Positions 1 to 64,000 of a DNA stretch of 64,000 bases are shown piece after piece. The position numbers and the translations under genes are program-made. How positions within the stretch are numbered: position 1 is the first letter of the stretch; each line of letters begins with the position of its first letter. The stretch comes from Actinomycetota bacterium (GTDB lineage Bacteria > Actinomycetota > Actinomycetes > Actinomycetales > Microbacteriaceae). Below the pieces are notes generated by a model. The model made no database searches. It was not told the origin of the DNA and was given only the letters and a program-made list of their open reading frames with translations. The stretch lies in the NCBI GenBank assembly GCA_020161315.1, contig JAIUOH010000003.1:47335-111334 (forward strand), given 5' to 3'.

Positions 1-1650
1 CTGTTTGAGGGACTCGACCTGACCGTCGCGCCGGGCGACGTGATTGGCGTGGTTGGCGTGAACGGGGCCGGCAAATCGACGCTGCTGCGCATTCTCGCGG
101 GTGAGCTGCAGCCGCAGGCCGGCGAGATTCACCTGGCTCCCGGAGACGCCTTCGTTGGCTGGCTGCCGCAGGAGCACGATCGTGTCGCGGGCGAAACCGT
201 CGCGCAGTACATCGCGCGCCGCACCGGCTGCGCCAAGGCGACCGAAGAGATGGACGCCGCGGCCGAGGCGCTCGGTGACCCGAGCCTCGCCGTCGGTGGT
301 CAAGACCCGAACGATGTCTACGCCGTCGCTCTGGAGCGCTGGCTTGCGAGCGGTGCGCCCGACCTTGAAGACCGTGTGCCGGCGGTGCTCGCCGAGTTGG
401 GTCTTGATGCTGGGCGGGCGGGCGATCCCGCGCCTGGCGATGGTGAAGCGACCAGCAACGTGACCGGCGAGACGCTCATGACCTCGCTCAGTGGCGGGCA
501 AGCGGCGCGCGTCGGCCTCGCGGCGCTGTTGCTGTCGCGCTTTGACATCGTGCTGCTTGACGAGCCGACCAACGACCTCGACCTCGACGGGCTTGAGCGG
601 CTCGAGAAGTTTGTGCAGGGGCTGCGCGGCGGCGCCGTGCTCGTGAGCCACGATCGCGAGTTTTTGGCGCGCTGCGTGACGCGCGTGCTCGAGCTCGACC
701 TGGCGCAGCACAGCAACCACGTCTACGGCGGCGGCTACGAATCGTATCTCGAGGAGCGGGCGATCGCGAAGCAGCACCGCCGCGACGAGTACGACGAGTT
801 TGCGCGCAAGAAGGCCGACCTCGTGTCGCGTGCCCGCACGCAGCGCGAGTGGTCGAGCCAGGGCACGCGCAACGCGATGCGCAAGGCTCCCGACAACGAC
901 AAGATCAAGCGCCGCGCGTCAATGGAGTCGAGCGAGAAGCAGGCGCAGAAGGTGCGGCAGATGGAGAGTCGCATTCGCCGGCTCGACGAGGTCGAAGAGC
1001 CGCGCAAGGAGTGGGTGCTCGAGTTCACGATCGGCTCGGCCCCGCGGTCGAGCTCGGTGGTTGCGACGCTGAACGAGGCGCGTGTGTCGCAGGGTTCGTT
1101 TGAGTTTGGTCCTGCTTTGCTGCAGTTAAATGCGGGGGATCGCGTGGGCATCACCGGCCCGAACGGTGCGGGCAAGTCGACGCTTCTGCGGGTGCTGCTC
1201 GGCAGGCAGGTGCCCGACTCGGGCACTGCGACGCTCGGCACGTCGGTGGCGATCGGTGAGATCGATCAGGCGCGCTCACTGTTTGCTGGTTCGCTGCCGC
1301 TTGTCGATGCGTTTGAGCAGCAGGTGCCCGAGATGGCGAGCGCCGACGTGCGCACGCTGCTCGCGAAGTTCGGACTGAAGGCCGACCATGTGACGCGTCC
1401 CTCGGGCGAGCTGTCGCCGGGGGAGCGCACCCGCGCGGGTATGGCGCTCTTGCAGGCGCAGGGCGTCAACGTGCTCGTGCTCGACGAGCCCACGAACCAC
1501 CTCGACCTGCCCGCGATCGAGCAGCTCGAGCAGGCGCTCGAAAGCTACGAGGGCGCGCTGCTGCTCGTGACGCACGACCGCCGCATGCTCGAGAACGTGC
1601 GGCTTGACAGGCACTGGCACGTCGAGGGTGGACGGGTGAGCGAACGGTAG
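1..1650 (+). CDS. ABC-F family ATPase (5' end outside window)
   Basis: Cytoplasmic twin-ATPase protein of the ABC-F family (Uup/EttA-like), whose members act on ribosomes and sometimes give antibiotic resistance; there are no membrane segments. The frame is open from base 1, so the start lies upstream. Two nucleotide-binding domains are visible: Walker [10 protein letters not shown] and signature LSGGQAARV with [11 protein letters not shown] in the first, and [19 protein letters not shown] and [11 protein letters not shown] in the second. A charged linker rich in Arg/Lys/Glu joins them (bases about 740-1000), as expected for the ABC-F interdomain arm. At least 549 residues, consistent with a nearly complete protein. 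Which subfamily it belongs to cannot be decided from sequence alone. Confidence 0.93.
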
Positions 1651-1693
1651 GGGGCGAACTGTCGCACAAATTGCGACAGATGCGAGGATCTGG

Positions 1694-1718
1694 CCCCGCT
1701 CATCTCGACAGGCTCGAT
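1694..1718. repeat. dispersed intergenic repeat, copy 1
   Basis: Contains CCGCTCATCTCGACAGGCTC, also found near 2506 and, diverged, inside the hairpin at 56380-56418. It lies in the gap between two convergent genes. Confidence 0.5.
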
Positions 1719-1759
1719 AGGCGGGGGCTCGATGGGTGAGGTGCTCGAGGCGGCAAGAT

Positions 1760-2341
1760 TCATGCCTTCGCTCCGAGCGCATCTCGTTGGGTGAGTATCG
1801 CGCCAAGTCGCGCGCTGTCAGCTTGGGTTAGCAAGCCGGCACGGTCACCTCTGTCGAGTGCTTGTCGAACGAGGTACGTCGGCACGCCCGCTTCTATGCA
1901 GTCAGCGATAGTGGTCGGCAGAGTTGTAATTGCTATGCCTTGCCACCAAGTTTGCTGCGACGGTTGCAGGTCTTGAAGATGGACCACATATCGTTCGCCT
2001 CCGGTACGACGCAATCGACGTGCGCGCCCGATTGTAACGTGAATGGCGTCTGGGTTGATGTCGCTCACTGCCCACGCGGCGAGTGCGGTTTCATGCGATA
2101 GGCACGCCTCGTCGGCGCCTGTCCAAAGCACTGCCAGTGCCAGATTCTCGTGGCCGCTCGAAGCGACCTGGGGTACGCGATAGATACCTCGCGAGACACG
2201 TTCGATGCGCCCTCGCGACGCCAGCTTTGGCAACTCAACTTTCGGAATGCCCGACTCGACGGCTTGTGCAGACGTGACAAAGCCGTGCTGATCGAGCGCT
2301 ATCTCGCGAAGGCGCTCTAGGCAAGTCAACACCTCATTCAT
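1760..2341 (-). CDS. AbiEi-like antitoxin / transcriptional regulator, without toxin partner
   Basis: Resembles the type IV toxin-antitoxin AbiEi family: an N-terminal winged-helix domain (about residues 10-60, with GFVTSAQAVESGIPK and RIERVSRGIYRVP) followed by the family core (SHETALAAW, HVTIGRARRLRR, TTIADCIEAGVP). 193 residues. The start at 2341 was chosen because a good -10 element sits exactly 6 bases upstream, implying a leaderless mRNA. An AbiEii nucleotidyltransferase toxin would normally be adjacent and overlapping; neither neighbour is one. It is therefore an orphan, possibly a repressor in its own right or half of a decayed pair. Family call fairly sure, function uncertain. Confidence 0.75.
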   Translation of the reverse strand: MNEVLTCLERLREIALDQHGFVTSAQAVESGIPKVELPKLASRGRIERVSRGIYRVPQVASSGHENLALAVLWTGADEACLSHETALAAWAVSDINPDAIHVTIGRARRLRRTGGERYVVHLQDLQPSQQTWWQGIAITTLPTTIADCIEAGVPTYLVRQALDRGDRAGLLTQADSARLGAILTQRDALGAKA

Positions 2342-2347
2342 GTCAAA

Positions 2348-2376
2348 AGTATACCAAAATGGCATATTATTGACAC
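2348..2376 (-). promoter_or_regulatory. leaderless promoter of the AbiEi-like gene
   Basis: On the minus strand, -35 GTGTCA (2376-2371), a 17-bp spacer and -10 TATACT (2353-2348). The start codon at 2341 begins 6 bases after the -10, where transcription should start. The region is markedly AT-rich compared with its surroundings. Confidence 0.65.
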
Positions 2377-2502
2377 TTTGTCATGGGGCTGATTGTCGGC
2401 GGCATTGTTGGTGGTTGCATGATTCAAGGCTAGGTCGAGCCACTGACATTCTCGTGGCGGGGCGAACCCATGCAGAATCTGGATGGTGTGCATGACCGGT
2501 GC

Positions 2503-2531
2503 ACCCCGCTCATCTCGACAGGCCCGATGAG
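2503..2531. repeat. dispersed intergenic repeat, copy 2
   Basis: Second copy of the CTCATCTCGACAGG element, between the AbiEi-like gene and soxR. Apart from this and the promoter above, I see nothing in 2377-2538. Confidence 0.5.
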
Positions 2532-2538
2532 CACGTAC

Positions 2539-3003
2539 CTATACAGGTAGGCGGCGGGCGCCCGCGCCCTCGCCGCCCAGAGTGTCGTCTGGGTTGAGCA
2601 GTGCACACGCCTTCATCGAGAGGCAGCCGCAGCCGATGCAGCCCGTGAGTTCTTGCTCGAGCTGCTCGATGCCGCGGCGGCGTGCCTCGAGGGTCTTCTT
2701 CCAGCTGCGTGAGGCGCGCTGCCAGTCGGCGTGCGTGGGTGTGGTGGTGAGCGGCACGTCGGCAAACGCCGCCTTTACGTCTTCGAGCGGAATGCCGATT
2801 CGCTTCGCTACCGAGATCAGCGCCACTCGGCGCAGCATGAACCTGGGGTAGCGGCGTTGGTTGCCCGCGGTGCGCTGCGAAGCGATCAGCTCGAGCCGCT
2901 CGTAATAGTGCAGTGCCGAGACCGGCACCCCGGTGCGGCGGCTCATCTCGCCGACGCTCAAGAGTTCTTCGGGCCGCGAGGGCGTCTCGTTCGCTGCGGG
3001 CAT
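2539..3003 (-). CDS. soxR: redox-sensing MerR-family activator SoxR
   Basis: MerR-type activator that senses redox-active compounds through a [2Fe-2S] cluster. N-terminal HTH (SVGEMSRRTGVPVSALHYYE, about residues 16-35) with the MerR wing (NQRRYPRFMLRRV), a dimerisation helix, and the SoxR cysteine signature in GCIGCGCLSMKAC (C-x2-C-x-C-x5-C, about residues 121-131). 154 residues, normal for SoxR. ATG at 3003. It is divergent from sodA, and a SoxR box lies between them, so sodA is the obvious target. A second matching box at 47927-47944 suggests another target in this window. Very secure call. Confidence 0.95.
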   Translation of the reverse strand: MPAANETPSRPEELLSVGEMSRRTGVPVSALHYYERLELIASQRTAGNQRRYPRFMLRRVALISVAKRIGIPLEDVKAAFADVPLTTTPTHADWQRASRSWKKTLEARRRGIEQLEQELTGCIGCGCLSMKACALLNPDDTLGGEGAGARRLPV

Positions 3004-3024
3004 AGTGGCTCCGTTCGGTCGCGC

Positions 3025-3055
3025 TTGACCTCAAGCATAGTTGAGGTTTTAGGCT
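3025..3055 (+). promoter_or_regulatory. SoxR-activated promoter of sodA
   Basis: TTGACC (3025-3030), 19-bp spacer, TAGGCT (3050-3055). The overlong spacer typical of MerR-family promoters holds the dyad CCTCAAGCATAGTTGAGG (3029-3046), which matches SoxR boxes. It points toward sodA. Confidence 0.88.
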
Positions 3056-3126
3056 GAGTAGCAGCAGGGTTGGCGGTGAGAGCGAAAGGCTGATCCTCGT
3101 CAAAAATGCATCGAAAGGACCACCAA

Positions 3127-3726
3127 ATGTCTGTCTACACGCTGCCCGATCTGGCCTACGACTACAGCGCGCTTGCGCCGCACATTTCGGGGCGCATCAT
3201 GGAGCTGCACCACTCGAAGCACCACCAAGCCTACGTGAATGGCGCGAACGCGGCGCTCGAACAGCTTGCCGAGGCGCGCGAGAGCGGCAACCTGGCAAAC
3301 GTCAACAAGCTCGAGAAAGACCTCGCCTTCAACCTCGGCGGCCACATCAACCACAGTGTGTTCTGGCAGAACATGTCTCCCAACGGCGGTGGCGACCCCG
3401 ACGGTGCACTGGCAGAAGCGCTTGGCGCGCACTTTGGCTCGCTTGAGAAGTTTCGCGCGCACTTCGAGGCCGCCGCGATGGGCGTACAGGGCTCGGGTTG
3501 GTCGGTTTTGGCGTGGGATCATCTGGGCGCGCGCCCGGTGATCTTTCAGCTCTTCGACCAGCAGGGTAACGCCCCGCTCGGGGTGACCCCGCTGCTGCAG
3601 CTCGATGTGTGGGAGCACGCCTACTACCTCGACTACCAGAATGTGCGCGCCGACTACGTGAAGGCGTTCTGGAACGTCGTGAACTGGGACGACGTGGCGG
3701 CACGGTTCGAGGCCGCTTCGAAGTAG
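3127..3726 (+). CDS. sodA: superoxide dismutase, Mn/Fe type
   Basis: Converts superoxide to oxygen and peroxide in the cytoplasm. 199 residues, standard length. The four metal ligands are in recognisable contexts: His in MELHHSKHHQAY, His in GGHINHSVFW, and Asp and His in DVWEHAYYLDY. Both the iron/manganese SOD N-terminal helical hairpin and the C-terminal domain are complete. The ATG at 3127 follows an AAAGGA ribosome site; an upstream in-frame ATG at 3106 would precede that site and is rejected. Control by SoxR is inferred from the promoter just upstream. Manganese rather than iron is likely but not certain. Confidence 0.95.
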   Translation: MSVYTLPDLAYDYSALAPHISGRIMELHHSKHHQAYVNGANAALEQLAEARESGNLANVNKLEKDLAFNLGGHINHSVFWQNMSPNGGGDPDGALAEALGAHFGSLEKFRAHFEAAAMGVQGSGWSVLAWDHLGARPVIFQLFDQQGNAPLGVTPLLQLDVWEHAYYLDYQNVRADYVKAFWNVVNWDDVAARFEAASK

Positions 3727-3760
3727 CGCCTGCTTCTCGGTTTCTCCGTCTCGGATTGGG

Positions 3761-3803
3761 GCGACGGTCGCGGCTTCGGCTGCGATCGTCGCTTTTCCTT
3801 TTC
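3761..3803 (+). terminator. rho-independent terminator of sodA
   Basis: Stem GCGACGGTCGC / GCGATCGTCGC (one mismatch) with a 10-base loop, followed by TTTTCCTTTT, 35 bp after the sodA stop. Confidence 0.8.
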
Positions 3804-3929
3804 CTCGCGAACCCCGTGCGTGTGTAGCGAGATGTGCCGTTCTCGGCAGCGGGAGGCATACTTGGCTGCACGCGGCGAAGACGAGCGTGGGTTACCTCGT
3901 CGTAGTTCGCAGCTGTCCCGCGGTGGCCA

Positions 3930-5222
3930 CTACCCGACACGCATTGGCACGGCGCCGACCCCGAGTTCTTCGCGCAGGTGCCGGGCCAACTCCTCGGCCG
4001 CGGTGCCGATGCCGCCCTCGTAGGCAAGCCAATACTCCACACCCTGTTCGCCTGCGCGTACCACCTCGCCGACCACAGCCCGAGTGAGTTCTGCGTCGGA
4101 GACCGGCAGAATCAGCACGGGCTTGAAGTGGCTTCGATCGATCCCGCGAATCACGTCGACCCAATCCAGTGGTGGGGCGCTGCCGGGGGGAACGCGAACC
4201 GGCAGTAAGTGGGGCGTATTCGGCGCAAGCTCCCGCTCAGAGGGCTCGGGTGTGCGTGCGAGCTCAGCCAGTGTGCGAAAAAGATCGGCCCTCCCGCCCA
4301 GATTCTTCACCAGCAGCGGCGTCACGCTCAAACGCGGCGGTTGCTGCTCGCCCCATTCGGCAGCACGGAGCGCCTCTGCCAACGACTGCCCGAGATCGCG
4401 GCACGGGGGAGCCTCATCGTCCACCTCCATGAGTGGCCGTCTACTACGACGGTAGTCGGCGGGGGATTCGCCGAACCAGGCGCGGAACGCGCGCGTGAGG
4501 TATTTGAGGTCAGAGAAGCCGCATTCTGCGGCGATCTGCGCGACGGTCGCGTCGCTGCTGATCAGTCTGCGCTCGGCGGCGCTGACCCGCAGGTAGGTCA
4601 GTAGATCGCTGAAGCTCACCGCGGTCGTCTCTCGCACGATGCGAGAAAGCGAGGCCTTGCGATAATGCTGGGCCTCGGCGATCTGATCCAGCACATCTCG
4701 TTCGGCGAGGCGCTCTTGCATTGCGATCACGAGTTGCCTGAACTGCAGGCGTCGCGCGTGGCTGACCGGGCGCTGCCGCTCGTAGTAGTCCTCGAAGGCG
4801 TAGCCGTCGGCAAGCTCGGCGAGCAACGTGGTCGCGGCCTTGATGCCATCAGCTGGATCGGCCAACAGCGCGCCCAGGATCAGCTGCCGTAGGAAGTTCT
4901 CTGTGCGCCGAAACCTTGGCAGGTCGAACGATTCGCAGGCGTAGATCACGCCTTCGAGATCGGGCACCCGATCTGAGTAGGCGTCGAGCCGCAACTGCAT
5001 CACCGCGCTCACGTTGTCTGGCGAGCCGACGAGCAGGTGCGGATCCCCCTCGTTGAATACCGCGTAGTCGCCCTCGCGCAACTTGAAACGTTCACAGCTC
5101 ACGGTCACGTCGAGCGAGCCGCGAAGCACGAGCACGATTTCGAGCACGCCCGGGTGCGCGCGCAGCGAAGTTCGCCGCACCGCGTAGTAGCCGGTGGAGA
5201 GCGCCGATCCGTCGTGAATCAT
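3930..5222 (-). CDS. AraC-family transcriptional regulator with cupin and extra C-terminal domain
   Basis: 430 residues, longer than usual (about 300) for the family. The N-terminal part (about 10-80) is cupin-like (LREGDYAVFNEGDPHLL); the AraC double HTH spans about 165-260 (DATVAQIAAECGFSDLKYLTRAF is the second helix pair). About 150 further residues of unknown role follow, beginning after ADYRRSRRP. It is last of three leftward genes after a PotD-like lipoprotein and an amidohydrolase, so it probably controls their use of an amine or amide substrate. Ligand unknown. Confidence 0.85.
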   Translation of the reverse strand: MIHDGSALSTGYYAVRRTSLRAHPGVLEIVLVLRGSLDVTVSCERFKLREGDYAVFNEGDPHLLVGSPDNVSAVMQLRLDAYSDRVPDLEGVIYACESFDLPRFRRTENFLRQLILGALLADPADGIKAATTLLAELADGYAFEDYYERQRPVSHARRLQFRQLVIAMQERLAERDVLDQIAEAQHYRKASLSRIVRETTAVSFSDLLTYLRVSAAERRLISSDATVAQIAAECGFSDLKYLTRAFRAWFGESPADYRRSRRPLMEVDDEAPPCRDLGQSLAEALRAAEWGEQQPPRLSVTPLLVKNLGGRADLFRTLAELARTPEPSERELAPNTPHLLPVRVPPGSAPPLDWVDVIRGIDRSHFKPVLILPVSDAELTRAVVGEVVRAGEQGVEYWLAYEGGIGTAAEELARHLREELGVGAVPMRVG

Positions 5223-5269
5223 CCTCAGATCAGGATACGGTGCTTCCTGCTACTCGGTGCGCCCGTGCG

Positions 5270-6592
5270 CTACCAGACGAACTCGCCGTCTTGCACGGTC
5301 AGCTTGCCGTCGCAGTAGACGCGTGCGTGGTTGCGCACGTCGTAAACGACCTCGGCGCTGCTCGTCGGATCGGCGCGCAGCACGAGTAAGTCGGCGAGCT
5401 TGCCGGCCTCGAGCGTGCCGAGCACATGCGACATGCCCACCGCCTCAGACGAGACTGATGTGGCGGCATGGATCGCCTGTGGCACGGTCATGCCGTACTG
5501 CACGAGCGCCTTGAACTCCCGCGCGCTGTACTCGCCGTACTTGGTCATCGGCTCGTAGACGGTGTCTGATCCCAAGGCGATCTTGACGCCCGCGGCGAGT
5601 GCGGTGCGGAAGCTGGCTTCAGAGGCGGCGCTGTAGGCCTCGCCGAACTCCTCGGTGCGCTCCTGATACAGATCGCGGTAGAGAAACGCCTCGGGCCGCA
5701 CCGGTTCGCGCGGTTCGTCGCCGAGCGGAATGAAGTCGCGGTACCAGTTGATGATCAGTTCGAGGGTGGGCACGAGGATCGTGCCCCGTTCGACCATCTT
5801 CTGTGCGAGCGCCTCGTCGATCTCTTCGCCGTGCTCGATCGTGTCGCAGCCGGCGTCGACGGCCATCTCGATGGCCTCGCGGTTCTCGGCGTGCGCCGCC
5901 ACGATGGTGCCCTTCTGTCGGTGCGCTTCTTCGACGCAGGCGCGCAGCTCTTCCATCGAATAGTGCACGTCGTCGATGCGGTCGTGCGGCCAGTTGTCGC
6001 CGCCGCTTGCCCAGATCTTGATCGCGTCGGCACCCTCGCGTAGGTTGCGCCGCACCGCCTTGCGCACCTCTTCTGGCCCGTCGGCGACGATGCCCCAGAC
6101 GCCGTGCTCGGCGACGTAGTCGGGGGTGAACTGAAAGAGGTCACCGTGGCCTCCCGTGCGGGTGAGGCCGGGGCCGCAGGCGACGACCTTCGGGCCGGGA
6201 ATCTGCTGCTCAAAGAAGAGCCGCTTCAGGTAGAAGCCGTTCCACGAGATATCGCGCACGGTGGTGAAGCCTCGCTTGAGCAGCTGCTGCGCCTCGTAGA
6301 CCGAGCGCATCGCCTTCAGGCCCATCGGCTCGGCCACGACGCCGATCTCTTGATCGTCGACTTCTGCGCGACCCCCCGAGAGGTGCACGTGTGCGTCGAT
6401 CAGGCCGGGCATCACATAGTGCCCTGGCAGCCGTATCTCTTCGACACCCTCATGCGGCGAATAGTCGGCCATGTCGCCGATTCTCGCGATCCTCGACCCG
6501 AGCACTTCGAGAAACGCGTGCTCGCGTACGGGCCCGCCGGTGCCGTCGACGACCGCGATGTCGCAGAGCACGAAGCTGTGTCGCTCTCTCAC
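5270..6592 (-). CDS. metal-dependent amidohydrolase (imidazolonepropionase-like)
   Basis: 440-residue TIM-barrel amidohydrolase. Metal-binding HVH at residues 68-70 after the strand MPGLIDA, a probable carboxylated Lys in AIKIWASGGD, His in VAAHAENREA and TIEHGEEI, and Asp in LGSDTVYEP, all in the order expected for the family (prolidase/imidazolonepropionase-like branch). No signal peptide. GTG start at 6592 with a GGAGA ribosome site four bases upstream. It sits between a polyamine-type binding lipoprotein and an AraC regulator in the same direction, suggesting catabolism of an imported amide or cyclic amine. The substrate cannot be read from sequence. Confidence 0.85.
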   Translation of the reverse strand: MRERHSFVLCDIAVVDGTGGPVREHAFLEVLGSRIARIGDMADYSPHEGVEEIRLPGHYVMPGLIDAHVHLSGGRAEVDDQEIGVVAEPMGLKAMRSVYEAQQLLKRGFTTVRDISWNGFYLKRLFFEQQIPGPKVVACGPGLTRTGGHGDLFQFTPDYVAEHGVWGIVADGPEEVRKAVRRNLREGADAIKIWASGGDNWPHDRIDDVHYSMEELRACVEEAHRQKGTIVAAHAENREAIEMAVDAGCDTIEHGEEIDEALAQKMVERGTILVPTLELIINWYRDFIPLGDEPREPVRPEAFLYRDLYQERTEEFGEAYSAASEASFRTALAAGVKIALGSDTVYEPMTKYGEYSAREFKALVQYGMTVPQAIHAATSVSSEAVGMSHVLGTLEAGKLADLLVLRADPTSSAEVVYDVRNHARVYCDGKLTVQDGEFVW

Positions 6593-6634
6593 TGATTCTC
6601 CTTCATTGCTTTGTCGAGTGCTCGAGCTCGGTGC

Positions 6635-7798
6635 TTACGCATTGATCACGCTGACGAATGCCTCGATGTATTTCTTGGTCTCGGCTGGGGTGAGCTGCCT
6701 GAAGTCGTAGATGCGCTTCGCGTCTTCATCTGAGGGGAACAACATCGGGCTGTCGGCCAGGGGCGAGCCGAGCTTCGCGAGCTCTTCTTTCACCCCGTCG
6801 ACCGGTGGCACCGAGGCGGTGTATTCCACGACCTGAGCCATGATTTCGGGCTGGTAGTAGAAATCGATAAGTTGTTCGATGTCGGGCATGCGGTCGGTGC
6901 CTTTCGGCACCTGGATCGCGTTCACGTACTTGGTGCCGCCCGGCTCGGGGATCACGAACTTGTAGAGCTCTTTGCCGGCCTCGTCGTTGAGCACCTGAAT
7001 GTCGCCCGACCAGCACATGGCGGCCCAGATTCGGCCGGACTGCAGGTCTTGCGTGTACTGGTTGCCTGTCGCCTGGGCGTACTGCCCGCTCTTCAGGCGC
7101 TCCTGCACCTGCGCGAGCGCGGCGTCGAACTCGGCGTCGCCCCAGTCGCCCGAGCAGTCGACCCCCTGATCAAGCAGCGTCAGCCCGATGGTGTCGATCA
7201 TCTCGGTGAGAATGCCGACTTTGCCGTGCAGCTCGGGTCGAGCCATGTCTGAGACGCTCGTGATGCCCTCGGGGTAGAGCTCGGTGTTGTAGCAGATGCC
7301 GGTCATGCCGCCCATCCAGGGAATGCTGAACTTTCGGTCAGGGTCGTATGACGGGTGTGCCATGAGCGCGGACATGTTTGCCAGGTTTGGAATGCGGGAG
7401 TGGTCGAACTCTTGCACCTGCTCGTTCGTAATGAGTCGCGCGGTGAAGTCGTCTGCGAAGTTGAAGAGGTCGTAGCCCGGAAACTGACCCTGGTCGAGTT
7501 GCTCTCGGATCTTCGCGAAGAACGTCGCGCTGTCGTTGATGTCTTCGAGAAAGTCGACGGCGATGCCGGTCTCTTCGGTGAACTGCTCAAGCGTCGGGTA
7601 GCTGCCGGTCGCGTCGTCGTAGTCCATCGTCATGGTCCAGTTGCCCCAGACGAGGGGTGAGCCAGCGCCGCTTGCACCGCCGCCGCTGGCGCATGAGGCT
7701 AGCGAGGCCACACCGAGGGCTCCGATGCCCACTCCAGTGAAGCGGAGCATCTCTCGGCGGCTGAGGCTCAGTTGGGATCGGGTTCGCAGCGGGCGCAT
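6635..7798 (-). CDS. PotD-like ABC-transporter substrate-binding lipoprotein
   Basis: 387 residues. The N-terminus has a twin-arginine motif (SRREML, about residues 13-18), a hydrophobic stretch and a lipobox with Cys36 (SLASCASGG), so it should be exported folded and lipid-anchored. The mature part resembles spermidine/putrescine-type binding proteins (VWGNWTMTMDYDD, YDLFNFADDF, SIPWMGGMTGICYNTE). ATG at 7798 with AAAGG upstream was chosen over a longer open frame that begins before the Tat signal. No permease or ATPase gene is next to it, so it must use transporter parts encoded elsewhere, or the cluster is reduced. First gene of the leftward group. Confidence 0.88.
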   Translation of the reverse strand: MRPLRTRSQLSLSRREMLRFTGVGIGALGVASLASCASGGGASGAGSPLVWGNWTMTMDYDDATGSYPTLEQFTEETGIAVDFLEDINDSATFFAKIREQLDQGQFPGYDLFNFADDFTARLITNEQVQEFDHSRIPNLANMSALMAHPSYDPDRKFSIPWMGGMTGICYNTELYPEGITSVSDMARPELHGKVGILTEMIDTIGLTLLDQGVDCSGDWGDAEFDAALAQVQERLKSGQYAQATGNQYTQDLQSGRIWAAMCWSGDIQVLNDEAGKELYKFVIPEPGGTKYVNAIQVPKGTDRMPDIEQLIDFYYQPEIMAQVVEYTASVPPVDGVKEELAKLGSPLADSPMLFPSDEDAKRIYDFRQLTPAETKKYIEAFVSVINA

Positions 7799-7904
7799 CT
7801 TCACACCTTTCCGCCCGGCGCTCGCCGCCGGACACCTCGATGCTAGAAGCAGACGAGGCGCCCAGAACATGCCGATTCGTGCGGGCTCGCATGACGATCC
7901 GCGC

Positions 7905-7922
7905 CGAAGCAATCGATCACGA
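7905..7922. repeat. 18-bp direct repeat, left copy
   Basis: CGAAGCAATCGATCACGA, identical to 9385-9402. The two copies bracket the exonuclease gene. Confidence 0.7.
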
Positions 7923-8011
7923 GCGAATCACTGGCTTACCTCGTGCGCACTCATCTCGCCGACGCCTGCTCTATGCTGTGGACAAGTGTTCATTAGTGAG
8001 CGGGGAGCGTA

Positions 8012-9328
8012 ATGAGGTGCGGCTATGCAGTTCTAGATTTTGAGACCACCGGATTCTCGCCGAAAGCGGGTGATCGAGTGATCGAGGTTGGAGCCGTCTA
8101 CATGGATGCCGATCTGCGCATCGACGGTGGCATCGAGACGCTTGTCAACCCGCAGCGCGATGTGGGGCCGACACGAGTGCATGGAATTACCGCCCGCGAT
8201 GTATTCGATGCGCCCACATTCGACAAGGTCGCGCCTGCGCTCTTAAAGATGCTCGATGGGCGGGTCATTGTCGGCCACAACATCTCGTTTGATCTTCGCT
8301 TCTTGACTGCGGAGCTTGAGCGCGAGGGGTACGAGGTGCCCGATTACGTCGCCATAGACACGATGCAGGTAGCGCGAACACTTCTTCGCGAGGATCCACC
8401 AGCCAGTTTCAAGCTTCACGATCTGGGCGCACATCTCGGAATTAGTATCGAGAAGGTATTTGAATACGTCGGGCTCGAACAGCGACCGGAACACAGCGCA
8501 TTCGGCGATGCGCTCGTGACAGCGTTCGTGCTCTCGCGGCTTGAACAAGACTCGCACAGCTCTGGATTTTGGAAATCGCACCTGGATAGTGCTGAGGCAG
8601 TGAAGTGGCCCGAGTATTACCCCGTCGAGATAGATGCGAAGCGAAGGGGCGACGCCGCTGCAGTGTACGAAGAACCCACGGAGCCCTTTGCGAAGCAGGC
8701 AGGGGGCAAGAGTGCCTCGGTATCAGACGTGCTCACTGCTCTTGGAGCCGAGGCACCCTCGCGCGGCCTGACTTCACGCTATTCAAGTCTGCTCGATGAA
8801 GCACTCGCTGATCGTGTGCTTGATGCAGATGAGGTCGACGCGCTGGTGCAGAAGGCGCAAGAACTCGGGCTCGAGTCAGTGACGCTCGGGTCTCTGCACC
8901 GCGGATACTTCGACGAGGTAGTGCGCGAGGCCTGGAGCGACGGCGTGCTCACCGAAGAAGAGCGGGCTGACATATTGCTTCTTGCCGAGCTTCTCGGCAT
9001 CGACGATGATTCGCTTCGGGTCGCGCTCGAAAAGAGGAGATCCGAAGCGTCGGTCAGCGCAGTTCCCGATGCTTCGATTGCGACCGATTCGGCTGTGCTT
9101 ACGGCGGGCAGTATCCTGGTGCTAACCGGTGAGATGTCGGTCGAGCGAAGCTTGGCTGAGGCGAGAATTCTTGCGCTCGGCTTTCTGCTCGGTGCAAACG
9201 TCACCAAGAAGACCGCGCTTGTGATCGCGGCTGACCCATACACGCAATCGGGCAAGGCAAAGAAGGCCCGGGTCTACGGTATTCCGGTGGTCGGCGAAGC
9301 AGACGGGTTTCGGCTCATCGGGTACTAA
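8012..9328 (+). CDS. DEDDh exonuclease with C-terminal BRCT-like domain
   Basis: 438 residues. The N-terminal DnaQ-like 3'-5' exonuclease fold has motif I LDFETTG (Asp9, Glu11), motif II VGHNISFDLRFL and motif III EHSAFGDALVTAF (the DEDDh His/Asp). A middle part is helical and acidic (DADEVDALVQKAQ). The C-terminus (about 365-438; ILVLTGEMS, NVTKKTALVIAAD, KARVYGIPVVGE) is a BRCT-like domain of the type fused to exonucleases and DNA ligases. ATG at 8012 follows GGGGAG. Its slightly AT-richer codons and flanking repeats hint at separate acquisition. Probably DNA repair; exact role unknown. Confidence 0.85.
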   Translation: MRCGYAVLDFETTGFSPKAGDRVIEVGAVYMDADLRIDGGIETLVNPQRDVGPTRVHGITARDVFDAPTFDKVAPALLKMLDGRVIVGHNISFDLRFLTAELEREGYEVPDYVAIDTMQVARTLLREDPPASFKLHDLGAHLGISIEKVFEYVGLEQRPEHSAFGDALVTAFVLSRLEQDSHSSGFWKSHLDSAEAVKWPEYYPVEIDAKRRGDAAAVYEEPTEPFAKQAGGKSASVSDVLTALGAEAPSRGLTSRYSSLLDEALADRVLDADEVDALVQKAQELGLESVTLGSLHRGYFDEVVREAWSDGVLTEEERADILLLAELLGIDDDSLRVALEKRRSEASVSAVPDASIATDSAVLTAGSILVLTGEMSVERSLAEARILALGFLLGANVTKKTALVIAADPYTQSGKAKKARVYGIPVVGEADGFRLIGY

Positions 9329-9384
9329 CTCGTATCTAGATATCGAGGATCGTTCGCGACCTTCTTGTGGTGTTCGACGCCCTA

Positions 9385-9402
9385 CGAAGCAATCGATCAC
9401 GA
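9385..9402. repeat. 18-bp direct repeat, right copy
   Basis: Exact second copy of CGAAGCAATCGATCACGA (first at 7905-7922). Confidence 0.7.
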
Positions 9403-9489
9403 ATCAAGAAGTTTGCGCGCGCCTCGCGTCATATCGTGGTCGTAGACACCCTGACCGACACGCGGATCGGGCGAAGAGAGGATCTGGCG

Positions 9490-9933
9490 ATGGCTGAGAA
9501 GACGAGCGGACCGTCTGCAGAGGAGCGCGCCGCGGTGAAGCAGCGCGCGGCCGAGCTGCGTGCGCAGGAGAAGGCGGGCAAGAGTCGCGCTGCAGGGGAG
9601 CAGGCGATCCAAGGCGCGATTGCTGAGATGGCGGCAGATGACCGTGTGTTGGCCGAAGGGATTCACCGCATCGTCGGCGAGGTCGCCTCGCACCTCATGC
9701 CGAAGACCTGGTACGGGTTTCCGGCGTACTGCAACGAGAACGGCAAGGTCGTGGTCTTCTTCAAGGCCGCCTCGAAGTTCACGACGCGATACGCCACGCT
9801 CGGCTTCGAAGAAGCCGCGCAACTTGACGAGGGGGATCTCTGGCCGACCTCGTATGCACTCATCTCACTGACGCCCGAGACGGAGCGCGTAATTGCTGAG
9901 CAGATTCGGCGGGCTGCCGGTGGGGGTGTTTAG
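9490..9933 (+). CDS. DUF1801-like protein
   Basis: 147 residues. A charged N-terminal helix is followed by a core resembling the DUF1801/YdhG group (MPKTWYGFPAYCNENGKVVVFFKAASKF, read in parts; TRYATLGFEE; LWPTSYALISLTPE). No function is established; some relatives are called iron chaperones. ATG at 9490, preceded by GAGAGGA, was preferred over an upstream in-frame start. This is the last chromosomal gene before the island: the left boundary repeat starts 22 bases after its stop. Its gene converges with the DUF4031 gene on the far side of the island, so the two were probably neighbours before insertion. Confidence 0.75.
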   Translation: MAEKTSGPSAEERAAVKQRAAELRAQEKAGKSRAAGEQAIQGAIAEMAADDRVLAEGIHRIVGEVASHLMPKTWYGFPAYCNENGKVVVFFKAASKFTTRYATLGFEEAAQLDEGDLWPTSYALISLTPETERVIAEQIRRAAGGGV

Positions 9934-9955
9934 TACCCGTCGCTGAGATTCTGGA

Positions 9956-9977
9956 TCAGTTGTTCTTAGTTCGAGTC
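9956..9977. repeat. left attachment-site-like repeat of the island
   Basis: 22 bp matching 37351-37372 at 21 positions. The following bases to 9993 read like the 3' end of a tRNA gene (TTCGAGTC, then GGTACCCCAGCCA), but no matching 5' half exists, so it is a tRNA-like fragment only. Confidence 0.7.
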
Positions 9978-10071
9978 CAGGTACCCCAGCCATAAAAATG
10001 GCGAGATTCCGCGGCTACACAGCCCATCCGCCCACTCCGTAACTGAGCCCGATTCGGGCAGTTTTACCACT

Positions 10072-10086
10072 TTGGTCACCAGAAAC
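10072..10086. repeat. subterminal island repeat, left
   Basis: TTGGTCACCAGAAAC, also at 37211-37225. GGTCACCA occurs once here and three times at the right end, resembling integrase arm-binding sites. Confidence 0.45.
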
Positions 10087-10173
10087 CCTCCCGTCGCCCC
10101 TGTTCTCGGGCGTCTCAGCGGGGGAGTGCCGGGTGCTACCGAACGCTCCTGGTGGGAGAGGTACCTGCCCGGT

Positions 10174-10368
10174 ATGGACTTCCTGCCGCCCCTCGCCCCC
10201 GTTTTCCTCACTCAGCGTGAGGTGGCCGACCTCCTTCGCGTGCCTGTCCGCACCGTCGAGGACTGGCGGCTCACGCGCTCAGGGCCACCGTGGGTGAAGC
10301 TCGGTCGGCATGTCCGCTACGAGCAGGCGGAACTGCTCGTCTGGGTGAAGGAGCATCGCCATGGGTAG
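10174..10368 (+). CDS. excisionase-like small HTH protein
   Basis: 64-residue DNA-binding protein of the excisionase/AlpA (MerR-like winged helix) type: LTQREVADLLRVPVRTVEDW, then KLGRHVRYEQAELLVWV. It overlaps the start of the integrase gene by 8 bp, the usual xis-int layout. ATG at 10174 chosen; the frame is open further upstream but lacks the family signature there. Expected role: directs excision of the island or represses the integrase promoter. Intact, unlike its partner. Confidence 0.8.
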   Translation: MDFLPPLAPVFLTQREVADLLRVPVRTVEDWRLTRSGPPWVKLGRHVRYEQAELLVWVKEHRHG

Positions 10369-11566
10369 GCCCCGCATCCGCGCCGGAGAGGTCGGCACGG
10401 TCCAGATCACGAAGCTTGCGAAAAGCAAGATCCGCGCCCGTGCGAGAGCGCGGGACGATGCCGGAGTGCTCCATCAGATCGTCGCCGTTGCCGCGACCGA
10501 GGAAGCGGCCCGGATCGATCTGCGCCGCAAAGTTGAAGCGCTTAGCACCTCATCGTTCCTCGGACTCGCTGGTGCGAACACGATCGCCGAAGCGTCCGTG
10601 TCATGGCTGGAACAGGTGCGGGCACGAGCGGTCGCGGGGTCGCTGACGTTCTCGACGTACGAGTCGTACTCGGGAACCGTGCGCTGTGTGCTGCTGCCGC
10701 AGTGCGGCGGAATCACACTGGATGCGTTGACGGTGGGGCGGTGCGACCGGATCATCTTGGCGATCATGCTCGACCGCAGCGTCTCCGCTGCCCGCCGTGC
10801 CCGCGCCGTACTTGGTCAGATCTGCGGGTACGCGGTGCGGGATGATGCGATCCCGTTCAACCCGGTGCGGGATGTGCAGCGGCTGCCGCTGCCGGAGAAG
10901 AAGACCTCGATCCTCACGCCCGAGCAGATCGCCGGGATTCGAGAGCTCATGCAGCAGTGGCGCGTGAAGCCCGGCAACGGTCCGCGACCCGACTACCGCG
11001 CGCTCATCGACGGCATGGACATCATGCTCGGCACCTCGGCACGCGTGGGGGAGTGCATCGGCCTGCGACGGTGTGATGTGGATATGACGGTGTCACCGCC
11101 GACGGTGCTCATCGGCGGCACGATCGTGCAGACAAAAGAGCAGGGAATCCATCGGAAGAACTCACCCAAACGCACGAGGCAACGCCGCCGCGTGGCGCTC
11201 CCCGCACTCTCGGCGGGCGCGGTGCGTCGTCGCCTCTCTCTTGCGGGTCAGGGGAAGGAGGCACTGCTGTTCGCGACCAAGAACGGCAACCCCCTCAGCG
11301 TCAGCAACTAAGAACGCCTCCTGCGCTCTTTCGTTGACGACAACCGCGATGCCCTCGAAGAGCTCGGCGTGGAGGTTGATCATTACTCAACGCACATTTA
11401 CCGCCGCACGACTGCCACGCTCGTTGAGCGCGCTGCGGGTCTCACGCTCGCATCGCGTTTGCTTGGGCATGCGAATGAGCAGATCACGAGAACCAGCTAC
11501 GTCGTCAGCGCCGAGGAGGTTGACCCGGTCACTGTCGACGTGCTCGACCAGATCCTGGGAAGTTGA
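10361..11566 (+). pseudogene. island tyrosine integrase, interrupted by an in-frame stop
   Basis: The first 316 residues carry the SAM-like core-binding domain and the first half of the catalytic domain (catalytic Arg in TSARVGECIGLRRCDV). A TAA at 11309-11311 ends the frame after NPLSVSN. The same frame continues without shift to 11566 and holds the rest of the active site: HIYRRT (His/Arg), RLLGHA (His) and the TRTSY tyrosine. One nonsense change therefore explains everything: restored, the protein would be 401 residues, normal for the family. Without the second part there is no tyrosine nucleophile, so the product should be inactive unless the stop is read through. Confidence 0.88.
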
Positions 11567-11584
11567 CTATGCGAAGGAACTCTC

Positions 11585-11613
11585 TTGCTCAGTCAGTATT
11601 TTCGTTATACATT
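11585..11613 (+). promoter_or_regulatory. promoter of the toxin-antitoxin pair
   Basis: TTGCTC (11585-11590), 17-bp spacer, TACATT (11608-11613). The ATG at 11620 follows after 6 bases, so the transcript is probably leaderless. AT-rich sequence here is a likely target for antitoxin autoregulation. Confidence 0.6.
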
Positions 11614-11619
11614 AATGGC

Positions 11620-11883
11620 ATGAGCGAGCGCGAGACGATCAACGGGGTTCCCATCACCGAGGAGCAGATCGCAGCCTGGGCCGCCGAAGCTGAGGCTGGC
11701 TATGACGTTGCGGCGTTGAAGAAGCGTGGTCGCGGACGCCCAGGTCGCGGGGCTGAGCCGTCTCAGGTAGTCGCGCTCCGGCTCACCCTTGAAGAGATCG
11801 CCGCGATCGACGAACGCGCTGAACGTGAGGGCAAGTCGCGCTCAGAAGTCATCCGTGAAGCGCTTCATCTGTTGGCAGCGTGA
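11620..11883 (+). CDS. ribbon-helix-helix (CopG-like) antitoxin
   Basis: 87 residues. The C-terminal half is a ribbon-helix-helix: strand SQVVALRLTLEE, helix AAIDERAEREGK, turn, helix SRSEVIREALHLL. The N-terminal part (residues 1-45, with KKRGRGRPGRG) is basic and probably unstructured, or is the toxin-binding arm. The start at 11620 fits a leaderless promoter. Its stop overlaps the start of the next gene by GTGA, typical of toxin-antitoxin operons. Unusually, order and overlap place the putative antitoxin first, whereas BrnTA pairs often have the toxin first. Confidence 0.8.
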   Translation: MSERETINGVPITEEQIAAWAAEAEAGYDVAALKKRGRGRPGRGAEPSQVVALRLTLEEIAAIDERAEREGKSRSEVIREALHLLAA

Positions 11884-12119
11884 ACGTTCACGACTCGGCG
11901 TTGAAGCACGGCGTTCTCCGTGAAGACGCGATTCAAGCGGCGATGTGGGCGGTATGGATCGAAGATCTCGATGGGGACAGCCCGGCACGGCAGTTGCGGC
12001 TCGGTTTCGACACTCGTGGTCGGCTCTTGGAGACGGTCGTTCTCGCCTTCGACAGTGGCAATGAGTTGGTGATCCACGCGATGAAAGCTCGACCGCAGAT
12101 GATCGACCTGCTGCCCTAA
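11880..12119 (+). CDS. BrnT-like toxin candidate
   Basis: 79 residues, GTG start overlapping the antitoxin stop. The pattern of an N-terminal helix (HDSALKHGVLREDAIQAAM), the segment WIEDLDGDSPARQLRLGFD, and the C-terminal strands LLETVVLAFDSGNELVIHAMKARP resembles small BrnT/RelE-fold RNase toxins paired with RHH proteins. I see the family resemblance and the coupling; ribonuclease activity is inferred. It ends with a 4-bp tail-to-tail overlap with the next, opposite gene. Confidence 0.65.
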   Translation: MNVHDSALKHGVLREDAIQAAMWAVWIEDLDGDSPARQLRLGFDTRGRLLETVVLAFDSGNELVIHAMKARPQMIDLLP

Positions 12120-12376
12120 TCGGATACCTCGTTCAGTATTCGTGCGAGTACTTGCCGTTGCTGCGGTGTGCAGTCGTTGATGCCCTTCTTCTCAACAGTG
12201 AGCGCCCACCAGAGTGTCTGCTCGATGCCGCAATCGCCGCAGGTACGCGGGGACACCACACCCCACGCGCCCATCCGAGGCGGAAAATCCCATCCCGCTT
12301 CGAAGGCTTCCTCGGAGGTCAGCATTGCGGTCGTGCCGCACGCCTCGCACCAGTGCTCGAATCGCTCTTCGTTCAT
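12116..12376 (-). CDS. small zinc-ribbon-like protein, unknown function
   Basis: About 86 residues if started at ATG 12376 (an in-frame ATG at 12406 also exists). Two Cys pairs, CEACG near the N-terminus and CGDCG about 35 residues later, suggest a zinc ribbon. Trp residues (WGVVSPRT, LWWALT) follow. No catalytic motif. It is alone, in an otherwise sparsely coded part of the island. I do not recognise a named family. Confidence 0.55.
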   Translation of the reverse strand: MNEERFEHWCEACGTTAMLTSEEAFEAGWDFPPRMGAWGVVSPRTCGDCGIEQTLWWALTVEKKGINDCTPQQRQVLARILNEVSD

Positions 12377-12633
12377 GGCGTTGAGGGTAGCTCTGACGTC
12401 CGACAACCACGGCTGCGTTGTATCGAGTTCAGTCAGGGCTATTCGGGAAATCCGCTTGCTACAACGGCGGTTGAACAGGGCATCTTCCTGAACATGAGAT
12501 GGGCTGCATACCTATCGAGTGGAGGAGCACTCTCGGAAAGGAGGAATGGGGCTCCGTAGTCGTGCTGGGAGTTATCGCGCCTGCGCGTGTCATGAAGACG
12601 CTCAGAAGTAGCTGCGGTGTCGAGAATTTGTGG

Positions 12634-12671
12634 TTGACGTTCCATCGGAACAGAGCTAAGGTTCTGGAACC
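12634..12671 (+). promoter_or_regulatory. orphan promoter with two palindromic operators
   Basis: TTGACG (12634-12639), 17-bp spacer, TAAGGT (12657-12662). Two palindromes overlap it: GTTCCATCGGAAC (12639-12651) in the spacer and GGTTCTGGAACC (12660-12671) over the -10. No convincing gene follows on this strand until 13186. The interval 12407-12633 shows nothing else. Confidence 0.45.
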
Positions 12672-12720
12672 GCCACCGGTTCAGGCCGCCCAGATCCACG
12701 ATTTTTCTAGGAGATGGGGT

Positions 12721-12806
12721 GGTGGTGCCGATTCGGCACCACCGTAAAGTCTCAAATTATGGCCTTCGGCGGAACACGGAGCGGGTGTGCCGAATCGGCA
12801 CCCCGC
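12721..12806. repeat. two copies of a palindrome, GTGCCGAWTCGGCAC
   Basis: Perfect 23-bp palindrome at 12721-12743 and a related one (single bulge) at 12781-12806. They share the 15-bp core at 12725-12739 and 12787-12801, 62 bp apart. Neither is followed by a T-tract, so protein-binding sites or RNA hairpins are more likely than terminators. Confidence 0.6.
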
Positions 12807-12888
12807 TAGGTTCAAGATTCACTTGCTGGCGCGCCAAATTCTTCCTGTGCGCATCCCGAGAATGTGCAGCTTCGCCAACGCTGGCTTC

Positions 12889-13068
12889 TCATGCCGTTAC
12901 CCGCCAGCAGCCGACTTCTTCGTAGACGGAGTTACGGATCGAATCGCTCGTCTCCGCCGTGAGGTCATAGTGGCTCAGGTTTCCGGCCCAGTACCGCAGG
13001 ATCCTCCCCAACTCGGCATCCTGGGGCTGAGGGAGTGCATCGAGGTCGATCTCGAGATGGAACCGCAT
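12889..13068 (-). CDS. 59-residue conserved-looking protein, unknown function
   Basis: Minus-strand reading frame with ATG at 13068, an AGGA ribosome site 7 bases upstream and strong GC third-position bias. The product begins MRFHLEIDLDALPQ and contains AELGRILRYWAGNL and SDSIRNSVYEEVGCWRV. I recall short actinobacterial proteins with this shape and RYWAGNL-like core, but no function. It is divergent from the damaged MerR-type gene and may be its target or partner. Missed easily because it is under 60 codons. Confidence 0.6.
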   Translation of the reverse strand: MRFHLEIDLDALPQPQDAELGRILRYWAGNLSHYDLTAETSDSIRNSVYEEVGCWRVTA

Positions 13069-13101
13069 GGCGTCGTCCTTTCGTGCGTGGAACCCGTTCC
13101 C

Positions 13102-13132
13102 TTCGACTGTGACATTGAGGTGCTTCTATAAA
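13102..13132 (+). promoter_or_regulatory. long-spacer promoter of the MerR-type gene
   Basis: TTCGAC (13102-13107), 19-bp spacer, TATAAA (13127-13132). The overlong spacer is characteristic of MerR-controlled promoters, implying autoregulation. Confidence 0.5.
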
Positions 13133-13185
13133 CTTGGCATGAGCAACTCCGTGGCGCTCGTGAGGTGCGACGGGATGGAGGTGGC

Positions 13186-13888
13186 ATGCGTCCCGTCGAT
13201 CTTGCCTGCGCCGCGCAGGTCACGCCGCAGACTGTGCGGAACCTCGAAGCGCAGAATGTGCTCCCCGCTGCCCAGCGCACCGCGAGGGACCACCGCAGAT
13301 ACGGTCCGACGCACCTGAGCGCGCTCCATGCCTATTGAGCACTCACCCGCGCATGGTGCACCGACCGCGCGCAGCATCATGGTCGCGATCACTGCAGGAG
13401 ACATTGCAACCGGGATTGCAGAGGTGGACGCAGCGCACGCCGTCCTACAAGCTCAGCGGGAGGAACTCGATGACCTTGCACTCGCGCTGCAGACGATCGG
13501 ACACGAGCAACCTCGTGTACAGACTGCGACGGATCGCGTGAGCATCGGCGAACTCGCGGAGATGCTCGGCGTGCGAACTTCAGCACTGCGGGTCTGGGAA
13601 GCGGCAGGTCTCCTCAGGTCCATGCGTGACGGTGCTCACGGGTATCGCGAGTACACCGAAGTGCAGGTTCAGGCTGCTCGCGTCATCCATCTGCTTCGAC
13701 AGGGCGGCTACCTCTTCGACCACATTCGCCCGGTCATCGCCGCCCTCAACGGGGCCGGATCAACAGAAGCTCTAACGGCCGCGATCACCGAACGCCGCGA
13801 AGCTCTCAACCAGCGCTCCCGCCACGCGCTCCACGCCGCCGGGCTTGTCCACGCATACCTTGAGGACCTCGAGAGCGCTGAAGCGTAA
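13186..13888 (+). pseudogene. double-domain MerR-family regulator (TioE-like), with nonsense and frameshift lesions
   Basis: From ATG 13186 (GGAGG just upstream) the frame reads a MerR HTH (RPVDLACAAQVTPQTVRNLE, then DHRRYGPTHLSALHAY) and meets TGA at 13336-13338, where CGA (Arg) would be expected. About 20 bases later the homology continues in the next frame (HGAPTARSIMVAITAGD) to 13888. That second part includes another complete MerR HTH (VSIGELAEMLGVRTSALRVWE) and a coiled C-terminus. Two MerR-like HTHs in one protein fit the TioE type. The second half has its own ATG at 13328 and could still make a 186-residue DNA-binding protein. Confidence 0.7.
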
Positions 13889-14287
13889 CCGCTGGCGGGG
13901 GAGTGACGCAGGCGGCACGTCGCCGTCGCCGGGAAAGATGCTCCGCTGCCCCGTCCCCGGCGACGTGCCGCGCCGATGCCCCGTCTGGGAACACACGGCA
14001 GACCTCATCTTCCGTCGCGACACAGAGGCACCTGTGCCCGTTTGCCTGCAGATGTACCTTCGCGGCGTCGGAACGACCGTCGGCGACGGAAAGCTGCTGA
14101 GATTCCAGCCAGCGTTTCTCCCGCACACGATCGGCAATCAACGAATGCGTAGGCATTATCGTCGCAGAAATTACAGACCGAACAACACCGAGGCGTGTCC
14201 TGGCACAAGTCCATGCTGAAAGTGTTTGTTGCCCGGTAGGATCGGAGTAAACCGGTGAAACCCGGCTAACACCTGATTGGAGGCCTG
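13889..14287. other. 399-bp gap without a confident gene
   Basis: Frames are open on both strands (Cys-rich on the minus strand near 14214, Arg-rich on the plus), but none has a convincing start, codon bias and family match together. Probably decayed coding sequence plus the BREX promoter region: TAGGAT at 14237-14242 is a possible -10, with no clear -35. Confidence 0.4.
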
Positions 14288-14488
14288 ATGTCTGAGCCGT
14301 GGCTGTCCGCAGACGACATCGCCGCCCACCTCGGAGTCACCAAAGACACCGTCTACACCTGGATCGCCGAGAAGTCCATGCCCGCCCACAAGGTCGGGCG
14401 CCTCTGGAAGTTCCAAGCCAGCGAGATCGACGACTGGGTGCGAAGAGGCGGCGCAGCGGCCGATTCCGATCCATCCCCACCCGGATGA
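14288..14488 (+). CDS. small HTH protein at the head of the BREX operon
   Basis: 66 residues: an excisionase/MerR-type winged helix (WLSADDIAAHLGVTKDTVYTW, then KVGRLWKFQASEIDDWV) and a short polar tail. Good ribosome site (GGAGG, 4 bases from ATG). It is the first gene of the BREX cluster, 90 bp before brxA in the same direction. Proteins of this type often lead BREX and restriction operons, so a regulatory role is inferred; it is not BrxR (WYL type). Confidence 0.8.
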   Translation: MSEPWLSADDIAAHLGVTKDTVYTWIAEKSMPAHKVGRLWKFQASEIDDWVRRGGAAADSDPSPPG

Positions 14489-14578
14489 GCACTTTGCTCA
14501 CTTTGAGCCGTCCCTGACCTTTTGTCGGTGGCACCCCATATCCTGATCCACTGCCCAAAATCCGGAAGGAGGAACCAG

Positions 14579-15199
14579 ATGAGCACCACGTCTCAGAAGC
14601 ACGACCGCTACGCGCTGTCCTTCACCAGCGGTGCCCTCCTAACCCGGGAGGCGGTGATCGCCGCGCCGCTCTTCCTGGAAGTTCGTGACTGGAACATGGT
14701 CCGTGATCGGCTCCGCGCAGAGAACCTGCTCCAGGCTCGAACGGCTTCATCGGGGTTCCGGCTGGCGCGCGAGGTGGCCCAGCGCTTGGCAGTGCTCACG
14801 GACGCCGAACTGGACCTGCTGCAAGACGCAAGCCCCAGCGAACGAGGTCACCTGATGTGGGTTGCAGCATGCCGTCACTACGCGCTCATTGGCGACTTCG
14901 CGGAAGAGATCGTGCGCGAGCGTTTCCTCCTGCTCACTCCCACCTTGGGCTACGAAGACTTCGACAGCTTCGTTCGCGGGAAGGCGCTGTGGCACCCCGA
15001 GCTCGCAGAGGTGAAGGACTCGACGTTGCAGAAGCTCCGGTCGACCGTGTTCCGCATGCTGACCGAGGCTGGACTGCTTGCAGGCGGCGAGATCGTCAAC
15101 GCGGCCTTGTCAGAGCGTGTTCGGGACGCACTCGACGCTCAGCTACCAAGTGACCTCCGCTACGTCCCGGCGCGCGACAGCAAGGAGGTCTCGTTGTGA
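14579..15199 (+). CDS. brxA: BrxA (DUF1819), BREX type 1
   Basis: 206 residues, normal for BrxA, a small DNA-binding protein of BREX-1. Family features: YALSFTSGALLTREAVIAA at the N-terminus, then VRDRLRAENLLQARTASS, WVAACRHYALIGDFAEEIVRER in the middle, and DSTLQKLRSTVFRMLTEAGLL towards the end. ATG 14579 follows GGAGGA; an upstream TTG was rejected. Its stop overlaps the brxB start, showing coupling. Confidence 0.92.
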   Translation: MSTTSQKHDRYALSFTSGALLTREAVIAAPLFLEVRDWNMVRDRLRAENLLQARTASSGFRLAREVAQRLAVLTDAELDLLQDASPSERGHLMWVAACRHYALIGDFAEEIVRERFLLLTPTLGYEDFDSFVRGKALWHPELAEVKDSTLQKLRSTVFRMLTEAGLLAGGEIVNAALSERVRDALDAQLPSDLRYVPARDSKEVSL

Positions 15200-15795
15200 T
15201 GCCCCATGAACTTTCCCGCCAGGAGGAGCATCTGTTCGCGGTGCTCAGCGGCGAGCGCTTCCTGAAGATGGAGGGCTTGTCGAACGAGGTCCCATTCTTC
15301 ATCTACCCCTACGAGCCGGAGCACGCGCTCGATGTGGCGAAGGCGAAGAAGCGGGTCAAGAACCGCCTGGCCGGCAAGGGCATCGAGGTGCGCGAGATCA
15401 ACCTCTACGATCTGTCTGTCGACGTCATCAAGCAGCGCGGCGACTGGGACGAGGTGCTTGAGGTTGAGCTCGAATTGGACAAGGCCGAGTTCACGGAGAT
15501 GCTGCAGTCGATGCTCAACCCGCAGCAGCACCTGGCTCCTGTGATCCGAGAACTGCTTGCAGACGGTGAGTTCGACATCGTGTTCCTGACCGGGATCGGC
15601 GAGGTCTTCCCCTATATCCGGTCTCACAACGTGCTCAACAACTTGCAGAGCGTTGTGGTGGGCCGGCCGATGCTCATGTTCTTCCCTGGCCGCTACGAGC
15701 AGTCCAACACGCTCGGCTCATCGCTGGTGCTGTTCGGCAGGTTGAAGGACGACCAGTACTACCGCGCCAAGAACATTCTGGAACAGGAACCGTGA
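15196..15795 (+). CDS. brxB: BrxB (DUF1788), BREX type 1
   Basis: 199 residues, full length. Characteristic stretches: GERFLKMEGLSNEVPFFIYPY at the N-terminus (partly shown), LAGKGIEVREINLYDLSVD, FLTGIGEVFPYIRSHNVLNNL, and a C-terminal RPMLMFFPGRYEQ. BrxB is required for BREX-1 defence and associates with the BrxC/PglZ/PglX machinery. The GTG start at 15196 overlaps the brxA stop; ATG at 15199 is an alternative. It overlaps brxC by GTGA. Confidence 0.92.
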   Translation: MMPHELSRQEEHLFAVLSGERFLKMEGLSNEVPFFIYPYEPEHALDVAKAKKRVKNRLAGKGIEVREINLYDLSVDVIKQRGDWDEVLEVELELDKAEFTEMLQSMLNPQQHLAPVIRELLADGEFDIVFLTGIGEVFPYIRSHNVLNNLQSVVVGRPMLMFFPGRYEQSNTLGSSLVLFGRLKDDQYYRAKNILEQEP

Positions 15796-18700
15796 CCGTT
15801 ATGCAGCTCACCGAGATTTTCGCTAAGGATGTCCAGCGGCCCATCGAGGGCGTCATCAAGGCCGACGACGTCGCACACCTTGGCACCGAGGTCGACGAGT
15901 ACGTCCTGACCAACGAGGCCGCCAAGGGGCTGGAGTTGCTGCTTGAGGCGTACACGGATTACACCAACGCAAACGGCGTGTGGATTTCGGGCTTCTTCGG
16001 CTCCGGTAAGTCGCACCTGTTGAAGATGCTCGCGCATCTTCTCGGCGATGTGGAGGGCGACGACTTCCCCCGCGAGCCTGTGTCGGAGAGCTTCCGTGCC
16101 AAGGCGACCGATGCGTTCTTGCCACCACTACTCGACAAGGCCGACCGCATCCCGGCGAGGAGCCTGTTGTTCAACATCGACCAGAAGGCGACTCTGATCA
16201 GCAAGGATCAGACCGACGCCCTGCTACGCGTGTTCGTGAAGGTCTTCGACGAGTCCCGCGGCTACTACGGCGACCAAGGTCACATCGCCCGCTTCGAGCG
16301 GCAGCTCGACGACGAGGGCCAGCTCGACGCCTTCAAAGACGCCTTCTTAGCGGTGTCGGGCCGGGACTGGGTGGAGCGTCGGCCGAGCTTCGGGCTTCCG
16401 ACCGTGCGTGGCCAGGTCAACGAGGCATACGCACAGATCAACGGGTTGGACGCGACTACCGCGCCCGACATCCTGAAGACCTATCAGGACACCTATTCGG
16501 TGTCGATCGAGGACTTCGCCGACGAGGTGCGGGCCTGGCTGGACAAGCAGCCTGCCGGCTACCGGCTCAACTTCTTCGTCGATGAGGTCGGGCAGTTCAT
16601 CGGCTCCAACACGCACCTGATGCTGAACCTTCAGACGATCGCCGAGTCGCTGAACACGAAGTGCGGCGGGCGGGCCTGGGTGTTCGTGACCTCGCAGGAG
16701 GACATGGACAAGGTCGTCGGCGACCGCACCAAGCAGCAGGGCAACGACTTCTCGAAGATTCAAGCGCGGTTCAAGACCCGTGTGAAACTCACTTCCGCCG
16801 ACGTGGAAGAGGTCATCCGCAAGCGCCTGCTGGAGAAGAACGACAAGGGCACTCAGGTGCTCGACGCGGTCTATGCGCAGGAGTCAGCGAACTTCAAGAC
16901 ACTGTTCGACTTCGTTGATGGCGCCAAGACCTACCGAAACTTCACCGACGAAGCCCACTTCGTCGGCACCTACCCGTTCGTGAGCTATCAGTTCCCGCTG
17001 TTCCAGGCCGCGATCGAAGGCATCTCCGACCACAACGTGTTCGAGGGCCGCAACAGCTCCGTCGGTGAACGCTCCATGCTCGGGGTTGTCCAGCAGGTCG
17101 CCAAGGACATCGGCAATGTCGAGGTCGGGTCGCTGGCGACCTTCGACGCGATGTTCGCTGGCATTCGCGCATCGTTGAAGTCCGCAGCACAGCGCTCGAT
17201 CGACCGCGCCGAACGTGACCTCCCCGACAGCGGCTCACCGGTCACCAAGCTCGCGGTGCGGCTACTCAAGGCGCTCTTCCTGGTCAAGTACGTCGAGAGC
17301 TTCCACGCCACCCCGCGCAACCTGACCGTGCTGGTCTACGACCGATTCGGGCTCGATCTGCCAGCGTTATCCAAGCAGGTCCAGGAAGCGCTGACGCTGC
17401 TGGAGACACAGACCTATGTGCAGCGCAACGGCAACGTCTACGAGTACCTGACGAACGAAGAGCAGGTGATTGAGGAGGAGATCAAGAACGTCGAGATCGA
17501 CTCCTCCGAGGTCTCCACCCGGCTGAACAAGATTCTGTCCGGCGATGTCGTCAAGACCTCGAAGCTCCGCTACGCCAAGAACGGGCAGGACTTCCCGTTC
17601 GGGTACAAGCTCGACGACCAGGCATTCGGCCAGCAGCGCGAGCTCTCGCTGCACTTCATCACTCCCGAGTACCCGTACGGTCCAGAAGAGATTCGGATGC
17701 ACTCGGCAGGCAAGGACGAGCTTCGTGTGGTCCTCGCGCCTGATGACCGGCTGCTGGCCGACCTACGGCTGCTGATCAAGACCGAAAAGTACACCAAACG
17801 CAAGCAGACCAGTTCGCTGTCACCTGTCGAGGAGCAGATTCTGCGGGCCAAGGCGACTCAGAACGCTCAGCGTGAGAAGGAACTTGTCGAGCGCATCCGA
17901 CGGGCTGCGGGACGAGCCGACCTCGTGATCAATGCCGCAGACGTCACAGTGGCGTCGCAGGATGCGGTCACGCGAATCACCGACGGATTCCAAGACCTCA
18001 TCGCCCGGACCTACACCCAACTGAGCCTCCTTGACGGGCGCATCTACTCCGAACAGCAGATTGCCGGGTTCGCGAACCCCGACCAGCCCACGTTGTTGGA
18101 CGGCACCGCGATCAACGACGCCTCGATCCATGCGCTCGCAGCGCCGGCAGACGAAGTGCTGTCGTACCTGCTCCAGCGTGACCGGCTCGGCGAGCAGGTC
18201 ACCGTCAAGAAGATCGTCGAACACTTCCAGGCCAAGCCTTACGGCTGGGATCTGGCCTCTATCGAATGCGTCACAGCCTGGCTCGTCGGCACCTCGAAGA
18301 TCACCCTCACTGTCGACTCGAATATCCTCAAGCGCAGCGAAGTCGCCTCCGCACTGCGCAACACACAGAAGCACTCCCACACCGTCGTCGCCCCACAGAA
18401 GACCTTCGACCAACGAAAGATTGCGGCACTGCGTGCGTTCTGCACGGACTTCTTCGACGAACCTGCTGTGCCGAAAGACCCGCTCGAACTTGCCCGGCAC
18501 ACCAGCGAACGCCTCCGGGCAAAATGCGAGGAACTCAAGGCGCGAGTCAGCGGCTCAAAGTACCCATTCGTGATTCAGCTCGAAGCGCCGATCGTGCTGC
18601 TGGAGTCCGTCGTTGGCAAACCCGACGACTGGTACCTGACTGACTTCGCGATCGCCGACGATCTGCTCGATGTGAAGAGCGACCTCATCGACCCCATTCA

Positions 18701-19352
18701 GGCCTTCTTCGGGGACGAGAAGCAGCCGGGCGCTCAGCGCAAGATTTACGACGAGGCAACCGAACTGCTCGCCGACAACGCGAACAACCTGAACTACCTT
18801 CCCTCCGGCAGCAACCAGGAAGTGGCGCAGCTCCTCGCCGACACACACGCCTTCCGCGGTAACCGGATGACCAAGCTCAAGGCCGCCACCGTCGAACTCC
18901 AAGCCCGCATCGACGAGACGCTCGCGGCAAACCGCGACGGTGCACTCCTAGAGATCGACTCCCGATGGGCACCACTCCAGACCAGCACGATCTATCTGGA
19001 AGCAACCGACGAGGCGCAGCACAGTGTGAGTCAGAAGGTCAGCTCGATCTTGGACCGGATCGGACGAGAGAGCCAGATCGCTGTTGTCCGCGAGATCGCG
19101 AACACCTTCGAAGAGCGCACGTACCCAACAATCCTCGACCAGCTCGCCGTCTCTCCCCGCAACACCGACGCGGAGGGTGGCGGTGAGCCCGCCCCAGCAC
19201 AGGCCAAGAAGCAGACTGTCTCAGTCAAGAACATCAACGCTCAAGGAGTCCACGGTGTGCTGGAGACCGAGGAGGACGTCGATCGCTATCTCGACGCGCT
19301 GCGCATGGCTCTGATACAGGCCCTCAACGACGACAAGCGCATCGCGCTGTAG
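15792..19352 (+). CDS. brxC: BrxC (PglY-like P-loop ATPase), BREX type 1
   Basis: 1186 residues, normal size. Starts IFAKDVQRPIEGVIKADD, with Walker A GFFGSGKSHLLK at about residues 66-77; a Walker B-like segment is YRLNFFVDEVGQF. A long helical C-terminal half follows. BrxC is the large ATPase thought to couple recognition to modification and exclusion. GTG at 15792 overlaps the brxB stop; ATG at 15801 is possible. No lesions visible. Confidence 0.95.
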   Translation: MTVMQLTEIFAKDVQRPIEGVIKADDVAHLGTEVDEYVLTNEAAKGLELLLEAYTDYTNANGVWISGFFGSGKSHLLKMLAHLLGDVEGDDFPREPVSESFRAKATDAFLPPLLDKADRIPARSLLFNIDQKATLISKDQTDALLRVFVKVFDESRGYYGDQGHIARFERQLDDEGQLDAFKDAFLAVSGRDWVERRPSFGLPTVRGQVNEAYAQINGLDATTAPDILKTYQDTYSVSIEDFADEVRAWLDKQPAGYRLNFFVDEVGQFIGSNTHLMLNLQTIAESLNTKCGGRAWVFVTSQEDMDKVVGDRTKQQGNDFSKIQARFKTRVKLTSADVEEVIRKRLLEKNDKGTQVLDAVYAQESANFKTLFDFVDGAKTYRNFTDEAHFVGTYPFVSYQFPLFQAAIEGISDHNVFEGRNSSVGERSMLGVVQQVAKDIGNVEVGSLATFDAMFAGIRASLKSAAQRSIDRAERDLPDSGSPVTKLAVRLLKALFLVKYVESFHATPRNLTVLVYDRFGLDLPALSKQVQEALTLLETQTYVQRNGNVYEYLTNEEQVIEEEIKNVEIDSSEVSTRLNKILSGDVVKTSKLRYAKNGQDFPFGYKLDDQAFGQQRELSLHFITPEYPYGPEEIRMHSAGKDELRVVLAPDDRLLADLRLLIKTEKYTKRKQTSSLSPVEEQILRAKATQNAQREKELVERIRRAAGRADLVINAADVTVASQDAVTRITDGFQDLIARTYTQLSLLDGRIYSEQQIAGFANPDQPTLLDGTAINDASIHALAAPADEVLSYLLQRDRLGEQVTVKKIVEHFQAKPYGWDLASIECVTAWLVGTSKITLTVDSNILKRSEVASALRNTQKHSHTVVAPQKTFDQRKIAALRAFCTDFFDEPAVPKDPLELARHTSERLRAKCEELKARVSGSKYPFVIQLEAPIVLLESVVGKPDDWYLTDFAIADDLLDVKSDLIDPIQAFFGDEKQPGAQRKIYDEATELLADNANNLNYLPSGSNQEVAQLLADTHAFRGNRMTKLKAATVELQARIDETLAANRDGALLEIDSRWAPLQTSTIYLEATDEAQHSVSQKVSSILDRIGRESQIAVVREIANTFEERTYPTILDQLAVSPRNTDAEGGGEPAPAQAKKQTVSVKNINAQGVHGVLETEEDVDRYLDALRMALIQALNDDKRIAL

Positions 19353-19364
19353 GAGACAACACGC

Positions 19365-22040
19365 ATGGAAACCTCACCGCTGAAGAGCTTCGGCACGTGG
19401 GCCAGACGCGAGCTCATCACTCAGGTCAGCGCCCGACTGACCGCCGTTCTCGCACCAGCATCGCCGGAGCGAGTCGAGAACCAGCGCGCCGTGACCATGC
19501 TCGAACGCGACATCGCTGCCGGCGGCGGCGGAGCCAAAGGCAAGGATGCTGTGGCCGACAAAGTCGCCTACACCTGGTTCAACCGCATCATCGCCCTCCG
19601 CTTCATGGACGCCAACGGGTACACAAGTGCTGGCGTGGTCTCGCCAGCCCACGGCCAGCAGACCGGACAGCCAGAGATACTCGCAGATGCCAAGCGTGGC
19701 AGCATCGACCCCGCTGTTGTCAGCAACAAGCGCACACTCGATGCCATCACTGAACTCCTCGACGGAACCCGCCCCAGTGCAGACGCCCAGGGTGAGGCCT
19801 ACACCCTGCTACTCGCCGAGTACTGCCGCTACTGGAACCGCTCAATGCCGTTTATGTTCGAGCGTGAGGGTGACTACACTGAACTCCTCATCCCCGCCAA
19901 CCTGCTCGCTGACGACTCCGTCCTCAGCCGCTCTGTCCAGCTGCTCACTGAGGATGTGTGCCAGAACGTCGAGGTCATCGGTTGGCTCTATCAGTTCTAC
20001 ATCTCCGAGCGGAAAGACGAAGTCTTCGCCGGATTCAAGAAGAATAAGAAGGCCGGCGCCGATGAGATCCCCGCCGCTACCCAGCTCTTCACCCCGCACT
20101 GGATCGTCCGCTACCTTGTTGAGAACTCCATCGGTCGTCTTTGGATGCTCAACCATCCGTTGTCTCGCCTCGCCGAGCAGATGGACTACTACATCGAGCC
20201 GGTCGATGAAGAATCCGACTTCCTCAAGGTCGCCAGTCCTAAGGAACTCACTGTCATCGACCCGGCCTGCGGCTCGGGCCACATGCTTACCTACGCCTTC
20301 GATCTTCTCTACGCGATCTACGAGGAAGAAGGCTATGCACCGTCAGAGATCCCGAGCTTGATTCTCACCCATAATCTGCACGGCACCGAGATCGATCCGC
20401 GTGCCGGTGCTCTCGCCGCGTTCGCTTTGACTATGAAAGCGGCTGCTAAACGCAAGCTGTTCTTGAAGGTGCCTGTAGAGCCGAGAGTCTCCGTGATCGC
20501 ACCGATTTCATTCAGCCAGGAGGAACTGGACGACCTCTGGACTTTTTGGGGTGGAGAAGATGCCAGCGACCCGCGATTGTCTGTCGAAGCGAAACGCCAC
20601 TACGAACATGAGCGGTTGGGTTTCGACTGCTATTGGAGAACATTCGAGCACGCTGACACGTTTGGGTCCTTAATTCAGCCGAACCAGGAGATGACCGAAG
20701 CCGCCGTTGAGATGTTCACCGCCACGAATTTGGGCAATGACTCCATCTGGACTCAGGCAACAGTCGCAAAGGCTCGAAGAGTGGTACAACAAGCAGTGCC
20801 TTTGCAGCGAGACTATGCAGTCGTAGTCGCGAACCCGCCGTACATGGGCAGCAAGCAGATGAACGCCCTGCTTTCACAGTTCATGAAGGACGAGTACCCC
20901 AATTCCAAGTCCGACCTGTTCGCTGCCTTCATCGAACGCTGCACCAACCTCGCCGGGGCGCGAGGAACCGTAGCAATGATCACTATGCAATCCTGGATGT
21001 TTCTCAGCTCGTATGAGAGACTCCGCGCGTCGCTTCTTACCAAGCAGCGCATCACCTCGATGCTGCATCTCGGTGCTCGAGCTTTCGACTCGGTCGGGGG
21101 CGAAGTCGTCTCCTCCACCGCCTTCGTCTTGGTGAACATGTCGCCAGAGGGACTCGGTGCTACCAGCAAGCTCGGTGGTACCTTCATCCGCCTCGTCGAT
21201 GGAACCTCCGAGGCCGAGAAGCTGGCCGCGCTGAGCACTGCCCTTAAGGTGCGGACCAAGGAAGCGGGCCTCCATTTCGCGTCGGACACAGACTTCGCGG
21301 CGATCCCTGGCTCGCCGATCGTCTACTGGCTCAGTGAAAAGATGCGGGCGGCGTTCAAGACGGGAAGGCCGCTTGGCGACATCGCCGAGCCAAACCAAGG
21401 GCTAATCACGGCCGATAACGACCGGTTCCTGAGACAGTGGTGGGAAGTCTCACGGAATCGCACCGGACTGAGTTGCCAGGCCAGGGCGGAGGCCTCTGAG
21501 ACGCGCCGACGTTGGTTCCCCTACAACAAGGGTGGCGACTTCCGTCGGTGGTATGGCAACCAGGAGTACGTCGTGAACTGGGAGCGTGACGGTGCTGAGA
21601 TCAAGGCGTTTGGGACCGATGACGGAGGTAGGGCACGCTCTCGACCCCAGAACGTCGACTACTATTTCAAACCAACGGTCTCGTGGTCCGACATATCATC
21701 AGGAGCGCCCTCCTTCCGGAGGTTCCCCTTGGGATTCATCCATGGCAACAAGGGCAACTCCGTCTTCGGGTCAGACATGCTCCTCGACCGCCTTCTGGGG
21801 GTAATGAATGCCCCATGTGTAACGATGATCCTGGAGGCACTTACTCCCACGATGACGGCTTCGGTCGGCGACGTCGCCAAGACTCCTATCCCCGGCGCGC
21901 TGGCAGACCTGCCGACTTCAGGTATCGAAGCGCTGGTGGCGACGGCGCAGTCCGACTGGGATGACTCCGAAGCATCGTGGAACTTCAGTTCGAGTCCACT
22001 CGTGGCGGCCGCTCAGATGTCGCGCTCTGGAACGTCCTGA
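19365..22040 (+). CDS. pglX: PglX, N-terminal methyltransferase plus current recognition segment (C-terminal third missing)
   Basis: BREX adenine-N6 methyltransferase, here 891 residues against about 1200 normally. SAM-binding motif DPACGSGH begins at residue 299 and catalytic NPPY is at 490-493. The segment after QFMKDEYP (from 505) is the variable recognition part. It stops 48 bp beyond DWDDSEASWNF, where related proteins run on into the C-terminal domain; that domain is encoded separately at 24680-25675. A 25-bp inverted repeat lies just after NPPY (20875-20899) and a 69-bp one further in (21291-21359), both mirrored in the inverted cassette downstream. I infer that this is one of several switchable forms. 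Confidence 0.9.
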   Translation: METSPLKSFGTWARRELITQVSARLTAVLAPASPERVENQRAVTMLERDIAAGGGGAKGKDAVADKVAYTWFNRIIALRFMDANGYTSAGVVSPAHGQQTGQPEILADAKRGSIDPAVVSNKRTLDAITELLDGTRPSADAQGEAYTLLLAEYCRYWNRSMPFMFEREGDYTELLIPANLLADDSVLSRSVQLLTEDVCQNVEVIGWLYQFYISERKDEVFAGFKKNKKAGADEIPAATQLFTPHWIVRYLVENSIGRLWMLNHPLSRLAEQMDYYIEPVDEESDFLKVASPKELTVIDPACGSGHMLTYAFDLLYAIYEEEGYAPSEIPSLILTHNLHGTEIDPRAGALAAFALTMKAAAKRKLFLKVPVEPRVSVIAPISFSQEELDDLWTFWGGEDASDPRLSVEAKRHYEHERLGFDCYWRTFEHADTFGSLIQPNQEMTEAAVEMFTATNLGNDSIWTQATVAKARRVVQQAVPLQRDYAVVVANPPYMGSKQMNALLSQFMKDEYPNSKSDLFAAFIERCTNLAGARGTVAMITMQSWMFLSSYERLRASLLTKQRITSMLHLGARAFDSVGGEVVSSTAFVLVNMSPEGLGATSKLGGTFIRLVDGTSEAEKLAALSTALKVRTKEAGLHFASDTDFAAIPGSPIVYWLSEKMRAAFKTGRPLGDIAEPNQGLITADNDRFLRQWWEVSRNRTGLSCQARAEASETRRRWFPYNKGGDFRRWYGNQEYVVNWERDGAEIKAFGTDDGGRARSRPQNVDYYFKPTVSWSDISSGAPSFRRFPLGFIHGNKGNSVFGSDMLLDRLLGVMNAPCVTMILEALTPTMTASVGDVAKTPIPGALADLPTSGIEALVATAQSDWDDSEASWNFSSSPLVAAAQMSRSGTS
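20875..20899 (+). repeat. inverted repeat IR1, active copy
   Basis: 25 bp encoding the end of a Ser codon plus QFMKDEYP, identical in inverted orientation to 23066-23090. It marks the border between constant methyltransferase core and variable segment. Confidence 0.9.
21291..21359 (+). repeat. inverted repeat IR2, active copy
   Basis: 69 bp encoding DFAAIPGSPIVYWLSEKMRA and the next three residues; 68 of 69 bases match the inverted copy at 22642-22710, while sequence on both sides is diverged. Confidence 0.9.
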
Positions 22041-22641
22041 TCAGAGGGTTCTTGGTGAAGCTCCAGGCTGTCTCAAACGAGTTCCAGTCGTCACGCGAGA
22101 CAGAGACCATGCGGTCGACCCCATGCGAGATCTCATGTGACCCGACTGGTTCAGGGGGCATAGGAAGCGCTCTGACGTCACGCAACTGGAGATGAAATGT
22201 CGAGTTCAGGATCCGGAACACGTCAGTGGCGAATGCCGAATTCAGGATGCCTAGAACGCTGCTGTAGTCGTTTGAGTAGGCGAGATAAGCAACGGGGCCC
22301 GACATGTCAAAGGTTCCCCCGGCGGGCATCCAGCGAAAACTTGAGCCGCCCGAGGTGATGTCCGTCCACGTGATTCCTGGCAAGTACCAGAACTGGGGGT
22401 CTGTTATTCGGCATGCAGCATTTAGCCGGTAGTGGCTTCGCGCGGCCTCGGACCAGTCGACGAGGTGGTCAATGTTTCCGAACCATCTTCGAAATGGACC
22501 TCCCTTTGCGTAGGGAATCCAGCGTGCCTGGTGCCCAGCCAGTGACCTTGATACCTCCCAGCCATACCGGAGGTAGCGGTCGTTGTCAGCCGTCTTGTGC
22601 TGTCCCTCGGTGATAACTAGGGAGTCCAGTCGATCGGAGAC

Positions 22642-22710
22642 CTTGAACGCAGCCCGCATCTTTTCACTGAGCCAGTAGACGATCGGCGAGCCAGGGATCG
22701 CCGCGAAGTC
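22642..22710 (-). repeat. inverted repeat IR2, silent copy
   Basis: 69 bp, 68/69 identical to 21291-21359 in opposite orientation. Confidence 0.9.
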
Positions 22711-23065
22711 AGACTGTGCTATCTCGAAGCGGTTGTAATCGCGGTCAAGGAAAAGTGCCTCGATGGTGGCCACGGAGCGGACGTCAACATGTTGCTCGAA
22801 CAGACGCCGGTAGACGGCCCGGCCACCGTCACCCTTGGCGTTGGCCACGACGAACGCGACTGAGCCGAAGTCCGACCCGAAGACACCTCGCCCCAGGTGA
22901 ACCATCGAGGCGATCCGCTGGGTCAGCAGAAGGTCGTGGCGCATGTTTTCGAACGACTTGAGCGACATCCATGACGGGAGGTTGATCATTCCCCACGTCC
23001 CACCGGGCTTCGTCAGAACCTCGGCCTTGAGCATGAACGCCGTCATGAGGTCGGCCTTGCCGGTC

Positions 23066-23090
23066 GGGTACTCGTCCTTCATGAACTGTG
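23066..23090 (-). repeat. inverted repeat IR1, silent copy
   Basis: 25 bp, identical to 20875-20899 in opposite orientation. Confidence 0.9.
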
Positions 23091-23204
23091 TTGTGGTCGT
23101 TGACAGTCGTCGGCGGTGTGAGCGTACAGGGCCTTCCATCGGCTGATGCGTGGGCACCGTAGATGTTGAGGTTTCTTTCTCCTGCTTCCGGCAGCCCAAG
23201 GCAG

Positions 23205-23338
23205 ATGGCTACCCCAATGGCTACCCGTGTGAACCTAACGAATGGCTTGATTGTTGCCCTGAACAGCGCTCGGCAGTGTGTGGAAGGCAACGGCGCAACG
23301 ACACTGGGAACGGCTGAAGGCTATCCCGATGGCTACCC
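23205..23338 (+). repeat. paired 12-bp direct repeats upstream of the recombinase
   Basis: ATGGCTACCC occurs at 23205-23214, 23217-23226 and 23329-23338. A variant (GGCTATCCC, 23319-23327) precedes the last one, so there are two tandem pairs with 12-bp period about 112 bp apart. They are candidate recombinase arm-binding sites. Otherwise 23091-23387 holds no gene. Confidence 0.55.
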
Positions 23339-23387
23339 ATGCGGTCACATGCCGATTGTGTGACTCCCGATAGTGTGATCTGGAACG

Positions 23388-24683
23388 ATGGTACAGAAAC
23401 AGCGCAGTAAAGGATCCGGGTCGATCTATCAGAACTCTCGCGGTCAGTGGGTAGCGGCGATCGAGGTCGGCTGGACAGAACGAGGTACGCGTCGTCGCCT
23501 CACGCTTAAAGCGCGGACGAAGGCTGAAGTCCGTGAGAGGCTCGCTGTGGCCCAGCGGCGGATTGTGTCGGAGGGGACGGTAACGTCGTTTGCCACCATC
23601 ACGATCAAACGGTGGGCTGGGCTTTGGCTCGCGCAACGACAGCAGAGCGTGCGGCCCGGCACTTACGTCTCTGATCGCTCAGCAGTCAACCGCTGGATCG
23701 TCCCGACGCTTGGTCATATCCGGCTCGATGCCTTGGCTCCTGCTGATGTGCGAAAAGTAGCATCAACGCAGGAAGCCGCCGGGTTGGCCCTCCCCACGAT
23801 GCAGCGTACTCATGCAGTGCTCGGCAAGATACTCGCAGACGCCGTCGCCGAGGGATACCAGGTTTCTCAGCGTGCCCGCGAAACAAGCGGGCCCGGTGTC
23901 GGTCCTTCTTCGCGGCAGGCGCTCAGCCCCGAGAATGCGATGCGGATCCTCGCTGCCATTGCAGAGCGCTCTGACGTCTCCCGTTGGGTGGCCGCGCTCG
24001 TGGCAGGGTTGCGCCCTGCTGAGGCGCTTGGCCTCACCTGGGACATGGTTGATCTGGACGCAGCGACCATGACTCTCGCGTGGCAGCTTAAGGCACTCCC
24101 GTACGTGGAACGACGAGACCCAACAAGCGGCTTTCGTGTGCCGCGGGGCTTCGAATCGCGACATCTCATTGGAGCCTACCACCTTGTCCGCCCGAAGACG
24201 CGTGCCGGAATCCGTGTCGTCCCGATCGTTCCGTGGCTCGCCGAGGCGCTCGCTGCCTGGCAGTCAGCTGCGCCGCCATCCTCCTACGACTTGGTATGGC
24301 CGCGTGACGATGGTGCCCCACGCTCGGCGGAATTTGACCGTGCGCAGTGGTACGAGATCGTTGACAACGCGGGCGTTGCCGTTGCACTTCCGGGCGGCGA
24401 AACACGCCGTCCGCTGCTCTACGAGGCGCGACATACTGCGGCGACCCTGCTGCTCGCCGGAGGTATCGACGACACGACGATCAAAGCGGTGCTCGGGCAC
24501 TCATCTGTGTTGAGCACACAGGCATATCTCCATACCGATCACACGCGGACCCGGGCGGCCCTCACAGCTTCAGCGGAGATGATTGGACTTGGCCGATATC
24601 CTGGGAGGAATACATTGGCTTCCTTGCCGCCTGCGCCCGGGGCGTCGGGGCTCGCGGGCGGCCGAACCCCGGCATCACAGTGA
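23388..24683 (+). CDS. tyrosine recombinase inside the BREX operon
   Basis: 431 residues. N-terminal arm-binding-like domain (GSGSIYQNSRGQWVAAIEVG), SAM-like core-binding domain (WAGLWLAQRQQSVRPGTY), catalytic domain with Arg in GLRPAEALGLTWDMVD, EARHTAATLLL, VLGHSS and the tyrosine in TQAYLHT. All catalytic positions appear intact, unlike the integrase at 10361. It lies next to the inverted pglX cassette and its stop overlaps the start of the PglX C-terminal gene by GTGA. Two roles are possible: inverting the pglX segments, or having once integrated a cassette-bearing element into pglX. Substrate sites are unproven. Confidence 0.88.
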   Translation: MVQKQRSKGSGSIYQNSRGQWVAAIEVGWTERGTRRRLTLKARTKAEVRERLAVAQRRIVSEGTVTSFATITIKRWAGLWLAQRQQSVRPGTYVSDRSAVNRWIVPTLGHIRLDALAPADVRKVASTQEAAGLALPTMQRTHAVLGKILADAVAEGYQVSQRARETSGPGVGPSSRQALSPENAMRILAAIAERSDVSRWVAALVAGLRPAEALGLTWDMVDLDAATMTLAWQLKALPYVERRDPTSGFRVPRGFESRHLIGAYHLVRPKTRAGIRVVPIVPWLAEALAAWQSAAPPSSYDLVWPRDDGAPRSAEFDRAQWYEIVDNAGVAVALPGGETRRPLLYEARHTAATLLLAGGIDDTTIKAVLGHSSVLSTQAYLHTDHTRTRAALTASAEMIGLGRYPGRNTLASLPPAPGASGLAGGRTPASQ

Positions 24684-25675
24684 GGCACCTAGTGAAGACG
24701 CTTGAGCAGACCGTTGCACAGCATCGCGACGAATGGAAAGTACGCTCGCTCGAACAGCAGCGACTGGAGATTGAGAACAACGAGGCCGTCGCGAGGCTGT
24801 ATGGGCTTGAAGACGAGATTCCTTCGGATGTGCCGCTTGAACGCGTGTCTTTGACGAACAACTCGGCCTTCCGCTGGCCGAACAAGACACCCGAAGAGCG
24901 CGACGCCCTGTTCGCCCAGTCAGCCATCGTCGACCTTGTCTCCTATGCCGTCGGCTGCATGTTTGGCCGCTATAGCCTCGACGAGCCAGGTCTCATCCTT
25001 GGCGACCAAGGGTCCACCCTCAACGACTACCTTGCCAAGGTGCCGCACCCGACGTACATGCCAGACAAGGACAACGTCATCCCGATCGTCGACGGCGACT
25101 GGTTCGACGACGACGTCGTCGAGCGGGTTCGCCTGTTTCTCCGCACGGTGTTTGGGGAACAGCACTTCGAGGAGAATCTGCGGTTCGTGAACAACGCCCT
25201 AGGCGTAAGGGACCTACGTGACTACTTCATCAAGACAACAGGGCGCGGTGCGGCGTCAAAGTTTTATGACGACCACGTCCAGCGGTACAAGAAGCGACCG
25301 ATCTACTGGCTGTTCTCCAGCCCGAAGGGATCATTCAATGCGCTGATCTACATGCACCGCTACACGCCGTCCACGGTCTCAACGGTGCTGAACGAGTACC
25401 TGCGCGAGTTCGAGTCGAAGCTGGAGGCGAATCTCCAGCACCAGGAGCGTCTCGCCGCCGGGGATGGTACGCCTCGCGAGAAGGCAGCGGCGCTGAAGGA
25501 AACCGAGCGTCTCCGCAACGTGCTGTTGGAACTCAGCGAGTACGAACATGACGTGCTGTACCCACTGGCGTCTCAGCAGGTCGCCATCGACCTCGATGAT
25601 GGAGTGAAGGTCAACTATCCGAAGTTCTATCCGGCCCTCAGGAAGATCGCAGGGTTGGAGGCTACCGATGACTGA
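24680..25675 (+). CDS. pglX: separate C-terminal third of PglX
   Basis: 331 residues matching the C-terminal region of canonical PglX: the linker EQQRLEIENNEAVARLYGLEDEIP, then GCMFGRYSLDEPGLI, KKRPIYWLFSSPKGSFNALIY (partly shown), TVSTVLNEYLREFESKL and the terminal VAIDLDDGVKVNYPKFYPAL. It has no SAM or NPPY motif, so it needs the upstream protein. 890 + 331 residues equals the size of an ordinary PglX. It starts with GTG overlapping the recombinase stop, so its translation should be coupled to the recombinase. Whether the two parts assemble is inferred. Confidence 0.88.
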   Translation: MRHLVKTLEQTVAQHRDEWKVRSLEQQRLEIENNEAVARLYGLEDEIPSDVPLERVSLTNNSAFRWPNKTPEERDALFAQSAIVDLVSYAVGCMFGRYSLDEPGLILGDQGSTLNDYLAKVPHPTYMPDKDNVIPIVDGDWFDDDVVERVRLFLRTVFGEQHFEENLRFVNNALGVRDLRDYFIKTTGRGAASKFYDDHVQRYKKRPIYWLFSSPKGSFNALIYMHRYTPSTVSTVLNEYLREFESKLEANLQHQERLAAGDGTPREKAAALKETERLRNVLLELSEYEHDVLYPLASQQVAIDLDDGVKVNYPKFYPALRKIAGLEATDD

Positions 25676-25760
25676 GACCGATTTCCCCTCGGTAGGCGAG
25701 GAGACTGTCGTCTCGCCGGGACGAGTTTCTGTGGAGGCTGCCTATGTCTGGCGAGTTTGA
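25668..25760 (+). CDS. possible 30-codon coupling ORF
   Basis: ATG overlaps the preceding stop as ATGA and the frame ends inside the next gene's start. It may only carry ribosomes to the AlbA_2 gene. No family resemblance; weak. Confidence 0.2.
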   Translation: MTETDFPSVGEETVVSPGRVSVEAAYVWRV

Positions 25761-27225
25761 GCTGGACGAGCACGGCCGAGTGCGCGCGCGTGAAGGGAAG
25801 ACGCTGGAGTTTAAGCGTGACCTGTCCTCTCCCACGAAGCCATTGCGCACGATTGTCGCGTTCGCGAACTCCGCTGGTGGCCGTCTGGTCATCGGTGTAG
25901 ACGATGACGGCACGGTGGTCGGCGTGGCTGACCCCCTCGCTGAGGAGGAACGCATCACCAGCCTGATCGCGGATCGCATCTCGCCGCAGCTGGTTCCGGC
26001 CGTCGATCTCGTGACCGTTAGCGAAGCGACGATCCTCGTGGTGGATGTGCCGCTGAGCACCCGCCGTCCGCACTTCATGACCGGTCAGGGCGCGGAGCAC
26101 GGAATCTATGTTCGTCTGGGGTCGACGACGCGCCAAGCCGACCCCGCCCTGGTGTCAGAGCTTGAACGCAACGCGCGCGGCGTGGCATTCGAAGACCTGC
26201 CTGAGCCACTAGCCTCGCTGGATGATCTCGACCTGCAGGCGTTGTCGGAGCTGCGCGGGCGCAGAACCGATGTCGATGATCTCGTCGCGCTGGGGCTCGC
26301 CGTCAAGCAGGGAGGCGAGATCGTCCCGACGTATGCAGGCCTTCTCGCCGCGTGCCCCGAGCCCACCCGTTTCCTGCCCTCCGCATGGGTGCAGTGCGGC
26401 CGGTTGCGTGGTGCCAGCGGGACCGACATCTTCGATCAGACCGAGATTCACTGCTCGATGCCGCTCGCCGTGGATCGGGTCATGGAGTTCCTCCTGAAGC
26501 ACGCCTACAAGTCCGCGGTGTTCGGCGAGGTGCGTCGGCGGGATGCTTACTCGATCCCGGTTGAGGCGATCCGCGAGGTTGTCGTTAACGCTCTGGTGCA
26601 TGCCAGCTATGCCGAATGCGGGACACCCATCCGGGTCGCGTTCTACGACGATCGCATCCAGGTCGACAGCCCGGGCCTGCTCCTGCCGGGGATGACGGTG
26701 GAGTCGATGCGGCGCGCTTCTCGGCTGCGGAACCCTTCGCTCGCGCGCATCTTCCGTGAGGCCGGGATCATGGAGCAGTGGGGTACCGGTGTCCAGCGCG
26801 TCTACGACCAGATCGCTGCGGCGGGTCTTCCCGAGCCGGACGTCGAAGAGGTCATGGATCGGCTCCGGTTCACGATCTACGTGCCGTCCCATGCCCCGGA
26901 CGCGGGCCTTGGTGCCGGCGCTAAGCACCAAGATAAGGCACTAAGGCACCAAGATGAGGCACCAAGTCGGCCGGCAGCCCGCCTTTCGTCCACCGAGGTT
27001 GTAGTTCTTCGCCATGTCCGAGTCGATCCGGCGAGCCGCGCGGATCTCATGGCGGCGCTGGGCATCACCAACCAGACCCGCGCGTTCCGTCGACACATCG
27101 AGCCACTCCTTGACTCAGGGTTACTAGAGCGCACACTCCCTGACAAACCCACGAGTCGAGACCAGCGCTATCGGATCACGGAGCTCGGTCTCGCCGCGCT
27201 AGCTGGGCAGGAGGACGCCGAATGA
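25744..27225 (+). CDS. AlbA_2/Schlafen-type, RecG-like ATP-binding regulator
   Basis: 493 residues. N-terminal AlbA_2 domain (GKTLEFKRDLSSP, IVAFANSAGGRLVIGVDDDG, GIYVRLGSTTRQAD), a middle GHKL-like ATPase part (AIREVVVNALVHASY, YDDRIQVDSPGLLLPG, AGIMEQWGTGVQRVYDQI), then a winged-helix C-terminus (LRHVRVDPASRADLMAALGI). A short DNA repeat encodes the linker KHQDKALRHQDEAPS. Such proteins accompany some BREX and other defence operons as accessory or regulatory genes. It overlaps pglZ (ATGA), so it is a true operon member. Specific role unknown. Confidence 0.85.
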   Translation: MSGEFELDEHGRVRAREGKTLEFKRDLSSPTKPLRTIVAFANSAGGRLVIGVDDDGTVVGVADPLAEEERITSLIADRISPQLVPAVDLVTVSEATILVVDVPLSTRRPHFMTGQGAEHGIYVRLGSTTRQADPALVSELERNARGVAFEDLPEPLASLDDLDLQALSELRGRRTDVDDLVALGLAVKQGGEIVPTYAGLLAACPEPTRFLPSAWVQCGRLRGASGTDIFDQTEIHCSMPLAVDRVMEFLLKHAYKSAVFGEVRRRDAYSIPVEAIREVVVNALVHASYAECGTPIRVAFYDDRIQVDSPGLLLPGMTVESMRRASRLRNPSLARIFREAGIMEQWGTGVQRVYDQIAAAGLPEPDVEEVMDRLRFTIYVPSHAPDAGLGAGAKHQDKALRHQDEAPSRPAARLSSTEVVVLRHVRVDPASRADLMAALGITNQTRAFRRHIEPLLDSGLLERTLPDKPTSRDQRYRITELGLAALAGQEDAE

Positions 27226-29717
27226 GTTCGCTCAGCGCTGTCCTGCCTCACCTGGAGCGGAGGTTCGATTCACAGCGCCTGGTCTTCTGGCACGACGCCG
27301 ACGGTGAATACGCCGGCGAGCTTGACGCGCTTGGCCTCAGCGGCGTGACCACCGTACGCGTGGAGAACAACGAATATGCCGTGAAGAACCGCGTGCTCCG
27401 CGACGAGCCGGCGGGCAAGTTTCTCCTGTACCGAGGCGCTCCTGTGCCTCCGGGCACTGGCAACTGGCTACTCGATCTTGAGCTGGCCTACGGAGTCTTC
27501 ACTGCTGACCGAACCGCGCTTGTGAGCCAAGACCTCGGTCTCAGCGGTAGCGGGATCGACGATGTGGTGCGGGAGCATGAAAAGTTCTTCCGTGCTGCCA
27601 AGCGAGTCCAGAGCCTCAAGGCGCTCCTCGCGACCGGCGATGACGCCGACAGGTTGCAAGCGAAGATGTCGGCGGTGGTGCTTGGTCAGCACGAGCACAG
27701 CATGCTTGAGCTCACACGCGCGTTGCTGATCGAGAATGCGCAGGGCGCGCACACGAAGTACGCCGCGCTGGCCGAGCAGAGCCTCGACGGTTTCCACTGG
27801 GCCGGTGTTGCCAAGATTTACGGCTATGAAGCAAGTGAGCCCAGCGTCGATGACTTCGTGCTGTGGATGTTCCGCCACGCGGTCAACGGGTTTGCGTCGG
27901 ACTCGCCCGGGGCCCTGCGCAACATCCAGCTCGACTTCGCGAGCCTACGCAACGACCGACGCAGCGCCGATGCGCTCGCCACGTTGGCTCGGCGCGCAGC
28001 GGAGAGCCTCGACTACGCCAGCAGCATCGAGAATGCCGAACTGCATGAACTTGTGGGCAACGATCTCTTTGAGTACGTGGAACGCAAGATCATCAGCGTG
28101 CTGACGCAGGCAGTCGTCGAGCGAACAATGAGCGCACGCGAGGTGTCCGAGATCATCCGTGCCCGTCAAAGCAGCATCTGGGTTGATGGATACCGGGAAC
28201 TCTACGCGGCGCTTGCCGCTGCCTCTGACCTACTGGGTGATCTCGCGACTGCGAGGATCGAGATCGCGTCGTTCGATGAGGGACTCGACCGGTACCGCAA
28301 GCACTGGTTCCGCATCGACCAGCTCTACCGGCAGTTCCACTTTGCCGCCCGCACAACGGAGTACGCCGGCCCTCTCGAAGCACTCCGGGGCGAGGTAGAG
28401 AAGCGCTACGCGAACCGATACCTCTACGAGCTAGGCAACGCCTGGCAGCAACAGGTTGATGCCGTGACGGAGTGGCAATCGGTTGCCTTGCGCCCGCAAA
28501 CGAGGTTCTTCGCCGATCACGTTGAGCCCATCATTAGGAAGGGCAACCGGAAGGCCGTGGTCATCATCTCCGATGCGCTGCGTTACGAGGTCGCCGAAGA
28601 ATTGGGTTCACGTATCCGGCAGGAAGACCGTTTTGACGCGGAGCTCGACGCGATGCTCGGTGTGCTGCCGAGCTACACCCAACTCGGCATGGCGGCACTG
28701 CTTCCGCACAAGACGCTGGCCCACTCGCACGATGGAGACCCGGTGCTCGTGGACGGCCAGCGTTCCGACGGGACAGCGAACCGCAACAAGGTACTGGCTT
28801 CGGTGGACGGGTTCGCGATCCAGGCCGAGGACGTTCTCGCGATGCCGCGTGGCGAGCTGCGCGAGCTCTACGGCGCGCACCAAGTGCTGTACGTATACCA
28901 CGACCGGATCGACGCGGCAGGCGACAAGGCCCGCACCGAACGTCAGGTGTTCGAGGCCGCCAACGACGCACTGCGCGAACTGGTCGACCTGATCAAGCGA
29001 CTGACGAACGCGAACGCCACGAACATCCTGGTGACTGCTGACCACGGCTTCCTCTACCAGGACACCGCGCTCGCCGACGCCTCCTACCTCTCGACTAAGC
29101 CGCAGGGCGACGAGCTCGTCGTGACGAACCGTCGATACGTGCTCGGCCGGGGACTCAGGGATGACCCCGCGTTCCGGAAGTTCGAGCCTGAACAGCTCGC
29201 GCTGAGCAGCGACCTTGAGGTGCAGCTTCCCAAGTCGATCCATCGACTCAAGCTGCCGGGAGCGGGCTCCCGCTTCGTCCACGGCGGCGCCGCACTCCAG
29301 GAAGTCGTCGTGCCTGTACTTACCGTCAACAAGAAGCGCAAGAGCGACACTCGGCCCGTCAACGTCGAGGTACTGCCTGAGACGGACAAGATCACCACGG
29401 GCCAGCTCGTCGTGAAGCTCTTCCAGTCCGAGCCGGTCGGCGAAAAGATCCAGGCTCGCACGCTACGGGCTGGCCTCTACGTCGGCGAGACCCTGATCTC
29501 GAACCAGCCCGAGCTGCTCTTCGACCAGCCTTCCGACGACAAGCGCGACCGCTACCAGAGTGCACGGATGCTCCTTAGCAAGGACGCCAACGAGTTTAAT
29601 AACCGCACGGTCGAGTTCCGGCTCGAAGAGCAGATACCCAACACCACCCAGTGGCGCGTCTACCAGCGGGCTCAGTACCTGCTCAAACGCTCGTTCACAT
29701 CGGACTTCGATTTCTAG
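27222..29717 (+). CDS. pglZ: PglZ, alkaline-phosphatase-fold protein of BREX type 1
   Basis: 831 residues, full length for BREX-1 PglZ. N-terminal HLERRFDSQRLVFWHDADGEY; the phosphatase-like core has AVVIISDALRYEVAEELGSRI (first metal motif), a middle GELRELYGAHQVLYVYHDRID, and NILVTADHGFLYQ (second metal motif). The ATG overlaps the previous stop. PglZ is essential to BREX, and its active site is thought to act as a nuclease/phosphatase regulated by PglX/BrxC. Confidence 0.95.
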   Translation: MSSLSAVLPHLERRFDSQRLVFWHDADGEYAGELDALGLSGVTTVRVENNEYAVKNRVLRDEPAGKFLLYRGAPVPPGTGNWLLDLELAYGVFTADRTALVSQDLGLSGSGIDDVVREHEKFFRAAKRVQSLKALLATGDDADRLQAKMSAVVLGQHEHSMLELTRALLIENAQGAHTKYAALAEQSLDGFHWAGVAKIYGYEASEPSVDDFVLWMFRHAVNGFASDSPGALRNIQLDFASLRNDRRSADALATLARRAAESLDYASSIENAELHELVGNDLFEYVERKIISVLTQAVVERTMSAREVSEIIRARQSSIWVDGYRELYAALAAASDLLGDLATARIEIASFDEGLDRYRKHWFRIDQLYRQFHFAARTTEYAGPLEALRGEVEKRYANRYLYELGNAWQQQVDAVTEWQSVALRPQTRFFADHVEPIIRKGNRKAVVIISDALRYEVAEELGSRIRQEDRFDAELDAMLGVLPSYTQLGMAALLPHKTLAHSHDGDPVLVDGQRSDGTANRNKVLASVDGFAIQAEDVLAMPRGELRELYGAHQVLYVYHDRIDAAGDKARTERQVFEAANDALRELVDLIKRLTNANATNILVTADHGFLYQDTALADASYLSTKPQGDELVVTNRRYVLGRGLRDDPAFRKFEPEQLALSSDLEVQLPKSIHRLKLPGAGSRFVHGGAALQEVVVPVLTVNKKRKSDTRPVNVEVLPETDKITTGQLVVKLFQSEPVGEKIQARTLRAGLYVGETLISNQPELLFDQPSDDKRDRYQSARMLLSKDANEFNNRTVEFRLEEQIPNTTQWRVYQRAQYLLKRSFTSDFDF

Positions 29718-29720
29718 GAG

Positions 29721-32700
29721 ATGAGCGTGACAAACTTCACGATTGAAGACCTTGCAATGGCCTATCGCAAGGCAAAGGTTGACATCTTCTACTCATCGAA
29801 TGCACGTAGGATCGATCTTCTTGCCTACGAATCGGATCTTGAAAGGAATCTCCATCGATTACTCGATCGACTCGACTCCGACGACGAAAACTGGCTCACG
29901 AGCCACGAGTTCCTTGGAGGCGCCTACCTTGTGCCCAAGAGCGCTGCCGCACGGGGCCAACGATATGCAGGTGGGGCTACTGATGATACTGTGACGGACC
30001 GTTGGTCCGACTCTCTGCAAGATTGGCAGAAGGCGACGTCTTCCACACGCACGGCCGAGCTGTCCTTTAGAGTCATGGCGAAGTGCAGTATCGACTTTCA
30101 TGTGCTTTCTTCGTTATGGATCATGAAAGTGGGATCCAAGTTTGAAGCGATGCTGCCGGAGTCTGCGCGGGGCAACCGATTGCGTCGGACCGCAAAGCAG
30201 GAGTTCAATCTTTGGGCCTCGGGAAGCTTCGGACCCTATCTTCAGCCGTACCGAAACTGGCGCGATGAAGGCCTCGAAGCTGCTCGCAATGCGCTAGGCG
30301 GAAAGCAAAACGTCGTGGTCATTACCACCGACATTGCATCCTACTACCACAGCATTGATCCAAGATTTCTGCTGCAGCCAGATTATCGAGCTCTCCTGGG
30401 CATAGATTTGGATGCTGGCGAGGAACTCCTCCATAAGCGGTTCGTTGACGCACTGATCCATTGGCCGGAAGCCGCACGTGCGGCACTCGGGTTCATAGTT
30501 GAAGGGCTGCCTGTCGGTCTTCCTGCTTCAGGGGTCGTAGCCAACCTCGCGCTTATTGAACTCGACCGACTTATAGAAGCAGAGGTAAGACCGCTCTATT
30601 ACGGGCGATACGTTGATGACATCATTCTCATCATGAGAGACGGACCCCAAGGGGTTGATGGATCCGATCCTTGGCTTTGGCTCCATGCCCGACTCGACGG
30701 TATGTTGGCTATGGCTGCGTCTGTCAAGAGAATTGAAAGATCTTACCTACAAGGTTCATGTATTGAGTTATCCCGGCAAAAGACCAAGGTTTTTCACCTG
30801 TCAGGTAGCTCTGGTCTCGCGCTGATTGGCTCGATAGAGGCCGCGATTCAAGAGCGTTCAAGCGAGTGGCGGTCTTTGCCCTCAATACCGGACGAGCCTT
30901 CTCAGATCTCTGTTGACATTGCTCAAGTTTTTCAGTCCGACGGCGAGCGTGCTGACTCGTTTAGAGGTGCGGACTTGATGACTGCTCGGCGCTCGGCATT
31001 TGCACTTCGACTACGGGACTACGAAGCCTATGCATCAGACCTCGAATCCTCGACGTGGTCCGAACTCCGTTGGAGTTTCTTTGACGCAGTCCTCGACTAC
31101 GTTGTCAGCTTGCCAGGATACTTCGAGCTTGCGCAGTACGTGCCGCGAGTGCTTCGGATGGCCGTCGCCTGTCAAGACTACGAGTATGTCGAAAGGATCC
31201 TGAAGCAGCTGACGGAAGTGCGTGATGAGATCAAGAACGCGAAGAGTGTCAAGGTGCAAGGCGCTCGAAAGGACAATCTTTCGGCAGCCCGAGTTGCAAA
31301 TAGTTGGGCGAAGCAGGTAGCCGATCAATTCGGTGAAGACCTCGCTGCCGCAGCGTTCGTGGCTCCCGCGCCCGGAGACTTGCAGAAGATACGTGATGCA
31401 GCAGCTACCTTATCGCCGAGCCCAGCGATCGCTCGAAGCGTAGAAGACCTTGGGGCCCTCTTTCAGAGTCTATTCATGTCCGATCTCGCGCAGCTGCCGT
31501 TCCGCTCGAGATACATGAGTGATGCTGAGATGAATCTCGAGGACTTTTCGCTCGCTGATGAACCTTCGGAGCTTGCGGCGATGCTCGGGCAGGGTCTTCA
31601 GACACATCTGCGTGCTTTAGTTGAACTCCTCGGGCGCTATCCGTCCTCGCGACGTAGAGATGAAGTTGGAATTCCCAGCGCCTTCGCCTTTGCAACACGT
31701 CCATTCGGCCTTTTCGATCTGTTTCTCTTAGCGCAACCATTCCACGGTGATTGGGAGCGCTACGGCTCCGATCTCCGGTTAATCGAGAGCGCCATACTTG
31801 CGCTTCGGGGTTATGACGTCAATGGCTTGCTGCCCAAGACTCCCAGGGAGGATTTCCTGAGGAACGAGCTCGTATTGTCGCGAGAGATTCTTGGCAGACG
31901 TAAGAGAGTAGCGCTGGGTATGATCAAAACTTCTGGTAGCGCATGGGCCGCTGCCGTAAATGGCACCCCAGATCGTAGTCACACCAGGTACAAGGCTCTA
32001 AATGACACATTGAGCGATGTCCTGAGATCGCCTCGAAGCGTTGATTACCTCGTTCTGCCGGAGCTTTCTGTGCCTGCGCCTTGGTTTCGGCGATACGCGT
32101 ATAAACTCCGCACTCTGAATGTCGGATTCATCGCCGGTGTGGAGTACCTCCATGCTGAAAGAAATATCGTTCGGAACCAGGTTTGGGCTTCACTCCCGAT
32201 TTCAAGTGGTGAATTTCCAGTCACTTTCTTGCACCGGCAGGACAAGCAAAAGGCTGCTTTCCACGAACGAGAAAAGCTGTATCAGGTGGCCGGAAAAACG
32301 CTCGTTCCCGAAGTGGAATGGGACGAGGTTCCTGTCATCCATCACGAGGGGTTCACCTTCGCCTTGCTTGTGTGTAGCGAACTAACGAATATCGAGTACC
32401 GATCGCAGTTGCGTGGACGGGTCGATGCCCTTGTTTCTCCCGCGTGGAACCGCGACTTGACCACTTTTAGTGCGCTTGTCGAATCCGCTGCCCTCGACAT
32501 GCATGCATATGTCTTCGTCGCCAACGATCGTGCGTACGGGGACTCTCGCGTTCGCGCGCCGATGCGAGAGGAATGGCGGCGAGACCTGCTCCGTGTTCGG
32601 GGAGGGGTTGAGAACTACGTGGTCATGACTGACCTTGATATTCCAGCGCTTCGGGCACACCACAATTCTCACTCCCCGGATAGTGACATGTTCAAACCTT

Positions 32701-32765
32701 TGCCTGATGGATTCATCCCAAGCAAATTGCGACAGGCTCTTCCGGCGACTCCACGGGGAATGTAG
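29721..32765 (+). CDS. reverse transcriptase fused to nitrilase domain (DRT type 1-like)
   Basis: 1014 residues. RT part: motif A VVITTDIASYYHSID, motif B EGLPVGLPASGVVANLAL, motif C YVDD at 297-300. A long helical middle follows, then a C-terminal carbon-nitrogen hydrolase (nitrilase) fold with triad candidates Glu781 (LPELS), Lys852 (REKLY) and Cys885 (LVCSEL), at the spacing nitrilases use. RT-nitrilase fusions are the DRT type 1 antiphage proteins. It lies between pglZ (3 bp after its stop) and brxL (4 bp before its start) in the same direction. Codons are visibly less GC-rich than in its neighbours, implying separate acquisition. GTG at 29727 is an alternative start with better ribosome-site spacing. 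Confidence 0.9.
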   Translation: MSVTNFTIEDLAMAYRKAKVDIFYSSNARRIDLLAYESDLERNLHRLLDRLDSDDENWLTSHEFLGGAYLVPKSAAARGQRYAGGATDDTVTDRWSDSLQDWQKATSSTRTAELSFRVMAKCSIDFHVLSSLWIMKVGSKFEAMLPESARGNRLRRTAKQEFNLWASGSFGPYLQPYRNWRDEGLEAARNALGGKQNVVVITTDIASYYHSIDPRFLLQPDYRALLGIDLDAGEELLHKRFVDALIHWPEAARAALGFIVEGLPVGLPASGVVANLALIELDRLIEAEVRPLYYGRYVDDIILIMRDGPQGVDGSDPWLWLHARLDGMLAMAASVKRIERSYLQGSCIELSRQKTKVFHLSGSSGLALIGSIEAAIQERSSEWRSLPSIPDEPSQISVDIAQVFQSDGERADSFRGADLMTARRSAFALRLRDYEAYASDLESSTWSELRWSFFDAVLDYVVSLPGYFELAQYVPRVLRMAVACQDYEYVERILKQLTEVRDEIKNAKSVKVQGARKDNLSAARVANSWAKQVADQFGEDLAAAAFVAPAPGDLQKIRDAAATLSPSPAIARSVEDLGALFQSLFMSDLAQLPFRSRYMSDAEMNLEDFSLADEPSELAAMLGQGLQTHLRALVELLGRYPSSRRRDEVGIPSAFAFATRPFGLFDLFLLAQPFHGDWERYGSDLRLIESAILALRGYDVNGLLPKTPREDFLRNELVLSREILGRRKRVALGMIKTSGSAWAAAVNGTPDRSHTRYKALNDTLSDVLRSPRSVDYLVLPELSVPAPWFRRYAYKLRTLNVGFIAGVEYLHAERNIVRNQVWASLPISSGEFPVTFLHRQDKQKAAFHEREKLYQVAGKTLVPEVEWDEVPVIHHEGFTFALLVCSELTNIEYRSQLRGRVDALVSPAWNRDLTTFSALVESAALDMHAYVFVANDRAYGDSRVRAPMREEWRRDLLRVRGGVENYVVMTDLDIPALRAHHNSHSPDSDMFKPLPDGFIPSKLRQALPATPRGM

Positions 32766-32769
32766 AACC

Positions 32770-34896
32770 ATGAACATCTTTGAAGACCATTCAAGTGCGG
32801 AGCAGTCGGCCGATCTGGACTCACCGCAGCAGAGCGAACTCGACCGAAAGATCAACCTGCTGTTCAGTGGCTCGGTCGTGCGCAAAGACCTTGTGAAGGC
32901 CGTCAAGGGCAACGCGATCGTTCCCTCCTATGTGCTGGAGTACCTGCTCGGTCAGTACGCCGCTTCCGATGACGAAGCAACGATCCAGGCTGGAATCGAT
33001 GCGGTACGCAAGATTCTCGCCGACCACTACGTACACCGCAACGAGTCAGAACTGGTGAAGTCCACCATCCGTGAGAAGGGCCGCCACCGGATCATCGACA
33101 AGGTGACCGTGACCCTGAACGACAAGCAGGACGTGTACCAGGCCTCGTTCGCCAACCTCGGGCTCACCGGCGTCATCGTCGAACCTGCAACAGTGAAGGC
33201 GAACCCAAAGCTGCTGGTCGGCGGCGTCTGGTGCATCTGCGACATCGAGTACTTCCACAGCGATGACGACCGCGTCGTGCCCTGGATTCTGGGGAGCCTG
33301 AAGCCCATCCAGATGTCGAGCTTCGACTACGAGGGCTACCTCGCGTCGCGCAAGGGGTTCAACACGGAAGAGTGGATCGATCTGCTGATCCAGTCCATCG
33401 GGTTCAACCCTGAGATGTTCGGACGACGGGCCAAGCTGCTGCAACTCGTCCGTCTCATCCCGTTCGTCGAGCGGAACTACAACCTGGTCGAGCTGGGACC
33501 GAAGGGCACCGGCAAGTCACACATCTACTCCGAGTTCTCACCCCACGGCATGCTGATCTCCGGTGGCGAGGTCACCGTCCCGAAGCTCTTCGTGAACAAC
33601 GCCAACGGCCGCATCGGCCTTGTCGGCTACTGGGACGTGGTGGCCTTCGACGAGTTCGCCGGCAAGAAGAAGCGCACCGACAAGGCGCTCGTCGACATCA
33701 TGAAGAACTACATGGCGAACAAGTCGTTCTCCCGTGGGGTCGAGACTCTCGGAGCTGAAGCGTCGATGGTGTTCGTGGGCAACACCTCGCACAACGTGCC
33801 CTACATGCTCAAGCACTCTGACCTGTTCGACGAGCTACCGGAGGCCTATCACGACTCCGCCTACCTCGACCGGCTCCACTTCTACATCCCCGGCTGGGAG
33901 GTAGACACGATCCGCAGTGAGATGTTCTCCTCCGGGTACGGCTTCGTCGTCGACTACATCGCCGAAGTGCTGCGATCCTTGCGGAACACCGACTACTCCG
34001 ACCGATACCAGCCGCACTTCACGCTCAGCTCAGACATCTCCACACGAGACCGCGACGGCATCCACAAGACCTTCTCCGGCCTGATGAAGCTCATCTACCC
34101 AGGCGGCGAGGCCACGCGAGAGGAGATCGAGGAACTGCTGCGCTTCGCCGTCGAAGGACGCAAGCGCGTCAAGGACCAGATTCTCCGGATCGACACCACA
34201 ATGGCCGCCGTCAACTTCGGCTACTCCGACAAGACCGGCACCTGGCGTGGCGTCACCACGCTGGAAGAGGACGAGTACCCCGACTACTACCAAGCTCGCC
34301 GCCCCGAGACCGAGCATGAGGCAGAGCCGTCGGCGGAGTCCGAGCTCGCGCAAGAAGAAGCCAATGTTGTGGCTCCAGTGGCACCAGAGGTGGCGGCGCC
34401 CCTGTTCGAGGGGCACCGGGAGTTCCAGGAGAACCAGCGTGGAGTCTCGTACGAGACGCTGCTCATGCCCTACCTGCGCGATGCTACCAACATCACCATC
34501 GTTGACCCCTACATCCGGCTCCCACACCAGGGACGCAACCTCGTCGACCTTCTGGCCCTGCTCGCGGCCGCTAAAGACCCTGCCGACGAGATCGCAGTGA
34601 TACTGGTGACCAAGGAAGACCGCGGCGAGTACGCCCAGCAGCACCTCCTCATGCTCAAGGACATCCAAGACAGTGCCGCCACCGTCGGCATCCAGTTCTC
34701 CGTCAACTGGGATGAGACTATCCACGACCGGTCGATCCGCACGGATCACGGCTGGAAGCTCCTCCTCGGACGAGGCCTTGACATCTTCCAGAAGGGCTCG
34801 GGGAGCCAGTTCGACCTCGGCTCCCGTCGCCAGGAGTTCCGTCAGGTCTTCGCGTTCGGCGTCACCTACATCAACGAGCAAGAGGGGGCCCGATGA
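32770..34896 (+). CDS. brxL: BrxL, Lon-like AAA+ protein of BREX type 1
   Basis: 708 residues from ATG 32770, close to the usual 690. Walker A is in VELGPKGTGKSHIY, with a Walker B-like VVAFDEFAG; the N-terminal part contains SELDRKINLLFSGSVVRKDL. The C-terminal segment (from about residue 565: VSYETLLMPYLRDATNITIV, later HDRSIRTDHGWKLLLGRGLD) resembles the MIT C-terminal, phospholipase D-like domain seen in BrxL. BrxL forms DNA-binding AAA+ rings. It completes the six core BREX-1 genes and starts 4 bases after the RT stop. Confidence 0.93.
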   Translation: MNIFEDHSSAEQSADLDSPQQSELDRKINLLFSGSVVRKDLVKAVKGNAIVPSYVLEYLLGQYAASDDEATIQAGIDAVRKILADHYVHRNESELVKSTIREKGRHRIIDKVTVTLNDKQDVYQASFANLGLTGVIVEPATVKANPKLLVGGVWCICDIEYFHSDDDRVVPWILGSLKPIQMSSFDYEGYLASRKGFNTEEWIDLLIQSIGFNPEMFGRRAKLLQLVRLIPFVERNYNLVELGPKGTGKSHIYSEFSPHGMLISGGEVTVPKLFVNNANGRIGLVGYWDVVAFDEFAGKKKRTDKALVDIMKNYMANKSFSRGVETLGAEASMVFVGNTSHNVPYMLKHSDLFDELPEAYHDSAYLDRLHFYIPGWEVDTIRSEMFSSGYGFVVDYIAEVLRSLRNTDYSDRYQPHFTLSSDISTRDRDGIHKTFSGLMKLIYPGGEATREEIEELLRFAVEGRKRVKDQILRIDTTMAAVNFGYSDKTGTWRGVTTLEEDEYPDYYQARRPETEHEAEPSAESELAQEEANVVAPVAPEVAAPLFEGHREFQENQRGVSYETLLMPYLRDATNITIVDPYIRLPHQGRNLVDLLALLAAAKDPADEIAVILVTKEDRGEYAQQHLLMLKDIQDSAATVGIQFSVNWDETIHDRSIRTDHGWKLLLGRGLDIFQKGSGSQFDLGSRRQEFRQVFAFGVTYINEQEGAR

Positions 34897-34991
34897 CAAC
34901 AACGAACGGGTCTGCTGTGCGAGAGATCGATAGCGTGAACGAATCGGTGCGCGCCAACCAGGCTCTCCGTAGCGACATTGGTGCGATCTAG
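34893..34991 (+). CDS. tiny ORF after brxL, perhaps truncated
   Basis: ATG overlaps the brxL stop (ATGA). 32 codons end at TAG; the same frame continues for 17 more codons (LEAIEMLDRLGMPIWER) to another stop, so it may be a short helical protein with a nonsense mutation. No family recognised. The rest of 34992-35115 shows nothing. Confidence 0.3.
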   Translation: MTTTNGSAVREIDSVNESVRANQALRSDIGAI

Positions 34992-35115
34992 TTGGAAGCT
35001 ATCGAGATGCTCGACCGACTTGGGATGCCTATCTGGGAGAGATAGAACACCGAAGCATGGCCCGGTGACTACTTCGAGCCCACTGCTGGCCTAGACCCTC
35101 GCGTTCGCCACAACG

Positions 35116-36435
35116 CTAGGTGGCACTCCGTGCCCTGGCGCTCGTGTTGCTGATCGGAACGTCGATGCGGTCCCGGGCGACAACGACCCCAGCCTTGACG
35201 ACGTAGCACTCCACGACGTGTTCTCCCCTGAAGTCGGAGTGCTCGATGCGGACGCCTGATCCGCTCGAGTCTACGATCTGGCCCCGGATTTTGTTGCGCC
35301 GCTCGGCCTCTGCTCCCCGGTTGAGTACTTTCCACTTCAGTTCGTACGGCTCAGCGATGGTGCATTCGACGAGGCGGAAGGCCAGACTCTTGTCCGCCTT
35401 GAGTAGGGTACCCGTTCGCAACATCTCCCTGAGTCTGGTGGGCCTCCAGCCATCCTGCGTTACTTCGCAGTCGATGGTGACGTTCCCAGAGATATCCACG
35501 GGGTACCAGCTCTCGATAAATTGCTCGGTGTTCGTGAACGACCGCGAAGCCTCGCTCGTGCTCGTGGCGAGTGGCACGGAGGTCCCGAAGACCTCTCGCC
35601 ACTTCTTGTTGGCCGCCGCCTTGCCAGCGTCCTCGATCGCTTCGAGGCAGCGGTTGTAGGCTTTTTTGGCCTTTGGCTGGAACCGAGCCTTCACCGCGAC
35701 GCGCTGGTTGCTCCCCAGCGCCAGGTAGTAGTCCTTGTCCGGCTCATTCTTAAGGAACTCGAAGAAGTCTCGGGCCATTAGATCGAAGGAACCAGTTCCC
35801 GCCGAGTCGTAGTCGTCGGTCTGGGAGAAGAACCTGTGCACGAGAGTGTCGATGAGCAGCCCACCCATGTTGACGCCATTCTGGTTCTTCCAAGCTCTCG
35901 CCATCCGCGCCAGATGCCGCATGTTCGCCGAGGTACGATCGTTACACTCCTTGGTCGCCGCGATCTCCTCGCGCGGTTTGGTGACCTTCCACTTCTCGGC
36001 CTTCGTATCCGGGTAGTCGAAGCTGCCGTCCGAATTCTCGAACGCCGGCTGAACCTCGAACTTGAAGGCGTTACTGCTGAACTGCACCCGGACGACGCAC
36101 TGGTCGACACGTATGTCGGTGTTCGTGTACCGCGCCTTCAGATCGTCGCGGACGCGCTCAAGAATCCGACGCGGGCCGGTGCCGCCATCGTAAGCTGAGC
36201 GGATCTCAGGCGGAAGGATGAAAATCATGTCAAGGTCGGACACGCCTTTGATGGCGGTGTGCCGACCGAACGAGCCAACCATGAGCCTGTAGTCAGTGCA
36301 TCTGTCCTTGTCCCGAAAGTCCTTATTGAGCGCTTTGGTGATCTCGTCCCTACGCGATAGGACGATGCTGGCTGTCTCGCCGACTTTGAGGTTTTCGAGC
36401 AGCGTGTCGAAGATCTCTGACGTTTTCATGGTCAT
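35116..36435 (-). CDS. CD-NTase (SMODS) with AGS-C sensor domain
   Basis: 439 residues. Nucleotidyltransferase motif GSFGRHTAIKGVSDLDMIF (Gly54-Ser55, Asp67, Asp69), a third acidic position in FKFEVQPAF, and the helical OAS1-like part. The C-terminal ~130 residues (from FTNTEQFIESWYPVDI to VECYVVKAGVVVA) match the AGS-C sensor found on defence nucleotidyltransferases. Expected product: a cyclic oligonucleotide made on phage infection. The ATG overlaps the stop of the SLATT gene, its presumed effector; no Cap2/Cap3 accessory genes are present. Product identity unknown. Confidence 0.88.
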   Translation of the reverse strand: MTMKTSEIFDTLLENLKVGETASIVLSRRDEITKALNKDFRDKDRCTDYRLMVGSFGRHTAIKGVSDLDMIFILPPEIRSAYDGGTGPRRILERVRDDLKARYTNTDIRVDQCVVRVQFSSNAFKFEVQPAFENSDGSFDYPDTKAEKWKVTKPREEIAATKECNDRTSANMRHLARMARAWKNQNGVNMGGLLIDTLVHRFFSQTDDYDSAGTGSFDLMARDFFEFLKNEPDKDYYLALGSNQRVAVKARFQPKAKKAYNRCLEAIEDAGKAAANKKWREVFGTSVPLATSTSEASRSFTNTEQFIESWYPVDISGNVTIDCEVTQDGWRPTRLREMLRTGTLLKADKSLAFRLVECTIAEPYELKWKVLNRGAEAERRNKIRGQIVDSSGSGVRIEHSDFRGEHVVECYVVKAGVVVARDRIDVPISNTSARARSAT

Positions 36436-37028
36436 GCCTCGCCCTCATCGAGCCGAAGCGCTTCCGGGAGGAACAGGTCGATCTCACGCGACGTGAACGT
36501 CATCTCTTCGTTGTCCTTGAGCCCACCCTGCGCACGAGTGAAGGCCTTCGAACTGGTTCTGGGTGCATTGGAGTAGGCGTTCCGCACCTCTTCCTGGAGC
36601 TCGTCGCGACGTTGACGTCCTTCGGCTTCCGAGACGCTTCCGGCCATCAGGTCTGCGATCAGGGAGATGTACGACTCTCGGAGATCCCAGAGCCGGGAGG
36701 CGATGTCTCGATGCCCATCGGACTCATCAGCGAACCGGAAGGTTCTAGCGCCCAGGCTTATCCAAGTCACCAGCAGAGCGATGGACGAAGTCACGAGGCT
36801 CGCCAGCACCGGATCGCCAACGAGCCCCAATACTGCGGCAAGAAAAGTACCGGAGCTGACCGCAGTCAGGCCGATGAGTACGCTCTGTTGCCACCGGTGC
36901 TTAGTGAAGCAGATGTCCGCCTGCTTTTCATGGGTCTTATGGCTGTACACCACGCGTCCGAATGACTCGCGCACCTGCGCGAGTAGGTACGGTTCTCGGT
37001 CGGACACCGCTGCTCGTTCGTCGATCAA
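36432..37028 (-). CDS. SLATT-type two-TM effector
   Basis: About 198 residues from a TTG at 37028 (GGAG 4 bases upstream); the frame is open to 37196, so the start is uncertain. Pattern: polar N-terminus, helix with SHKTHEKQADICFTKHRWQQ, TM1 (SVLIGLTAVSSGTFLAAVLG), TM2 (ASLVTSSIALLVTWISLGAR), and a C-terminal helical domain (SRLWDLRESYISLIADLMAG). This is the SLATT architecture, pore-forming effectors partnered with SMODS enzymes. It precedes the CD-NTase with ATGA overlap: a two-gene CBASS-like operon. Inferred action: membrane permeabilisation when the nucleotide signal appears. Confidence 0.82.
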   Translation of the reverse strand: MIDERAAVSDREPYLLAQVRESFGRVVYSHKTHEKQADICFTKHRWQQSVLIGLTAVSSGTFLAAVLGLVGDPVLASLVTSSIALLVTWISLGARTFRFADESDGHRDIASRLWDLRESYISLIADLMAGSVSEAEGRQRRDELQEEVRNAYSNAPRTSSKAFTRAQGGLKDNEEMTFTSREIDLFLPEALRLDEGEA

Positions 37029-37200
37029 TTCGCTCCTATCGGTCGAGGTTTTCTGCTCTTGCACCAGGCTGCGGAGGCTGCCTCTCTGAGTATGGATGCG
37101 ACCACCGACATTTTCGTTGCTGAGCCGGATCTTGCACCGGCGATGCCGATTCGACGTTGCATCCAACGACGTTGTTTTCTCTTCAACCCTGAACAACTGA

Positions 37201-37241
37201 GGTCACCAAATTGGTCACCAGAAACGCCTTCGAGGTCACCA
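37201..37241. repeat. subterminal island repeats, right
   Basis: GGTCACCA at 37201-37208, 37213-37220 and 37234-37241; TTGGTCACCAGAAAC at 37211-37225 also occurs at 10072-10086. Probable integrase arm-type sites. Confidence 0.45.
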
Positions 37242-37350
37242 GATTGGCCGCTACCGGCCGGTAACCTCCGGTAGACTGATGCCATGAAACCCGCAGAAAC
37301 ACGCGGTTTCTGGCCAGATTTTGGCAGGGGAGAGATTTTCCCGGAGCTCG

Positions 37351-37372
37351 TCAGTTGTTCCTAGTTCGAGTC
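37351..37372. repeat. right attachment-site-like repeat of the island
   Basis: 21/22 match to 9956-9977. It overlaps the stop and last codons of the DUF4031 gene. Confidence 0.7.
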
Positions 37373-38349
37373 GCACCTATAGAAGCCGAGTTTCCTGTTC
37401 CGAACCCGTGAATCTCCAGCTCAAGATTCGCCCGCGCCCGAGCTTCCCACAGCTCGGATGCCGCGCCGGTTCGATAGATCGCTGGCTGCGCCAAGTACGC
37501 TGAAAGAATCCGCGAGCGCCCCGCCGCGAAGTCCACGTCAGACACGTGCGCATACTCCTCGCGCACCGCGGCCGTGTACTCGGCATAGCGCGCGGGCGAG
37601 GAAGCGAAGATAGAAAGGTCCGCATCGAGCAGGTGCGCAAGCGGGGGAGCAGCATCACCAACGTCGACCCCCGGGGTGGACGCGACGATGAGATCGCCAA
37701 CTCGCTGGGTGAGGCCGGGGTTAAGGTCGAGCGCGCCCAGCGAAGCTACCGCGAGGCCGGCCGAGTCGCGCTCGTCCGCACCGTCAGCGGCGCCGAGATA
37801 GATCGCGTCGTGAAACCATGCCGCCAGCAGCGTCTCGACCTCGATGTGCTCACCGCGCACCCCGAGATGATTCAGTGCGAGCAGCACGTCTTCGAGGTGC
37901 CGTTCGTCGTGATAGCGGCGGTGATCCTCGTTCCATCTCGCGATCAGCGAGTTGCCGAGCTCGCGCCACGGGTCAGCACCAGAAGCACCAGAAGCACCAG
38001 AAGGAACGCCAGCAACCCCAACCGCATCACCCAGCAAATCCCACTCGGCCACCAAGTACTGCCGCCGCCGCACGGGTCGCGCCGCGTCGCGCTCGACCCC
38101 GCGCACCCGCAGTCCGGCCGCGCGCAGCGAGAACACCACGTCTTTCGCGGTCACCTCCCGCGCACCGAGCGCAACGGCGCGAGCGTGCAGCGACGCCGGC
38201 ACGTCGTAGTGGTCGAGGTCGAAGCCGCGCCTTGGCACGCCTAGCAGCGCGGCGAACGCGTGCAGCTCGTCGTAGTCGCTGTCAGACACGAGGTGGCTCC
38301 ACAGCGTGCCGTGCGCAGGCCACGCGGGCGGATCAATCAGAATCGCCAT
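37351..38349 (-). CDS. DUF4031 protein with C-terminal HD-like domain
   Basis: 332 residues. N-terminal DUF4031 (MAILIDPPAWPAHGTLWSHL at residue 1), then a linker with three copies of a 9-bp repeat (encoding SGASGASGA), then an HD-type hydrolase-like part: ARWNEDHRRYHDERHLEDVL, LAAWFHDAIYLG and HLLDADLSIF. ATG 38349. The last residues (TRTRNN) are encoded by the island's right repeat, so the insertion may have rewritten the C-terminus. It follows the SixA-like gene by 17 bp. Substrate unknown. Confidence 0.8.
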   Translation of the reverse strand: MAILIDPPAWPAHGTLWSHLVSDSDYDELHAFAALLGVPRRGFDLDHYDVPASLHARAVALGAREVTAKDVVFSLRAAGLRVRGVERDAARPVRRRQYLVAEWDLLGDAVGVAGVPSGASGASGADPWRELGNSLIARWNEDHRRYHDERHLEDVLLALNHLGVRGEHIEVETLLAAWFHDAIYLGAADGADERDSAGLAVASLGALDLNPGLTQRVGDLIVASTPGVDVGDAAPPLAHLLDADLSIFASSPARYAEYTAAVREEYAHVSDVDFAAGRSRILSAYLAQPAIYRTGAASELWEARARANLELEIHGFGTGNSASIGATRTRNN

Positions 38350-38366
38350 TCGCTCAGGGTACCGCG

Positions 38367-38846
38367 CTACGCAAGCAACTTCGGCGCCGCAAAGCTCCAT
38401 TCGTCGACCGAGTGGGTGATCGCGTCGGCCCAGCTGTCGACGCTCCACACGAACCGCGCCACCGCGCACGTGGGCATGTGCAGAATGCCGTCGTTCGAAA
38501 GCAACGAAGCGAGATCGGAGATGCCGGGATCGTGCGCGACGATCATCACCGACGAGGAGCCAGACGCCGCGGCCTTGCGCAGCAGCGTCTGAGCGGGAGC
38601 CAGATACAGCTCGGCATCATGCCCGACCGCGACCCCGAGCTGCGCGCCAAACACCTCGGCGGTGCTGCGCGCCCTAAGCGCGGTGCTCGCGAGAATACGC
38701 TCGACCGTCACCCCGTCGGCCGCGAGATGCCTTGCCATGCGGGGCGCGTCGCGCAGGCCGCGCGCGTTCAGTGGGCGATCGTGATCGGCAAGCCGAACGT
38801 CGCCCCAGTCGGACTTCGCGTGTCGCGTCAAGATGAGCTCGCGCAC
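38367..38846 (-). CDS. SixA-like histidine phosphatase
   Basis: 159 residues of the histidine phosphatase superfamily: catalytic RHG-type motif LTRHAKSDWGD at the N-terminus, ILASTALRARSTAEVF, and the second His in VMIVAHDPGISDLAS. The size and second-His context fit SixA-like phosphohistidine phosphatases rather than phosphoglycerate mutase. Probably co-transcribed with the DUF4031 gene downstream. Confidence 0.85.
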   Translation of the reverse strand: MRELILTRHAKSDWGDVRLADHDRPLNARGLRDAPRMARHLAADGVTVERILASTALRARSTAEVFGAQLGVAVGHDAELYLAPAQTLLRKAAASGSSSVMIVAHDPGISDLASLLSNDGILHMPTCAVARFVWSVDSWADAITHSVDEWSFAAPKLLA

Positions 38847-38930
38847 TTCCCCTCCATCCCCGCAGTGCGCGCCGGCTCACCGCAAACCAAGCGCCCCCGC
38901 ATAAGTGCAGGGTATCGGAGAAACTCCCGC

Positions 38931-39290
38931 TCAGTCGCCAGGATCGAGCGAGATTATTCCTCCGTCTTCGCGCTGGTCATCTCGCGTTTCTTTGATGCGG
39001 TGCGCCTCTTCGCTCGTCTCCATCACATCGGCGCTCTCGTCGGGGTCGAGATCAGACCCCGGCATGCCGTCGAGATCGGGCGCGGGATCAGAGCCGACCC
39101 CTGCACCATCGCCCTCGCTCTTCTTCGCGGCCTCGGGCGCGTCGTTCGCGTCAGGCCCCTGCTTGCCCGCATACTCTGCCTCCTCGTAGACAGAATGATC
39201 GACCGGCTCGGGGGCAGTGGCCGTGGGGTGCGCGGGGTCGTGCTGGGCGTCGTGCTCGGGCTGGGCCCGGTGTTCAGATTGCTGATTCAT
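38931..39290 (-). CDS. acidic disordered small protein
   Basis: 119 residues from ATG 39290 (AGGA upstream). Dominated by Asp, Glu, Pro, Ala and Gln; no hydrophobic core or known motif. Such short acidic proteins are common in Microbacteriaceae. Function unknown. Confidence 0.5.
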   Translation of the reverse strand: MNQQSEHRAQPEHDAQHDPAHPTATAPEPVDHSVYEEAEYAGKQGPDANDAPEAAKKSEGDGAGVGSDPAPDLDGMPGSDLDPDESADVMETSEEAHRIKETRDDQREDGGIISLDPGD

Positions 39291-39362
39291 GATGTTCCTT
39301 TCGGGGGAGTTGGTTCGTGGCCTCACGCGGTGTCGGTGCTGAGGCGCAGGCAGAGCGCGGGA

Positions 39363-39464
39363 TCACTCGGCCTCCAACGCAGACACCGCGAGCGATTGGC
39401 CGAACAAGCACACCACAAACGCGGCGGCGAACGCGAGGGAGAGGGCGTGATCCTTGAGCTTCAT
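39363..39464 (-). CDS. 33-residue single-TM protein, DUF6766 N-terminus-like
   Basis: Begins MKLKDHALSLAFAAAFVVCL, then FGQSLAV. The pattern resembles the first TM of longer DUF6766 proteins, so it may be a truncated remnant. It follows the next entry by 3 bases on the same strand. Confidence 0.4.
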   Translation of the reverse strand: MKLKDHALSLAFAAAFVVCLFGQSLAVSALEAE

Positions 39465-39467
39465 CGT

Positions 39468-39551
39468 TCATCTGCCCATCGCTACCAGCGTGAGCATCGC
39501 GGCGAGACCGACCACCGCCATGCCCATCCACAGCCAGAACATTGTCTTCAT
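39468..39551 (-). CDS. 27-residue hydrophobic peptide
   Basis: MKTMFWLWMGMAVVGLAAML plus seven residues; one TM helix. In tandem with the previous small gene. Too short for family assignment. Confidence 0.35.
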   Translation of the reverse strand: MKTMFWLWMGMAVVGLAAMLTLVAMGR

Positions 39552-39721
39552 GCGGCCGAGCGTATTGCGCGAGCCGGGCGCGGGGCAGACCCTTGCGGCG
39601 CCGGTCGCGAATGTGCAATGACTTCGCATGGTAGGGCAGAGTCGCTGCCCTGGCCAGGGGGTAGTGGCGCTGCGTCGGTGAGCGTAGAACTGAGGGAACG
39701 ACGCACATCAGGAGGTGACCC

Positions 39722-40090
39722 ATGCAGCCAACCGAGCCCGAACTCGACCCAACCAAGGTGCTGAACCAGCCGTCGCTGCGGCGCTCGAGCGGCACTATCT
39801 GGCTCGTGATGGGTGCTCTCTTTCTGCTCGCCAGCCTCTTCTCGTTCGGGGTTGTGATGGCTGGCGGCAGCGGAGCCTCCACGCCGCTCGCAATCACCGG
39901 CGGGGCCATCGCCATCGTGCTCTACGGCGCAATGGTGCTCGTGCGCCTCGTCGTCGGCGCGGGTGTGAAACGGTTGCGTTTGCTCGCTGCTTGTCTGCTC
40001 ACCATGGCGGCGGTATCGCTCATCGGCGTCTGGATCTGCGCCTACATTGAAGCGGCCGCGGCGACTGCCACGCTCGGCGGCGCTGGCTGA
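39722..40090 (+). CDS. small membrane protein, unknown function
   Basis: 122 residues with three predicted TM helices (IWLVMGALFLLASLFSFGVV, TPLAITGGAIAIVLYGAMVL, LAACLLTMAAVSLIGVWICA). A polar N-terminus contains PTEPELDPTKVL. Good ribosome site GGAGGT 5 bases upstream. Not recognised. Confidence 0.65.
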   Translation: MQPTEPELDPTKVLNQPSLRRSSGTIWLVMGALFLLASLFSFGVVMAGGSGASTPLAITGGAIAIVLYGAMVLVRLVVGAGVKRLRLLAACLLTMAAVSLIGVWICAYIEAAAATATLGGAG

Positions 40091-40122
40091 CGAGGTGGCA
40101 AATCGAGTGTGCGGCGCACCTG

Positions 40123-40251
40123 ATGGCACCCGCTTGCCATCACTGCGGCTGCCGCATTCTCGGCCACGGTGTCGAGACCGACGGTGCCATCTTCTGCTGC
40201 GCGAGCTGCGCGCGACACGTGGGTGAGCATCAGCTCGTCGACCGCGCCTAA
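40123..40251 (+). CDS. 42-residue zinc-finger protein
   Basis: MAPACHHCGCRILGHGVETD then GAIFCCASCARH: a compact Cys-rich zinc ribbon (CxxCxC then CCxxC), common as tiny metal-binding proteins in actinobacteria. No clear ribosome site, so the start is uncertain; it may be translated from the upstream membrane gene's mRNA. Confidence 0.55.
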   Translation: MAPACHHCGCRILGHGVETDGAIFCCASCARHVGEHQLVDRA

Positions 40252-40318
40252 CGGTTGTCTTCGGCACGAGGATCATCGAGCCCGTGACCAACTCGCCGAA
40301 CTTGCATAGGCTGGCTGC

Positions 40319-40831
40319 ATGAGCGAAGACATTGACGCCTACCTCAGCGACCTGCCAGACGAGGCAGTGAACCGCCTGCAACAGATGCGAGACATGGTGC
40401 GTGCGCAATGCCCCGATGCGATCGAGGGCATCAATTACGGTCTGATCGGCTACAAGCTGCACGGTCACCCGCTCATCTACTTCGGCGGGTTCAAGAACCA
40501 CGTGGGTCTCTACGCGACTCCGAACGGGCACGAGGCCTTCGCAGATGAGTTCGCGCGCTACAAGCAAGGCAAGGGATCGGTGCAGTTTCCGCTCACAGAG
40601 CCACTGCCGATCCACCTGATCGAGCGGGTCATCGCCTACCGGGTACAGACCGTGGGCGAAGAGCTGCCCAAGATCGGCGGGCCCGCGACGAGGGCGCTCG
40701 CAGGCATCGGCGTGACGGCGATGAGCCAGCTGACGGGGCACACCGAACGGGAGCTACTCGAACTGCACGGCTTCGGCCCGAAGGCTATTCGCCTGCTTCA
40801 CGAGGCTGGGGCGCAGTTTCGGGCAGAGTGA
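40319..40831 (+). CDS. DUF1801 protein with helix-hairpin-helix tail
   Basis: 170 residues. DUF1801 core: IDAYLSDLPDEAVNRLQQMR, EGINYGLIGYKLHGHPLIYFGGFKN (in parts), VGLYATPNGHEAF, GKGSVQFPL. The C-terminal HhH-like part reads IGGPATRALAGIGVTAMSQL and LLELHGFGPKAIRLLHEAG, as in nucleic-acid-binding proteins. TAGGCT at 40307-40312 ends 6 bases before the ATG: probably leaderless. Its 3' end overlaps the next, convergent gene. Confidence 0.75.
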   Translation: MSEDIDAYLSDLPDEAVNRLQQMRDMVRAQCPDAIEGINYGLIGYKLHGHPLIYFGGFKNHVGLYATPNGHEAFADEFARYKQGKGSVQFPLTEPLPIHLIERVIAYRVQTVGEELPKIGGPATRALAGIGVTAMSQLTGHTERELLELHGFGPKAIRLLHEAGAQFRAE

Positions 40832-41420
40832 CCTGCGGCTCGCGTGCGGTGCGCTGTGCGCGCCGCAGCTGCGTGGTTGAGAGCAGCACGATTCTGATGC
40901 CGACGAGCACGCTACGCAGGCCGAGCACGATCGTGAGCGCGATCTCGCCGAGAGCGGGTAGCAACGCGCACGCCAGCGCAAGCGTCACATCGAGCAGCCC
41001 GAAGACGAGTTCGGCCCGCGGCCGCTCGGAGTCGCGCCGCACGACTGCCGCGATCCTCGCCGCCCCACTCGAAAGATAAATGAGCGCTGCGAGCCCAATC
41101 AGCCCATCGTGCGAAACGAGGCCCGAGAGCACGACCAGGCCGCCGGCGATCGCGAGGCAGCCTGTGGAGATGCGCATCCAGCCCCTGCCTCGCCGCTCGC
41201 TTCTGAGGCCAGAGACAAGATCGTCGATGCCAGAGAGCACGAAGCCGAGGCCGACCATGAAGCGCAGTCGCAGCTCGACGTCGCCCTGCGGCGCTAGCAG
41301 CACGAGCCCAGCGCCCAGTGAGACGAAACCCAGAACGGTGACAAGCCACCACGGCAGCTTGCGAACCACCGTGGCGAGGCGGTCTTGCAGCGCCCAGGCT
41401 CTATCGTGCAGTGAGGTCAT
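40785..41420 (-). CDS. HdeD/DUF308-like multi-TM membrane protein
   Basis: 211 residues, about six TM helices in a repeated short-hairpin pattern (WWLVTVLGFVSLGAGLVLLA, FMVGLGFVLSGIDDLVSGL, LAIAGGLVVLSGL, LIGLAALIYLSSGAARIAAV, LALACALLPALGEIALTIVL). This is typical of DUF308. The C-terminus is proline-rich and cytoplasmic and overlaps the neighbouring gene by 47 bp. Function unknown. Confidence 0.65.
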   Translation of the reverse strand: MTSLHDRAWALQDRLATVVRKLPWWLVTVLGFVSLGAGLVLLAPQGDVELRLRFMVGLGFVLSGIDDLVSGLRSERRGRGWMRISTGCLAIAGGLVVLSGLVSHDGLIGLAALIYLSSGAARIAAVVRRDSERPRAELVFGLLDVTLALACALLPALGEIALTIVLGLRSVLVGIRIVLLSTTQLRRAQRTAREPQVTLPETAPQPREAGE

Positions 41421-41489
41421 GCGTCAATTCTTGCGCATGCGAGGGAAGGGTCGCAGCAGCCGATCCAGGCCGCGTCGAAACGCCGCCAG

Positions 41490-41942
41490 CTACTCCATGA
41501 GTGTCGCCGCGACGGTCGAGCCCAGCTCGGCCGCGCGCTGCACGTACTGTTCGTCGACCTCGCCGGTGAAGATCAGGGGCTCGGTGACGAGTGACCAGCC
41601 GTAGCCTGCCGTGATCGACTTCATTGCGATTTCGGCGCCGGTCGTGTCGTAGCCCCCGTGAATCCAATATGAGAAGGGCCGTTTCTTCGTCGCCTCATGC
41701 GTGGCGTTGAACGTCGTGTCGAAGAAGTGCTTGAGCGCGCCAGAGATGTAGCCGAAGTTCGCGGTCGTGCCGAGAATATAGCCATCTGCGCCGAGCACGT
41801 CGTCGACCGTCGCCTCGAGGGCCGCGCGCTCGATGACCTCGACGCCCTCGATCTCGTCGAGCCGCGCGCCAGCCAGCACTGCGTCCGCGATGCCGCGCGT
41901 GGGCAGCGTCGGGGAGTGGTGCACAACGAGCAACCTGGCCAT
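41490..41942 (-). CDS. flavodoxin-like NAD(P)H-dependent oxidoreductase
   Basis: 150 residues, flavodoxin fold: phosphate-binding loop VVHHSPTLPTRGIADAVLAG, then YILGTTANFGYISGALKHFF (FMN/quinone-reductase family loop), and PFSYWIHGGYDTTG. ATG at 41942; earlier in-frame starts lack support. Divergent from the SDR gene at 42002. Probably reduces quinones or related electrophiles with bound FMN. Confidence 0.75.
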   Translation of the reverse strand: MARLLVVHHSPTLPTRGIADAVLAGARLDEIEGVEVIERAALEATVDDVLGADGYILGTTANFGYISGALKHFFDTTFNATHEATKKRPFSYWIHGGYDTTGAEIAMKSITAGYGWSLVTEPLIFTGEVDEQYVQRAAELGSTVAATLME

Positions 41943-42001
41943 GCCGCAAGTGTACGCCCGGCGCGCGCCATGCGCCGATGAGGCATGGCTAGGCTGGTCG
42001 C

Positions 42002-42868
42002 ATGAGTGAGATTCGGGCAGCAATCGTTACCGGGGCATCGAGAGGGATCGGCAGGGCGCTTGCCCTCGCGCTCGCCGCCGCAGGCTCACCCGTTGGTCTG
42101 ATCGCGCGCGACGAGGCCAGGCTGCAGGCCGTCGCGGCGGAGATCATCGCGGACGGAGGCCACGCGATCTTCCGCGCAGTCGACGTTACCGATGCCGAGG
42201 CGACGATGGCAGCCGTATCGGCTCTCGCAGACGAGCTCAGCGCGCTCAGCGCGCCCGTCGGATTGCTCGTGAACGCCGCAGGGCGCATCGACGGCGAGGT
42301 CGCGCTCTGGGAGGCAGACCCCGCCGAGTGGCGTGCGATCGTCGAAACGAACCTCGTCGGCTCGTTCAACGTGTCGCGCGCGGTGATTCCGCACATGCTC
42401 GACGCGGTGAACGCCGCGAACGCACAGTACTGCCGCGTCGTCGAGCTCGCCTCGGGCGCTGGCGCCAAAGACTGGGCGAAGGCCTCGGCCTATACCTCGA
42501 GCAAGGCTGGGCTGATTCGCGTAGCCGGTCACCTGCACGAGGCCGGCTACGCCCTAGGTCTGCGCGCCTTCGCCGTAGCGCCCGGCACGGTGCGCACCGA
42601 CATGACCGGGTCGATGGAGCTGCATCAGGGGCGCAAAGAGTTCACACCGGTCGAGCTGACGACGAATCTCGTGCTCTCGATTCACCGCGGTGAACTCGAC
42701 GCGTGGTCGGGCAAGTACCTGCGAGTGACCCACGACAGCCCAGAATCGCTCGCGAACTACGAGCGCGAGCACGGCGCGCCGGCAGAGGGCGCGCGCCGAC
42801 TCGCGATCACCCCCTGGGGCGACGGCGATCCTCAATCTGCCGAAGCCATGGTGCCAAAGCGCGGCTAA
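42002..42868 (+). CDS. short-chain dehydrogenase/reductase
   Basis: 288 residues. Rossmann motif TGASRGIGRAL, NAAG in LLVNAAGRID, active-site YTSSKAGL with Ser in VELASGAGA. Classical SDR; the C-terminal extension (ITPWGDGDPQSAEAM) is unusual. TAGGCT 6 bases upstream of the ATG suggests a leaderless transcript. Substrate unknown. Confidence 0.85.
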   Translation: MSEIRAAIVTGASRGIGRALALALAAAGSPVGLIARDEARLQAVAAEIIADGGHAIFRAVDVTDAEATMAAVSALADELSALSAPVGLLVNAAGRIDGEVALWEADPAEWRAIVETNLVGSFNVSRAVIPHMLDAVNAANAQYCRVVELASGAGAKDWAKASAYTSSKAGLIRVAGHLHEAGYALGLRAFAVAPGTVRTDMTGSMELHQGRKEFTPVELTTNLVLSIHRGELDAWSGKYLRVTHDSPESLANYEREHGAPAEGARRLAITPWGDGDPQSAEAMVPKRG

Positions 42869-42958
42869 GTCGCACAACCCCTTGGCAACCCAAGCTTCGA
42901 GTGTCAAGCTGAAATGACACCAGCGCGCCGCTCGGCGCCGCAGCGAAGGGAGCCGCTC

Positions 42959-43531
42959 ATGGCTGAGAGTGCAACAGGCGAACTGCAGGTCGGCATCATC
43001 GTGGGGTCGATCCGCGAGGGCCGCAAGGGGAGCAAAGTGGGCAGGTGGGTTGCCGACATCGCCGAAGACCGGGGCGATGCCCAGTACGTACTGCTCGAAC
43101 TCGCCGACTACGAGCTGCCCCTGCTGACCGACGCGACGGTGCCCGGGGGCGCAAACCGGCAATACGACTCCGAAGCGCGCACTCGCTGGGGCAGAGATAT
43201 CGATCTCTGCGACGCCTTCGTGTTCGTGACCGCCGAATACAACCACGGTGTTCCCGGGGCGTTCAAGAACGCCTACGATTCGATCGGGCCAGAATGGGCG
43301 AACAAGGCAGTCGGATTCGTGTCGTACGGCTCGGTGAGCGGGGCGCGCGCCGTCGAGCAGTGGCGACAGATCGTCGCGACGTTCGGCATGGTCGACGTGG
43401 CGCCCCAGGTCGCGATGTCGACGTTTACCGAGTTCGACAAGAACGGCGATTTCGCTCCCAACGAGCGTCACGTCAAAGAGCTTGGAGTGTTGCTCGACGC
43501 GGTGGTCTCGCGGGCGAGCAAGTTGGGGTGA
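42959..43531 (+). CDS. NADPH-dependent FMN reductase family protein
   Basis: 190 residues: GIIVGSIREGRKGSKVGRWV (flavin phosphate loop), FVFVTAEYNHGVPGAFKNAYDS and VGFVSYGSVSGARAVEQWR, the hallmarks of the NADPH-dependent FMN/azo-reductase family. ATG at 42959 chosen for family length. Likely cytoplasmic quinone or azo reductase. Confidence 0.88.
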   Translation: MAESATGELQVGIIVGSIREGRKGSKVGRWVADIAEDRGDAQYVLLELADYELPLLTDATVPGGANRQYDSEARTRWGRDIDLCDAFVFVTAEYNHGVPGAFKNAYDSIGPEWANKAVGFVSYGSVSGARAVEQWRQIVATFGMVDVAPQVAMSTFTEFDKNGDFAPNERHVKELGVLLDAVVSRASKLG

Positions 43532-43582
43532 GGCTCGGCCTGCCGTTTCATTCGAGCGCCAGAGCACTGCCAGAATGAACGC

Positions 43583-44077
43583 ATGCACACTCACCCGACC
43601 TCGGCGCGTATCACCGGCATAGCGCTCATCGTGCTGCCGCTCATCGCGCTGCTGCTGAAGACCTTCTCTTTTGGGTGGATGATGGTGTTTATCATCTTCG
43701 GCCCGATTTTCGTCATGGCGATCGGCTACGTGCTGCAGATCATCATCGCGGCCCAGGGCTTTCTCTCGAAGAAAGGCCTGTTCGATGCTGCGCGGTTGAG
43801 GCGTGCGACGATCGCCGCCTGGGTGAGCATCGCAGGGGCGCTCGTGCTCGGTGTCACGATGCCCGATGGTGGCGACACCGGGTGGGGGTCAACTCTGCAG
43901 GTATGGCTCGGCGTCTACGGCGAGAACGGCGAGGCGGTGCACGCTGCGACCGACGGCCTCACGACGGTGCTCGCCTATATTGCCGCGGTCGCATGGGTTG
44001 TCGGCTGGATCTGGCTCATGGTCGAGTGGATCGGTGCGTTTGCGGTTCGCCGCAGGCAGCAACTCGGCATGGCGTAG
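43583..44077 (+). CDS. four-TM membrane protein, unknown function
   Basis: 164 residues: TM segments at ITGIALIVLPLIALLLKTFS, WMMVFIIFGPIFVMAIGYVL, TIAAWVSIAGALVLGVTM and VLAYIAAVAWVVGWIWLMVE. CAGAAT ends 6 bases before the ATG. Not recognised. Confidence 0.65.
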   Translation: MHTHPTSARITGIALIVLPLIALLLKTFSFGWMMVFIIFGPIFVMAIGYVLQIIIAAQGFLSKKGLFDAARLRRATIAAWVSIAGALVLGVTMPDGGDTGWGSTLQVWLGVYGENGEAVHAATDGLTTVLAYIAAVAWVVGWIWLMVEWIGAFAVRRRQQLGMA

Positions 44078-44205
44078 CCGCGATCCAACGTTACAAATAA
44101 GTACCGCCTGCAACGTGTGGGCGCTACTGTTGACACATATGCCACGGGCAAACGCCGGCCAGCACGACACAGTTGTCGCTGGGGCGAGAGGGCGAAGGGA
44201 TCCGC

Positions 44206-44571
44206 ATGGACGAGCAGCTTGGCGAGCGAAAAACGCGGCTCGCGTTGGTCGTGGAAGACAGTCAAGACCAGATCATGCTGTTGCAACGCATGCTTGAGCG
44301 CGAAGGGTTCTCGGTGTTTGCGGCGATGAGCACTGAAGCCGCGATCGCCGCGTTCGACACCATCTCGCCCAGCGTCGCGATCGTTGATCTTCTGCTGCCC
44401 GGCGTCTCTGGTGCCGAATGTGCCCGGCTCGTTCGGGGCCGGTTTCCCGATTGCGCGATTGTCATCAGCTCGGTGCTCGACGCCGAGGGCTACCCCGAGT
44501 CAGATGCGGCACTGCCAAAACCTGTAACCGGCGCGTCGCTGCACGCTGCGATCGAGCGGGTCGCGGCGTGA
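44206..44571 (+). CDS. stand-alone response regulator receiver
   Basis: 121 residues, only a receiver domain: acidic pair in LALVVEDSQDQ, phospho-acceptor Asp in VAIVDLLLPGVSG, and the conserved Lys in ALPKPVTG. There is no output domain. Its stop overlaps the kinase start by GTGA. It probably relays or modulates the adjacent kinase. Confidence 0.9.
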   Translation: MDEQLGERKTRLALVVEDSQDQIMLLQRMLEREGFSVFAAMSTEAAIAAFDTISPSVAIVDLLLPGVSGAECARLVRGRFPDCAIVISSVLDAEGYPESDAALPKPVTGASLHAAIERVAA

Positions 44572-46313
44572 CCGATGAGTCGAGGCTGCAACGCCTCTTC
44601 GGGAGGCCTAGCCCTCTGCTGAAGCAGATGCCGTCGCTTGCGGCGATGTTGATCGCTTGGGGGCTCACACTTTCGGTCGCCGAGATGCAGATCAGCAGCC
44701 ACTGGCTGGTGAGCATGGGCGTGCTGCTGGTCTTCTTCGCAACGCTCTACGCCGCATGGCTGAGTTCGCGAGGCCGCTACGAGGGCTTCATCGTAATGCT
44801 CATTCCGATGGCAGACATTATCGCGTTCGGTCTGTTTCGAACCGGAACGGGCGGTACCTCATCGCTCTTCGGATCGCTGCTACTGATTCCCGTCGTATGG
44901 CTCGCGGCGGCACCAGGCATTCGCTACGTCGTCTTCGTCGCGGTGCTCTCGTCGTTCAACTACTCGATCCAGTTCTTCACCGACCCTCCGACGAGTTCGG
45001 TCGAATGGGTGCGCGTCATCGTCGCGCCGCTCGTGTTCGCGGTGGTCGCCGCAGTGATCAACGAGCTCTCGCGGCAGCAGCGCCGCCGCACTGAACAAGC
45101 CGAACAGTTGCTCGATGAGCGCACACAGGCGATCAAGCAAAACGAGCAGATGATCCAGCGGCTCAACGAGAGTCGCAAAGAATATCGAGCGCTGCTCGAA
45201 TCGTTCGAAAGCCTGTGGTCGTCGATTACGGCGCAGGCGATCTTCGCGACCGACACCGCAGGCAAGGTGCAGGCGTGGACACCGGGAGCCGAGAATCTCT
45301 TCGGCCTTACCGTGCAACAGGCGCTCGATACTGTCACGATCGAGCGCTTCTTTCCACAGTCTGTGCTCGATACGCTCGCAAGCGATCGCCCCGCCGATTG
45401 CGAACTGGCTGGGTCGGAGTCGCTGCCTGAAGGTATTCGTGCGCTGTTTGCTGCGACCGACGCGACGTCGACCTTCGAAACGAATCTCGAGGTAAACACA
45501 GCAACCGGAGTGACTGTGCCGGCACGAGTCACCGTGACACAGCGTCGTGACGGCGACGGCAAACATCTCGGCTACCTGCTCGTCATCACCGACGAGACGC
45601 GTGCCGCCGAGGTCGCCCGCATGAAGGACGAGTTCGTCGGCATGGTGTCGCACGAACTGCGCACGCCGTTGAGCTCGATTCTCGGTTTTCTCGACCTGCT
45701 GCAGAACGATCCCGAGCAGCCGCTCAGCGAAGACCAGCAGGAGTTCGTCGACGTCATCGAGCGCAACGCGAACCGCCTGCTCGCGCTCGTCGGCGACCTG
45801 CTCTTCACCGCGCAGGTCGAGGCGGGTTCGTTTCCGCTTGCCCTGCGCGAGGTCGACCTCAACGAGAGTGTCGCCGCCGCGGTGCGCTCGGCGCAACCGA
45901 ATGCAGTTCGTGGCGAAGTCGAGGTTATCGAAAAACTGGGCGACGAACCGCTCATCGTGACCGCCGACCCGGTGCGCATAGGTCAGGCGGTCGACAACCT
46001 GCTTTCGAACGCCATTAAGTTCACGCCGAGCGGCGGCAAAGTGACCGTTGGAGCGAGGCCGCTCGACGGCGCCGTCGAAATCTGGGTGCGCGACACTGGC
46101 CTCGGCATCCCAAAAGCCGAGCAAGACAAGCTCTTCACGCGATTCTTTCGCGCCTCTACTGCAACGAGAAACGCAGTGCCGGGCATCGGTCTCGGGCTCA
46201 CCATCATTCGCGCGATCGTGCTCGCGCACGGCGGCACGATGTCGGTGACGAGCGGTGAGGGCGAGGGCACCGAGTTTCGGGTCACGGTGCCACTTGTGGC
46301 CGTCGCGCGGTGA
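44568..46313 (+). CDS. membrane sensor histidine kinase with PAS domain
   Basis: 581 residues. About six N-terminal TM helices (to about 170), a coiled linker (RRTEQAEQLLDERTQAIKQN), a PAS domain (SITAQAIFATDTAGKVQAWT, ENLFGLT), the H box MVSHELRTPLSSILGF, the N box VDNLLSNAIKFTPSGG and G boxes VRDTGLGIPKAE and GIGLGLTI. GTG start overlaps the response regulator. Signal unknown. Confidence 0.92.
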   Translation: MTDESRLQRLFGRPSPLLKQMPSLAAMLIAWGLTLSVAEMQISSHWLVSMGVLLVFFATLYAAWLSSRGRYEGFIVMLIPMADIIAFGLFRTGTGGTSSLFGSLLLIPVVWLAAAPGIRYVVFVAVLSSFNYSIQFFTDPPTSSVEWVRVIVAPLVFAVVAAVINELSRQQRRRTEQAEQLLDERTQAIKQNEQMIQRLNESRKEYRALLESFESLWSSITAQAIFATDTAGKVQAWTPGAENLFGLTVQQALDTVTIERFFPQSVLDTLASDRPADCELAGSESLPEGIRALFAATDATSTFETNLEVNTATGVTVPARVTVTQRRDGDGKHLGYLLVITDETRAAEVARMKDEFVGMVSHELRTPLSSILGFLDLLQNDPEQPLSEDQQEFVDVIERNANRLLALVGDLLFTAQVEAGSFPLALREVDLNESVAAAVRSAQPNAVRGEVEVIEKLGDEPLIVTADPVRIGQAVDNLLSNAIKFTPSGGKVTVGARPLDGAVEIWVRDTGLGIPKAEQDKLFTRFFRASTATRNAVPGIGLGLTIIRAIVLAHGGTMSVTSGEGEGTEFRVTVPLVAVAR

Positions 46314-46334
46314 TGCTTGACGGGTGCTGACGCT

Positions 46335-46421
46335 CGATTGGTGCTGACGCCCGGCGCGCGGTGACGCCCGATTGGTGCTGACGTGCGACGCCCGGAGGCG
46401 CCCGGCGCGCGGTGACGCCCG
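46335..46421. repeat. interlaced intergenic direct repeats
   Basis: A 23-bp unit (46348-46370 and 46399-46421, exact) and CGATTGGTGCTGACG (46335-46349 and 46369-46383, exact) overlap each other between the kinase and the MarR gene. Confidence 0.7.
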
Positions 46422-46448
46422 CGACGTGAGTACGCCCGCCGAGAAACT

Positions 46449-46478
46449 AGTTGCCTTTGGCAATCAACTGCGTAGACT
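46449..46478 (+). promoter_or_regulatory. MarR operator and promoter
   Basis: Palindrome TTGCCTTTGGCAA (46451-46463) within AGTTG...CAACT (46449-46469) overlaps a possible -35 (TTGCCT); the -10 TAGACT is at 46473-46478, 6 bases before the ATG. Suits autorepression of a leaderless transcript. Confidence 0.65.
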
Positions 46479-46484
46479 GGGGGC

Positions 46485-47000
46485 ATGACCGAACGTCACG
46501 CCGATGATCACGTCCCGGCAGAGGTGCACGAGCCGCAGGCGGCAGACCTGCTTGACGCGCTCGTGTCGCTCGTTGCGAGCTGGTCGTCTCCGGTCGTGCA
46601 GGGCGAAATCGCGAAGCGAATGGGCCTCAGCATCAACGAAGCCGACGTGCGCACACTGCACACGATCGGGCGGTTCGGATCGTTGCGCCCTGCGCAGCTC
46701 GCAGCCGAGCTGTACCTGACGCGGCCCACCACCAGCAAGAGTCTCGCTCGCCTCGCGGGCGCCGACTTGATCGAGCGTCGCAGCGCCACCGACGACGCCC
46801 GCGCCGCAGAGATCACCCTCACGCCCGACGGCCTCGCGGTCTACGAGCGCCTCGTGGCCGCCGGCATTGCCATGGTCGAGCAGGCGATCGCCGAGGTGCA
46901 TCCGGGATCCAGCGAGGCCGCGTCTATTGCGCAGTTCGCCCGCGCGCTGCGACGCTACGCCAGCCCAGAGAACCAACCGCGGCCAGAAGCTCGCGGCTGA
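46485..47000 (+). CDS. MarR-family transcriptional regulator
   Basis: 171 residues, winged helix: ADVRTLHTIGRFGSLRPAQL, LYLTRPTTSKSLARLAGADL, wing RRSATDDARAAEITLTPDG. It sits 38 bp ahead of an SDR gene in the same direction and has a palindrome over its promoter, so it most likely represses itself and the SDR gene. Ligand unknown. Confidence 0.9.
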   Translation: MTERHADDHVPAEVHEPQAADLLDALVSLVASWSSPVVQGEIAKRMGLSINEADVRTLHTIGRFGSLRPAQLAAELYLTRPTTSKSLARLAGADLIERRSATDDARAAEITLTPDGLAVYERLVAAGIAMVEQAIAEVHPGSSEAASIAQFARALRRYASPENQPRPEARG

Positions 47001-47038
47001 ACAAAAACACCACACTCAAGAAAGAAATGGAGCGAAAC

Positions 47039-47833
47039 ATGACTCGCACCTATGTGATCACCGGAGCCGCATCTGGCATTGGGGCTACCACCGCGCAGAC
47101 CCTGCGCGAGCAGGGCCACACCGTGATCGGTGTCGACCTGAAAGACGTTGAGGTGACTGCCGATCTTTCGACGCACGAGGGGCGCATCGCCGCAGCCGAA
47201 CAGGCTGCGAAGCTCGCGGGCGGCACGGTCGACGCCGTCATCGCGTGCGCGGGCATTGCCGCGCCCATCGCCAAGACGATCGCCATCAACTTCTTCGGCG
47301 TGACCGAGTTCTTGACTGCGCTGCTGCCGGCTCTGCGTGCATCGAGTGCGCCTCGCGTCGCCGTCGTGTCGTCGATGGCGTCGCTGCAGGCGGTCTCGGC
47401 TGAACTCGTTGACGCGGCTCTCGCGGGTGACGAGGATCGCGCGTTGCAGATTGCTGCGGGCCTTGAGGCGCAGGGGCCCGAGATCGGCTACCTGATGTAC
47501 CCGTCATCGAAGCGCGCGCTCTCGCGCTGGGTGCGTCGCGAGTCGATCAGCGAGGCCTGGGCGGGGAGCGGTATTCCGCTTAACGCAGTCGGCCCGGGAA
47601 CCGTGATCACGCCCATGACTGCCCCGCTGCTCGCCACACCCGAGGGTGCCGCGATGGTCGACCAGTCGGTGCCGATGCCGCTCAACTACCACCAGTCGCC
47701 CCAGACGGTCGCAGACCTACTGATCTGGCTCACGAGCCCGCAGAACTCGCACCTCGCCGGCCAGACCATTTACTGCGACGGCGGCGCCGACGCCACGCTG
47801 CGCGGTGACGATGTCTGGTCGTGGAACGACTAG
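47039..47833 (+). CDS. SDR oxidoreductase (3-alpha-hydroxysteroid-dehydrogenase-like)
   Basis: 264 residues: VITGAASGIGATTAQTL (cofactor site), an unusually short central part, VVSSMASLQA, and the catalytic YPSSKRALSRW. The shortened early region and the sequence VIACAGIAAPIAKTIAINFF fit the 3-alpha-HSD/carbonyl-reductase branch. Co-directional with the MarR gene. Substrate not determinable. Confidence 0.87.
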   Translation: MTRTYVITGAASGIGATTAQTLREQGHTVIGVDLKDVEVTADLSTHEGRIAAAEQAAKLAGGTVDAVIACAGIAAPIAKTIAINFFGVTEFLTALLPALRASSAPRVAVVSSMASLQAVSAELVDAALAGDEDRALQIAAGLEAQGPEIGYLMYPSSKRALSRWVRRESISEAWAGSGIPLNAVGPGTVITPMTAPLLATPEGAAMVDQSVPMPLNYHQSPQTVADLLIWLTSPQNSHLAGQTIYCDGGADATLRGDDVWSWND

Positions 47834-47844
47834 ATATCCCATTG

Positions 47845-47886
47845 CGACACAGTGCTGCATCACTTGCTTGATGCCGCACTGTGTCG
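47845..47886 (+). terminator. hairpin terminator after the SDR gene
   Basis: Perfect 11-bp stem CGACACAGTGC / GCACTGTGTCG with a 20-base loop, then TTTCGTGTCG. The stem sequence is partly repeated just downstream. Confidence 0.6.
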
Positions 47887-47922
47887 TTTCGTGTCGTACT
47901 GTGTCGCACCGCATCGCCCGAT

Positions 47923-47953
47923 TTGTCCTCAAGTTCACTTGAGGTTGTAACGT
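47923..47953 (+). promoter_or_regulatory. second SoxR-type promoter
   Basis: TTGTCC (47923-47928), 19-bp spacer, TAACGT (47948-47953), with the perfect dyad CCTCAAGTTCACTTGAGG at 47927-47944: the same geometry as the sodA promoter. Start codon at 47960 follows after 6 bases. Confidence 0.85.
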
Positions 47954-47959
47954 CGTAGT

Positions 47960-48037
47960 ATGCGTATTTCTGTGATCGGCGGCACGCCGAACCCCGCTCC
48001 TTCGCTCCGTGGTTTGCGTTCGCGAGACGCTCGATGA
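47960..48037 (+). pseudogene. 25-codon remnant of an NAD(P)-binding gene
   Basis: Encodes MRISVIGGTPNPAPSLRGLR and five more residues. MRISVIGGT is the opening of NmrA/SDR-type dinucleotide-binding proteins, which SoxR often controls in actinobacteria, but the frame ends at TGA overlapping the next gene's ATG (ATGA). Most likely the stump left by an internal deletion, or a leader peptide driving the flavin reductase. Leaderless from the SoxR promoter. Confidence 0.5.
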
Positions 48038-48534
48038 GCGGCGAGCACGTGGGCGAAGGAGTGAGCGTCGCCGAGCAGTTCAAGGCTGCGTTTCGTGAGC
48101 ACCCTGCTGGGATCGCGCTGATCACGGCCTCGACTCCAGAAGGGCCAGTGGGCCTCACCGCCTCAAGCGTGGCATCGGTCGGCCTTGATCCGGTCGCCCT
48201 CACTTTCTCGGTGACCCGGGCCACGGGAAGTGCTGGAGCACTGCTCTCGGCCGACACTTTCTTGGTGCACCTGCTCGATGCGCGCCAACTCGCCGTTGCC
48301 GAGCAGTTCGCAGTGTCGGGCGGCGAACGCTTTACCGAGGCGCAGGGGTGGGAGACGCTGCCGACCGGTGAGCCGCACCTGCCGGGCGTTCGCGCTGCGC
48401 TGCGCTGCCGTGCGCTGCAGGTGACCCCCGTCGGTGCGTCGTCAGCAGTAATCGCCGAGGTGCTCGACGTGATCGAGGGCGACTCGGCCGAGGCGCTCAT
48501 CTACATCGATCGCGCGTTTCGGGTGTTGCCCTAA
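48034..48534 (+). CDS. flavin reductase family protein
   Basis: 166 residues: AAFREHPAGIALITASTPEG, PVGLTASSVASVGLDPVALT (flavin-binding core), TFLVHLLDARQLAVAEQF, and GASSAVIAEVLDVIEGD. Uses NAD(P)H to reduce FMN/FAD. Placed under the SoxR-type promoter via an overlapping short frame, which suits a redox-stress role. Confidence 0.88.
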   Translation: MSGEHVGEGVSVAEQFKAAFREHPAGIALITASTPEGPVGLTASSVASVGLDPVALTFSVTRATGSAGALLSADTFLVHLLDARQLAVAEQFAVSGGERFTEAQGWETLPTGEPHLPGVRAALRCRALQVTPVGASSAVIAEVLDVIEGDSAEALIYIDRAFRVLP

Positions 48535-48725
48535 CCTGAGCGGGTGAGCCCTGACAAGCCCTTTCGCGGGGAGCGACATGCTCGTATGCTCAGGGTAACT
48601 GGGCGAACGGCCTCGGTCTTGCAGAGATGCTCGCATCGGGTTCTCGGCACAACATCGGGCCCTCGGCGCAAGCTGAGTAGCACGGAGCGTTGCTCGGATG
48701 CCTGGTTCTGTCGAGGGAGGGCACC

Positions 48726-49868
48726 ATGCCGAACGAGGAAGTCACCAGAACTTTCGGCATCGAAGAGGAATACTTGCTGCTCGACGCCGCAACCGGCGAC
48801 CCCACCGACAGTGCGGCTGAGCTGATCCTCGCTACACCCGAGCTTGGTGAGCAGACGGAACGCGAGTACTTCTCAAGCCAACTCGAGACCTCGACGTCAA
48901 TCTGCCACGAGGCAGACGAGGCCGAAGCTTCGCTCTCTCGTTTTCGGTCGATCGTCGCTCAGGCGGCTGATCGTTGCGGCGTGGTTCTCGCGGGCACGGG
49001 ATTGCCAGCGACTGGCGGCGAGACCGTTGGCACGGTGACGCCCAAGCCGCGCTATCGCCGCATTGAGACCGAGATTCGTGGTGTTGGCGCGCACCAGTAC
49101 CTGACGGGCACGCACGTGCACGTCGCGGTGCCTTCGTCTGACGCGGGCGTTGAAGTGATCGCGAGAATCGCGAGGTGGGTGCCGGCGCTGCTCGCTCTGA
49201 CCGCGAACTCTCCACTCTGGTGCGGCGAACCGACCGGCTTCGCAAGCTGGCGACACATCATGGCGCTCACAATGCCCGTGGCTGGGTTTCCGCAGACCTT
49301 TGCCGACGGGGCGGCGTACGAGCAGGCGGTCGCCCGGCTGATCGACTCGGGAGTGATCCTTGACACCGGCCTCGTGTCGTGGGTGATTCGCCTCTCGAGT
49401 CACTATCCGACTGTCGAACTGCGCATTGCCGACTCGCAGTTGCGCGCCGCCGATGCTGTTGCCTTCGCCGCCCTCGTGCGCGCCCTCGTTGATCGCGCGT
49501 TGAGCGATTTCGCTGCTGGAATCGAGCGGCCTATTGTGACGCCCGGTCTCGTGAACGGAGCGGACTGGATCGCCGCACGCAACGGGCTTTCGTCTGATCT
49601 CGTTGACCCGGTCACTGCAGAGAGACTGCCTGCATTCGAATTCATCGACCGCATGCTCGGCACAGTTGAGGGTGAGCTCGACTACTTCGGTGACCGTAGT
49701 CGAATCGATCGCTACCTGAAATATCTGCGTGAACAGGGCACACCGGCAAGCAGGCAGCTCGCAGCTTTCGGCTCCGGGGGAGTGGCGAGTCTGCTCTCGC
49801 TTTACCGAGAGTCAAACGATGAACTGTCTTCGCCGCATGACGCGAAGCGTGAATCGGGTGCAGAATGA
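48726..49868 (+). CDS. carboxylate-amine ligase (YbdK/GCS2 family)
   Basis: 380 residues, full length. Begins TRFGIEEE-like (TRTFGIEEEYLLLD), with TSTSICHEADEA, YLTGTHVHVAVPS and WRHIMALTMP, typical of the YbdK group: weak glutamate-cysteine ligases of unclear natural role. ATG at 48726 with GGGAGG upstream. The 190-bp upstream gap shows no other feature. Confidence 0.88.
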   Translation: MPNEEVTRTFGIEEEYLLLDAATGDPTDSAAELILATPELGEQTEREYFSSQLETSTSICHEADEAEASLSRFRSIVAQAADRCGVVLAGTGLPATGGETVGTVTPKPRYRRIETEIRGVGAHQYLTGTHVHVAVPSSDAGVEVIARIARWVPALLALTANSPLWCGEPTGFASWRHIMALTMPVAGFPQTFADGAAYEQAVARLIDSGVILDTGLVSWVIRLSSHYPTVELRIADSQLRAADAVAFAALVRALVDRALSDFAAGIERPIVTPGLVNGADWIAARNGLSSDLVDPVTAERLPAFEFIDRMLGTVEGELDYFGDRSRIDRYLKYLREQGTPASRQLAAFGSGGVASLLSLYRESNDELSSPHDAKRESGAE

Positions 49869-49872
49869 GTGC

Positions 49873-50262
49873 ATGACAGTCGTAGGCCTCGTGCTGGCCG
49901 GCCTCGCCGCCCTGCTGCACGTATACATCTTTTACATGGAGTCGATCGCGTGGACCACACCGCGCGTGCGAGCAGTCTTCCGCACGAGCGAAGACGAAGC
50001 GCGGGTGACGAAGCAACTGGCGTTCAACCAGGGCTTTTACAATCTCTTTCTCGCCGTCGTGGTAGTGCTCGGCATTCTGCTCCTGCCGCTCGGTTATTCG
50101 GTCGTCGGGCTCGCGCTCGTGTTTGTCGGCACCGGATCAATGCTCGCGGCAGCGCTCGTGCTACTGCTCTCGGGTGGCGGGCTCGCGCGCGCCGCGCTGA
50201 CGCAGGGTACGCTGCCCGGGCTTGCGGTAGTAGCGCTTGTGGTGGGGCTGCTGCTCGGTTGA
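49873..50262 (+). CDS. DUF1304 membrane protein
   Basis: 129 residues, four TM helices; family signature LLHVYIFYMESIAWTTPRVR at the N-terminus and NQGFYNLFLAVVVVLG. CAGAAT ends 6 bases before the ATG, which fixes the start. Function of the family unknown. Confidence 0.85.
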   Translation: MTVVGLVLAGLAALLHVYIFYMESIAWTTPRVRAVFRTSEDEARVTKQLAFNQGFYNLFLAVVVVLGILLLPLGYSVVGLALVFVGTGSMLAAALVLLLSGGGLARAALTQGTLPGLAVVALVVGLLLG

Positions 50263-50321
50263 ATGTGGCTGGGCGCGTAACGTTCGGGCGGCGCGGGTGA
50301 TGCTTTGGCAAGATGGATCGC

Positions 50322-50936
50322 ATGAACGATCGCGCACTCGCCCTCTCTCGGGCGCTCTCGGCAGAAGAATCGTCTGACCGATTGCAGGCGGCCCTGACCG
50401 CCGGCACCCACCCTGATGATTCGTACCTCGGCCCGCTGCTTGAGCGCTGCGCGGTAGAACCCGACTTCTACGTGCGCGACATGCTGACATGGGCGCTGAC
50501 GCGCCTGCCGCTTGAACATGTGCTGCCGCGAGTGATTGACGAGACTCGCTCAGGTGTGCCGCAGGCGCGCAGCCAGGCGCTGCACACGCTGTCGAAGCTC
50601 GGTGACCAGCGCGGCTACGAGGTGATCACTGCCGAGCACCTGCACGACGCCGAAGACGAGGTTGCCCGCGCCGCCTGGCGCACCGCCGCGGGGCTTGTGC
50701 CCTACGACGAGCGTGAGGCGCTCGCGCGGTCGCTCGTGCTGGAGCTCGGGCGGGGTGATCTTACGGTGATGCGCAGCCTGAGCCGCGCGTTCGTGGAGCT
50801 CGGCGAGGCCGGGCTGCCCGCGCTGTTGGCCGCGACGCTCGGCGAGGGAGATGCCTCACGCGAGGCCGTGGTGAAGCACGCGCGGGCGACCATGCGCCTG
50901 CTCGAAGACCCCGAGGCGACGTTCGTGCTCGAGTAG
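50322..50936 (+). CDS. HEAT-repeat-like protein
   Basis: 204 residues, almost all alpha-helical repeats (DDSYLGPLLERCAVEPDFYV, DMLTWALTRLP, SGVPQARSQALHTLSKLGD, ARAAWRTAAGLV). No catalytic motif; probably a scaffold. ATG at 50322 chosen over 50313 because a -10-like CAAGAT lies 7 bases upstream. Confidence 0.75.
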   Translation: MNDRALALSRALSAEESSDRLQAALTAGTHPDDSYLGPLLERCAVEPDFYVRDMLTWALTRLPLEHVLPRVIDETRSGVPQARSQALHTLSKLGDQRGYEVITAEHLHDAEDEVARAAWRTAAGLVPYDEREALARSLVLELGRGDLTVMRSLSRAFVELGEAGLPALLAATLGEGDASREAVVKHARATMRLLEDPEATFVLE

Positions 50937-51006
50937 GGTTTGATGCTCGGGGCTCTCGCCTGGTGTCGTGCCCGAGACGTGCGCCCAGATCTACCGCTGC
51001 ATCGCG

Positions 51007-51067
51007 CGCAAGTCGTCGCATATTGGGGCTTGCGGTGAGCTGAGGCCCCCATATGCGACGACTTGCG
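51007..51067. repeat. large inverted repeat between convergent genes
   Basis: Arms 51007-51029 and 51045-51067, 22 of 23 bases complementary, 15-base loop. There is no T-tract on either side. It may be a bidirectional terminator or a small mobile/REP-like element. Confidence 0.75.
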
Positions 51068-51130
51068 GTGGGGAAAGGTTGGGCCGTGGGCGGCTGGAGC
51101 GGTTGGGTTGGCCAGCCACGGCCAATCCAA

Positions 51131-52975
51131 CTACTCGACGAGCTTGCCATCGACCGAGTCGTCGAGGTGCGCGTGTGCCAGCGCCCTAAACGATTCGGGT
51201 GCCTCGGGCAGCGGTTCGAACACCGCGCCCGTGTCGGGGCTCCACACGAAGTTGCCGCGCAGCGCGTCGTCTTGCTCGGGGTAGTCAGACCGGTTGTGGC
51301 AGCCGCGGGTCTCGCGGCGTTCGAGCGCGCACTCGAGGGTGGCACGAGCGGCGAGCATCGACCCGTAGAGGTCGAATGCGTGGGCGAGGTCGTCGAAGCC
51401 CGCGATGTCGGGGTGTGCCGAGACGCGCGCGACCCTGGCCTCAAGTGCGTCGAGCTTGGCGAGGCCCTCGCGCAGCCCGGCCTCGCTGCGCACCACGCCC
51501 GCGTGCTCGGTCATGAGGTCGCGCAGCGCGCGCTGCAGCAGGCGCGGGCTCTCGTGCTCGGTGGCGGGCTCCGCGGCACCGTCGCTGGCGGCACCCCCTC
51601 GACCCAGGAGCGCCCGCATCTCGGCGCGTGCCTCTGCGACGGCCGAAGCCGACCGCCGCACCTCGGTGAGTCCCGTCACGTACGAGGCGGCGTCGGCCCC
51701 GGTGATGCGCCCATAGACGAGCAGCTCAATCAGAGAGTTGCCGCCGAGCCTATTGGCGCCGTGCAGCCCCGACGATGCCTCGCCGATGGCGTAGAGCCCA
51801 TCGACGCCTGTGCCGTGATCCTCTGGCCTGACCCAAACCCCTCCCATCGAATAGTGAGCCGTCGGCGCAATCTCGATGGGCTGCTGCGTAATATCGAGCA
51901 TCTGCAGGTCGATCATGGTGCGGTAGACGCGCGGCAGCTTCTGCATGATTGTCTCGCGCGGCAGGTGCGACACGTCGAGAAATACGCCGCCGTTAGTGGT
52001 GCCGCGACCCTCGATGATCTCGGTGTAGCTGGCGAGGGCGACGCGGTCGCGGGTCGAAAGCTCCATGCGCTCTGGGTCGTACTTTGCCATGTAGCGCTCG
52101 CCGAGGGCGTTGCGCAGAATGCCGCCCTCGCCACGTGCCGCCTCGCTGACGAGTGTGCCAGCGGCCTCGGCCGGCTCGAGAATGCCTGACGGGTGAAACT
52201 GCACGAGCTCAGCGTCGCGAATCTTCGCACCCGCAAGCGCCGCCAGCCTGAACGAGTCGCCCGTGTTCTCATCGCGCCGCGACGATGTGTTGCGCCAGAT
52301 GCGGGTGTGCCCGCCCGCCGCGAGAATGACCGCGTCTGCGTGAATCACAACGGGGGTGCCGTCGACAATGTCGAAGCCGTATGCGCCGAAGATGCGGCCG
52401 TCGGTCTCGAGCAGCCTGGTGATGTAGATCGTGTCGACGATGGGCACCTCAAGCTCGCGCGCTCGGCGCAGCAGAGTGCGCTGAATCTCGAGGCCCGTGT
52501 AGTCGCCGGCGTAGGCGGTGCGGCGGTAGGTGTGCGCCCCGAAAAAACGCTGACTGATGCGTCCGTCATCTTCGCGCGCAAACGGCATGCCCCAGCGCTC
52601 GAGGTCTTCGATGCCCTGCTTCGCATTCTTGGTAACGACTTCTACAATCGCGGGATCGGCGAGAAAGTACGACTCGCGCAGCGTATCGGCCGCGTGTTGC
52701 TGCCAGCTGTCTTCTGGGTCCATCGTGCCGAGTGCCGCGTTGATGCCACCCGCGGCGAGCGTCGTGTGAGCGTCGTGCTTGCGACGCTTGCCTACCGCGA
52801 GCACCTGTACGCCGCGCTCGGCGAGCTCGATCGAGGCGCGAAGGCCGGCACCGCCGGTACCGATCACGAGCACCGAGGTTGAGAGCAGTCGCTCGGTGGG
52901 GGTGGTGCTGGCACTGCGGTTGGTGGTGGCGTTTGTTGCGGCAGTGTGGGCTGAGGTGTGTGTTGTTGTGTTCAC
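51131..52975 (-). CDS. FAD flavoprotein of the succinate dehydrogenase/fumarate reductase/L-aspartate oxidase family
   Basis: 614 residues from GTG 52975. FAD site VLVIGTGGAGLRASIELAE, THTTLAAGG-like flavin loop (AHTTLAAGGINAALG), substrate-site HPSGIL and RGEGGILRN, then TAHYSMGGVWV, GEASSGLHGANRLGGNSL, and a helical C-terminal domain. The N-terminus has about 25 Thr/Ala/Asn-rich residues. No SdhB, SdhC or NadA/NadC gene is adjacent, so its assignment among Sdh, Frd and NadB is open. Divergent LysR gene is its likely regulator. Confidence 0.85.
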   Translation of the reverse strand: MNTTTHTSAHTAATNATTNRSASTTPTERLLSTSVLVIGTGGAGLRASIELAERGVQVLAVGKRRKHDAHTTLAAGGINAALGTMDPEDSWQQHAADTLRESYFLADPAIVEVVTKNAKQGIEDLERWGMPFAREDDGRISQRFFGAHTYRRTAYAGDYTGLEIQRTLLRRARELEVPIVDTIYITRLLETDGRIFGAYGFDIVDGTPVVIHADAVILAAGGHTRIWRNTSSRRDENTGDSFRLAALAGAKIRDAELVQFHPSGILEPAEAAGTLVSEAARGEGGILRNALGERYMAKYDPERMELSTRDRVALASYTEIIEGRGTTNGGVFLDVSHLPRETIMQKLPRVYRTMIDLQMLDITQQPIEIAPTAHYSMGGVWVRPEDHGTGVDGLYAIGEASSGLHGANRLGGNSLIELLVYGRITGADAASYVTGLTEVRRSASAVAEARAEMRALLGRGGAASDGAAEPATEHESPRLLQRALRDLMTEHAGVVRSEAGLREGLAKLDALEARVARVSAHPDIAGFDDLAHAFDLYGSMLAARATLECALERRETRGCHNRSDYPEQDDALRGNFVWSPDTGAVFEPLPEAPESFRALAHAHLDDSVDGKLVE

Positions 52976-53053
52976 GTGAACCACGCTAGGTTCGCAGCGA
53001 CGATAACTCCAATGAATAGATTTGATCGTAATGATGCGCATAGGCTATTAAGT

Positions 53054-54046
53054 ATGAATCTCGAACAGCTCACGGGCTTTGCGATGATCGCCGAGCTCGG
53101 TCACTTCACGCGGGCAGCCGAGCGGCTGCACCTCGCGCAGCCCTCGCTCAGCCGTCAGGTCGCCACGCTCGAGCGCGAGCTCGGCGTCGAGCTGTTTCAT
53201 AGGGTGCGTAGCAACGTCACGCTGACCGCTGCGGGGGAGCGTCTGCTGCCCATCGCGCGACGCATGCTCGCCGACGCTGATACTGCCCGCGACGAGATGG
53301 CCGAGCTTGCGGGGCTTCGCCGCGGCCGCATTCGCCTCGGTGCGACGCCGACGCTCTGCACTAGCCTCGTCGCCGAGGTGCTCGCCGAGTACCGAGCGCG
53401 CTACCCGGGCATCGATATTGAGATTTTGGAGCGAGGATCGCGCAGCCTCATTGCGGCACTCGTCGAAGGCGGGCTCGACCTCGCACTCATTGTGACGAGC
53501 GTCTCACCAGAGGGGGCGCGCGCCGTGCTCGAGCGCGAACCGATCTTGAGCGAGCGCCTCGTGGTGGTGTCGTCTGCGGGGCGCGCTGATCCTTTTGGTG
53601 CTGGTGCTGGCGCTGGTGCTGGTGCGAGCGAAGGTGCTGCCGCCGAAGCCGAAGCGCCGGTGTCGCTCGCGCAGCTCGCGGCGGTGCCGCAGGTCGTCTT
53701 CCCTGAGAACTATGACCTGCGCGTCGCGATGGACGCGGCCTTTGGTGCCGCCGGCCTCACCCCGGCGGTTGCGGTGCAGGGCGCAGAGATGGATGCGGCG
53801 CTGAGCTTCGCCGAGCGAGGCATTGGGGTCGCAGTTGTGCCGGCGATGGTGGCGGTGGGGCGGCCGACGCTTCGTGCCACGCCCCTGATGTCACCCGTGG
53901 GCGGTGTCGAACTCACGCGCACCATCAGCATCGCGCGTCGCTCAGACATGGTGCCGACACACGCCGCCGCGGCGATGCAATCGTTGGTGCGCGAGATCGC
54001 TGACCGCCTCGCCGCGCTCGAACACGGGCTCGTGACGCGGGCGTGA
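53054..54046 (+). CDS. LysR-family regulator
   Basis: 330 residues. N-terminal HTH (FAMIAELGHFTRAAERLHLA, QPSLSRQVATLERELGVELF), then a periplasmic-binding-like effector domain (GATPTLCTSLVAEVLAEYRA; GLDLALIVTS). A GGTGCT microsatellite (from about 53597) encodes an Ala-Gly run (GAGAGAGAGASEGAAAEAEA) inside the effector domain. TAGGCT is 7 bases before the ATG. It is divergent from the flavoprotein gene; the 78-bp gap is AT-rich, with a dyad ATGATGCGCAT, and probably holds the operator for both. Confidence 0.87.
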   Translation: MNLEQLTGFAMIAELGHFTRAAERLHLAQPSLSRQVATLERELGVELFHRVRSNVTLTAAGERLLPIARRMLADADTARDEMAELAGLRRGRIRLGATPTLCTSLVAEVLAEYRARYPGIDIEILERGSRSLIAALVEGGLDLALIVTSVSPEGARAVLEREPILSERLVVVSSAGRADPFGAGAGAGAGASEGAAAEAEAPVSLAQLAAVPQVVFPENYDLRVAMDAAFGAAGLTPAVAVQGAEMDAALSFAERGIGVAVVPAMVAVGRPTLRATPLMSPVGGVELTRTISIARRSDMVPTHAAAAMQSLVREIADRLAALEHGLVTRA

Positions 54047-54085
54047 GGTGCCCGATGTGCGACCTGTGGTCGCTAGGCTGATGGC

Positions 54086-55453
54086 GTGACCTCGATTGTT
54101 TGGTTTCGCGATGACCTCCGGCTCGCTGACCACGCTGCGCTGCTCGAAGCCTCGCGCGATGTGGGCGGAGTCGTGGCGCTCTACGTGCTCGACGAAGCGT
54201 CTGCAGAGGCGAGACCGCTCGGCGGTGCGGCTAGATGGTGGTTGCACCGATCGCTGGAGACACTGAGTGACGCGCTCGCCGAGTTTGGAGTGCCGCTCGT
54301 GCTGCGCAGCGGCCCTGCTGATCGAGTGCTGCTCGAGGTGGCGAGCGAAGTCGATGCGCAGGGCGTCTTCTGGAATCGCCGCTACGGCCCCGAACGCGAG
54401 ATCGATGCTCGCGCGAAGGCCGCTCTGCGGGCAGACGGTCGAGACGCGCGCTCGTTTGCTGGCGGGCTGCTCTTCGAACCCTGGCAGGTGGCCACGGGCG
54501 AGGGCGCGGCATATCGCGTCTACTCGGCTTTCTGGCGAGCCTGCCTGCGCGGGCCGGCACCCGCGAGCCCGCGACCTGCTCCGGACACGATCGAGGCCGC
54601 TGCCACCCAGCCACGCAGCGAAGCGCTCGGCGATTGGGGTCTGATCGACTTGCGATGGTCGGGCAAGCTCGACGCGGTGTGGCAGCCAGGCGAGGCCGCA
54701 GCAAGCGAACGGCTCGAGGCGTTTCTCGATGAACGCGTCGCCGGTTATGCTGGGGCCCGCGACGTGCCGAGCCGGGCAGCCACCTCGAACCTCTCACCGC
54801 ACCTGCGCTGGGGCGAGATCAGCCCGCGCACCGTGTGGTGGCGCACCCTCGACGCAGCAGCAGCGGGAGCGTCAGGCAGTGCTGGCGTAGGCATATTTCT
54901 CTCTGAGCTTGGCTGGCGGGAGTTCGCCTGGCACACGCTATTTCATCGGGGCGCGCTCGAACTAGACGGGCTCGACCGTCGCTTCGACGCGTTTGCGTGG
55001 CGCGCAGACACTGCCGCTGAAGCGGAGGCCGAGGCCTGGCGTCGAGGAGAAACTGGGTACCCCCTCGTTGACGCAGGCATGCGCGAGCTTTGGCAGACCG
55101 GAGCCATGCACAACCGAGTGCGCATGGTCACCGCTTCGTTTCTCACCAAGAACCTGCTCGTCGACTGGCGAGACGGCGAGGCCTGGTTCTGGGACACGCT
55201 GGTCGACGCCGACCGTGCCAGTAACCCATTCAACTGGCAGTGGGTCGCGGGCTGCGGGGCCGATGCGGCGCCCTACTTTCGGGTGTTCAACCCGCTGACG
55301 CAGCAAAAGAAGTTTGACCCAGACGGCAGCTATGTCTACCGCTGGGCGCCGGATAGCCTGCTCGTGCCACCGATCGCCGACCTCGCTGAGACGCGCGTGC
55401 GGGCACTCGCCGCCTACGAGCAAATCAAAGGTGTGCCGCGCCTACCCGTGTGA
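54086..55453 (+). CDS. phrB: deoxyribodipyrimidine photolyase
   Basis: 455 residues: N-terminal antenna domain (SIVWFRDDLRLADHAALLEA), C-terminal FAD domain (LSPHLRWGEISPRTVWW, ELGWREFAWHTLFH, WRRGETGYPLVDAGMRELWQ, MHNRVRMVTASFLTKNLLVD, FNWQWVAGCGADAAPYFRVF). All features of CPD photolyase, repairing UV dimers with light. GTG start; TAGGCT ends 6 bases upstream, so leaderless. Confidence 0.95.
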   Translation: MTSIVWFRDDLRLADHAALLEASRDVGGVVALYVLDEASAEARPLGGAARWWLHRSLETLSDALAEFGVPLVLRSGPADRVLLEVASEVDAQGVFWNRRYGPEREIDARAKAALRADGRDARSFAGGLLFEPWQVATGEGAAYRVYSAFWRACLRGPAPASPRPAPDTIEAAATQPRSEALGDWGLIDLRWSGKLDAVWQPGEAAASERLEAFLDERVAGYAGARDVPSRAATSNLSPHLRWGEISPRTVWWRTLDAAAAGASGSAGVGIFLSELGWREFAWHTLFHRGALELDGLDRRFDAFAWRADTAAEAEAEAWRRGETGYPLVDAGMRELWQTGAMHNRVRMVTASFLTKNLLVDWRDGEAWFWDTLVDADRASNPFNWQWVAGCGADAAPYFRVFNPLTQQKKFDPDGSYVYRWAPDSLLVPPIADLAETRVRALAAYEQIKGVPRLPV

Positions 55454-55465
55454 CAGACTCGATGC

Positions 55466-56377
55466 ATGACTAGGCGCATCGTGCTCGCGGGGGCCTCGGG
55501 CCTGATTGGGCGCGAGCTCGCTGCGGCGCTGCGTCATCGCGGTGACGAGGTGCATTTGCTCGTTCGCGGTGAAGTACAAGGCCAGTACGAGCACTCATGG
55601 AACCCTTCGATCGGCGAAGTCGACGCCACCGTGCTCAGCGATCGTGTACTCTCGGGCGCTGACGCGCTCATCTCGCTCAACGGTGCAAGCGTTGGCCACC
55701 TCCCGTGGACGAAGTCGTACAAGTCACAGTTACTCGCCTCACGTCTCAACTCGACCCGCGCGCTCGCGCGCGCCGTGCGGCAGCTTGGAGCCGGTGCTCC
55801 AAAGGCGTGGCTCTCGGCTTCTGCGGTTGGTTACTACGGCGATCGGCCGGGCGAAGATCTGAGCGAGGCCTCGAGCGCTGGTGATTCGTTTCTCGCGAGG
55901 CTTTGTGTTGAATGGGAGGCTGCTGCCCGCGTGACTGAATCGAGCACGCGGGTAGTCCTCTTACGGACCGCGCCCGTGCTGCACCCGCAGGGAGTGCTGA
56001 AACCCATGATCACACTCACGAAGCTGGGGCTGGGCGGACCGCTCGGCAGCGGCCAGCAGGTGTGGCCGTGGATCTCACTCACCGATGAGGTGCGTGGCAT
56101 TGTGCACGCACTCGACCGCGGGTTGAGCGGCCCGATCAACCTCACCGGGCCCAGCCTGGCAACGGCAAACGAGATCGGTCGCGAACTCGCGGCCGAGTTG
56201 CGCAGGCCGTTTTTGATGCCCGCGCCTGGCTTCGCGCTGAAGCTTGCGCTGGGCAAAGACGCAAGCGAGTCGCTGCTGCTTGCTGACGCTGCGGTGCGGC
56301 CTGATGCGCTGCTGAGCAGCGGCTTCGAGTTCGAGCACCCCACGCCTGCCGAGGCGATTCGGGCGTCGCTCGGGTAG
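55466..56377 (+). CDS. TIGR01777-type NAD(P)-binding epimerase-like protein
   Basis: 303 residues: LAGASGLIGRELAAAL (cofactor loop), ALISLNGASVGHLPWTKSYK, LLASRLNSTRALARAV, SASAVGYYGDRPGEDLSE (catalytic Tyr context), WPWISLTDEVRGIVHALD. An SDR-like family whose enzymatic role is unknown; begins 12 bp after the photolyase stop. Confidence 0.88.
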   Translation: MTRRIVLAGASGLIGRELAAALRHRGDEVHLLVRGEVQGQYEHSWNPSIGEVDATVLSDRVLSGADALISLNGASVGHLPWTKSYKSQLLASRLNSTRALARAVRQLGAGAPKAWLSASAVGYYGDRPGEDLSEASSAGDSFLARLCVEWEAAARVTESSTRVVLLRTAPVLHPQGVLKPMITLTKLGLGGPLGSGQQVWPWISLTDEVRGIVHALDRGLSGPINLTGPSLATANEIGRELAAELRRPFLMPAPGFALKLALGKDASESLLLADAAVRPDALLSSGFEFEHPTPAEAIRASLG

Positions 56378-56379
56378 TT

Positions 56380-56418
56380 GGCCTCCGCTCATCTCGACAA
56401 ACTTGATGAACGGAGGCC
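56380..56418. terminator. bidirectional hairpin terminator, member of dispersed repeat
   Basis: Stem GGCCTCCG / CGGAGGCC, continuing inward as TCATC / GATGA, between convergent genes. The interior (CTCATCTCGACA) is shared with 1694-1718 and 2503-2531. Confidence 0.65.
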
Positions 56419-56433
56419 AGACTCGATGAACGG

Positions 56434-57687
56434 CTAGCGCGAAGCGAGGGTCAGGCGATCCTCTTCGATGAAACCAGCTTCGAAGCCCTCTTCGAGTTCG
56501 TACGCGCTCTCGCCGTGCGCGTGCTCGTCGATGCCGGCCTCTTCGACTTCAGCGGGCACTCGCAGCCCGGTCACGAGCTTCACCGCGAGTGCGATGAGCA
56601 GCGAAACCACGAACGAGTAGACGACCACCGACACCACCGAGATGGTTTGCACGAGCAGCAGCCCGGCATCGCCGCCAACGAAGAGCCCGTCATCGAAGGC
56701 GAAGAACCCGAGGTAGAGTGAGCCGAGCACGCCGGCGACGAGGTGCAGGCCGACCACATCGAGCGAGTCGTCGTAGCCGAGACGGTACTTGAGATCGATC
56801 GCAAACGCACACGCAATGCCGGCGAGCAGGCCGAGCAGCAGCGCCCACAGCGGTGCGAGGTTCGCCGCCGCCGGGGTAATGCCGACGAGGCCCGCGACAG
56901 CACCCGACATGGCGCCGATGACGCCGGGCTTCTTGCCGCGCAGCGCGTCGATAGCGAGCCAGCCGACGATGCCCGCTGCAGGTGCAGCGAGCGTGTTGAT
57001 CAGAATGAGGCCCGCCTCGCCCGCCTCGGTTGCGAGCCCGGCGTTGAAGCCGATCCACCCGAACCAAAGCAGCGCGGCACCAATGGTGACCAGCGGCACG
57101 CTGTGAGGGCGGTGCGATCCTTTGCCAAAACCAATGCGCTTGCCAGCGACCAAAGCGAGGGCGAGGGCCGCCGCGCCCGCGTTGATGTGAATGACGGTGC
57201 CGCCCGCGAGGTCTATCACGTCTGGGGTGCCGAGCACGGAGCCGAGCTGCTGAATCCAGCCGCCTCCCCATACCCAAGCCGCCACCGGAAAGTACACGAA
57301 CGTCGCCCAGACACCCGCGAACAGCACCCAGGAGCCGAGGCCGACACGGTCGGCGATGGCGCCCGAGATGAGCGCTGTCGTGATCATCGCGAACGCCGCG
57401 CCGAAGCCGACTCCGATGTAGTCGGCGGGTGCCGTCGCGATGAGCCCGAAATCTTTGAACGGGTTGCCCGCGAAGCCACTCTCGCCGGGTGCGAAATAGT
57501 TCATGCTGTAGCCGAACAGCACCCACAGCACGCCAACCACGCCCATTGCGCTGACGCTGAAAAGCATCATGTTGACGACCGAGCGCACCCGCACGAGGCC
57601 GCCGTAAAAGAGCGCGAGGCCCGGGGTCATGATGAGCACGAGCGCGGTGCTCGCGAGAGTCCAGACATCTGAGGCAGTGAGTTGCAC
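56434..57687 (-). CDS. amtB: ammonium transporter
   Basis: 417 residues, eleven-TM Amt/Mep family. Starts WTLASTALVLIMTPGLALFY; GAALLWFGWIGFNAGLAT, NTLAAPAAGIVGWL, and VGLHLVAGVLGSLYLG carry the conserved pore His residues. The cytoplasmic C-terminal tail is acidic and ends EEDRLTLASR. GTG start with GGGCGG upstream. A GlnR-like box lies about 85 bp upstream. No glnK/glnD follows. Confidence 0.95.
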   Translation of the reverse strand: MQLTASDVWTLASTALVLIMTPGLALFYGGLVRVRSVVNMMLFSVSAMGVVGVLWVLFGYSMNYFAPGESGFAGNPFKDFGLIATAPADYIGVGFGAAFAMITTALISGAIADRVGLGSWVLFAGVWATFVYFPVAAWVWGGGWIQQLGSVLGTPDVIDLAGGTVIHINAGAAALALALVAGKRIGFGKGSHRPHSVPLVTIGAALLWFGWIGFNAGLATEAGEAGLILINTLAAPAAGIVGWLAIDALRGKKPGVIGAMSGAVAGLVGITPAAANLAPLWALLLGLLAGIACAFAIDLKYRLGYDDSLDVVGLHLVAGVLGSLYLGFFAFDDGLFVGGDAGLLLVQTISVVSVVVYSFVVSLLIALAVKLVTGLRVPAEVEEAGIDEHAHGESAYELEEGFEAGFIEEDRLTLASR

Positions 57688-57769
57688 GGTGGCCGCCCTT
57701 CGGTTCGGTCGGCGACGCCGCCGACAGCCTCAGTCTGTGCGACGTTCGTTTCGAAACGAGTGCGGTTTT

Positions 57770-57785
57770 GTTACGCGCCAGTAAC
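57770..57785 (-). promoter_or_regulatory. GlnR-like box upstream of amtB
   Basis: GTTAC-n6-GTAAC, the half-site spacing used by actinobacterial GlnR. A TTTCGAAA palindrome lies nearby at 57750-57757. A matching site precedes gltB. Confidence 0.6.
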
Positions 57786-57851
57786 CGTTCGTGGCAAGTT
57801 ATGTTTCGGCGCTTTGTTTTGGCGGTTTTGTCTTTACGAGGATCGCGGCAA

Positions 57852-57926
57852 CGCCGAAACAATACAAGTTTGCTGAGGCAATACAAGAATCTCGTGTCGT
57901 TTCACCAAACTTGTATTGTTTCGGCG
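57852..57926. repeat. perfect 21-bp inverted repeat
   Basis: Arms 57852-57872 and 57906-57926, exactly complementary, 33-base loop that itself repeats CAATACAAG. The region 57786-58038 holds no gene; GGCGGGCTGG runs follow to about 57972. Confidence 0.75.
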
Positions 57927-58038
57927 GGCTGGCGGGGCAGCGGGGGCGGCGGGCTGGCGGGCTGGCGGGGCGGCCGGTGACCGTAGCGCCGATCGAGCCC
58001 CTCGACAGGCTCAGGAACCGCTGTCGAGATCGAGGAAG

Positions 58039-59469
58039 TTACCGCACCTGGCGTCGCTCTTGCAACTGCTTTGCGGCGTCACTGATCGCGGCGCCCACTT
58101 TGGTGCCGATGCAAAGGCTTACGAAGGTGAGTGGGGTAGAAGACAGCGATTCAGGGTCTTGCGAGGTGAGCGCCACCAGGCCAATTGTGCCCGGCACGAG
58201 CAGTAGAAAGGCCGGTTGAAACGACACGGCAGACGGAATGCCGCTCGGCATGCCTTCAAGCAGTCGCGAGGCAACGAACAAGATCATTGCGGTGGCGCCG
58301 GTGGCAAAGATGCTGCCTGTGACAGGGCCGAGCGCAGCCAGCAACATGTAAGTGCACGCCATCGTGAGCACCGTCACCGGCAGCAGCCTGCGATCGGCGC
58401 CGAAGGCGAGCCCGATGCCGACGGCGACGAGCACCACCCCGCCCCAGCCGGCCCAGAACGGTGGCAGCGCAAACCAGCCGACTGCGCTTGTAGATGCCGA
58501 AGAGATCTCGCCGACCAGAGCGACCGAGCCAGGGTCAAGGCGAAGCCCGGTGACGGCTGCACCGGCGATAATGCCGGCAGCCATGAAGCCGAGCAGCACG
58601 ACACCCGAGACGAGGCGCGCGGCACCCGTCACGATGTCTGAGGCCGTGAGCTCGAGCAGCGCGTTCGTGATGAGTGCGCCCGGCACAAGAATCGCGACCG
58701 GCGAACATACCGCGAAGAGCGGCACCTCACCAAGATCAAAGAGATGGGCGGCCACGCCTACGAGCCCCGTCGAAACGAACGCGGCCAAGAAAGGCAGGAT
58801 GGACGAGGCGGTGCCCACTTTCGAAGCAAACGCGATTAACGCACCCACGACCGCGCCGGTTATTGCGCAAAACGCGATTGCCCACCACGGGCAACGAAAC
58901 AACACCGCAAGCCCGATCGCGAGCAGGGCGCTGCCGAGCACCGTGCGCAGAAACTGAAAGCGCGGGGTCATCAGGCGAATCGAGCGAGACCTTCTGGTTG
59001 CAGTGTCGAGACCCACCTCGCCGAACCGCAGCGCGCGGGTGAGCCGGTTTGCTGCGGCCGACTGCGTCATTGAGAACGGAGCCGCCGAGATGCCCATCGC
59101 TGCGGGTGCGGCGCCCGCGTTTCTGCCCACGAACACAGCCTCTGGCAGCACCGCGAACGAGAGCTTCGCATCGGGTGCGTGGGTGCGCTGGACTGCCTCG
59201 AGCGTGTCGCGGGTGTCGGTTACCGAGTGACCCGAATCGAGTAGAAACGTGCCGAACTCGGCGAATCGGCTCTCGAGCGGGGCGACGTTGAGGCCGATGG
59301 CGACGGTGTTGGTTGAGACAGTCTCTGTTGAGACGGCACCGGTTGAGACAGTCTCTGTTGAGACGGCACCGGTTGAGACTGCACCGGTTGAGTTGGCGTC
59401 GGTGCCACCGTCAACGTTGCTGTCGCTGAAGCCGTCATGAGCGCGAGCCTCGTCGCGTTCAGCGCCCAT
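58039..59469 (-). CDS. ThrE-like threonine/serine exporter
   Basis: 476 residues from ATG 59469 (GGGGG upstream). N-terminal domain of the ThrE family (FLLDSGHSVTDTRDTLEAVQ, RSRSIRLMTPRF), then about ten TM helices in two halves (VLGSALLAIGLAVLFRCPWW, CSPVAILVPGALITNALLEL, TGATAMILFVASRLL, LTFVSLCIGTKVGAAISDA). The first 60 residues are a Ser/Thr/Val repeat tract built from exact 30-bp DNA repeats, not found in typical relatives. Expected role: exports threonine/serine by proton motive force. Confidence 0.85.
   Translation of the reverse strand: MGAERDEARAHDGFSDSNVDGGTDANSTGAVSTGAVSTETVSTGAVSTETVSTNTVAIGLNVAPLESRFAEFGTFLLDSGHSVTDTRDTLEAVQRTHAPDAKLSFAVLPEAVFVGRNAGAAPAAMGISAAPFSMTQSAAANRLTRALRFGEVGLDTATRRSRSIRLMTPRFQFLRTVLGSALLAIGLAVLFRCPWWAIAFCAITGAVVGALIAFASKVGTASSILPFLAAFVSTGLVGVAAHLFDLGEVPLFAVCSPVAILVPGALITNALLELTASDIVTGAARLVSGVVLLGFMAAGIIAGAAVTGLRLDPGSVALVGEISSASTSAVGWFALPPFWAGWGGVVLVAVGIGLAFGADRRLLPVTVLTMACTYMLLAALGPVTGSIFATGATAMILFVASRLLEGMPSGIPSAVSFQPAFLLLVPGTIGLVALTSQDPESLSSTPLTFVSLCIGTKVGAAISDAAKQLQERRQVR
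59311..59370. repeat. two exact 30-bp tandem repeats in the ThrE-like gene
   Basis: 59311-59340 and 59341-59370 are identical, with partial units on both sides. The unit length is a multiple of three, so the frame is kept. Confidence 0.9.
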
Positions 59470-59615
59470 TCCCGACCCCCTATGAAGTGACAAATATCGA
59501 AAGAAAACCGCAATAATGCCCAAACAAAACTCGAGCGAAACTCGTGATGTCTGCCGCAAGTCTAGCGCCGGGTTCGGCGCAATCCTGCGGCAGTAAAGGG
59601 ATTGCGCACGAATCG

Positions 59616-59631
59616 ATTACGATCTGGTAAC
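59616..59631 (+). promoter_or_regulatory. GlnR-like box upstream of gltB
   Basis: ATTAC-n6-GTAAC, nearly the same as the box before amtB, 48 bp before the -10 below: a typical activator position. Confidence 0.6.
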
Positions 59632-59676
59632 TCAGCTTAATTTGCGGAAAGTTTGCGCGGCAACGCCTGAGGGCTG

Positions 59677-59685
59677 TGCTAGTCT
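59677..59685 (+). promoter_or_regulatory. extended -10 of gltB
   Basis: TGCTAGTCT without a good -35, fitting activation. The ~70-base leader contains short hairpins (CTGCAAGGGTTGCAG; AAAACGCAGTTTT). Confidence 0.5.
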
Positions 59686-59760
59686 CAAATTTCCTAAACT
59701 GCAAGGGTTGCAGCCGTGGCACCCTGCAAAACGCAGTTTTCTGTGCCCGAGAGGACGTCG

Positions 59761-62700
59761 ATGGAGCAGCTACCCGCCACCTCGCACCAGCAGCCCGCCC
59801 GTACCGGTCTGTATGACCCAGCCGAAGAGCACGACGCCTGCGGCCTCGCAAGCGTAGTCTCGCTGACCGGCGAGGCTAGCCACCGCATTGTCGAGCTCGC
59901 ACTCGAGGCACTCGAAAACCTCGAGCACCGCGGTGCTGTGGGCAGCGACGCCGGTACCGGTGACGGGGCTGGCGTGCTTTGCGAGCTGCCGGATCGCTTC
60001 TTGCGCTCCACCTTGCTGGAGCGCACTCCCGAGGTGCATCTTCCACAGGCCGGCCGCTATGCGACCGGCCTTATTTTTTTACCGCAGCAGAGCACCGAGC
60101 GTCGGGCAGTGAAGTACCGCATCGCGGCCATCGCCGCAGAAGAGGGCCTCGAGGTGTTGACGTGGCGCCCGGTCGAGGTGCGACCCGAGGTGCTCGGCGA
60201 TGCTGCCAGAGAAGCGGCGCCGCGCATCGAACAGCTTGTGCTGGTGGCCGCGGGCCAGGGTGCGGCAGCCGGGTCGGCCTCGGCGAACAGTTCGGCAACG
60301 AGTTTCATTCAGGGATCAGCGCCGAGCCGCGAGCAGCTTGAGCGTGCGGCGTACCGCACCCGCAAGCGCATGCAGCACGAGACGGGTGCGTACGCGCCGT
60401 CGCTCAGCAGCCACACCATTGTCTACAAGGGCATGGTCACGACGCTGCAGCTCTCGGAGTTCTACCCTGAGCTACTCGATGAGCGATTCGAAGCCCGCTA
60501 TGCGATTGTGCACTCGCGCTATTCAACCAACACCTTCCCATCATGGCACCTCGCGCAGCCGCTGCGCATGGTCGCCCACAACGGTGAGATCAACACGGTG
60601 CGCGGCAACCGAAACTGGATGCGGGCGCGCGAGGCGCAGCTCGCAAGCCCCGCGCTCGGCGATCTGACGCAGCTGCTGCCCATCTGTTCAGAGGGCGGCA
60701 GCGACTCTGCGAGCTTCGACGAGGTGCTCGAGTTGCTCGTGCTGTCGGGCCGTAGCCTGCCGCACGCGATGGCGATGATGGTGCCAGAAGCGTGGGAGCT
60801 TGAGCACGGACTGAGCCCCGAGCTGCGCGACTTTCTCGAGTATCACTCGCTCGTGATGGAGCCGTGGGACGGCCCCGCGGCGATGATTGCGACAGACGGC
60901 AGCGAGATTGTCGCGCTACTTGACCGCAACGGCCTGCGGCCCGGCCGCTACCAGATCACGGCTGATGGCCTGCTCGTGATCGCGAGCGAGACCGGCGTAC
61001 TCGAGTTTGCGCCTGAGCAGGTGGTGCGCCGCGGGCGGCTGCAGCCTGGCCGCATGATCGCGGTCGATCTCACCACGGGCACGATTCGCGAAGACGACGA
61101 GGTGAAGGGCGAGCTCGCCGCCGCCGCGCCCTGGGGTGAGTGGCTCGAGGCAGGTCTCATTCGCCTCGCCGACGTGCCCGAGCGCGAACACCTTGTGCAC
61201 CCGCCCGCCTCGATCGTGCGCCGCCAGCGCACCTTCGGCTACACCGAAGAAGAGCTGCGCGTGCTGATCTCGCCCATGGCGAAAGACGGCGCCGAGCCGC
61301 TCGCTGCCATGGGCACAGACACCCCGATCGCGGTGCTGAGCGATCGCCCGCGCACGCTGTTCGACTACTTCGTGCAGCAGTTTGCGCAGGTGACCAACCC
61401 GCCGCTCGACGCGCTGCGCGAAGAGCTCGTGACGAGCCTCGCCACGAGCATTGGCCCCGTGGGCAACCTCCTCTCACAGGGGCCCGAGCACGCGCGCCAG
61501 GTGATCCTCGACTTCCCTGTGATCGACAACGATGCTCTCGCAAGAATTCAGCACTTCGGTGACGACCCAGAGCGCGAACGCACCGTCACCATTCGCGGGC
61601 TCTACCCGGTCGATTACCATGCGAAGGGCCTCGCCGATCGCCTCGAAGCGATGTGCCTTGAGGCGAGCGCCGCGATCGAAGCCGGCGCCGAGTTCTTGAT
61701 TATTTCTGACCGAGATAGCGACAAGGATCTGGCGCCGGTGCCGTCGCTGCTTGCCATCTCGGCGGTGCACCACCACCTCATTCGGCAGGGCGCACGCATG
61801 AGGGTTGCGCTGATCGCCGAGGCGGGCGACGTGCGCGAGGTGCATCACGTCGCGTCGCTGATCGGCTACGGCGCAGCGGCGGTGAACCCGTACCTCGCGA
61901 TGGAGAGCGCCGAGGGGCTCGTGCGATCGGGCGAGCTTGAGGGAGTCACCGAAGACGAGGCGGTGCACCACCTCATCAAGGCGCTCGGCAAGGGCCTGCT
62001 CAAGGTCATGAGCAAGATGGGCATCTCGACAGTCGCGAGCTACTGCGGCGCGCAGACGTTTGAGGCCATCGGGCTTTCGCAAGATGTGGTTGACCGCTAC
62101 TTCACGGGCACCGCGTCGAAGCTTGGGGGAGTCGGGCTCGACGTGCTCGCTGCCGAGGTCGCGGCCCGCCACCGGCGCGCGTACCCTGACAATCAGGCGG
62201 CGTTTGCATCGCGCAGGCTCGAAACCGGCGGCGAGTACCGCTGGCGCCGCGGCGAGGAGCCGCACCTCTTCGACCCAGACACGGTCTACAAGCTGCAACA
62301 CGCGACCCGCACCGGCAAGCGCGAGATCTTCGCCGAGTACACGGCGCGCGTCAACGAGCAGCAGGAGCGGCTGATGACACTGCGCGGGCTGTTTCGCTTC
62401 TCGCCGCAGCGCCCCGCCGTGCCGCTCGACGAGGTCGAGCCGATCGAGGGCATTCTGCGCCGCTTCGCGACGGGCGCGATGAGCTACGGCTCGATCTCGC
62501 CAGAAGCGCACCAGACGCTCGCGATCGCGATGAACCGCATCGGCGGTAAGTCGAACACTGGCGAGGGCGGCGAAGACGAAGAGCGGCTGCTCGACCCCGA
62601 GCGGCGCAGCGCGATCAAGCAAGTGGCGTCGGGCCGCTTCGGCGTCACCTCGATGTACCTGACCAACGCCGACGAGATTCAGATCAAGCTCGCGCAGGGA

Positions 62701-64000
62701 GCAAAGCCCGGTGAGGGCGGCCAGCTGCCGCCGCAGAAGATGTACCCCTGGATCGCGAAGACCCGCCACGCAACTCCCGGCGTCGGCCTCATCTCGCCGC
62801 CGCCGCACCATGACATCTATTCGATCGAAGACCTGAAGCAGCTGATCTTCGACCTGAAGCGAGCAAACCCCGCTGCGCGCATTTCGACGAAGCTTGTCTC
62901 ACAGTCGGGCATCGGCCCAGTCGCGGCGGGCGTCGCAAAGGCTCTCAGCGATGTGGTGCTCGTGTCGGGTCACGACGGCGGCACGGGCGCGAGCCCAATG
63001 AACTCGCTGAAGCACGCGGGTGCACCGTGGGAGCTCGGGCTGGCCGAGGTACAGCAGACACTCATGCTCAACGGTCTGCGCGACCGCGTGATCGTGCAGG
63101 TCGACGGGCAGCTGAAGACCGGCCGCGACGTGGTGATTGCCGCCCTGCTGGGCGCCGAAGAGTTTGGCTTCGCGACCTCAGCGCTCGTCGTGTCGGGCTG
63201 CATCATGATGCGGGTCTGCCACCTCGACACCTGCCCGGTCGGCGTTGCGACGCAGAACCCCGAGCTGCGCAGCCGCTTCACCGGCCAGGCCGAGCACGTC
63301 GTGAACTTCTTCACGTTCGTCGCGGAGGAGGTGCGGGAGATCCTCGCCTCCCTCGGCTACCGCACGCTCGACGAGGCCGTCGGCGACACCGACGCCCTCG
63401 ACCTCGACGAGGCGGTGAGGCACTGGAAGGCGGAGGGGCTCGACCTCACGCCCATCCTGCGCGGCCCGGTCTTCGCCGACGACGAGCCGCGCCGCCACGG
63501 CGTCGACCAGGAGCACGATCTCGCAGAGCACTTCGACCACCGGCTCATCGCCGACTCGGCGGACGCGCTCGAGCGGCGCGAGCCGGTCGTGATCGACGTG
63601 CCGATCCGCAACATCGACCGCGCCGTCGGCACCATGCTCGGGCACGAGGTGACCAAGCGCTTCGGCTCGGCCGGCCTCGCCCCCGAGACGATCGACGTGA
63701 CGCTCACGGGCTCGGCGGGCCAGTCGCTCGGCGCCTTCCTGCCGGCAGGCATCACGCTGCGGCTCATCGGCGATGCGAACGACTACGTCGGCAAGGGCCT
63801 CTCTGGCGGCGAGATCACGGTGCGGCCGCACCCCGACTCGGGGCACGAGGCCGCGGGCAACGTGATCGCGGGCAACGTGATCGGCTACGGCGCGACGAGC
63901 GGCGGGCTGTGGATCGCCGGCATCGTCGGCGAGCGCTTCCTCGTGCGAGGATCCGGAGCCACCGCCGTGGTGGAGGGCACCGGCGACCACGCCCTCGAGT
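59761..64000 (+). CDS. gltB: glutamate synthase large subunit (3' end outside window)
   Basis: At least 1413 residues, frame open to the window end. N-terminal glutaminase domain with the nucleophile Cys after a short propeptide ([12 protein letters not shown]), [15 protein letters not shown]; central domain; FMN/synthase domain ([48 protein letters not shown]) with the 3Fe-4S Cys cluster ([14 protein letters not shown]); and the start of the GXGXG C-terminal domain ([14 protein letters not shown]). Makes glutamate from glutamine and 2-oxoglutarate. Codon composition changes near 63,300. Confidence 0.96.

What the first reader, a model, noticed from the sequence alone, without database searches (positions are those of the whole stretch)
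19365..25675. Split, shufflon-like pglX in a BREX-1 operon
Downstream of the methyltransferase gene lies a promoterless inverted copy of its recognition part. Two nested inverted repeats are shared (25 bp right after NPPY; 69 bp further in, 68/69), with diverged sequence between and beyond them. Inversion at IR1 swaps the whole variable segment, at IR2 only its distal part, so up to four proteins (two proximal x two distal halves) could be made. Phase variation of pglX by inversion is known in other BREX loci; the nested two-site layout gives combinatorial specificity. Frame is kept at both repeats because the same residues are encoded.
Basis: partly seen in the sequence, partly recalled or inferred. 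Interest (0 to 1): 0.88.

Follow-up and report, generated by a model that had tools for sequence, protein, structure and literature searches.

The report
Shuffling split gene for phage defence
A phage-defence DNA-marking enzyme is encoded here in two pieces, with a spare recognition part stored backwards beside a phage-type DNA-flipping enzyme, an arrangement shared by other actinobacteria that would let one cell line switch which DNA sequence it treats as self.

Summary
IR1 (25/25) and IR2 (68/69) are as described, and IR1 has no further copy in the genome. The locus is a BREX-1 operon whose pglX is split: methyltransferase plus variable cassette (19365-22040), a silent inverted cassette (21985-23090), a phage-type tyrosine integrase (23388-24683) and a separate constant C-terminal piece (24692-25675). 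I found 15 further loci in other genomes. The integrase sits beside the C-terminal piece in 16 of 16, and ten have the complete order. Conserved DNA features: the IR1 core, built on CTTTCA-CAGTTCA-TGAAGG; paired ATGGCTACCC sites beside the integrase, outside the invertible segment; and the IR2 core at the methyltransferase/recognition-domain hinge, where synonymous codons are fixed (AGT GAA in 20 of 20 in-frame cassettes; 0 of 10 unsplit genes read). Seven loci add a third shared island. Cassette types active in some species are silent in others, and proximal types A, B, C occur with both distal-end types, in all six combinations. Best explanation: an integrase-driven pglX specificity shufflon, working like the pneumococcal hsdS/PsrA locus. 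Switching in living cells was not shown. Invertible pglX is known in Lactobacillus; this is a new variant.

The parts
14522..15199 (+). BrxA
   Evidence: PADLOC BrxA 2.4e-73
15196..15795 (+). BrxB
   Evidence: PADLOC BrxB 8.6e-66
15792..19352 (+). BrxC
   Evidence: PADLOC BrxC-PglY, E 0, 1658 bits
19365..20874 (+). PglX-N constant part: N-terminal domain and first part of the methyltransferase domain, up to just after NPPY
   Evidence: NF033452 model 1-903 matched by residues 6-884 of the 891-aa ORF; 61-91% identity among 8 loci
20871..20889 (+). S1 core site in the active copy: CTTTCA / CAGTTCA / TGAAGG
   Evidence: Leu CTT kept in 10 of 10 active copies and Ser TCA in 9 of 10, both minority codons; CTTTCACAG in 0 of 15 distinct unsplit genes read there
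20875..20899 (+). IR1, active copy
   Evidence: 25/25, two copies only in the genome
20875..22040 (+). Active specificity cassette TRD1 (type A proximal half, own distal half)
   Evidence: stop at 22040
21291..21359 (+). IR2, active copy
   Evidence: 68/69
21319..21346 (+). S2 core at the methyltransferase/TRD hinge (TCGTCTACTGGCTCAGTGAAAAGATGCG)
   Evidence: found in 22 of 23 cassettes, AGT GAA 20 of 20 in-frame
21985..23090 (-). Silent inverted cassette TRD2 (type C proximal half, own distal half); its tail overlaps the active cassette by 56 bp
   Evidence: PglX models matched; stops 22040/21985
22642..22710 (-). IR2, silent copy
23066..23090 (-). IR1, silent copy
23206..23226 (+). Putative integrase arm-site pair 1 (TGGCTACCC, 12-bp period)
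   Evidence: 2 matches in window against 0.02 expected; only 2 in genome with up to 1 mismatch; two such pairs in 15 of 15 loci with the region held
23318..23338 (+). Putative integrase arm-site pair 2
23388..24683 (+). Tyrosine recombinase (phage-type integrase), 431 aa
   Evidence: PF00589 3.4e-13, PF14659 6.4e-8; R209, R348, H371, Y380 invariant in 12 of 12
24692..25675 (+). PglX-C, constant C-terminal piece, separate ORF (GTG start; GTG at 24680 also possible)
   Evidence: NF033452 905-1208, 8e-109; TTG/GTG start before KTLEQ (or similar) with purine-rich upstream sequence seen in the relatives listed
25744..27225 (+). Schlafen/AlbA_2 gene inside the operon (accessory)
   Evidence: PF04326 8.1e-25
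27222..29717 (+). PglZ type A
   Evidence: TIGR02687 5.4e-229
32635..34896 (+). BrxL ORF (homology begins at about residue 67)
   Evidence: PADLOC BrxL 1145.9 bits

Best explanation
A BREX-1 specificity shufflon built on a split PglX. The constant half-enzyme (N-terminal domain plus methyltransferase up to NPPY) reads into whichever cassette is upright. A second cassette lies head-down behind it, tail to tail, so each ends in its own stop. The constant C-terminal domain is made as a separate polypeptide from its own start codon downstream of the integrase, and should join non-covalently. The phage-derived integrase binds the paired arm sites, which stay beside the integrase in both states, and recombines the two IR1 cores. 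Because the arms are outside the inverted segment, each inversion rebuilds the same substrate, so the switch should be reversible without a directionality factor. Exchange at IR2, at the methyltransferase/TRD hinge, swaps the recognition domain alone. Two proximal by two distal halves give four PglX versions and probably four methylation and phage-target specificities. SHOWN: anatomy, conservation, open frames of all four forms, both orientations and reassorted halves across species. INFERRED: binding, catalysis, live switching, assembly of the two polypeptides, change of motif.
For: Order N, cassette, inverted cassette, int, C in 10 loci (two of them, L049 and L074, with a frame change in the active cassette); the integrase lies next to PglX_C in 16 of 16 loci: window, 12, 3 new. 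Split leaves out one model position. Integrase and PglX_C look selected: differences at codon positions 1,2,3 of 0.18/0.12/0.56 (55 pairs) and 0.17/0.13/0.48 (28 pairs). S1 core with minority codons fixed. Arm pairs unique in genome. A/B cassette pair: A active in 6 loci, B in 1; A/C pair: A active in the window, C in L049. Proximal types A, B, C with distal-end types alpha and beta: 6 of 6 combinations among 14 cassettes with S3. S2's AGT is the strongest synonymous signal of 120 conserved columns, z 13.8. IR2 maps to the BrxX hinge. Foldseek best hits are the Tn1549 and lambda integrases, TM about 0.2, low-confidence model.
Against: No reads, no two strains of one species and no alternative contig were available, so no inversion was seen directly. 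Both-orientation evidence is between species and could in part be horizontal exchange of cassettes. The silent S1 copies lack the outer CTTTCA half-site (AACAC in 9 of the 14 silent copies, other bases in the rest). Pairwise similarity of S1 and S2 is no better than shuffled (1138 of 3000). Synonymous conservation is not confined to S2 and S3: codons 217-218 also stand out (9/13 and 11/13). L049's active cassette carries a frameshift at the hinge, so that copy would be broken. The integrase has Tyr where the usual HxxR histidine (recalled) stands, in 12 of 12. Structure predictions were poor (pLDDT 52 and 61).
Confidence: 0.82

Rival explanations
1. Only IR1 is worked by the integrase. IR2 (and S3 elsewhere) are short homology tracts through which RecA-type recombination or gene conversion occasionally swaps the distal halves, so combinatorial specificity arises on evolutionary, not clonal, time.
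For: Shared tracts beyond IR1 vary in length between loci (69 nt in the window, 181 and 188 nt in L044 and L049, 381 nt in L075). L075's 381-nt 100% block spanning S2 to S3 in both cassettes needs gene conversion or duplication, since inversion cannot duplicate. No arm sites lie next to S2. S1-S2 similarity is not significant pairwise.
Against: Conversion homogenises copies within a locus but does not explain why the same 26-31 nt, including minority synonymous codons, stays fixed across loci while flanks drop to 0.48-0.64 identity. A 6-mer TTTCAC/GTGAAA is common to S1, S2 and S3 (9 of 3000 shuffles have any common 6-mer).
Confidence: 0.4
2. A decayed pglX: an integrase element once inserted into pglX, split it, and the pieces are inert relics.
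For: pglX is in pieces; 11 of the 15 other places found with the C piece in the order lie in one frame of 1161-1249 aa; L052 is decayed and L049's active cassette is frameshifted.
Against: 16 loci with the same break, mostly open frames, a start codon for PglX_C at the same place, and excess third-position change.
Confidence: 0.05
3. The integrase is an ordinary prophage or island integrase that happens to use pglX as its attachment site; the inverted cassette is incidental.
For: Relatives found outside the module are 50% identical or less; 20 places in 18 genomes are not near pglX and 16 are on viral contigs at 25-49%.
Against: All integrases found at 70% identity or more are in the BREX module. 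The core sites are inverted and there is no phage cargo between them.
Confidence: 0.04
4. On/off phase switch rather than specificity switch: the alternative form is non-functional.
For: Some cassettes change frame (L049 active, L052 silent, L074 active).
Against: In the window both cassettes are full length and both match the same PglX model to the same end point, 873; of 10 other silent cassettes, 7 are open over 366-393 codons, two are at contig ends (L041, L050) and one is frameshifted (L052).
Confidence: 0.1

Closest known systems
Invertible pglX of Lactobacillus (Lacticaseibacillus) rhamnosus BREX-1
   Same: Full pglX plus a partial copy with a site-specific integrase between them, linked to phase variation (PMC7513527 passages; original description Goldfarb et al. 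2015 not held, recalled). A table of strain GG lists two pglX genes on opposite strands (PMC6256098 passage). [quoted passage not shown]
   Different: There the expressed pglX is one full gene (1198 aa; 3555 bp in the GG table) and the partial copy is 743 aa (2223 bp in the GG table), with the integrase between the copies. Here the C-terminal domain is detached, constant and outside the inverting segment, the cassettes are tail to tail, the integrase is outside, and there are paired arm-like sites and a second conserved core at the hinge.
Streptococcus pneumoniae cod/SpnIII hsdS shufflon with PsrA (CreX)
   Same: Nested inverted repeats (15-bp IR1, 298-bp IR2, 85-bp IR3), one tyrosine recombinase acting on all, IR1-like sequences needed inside IR2 and IR3, active plus silent specificity genes (PMC7096588 passages). 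PMC6620402 reports exchange independent of CreX and RecA (passages).
   Different: Type I R-M HsdS, not a BREX methyltransferase; the switched protein is not split in two.
Phage/ICE-type integrases with arm-binding domain (lambda and Tn1549 Int as solved examples)
   Same: N-terminal beta-sheet-helix segment, SAM-like and catalytic domains; direct-repeat arm-like sites beside a core.
   Different: Apparently dedicated to inversion inside one gene; relatives found on viral contigs are only 25-49% identical.

Membership tests
BREX type 1 | brxA, brxB, brxC, pglX, pglZ type A and brxL in one cluster | tested here: met
   pglX in two pieces
BREX type 1 | methylates a 6-bp non-palindromic motif and excludes unmethylated phage | not testable with these tools
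   needs a methylome and phage plating
Invertible (phase-variable) pglX | second, silent pglX part in inverse orientation with shared repeats | tested here: met
Invertible (phase-variable) pglX | site-specific recombinase gene in the locus | tested here: met
Invertible (phase-variable) pglX | observed inversion within a strain | not testable with these tools
   no reads held
Shufflon (several alternative segments permuted by one recombinase) | two or more pairs of recombination sites | tested here: inconclusive
   S1 and S2 in the window, S3 in 7 other loci are DNA-conserved; action of the integrase on S2/S3 untested
Tyrosine recombinase with arm-binding domain | catalytic R...R..H...Y residues and SAM-like domain | tested here: met
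   usual HxxR is YxxR here
Tyrosine recombinase with arm-binding domain | arm-type DNA sites bound by the N-terminal domain | tested here: inconclusive
   paired repeats found; strands and helix predicted for residues 13-62 at block pLDDT 67-82 in a poor overall model; no Pfam arm domain matched even at E up to 10; binding not testable

The most novel reading that the evidence does not exclude
A single domesticated phage integrase runs a multi-site shufflon in actinobacterial BREX: S1, S2 and (in 7 loci) S3 are site variants with a shared TTTCAC half-site and different 7-bp overlaps, placed at or near domain boundaries of PglX, so that methyltransferase lobe, recognition domain and its distal part are exchanged independently (4 forms in this strain, up to 8 elsewhere), while a two-polypeptide PglX keeps the C-terminal domain constant.
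Probability: 0.42. Interest if true: 0.82.

Novelty: new variant of a known kind. Interest (0 to 1): 0.7.

Why it matters
BREX must mark the whole chromosome with the same motif by which it rejects phages, so changing specificity is risky. This locus suggests how a lineage can do it in one step, with a constant enzyme frame and swappable recognition parts. It offers natural, in-frame exchange points of PglX, useful because BREX specificity is being re-engineered in the laboratory (PMC11341690 and PMC11842806, passages). It also predicts that PglX works as two polypeptides, and gives a directly testable set of sites for an inversion system.

Tried and rejected
Decayed pglX, chance repeats and incidental prophage attachment were considered and set aside (see rivals). 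Of the integrases at 50% identity or less, none of the 20 places in the other 18 genomes has a pglX match within 1.5 kb. Larger regions of seven of them showed, among the repeats listed, one short high-identity inverted pair around a gene-sized ORF: 96 nt, 98%, in L062, around a 411-aa ORF without Pfam match; not pursued. The plasmid search with the integrase gave 27 records, all under 60% identity. Two lactobacillus plasmids picked as possible L. rhamnosus-like cases show one pglX in the stretch displayed; one of the records has a second PglX_C-like place elsewhere that I did not open. The AlphaFold models of PglX-C and integrase were too weak to rest on. An internal translation start at the hinge ATG was considered for the S2 conservation and dropped because the ATG is not kept (16 of 20). 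Grouping the distal halves into D1 and D2 by whole-half identity was too weak by itself (within 67-82% and 70-79%, between 58-68%; L052's short piece fits both), so I rest on the S3-flank types. Searches of papers for this arrangement (held library only; listings, with passages read from those cited) found no description; in the 2026 BREX survey PMC12839542 a word search finds no recombinase, integrase, invert, split or shuffl.
Full report
OBSERVATION. The inverted repeats are real. IR1 is 25/25 (20875-20899 against 23066-23090), IR2 is 68/69 (21291-21359 against 22642-22710). IR1 has just two copies in the 3.01-Mb assembly, allowing three mismatches. Between the window's active and silent cassettes BLASTN finds no other shared DNA. 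In-silico inversion at IR1, IR2 or both leaves an open PglX-N frame of 871, 883 or 879 aa, against 891 as assembled; the stretch from 23091 to 25675 with the integrase and PglX_C is untouched.

WHAT THE LOCUS IS. brxA, brxB, brxC, pglX, pglZ (type A) and brxL are present, with a Schlafen/AlbA_2 gene and a reverse-transcriptase-like gene as extras. pglX is split. The first ORF matches the BREX-1 PglX model from 1 to 903, the ORF at 24692-25675 from 905 to 1208. Against solved E. coli BrxX and Salmonella PglX the first piece aligns up to residue 870 and 887; the second aligns from 895 and 935 on, its first residues being unaligned. BrxX domains are NTD 1-210, MTD 211-650, TRD 651-837, CTD 838-1205 with hinge loops 638-675 (PMC11842806, passages). 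So the switched segment runs from just after NPPY through the TRD into the first part of the CTD, and IR2, which encodes IPGSPIVYWLSEKM, sits at the MTD/TRD hinge.

A CONSERVED MODULE. One genome-contig scan with the integrase returned 15 loci, 12 of them at 70-83% identity. In all 16 distinct loci the integrase lies next to PglX_C. Ten have the complete order PglX-N, cassette, inverted cassette, integrase, PglX_C: window, L042, L043, L044, L046, L047, L048, L049, L074, L075; in L049 and L074 the active cassette changes frame. Five are cut by contig ends (L041, L045, L050, L051, L077) and L052 is decayed. Hosts named in the records include Pseudoclavibacter, Luteimicrobium, Gordonia, Microbacterium, Speluncibacter, Ancrocorticia and Schaalia; L042 is labelled Fimbriimonadaceae, which looks like a mis-binned contig. 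By contrast, in a search of 297 genomes of the order with PglX_C (14 with a match, own included), 11 of the 15 other places lie in one open frame of 1161-1249 aa; the rest read 722, 736, 771 and 227 (contig start). Integrases of 50% identity or less are not beside pglX, and relatives found on viral contigs are at 25-49%, so the module's integrase looks like a domesticated phage enzyme. Third-position change far exceeds first and second.

SITES. (1) S1/IR1: active copies read CTTTCA-CAGTTCA-TGAAGG or nearly so, an inverted-repeat pair around 7 bp. The Leu codon CTT is kept in 10 of 10 active copies and the Ser codon TCA in 9 of 10 (Ala GCA in L047), both minority codons in these genes: CTT 6-21% of Leu, TCA 0-14% of Ser in the 8 loci counted. 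Of 26 control loci holding pglX genes not split here, the NPPY region was readable in 22, 15 distinct genes, and none has CTTTCACAG. In silent copies the identity starts abruptly at CACAG; CTTTCA is not kept there (AACAC in 9 of the 14 silent copies). (2) Arm-like sites: pairs of ATGGCTACCC repeats about 12 bp apart occur twice in 15 of 15 loci whose region is held (L051 lacks it), either both before the integrase or one on each side (half of one pair is degenerate in L043, and one L074 pair has 11-bp spacing). In the window 2 matches were found against 0.02 expected, and the genome has no others at up to one mismatch. They lie outside the invertible segment. (3) S2/IR2: GTGAAA(A/G) in 22 of 23 cassettes (L077 runs off its contig; L050's cassette, cut off early, is not among the 23); codons AGT and GAA in 20 of 20 in-frame cassettes; between-locus identity 0.89 in the core against 0.59 and 0.48 in the flanks, the borders chosen after seeing the alignment. 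In a scan of 19 cassettes (4 of 23 left out: two frameshifted, two cut) and 120 conserved columns, this AGT is the strongest synonymous signal, 19/19 against 1.7 expected; two other patches, codons 217-218 and 279-284 (the latter is S3), also stand out. In the 26 control loci the hinge motif was matched in 13, 10 distinct genes; none has AGT GAA, and L012 encodes the same YWLSEKMR with TCG GAG. (4) S3, TACTTTTCACCGTCCGTGTCATGG: 14 of 23 cassettes, both copies in 7 loci; absent from the window, L047 and L048. TTTCAC is common to S1, S2 and S3; some 6-mer common to all three arose in 9 of 3000 shuffles, but pairwise scores were weak (S1-S2 1138, S1-S3 90, S2-S3 135 of 3000 shuffles as good). Two site variants match within a locus: L042 has GGCTAAG in both S2 copies, L049 CCGTCAG in both S3 copies.

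HISTORY OF SWITCHING. Proximal halves fall into types A, B and C (66-92%, 69-86%, 74-76% within; 29-46% between; L074, L075 and L077 typed by their first residues). With an A/B pair, A is active in L042, L044, L046, L047, L048, L074 and B in L043. With an A/C pair, A is active in the window and C in L049. L075 (C active, B silent) is the only B/C pair. L047's active A half and L049's silent A half are 92% alike, on a 91% alike constant part. Just downstream of S3 there are two sequence types, alpha and beta. Among the 14 cassettes with S3 all six combinations occur: A-alpha 5, A-beta 1, B-alpha 2, B-beta 4, C-alpha 1, C-beta 1. The window's distal halves are unlike the others (TRD1 34-63%, TRD2 29-37%). 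These comparisons are between species and cannot separate inversion from horizontal exchange.

MECHANISM. See best explanation. The main uncertainty is IR2: site-specific (as PsrA acts at IR2/IR3 in pneumococcus, where IR1-like sequences are needed; PMC7096588 passages) or homologous. L075, whose two cassettes share 381 identical nt ending at S3, shows that conversion or duplication also happens.

NOVELTY. Invertible pglX is known in L. rhamnosus: full PglX 1198 aa and partial 743 aa separated by an integrase (PMC7513527 passages), on opposite strands in a strain GG table (PMC6256098 passage). The first description (Goldfarb et al. 2015) was not held and is recalled. Split PglX with a constant separate C-terminal piece, arm-like sites and DNA-conserved internal cores were not found in the held library by the ten searches listed in Tried and rejected; most subscription papers are not covered.

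Noticed in passing
window 29721-32765: Reverse-transcriptase-like ORF of 1014 aa (RVT_1 1.4e-7; NCBIfam Drt3a 8.4e-13 but 48 bits against a cut-off of 200) between pglZ and brxL of the BREX operon.
   Followed up: partly
window 25744-27225; L041, L043, L077: Schlafen/AlbA_2 gene directly after PglX_C; 64-70% identical relatives in L041, L043 and L077, only fragments in L050, no match in the other module loci as far as the DNA held reaches.
   Followed up: partly
L049 near 5988 (active cassette) and L052 near 7441 (silent cassette): The same single-base loss (TACTGG to TACGG) right at the S2 core in two type C cassettes whose proximal halves are 74% identical; could be a scar of strand exchange or shared descent.
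   Followed up: partly
L074 about 11460-11492: Active cassette of this locus changes frame shortly after S2; sequencing error or a real off state not resolved.
   Followed up: no
L089, L090 (G005) and L091, L092 (G164): Two other genomes of the order carry two pglX 3' parts on separate contigs, one before pglZ and one before brxL; in G005 one copy is full length and the other a 771-aa frame starting near NPPY. May be the Lactobacillus-type duplicate arrangement.
   Followed up: partly
L044 about 7461-7763: Longer spacer with a 22-bp inverted repeat between silent cassette and integrase, like an inserted mobile element.
   Followed up: no
window 13328-13888: ORF with weak MerR-type regulator matches upstream of brxA, all below cut-off.
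   Followed up: no
L062 9097-9192 and 10920-11015: 96-nt 98% inverted repeat just downstream of a distant relative of the integrase (36% identical), around a 411-aa ORF without Pfam match.
   Followed up: partly
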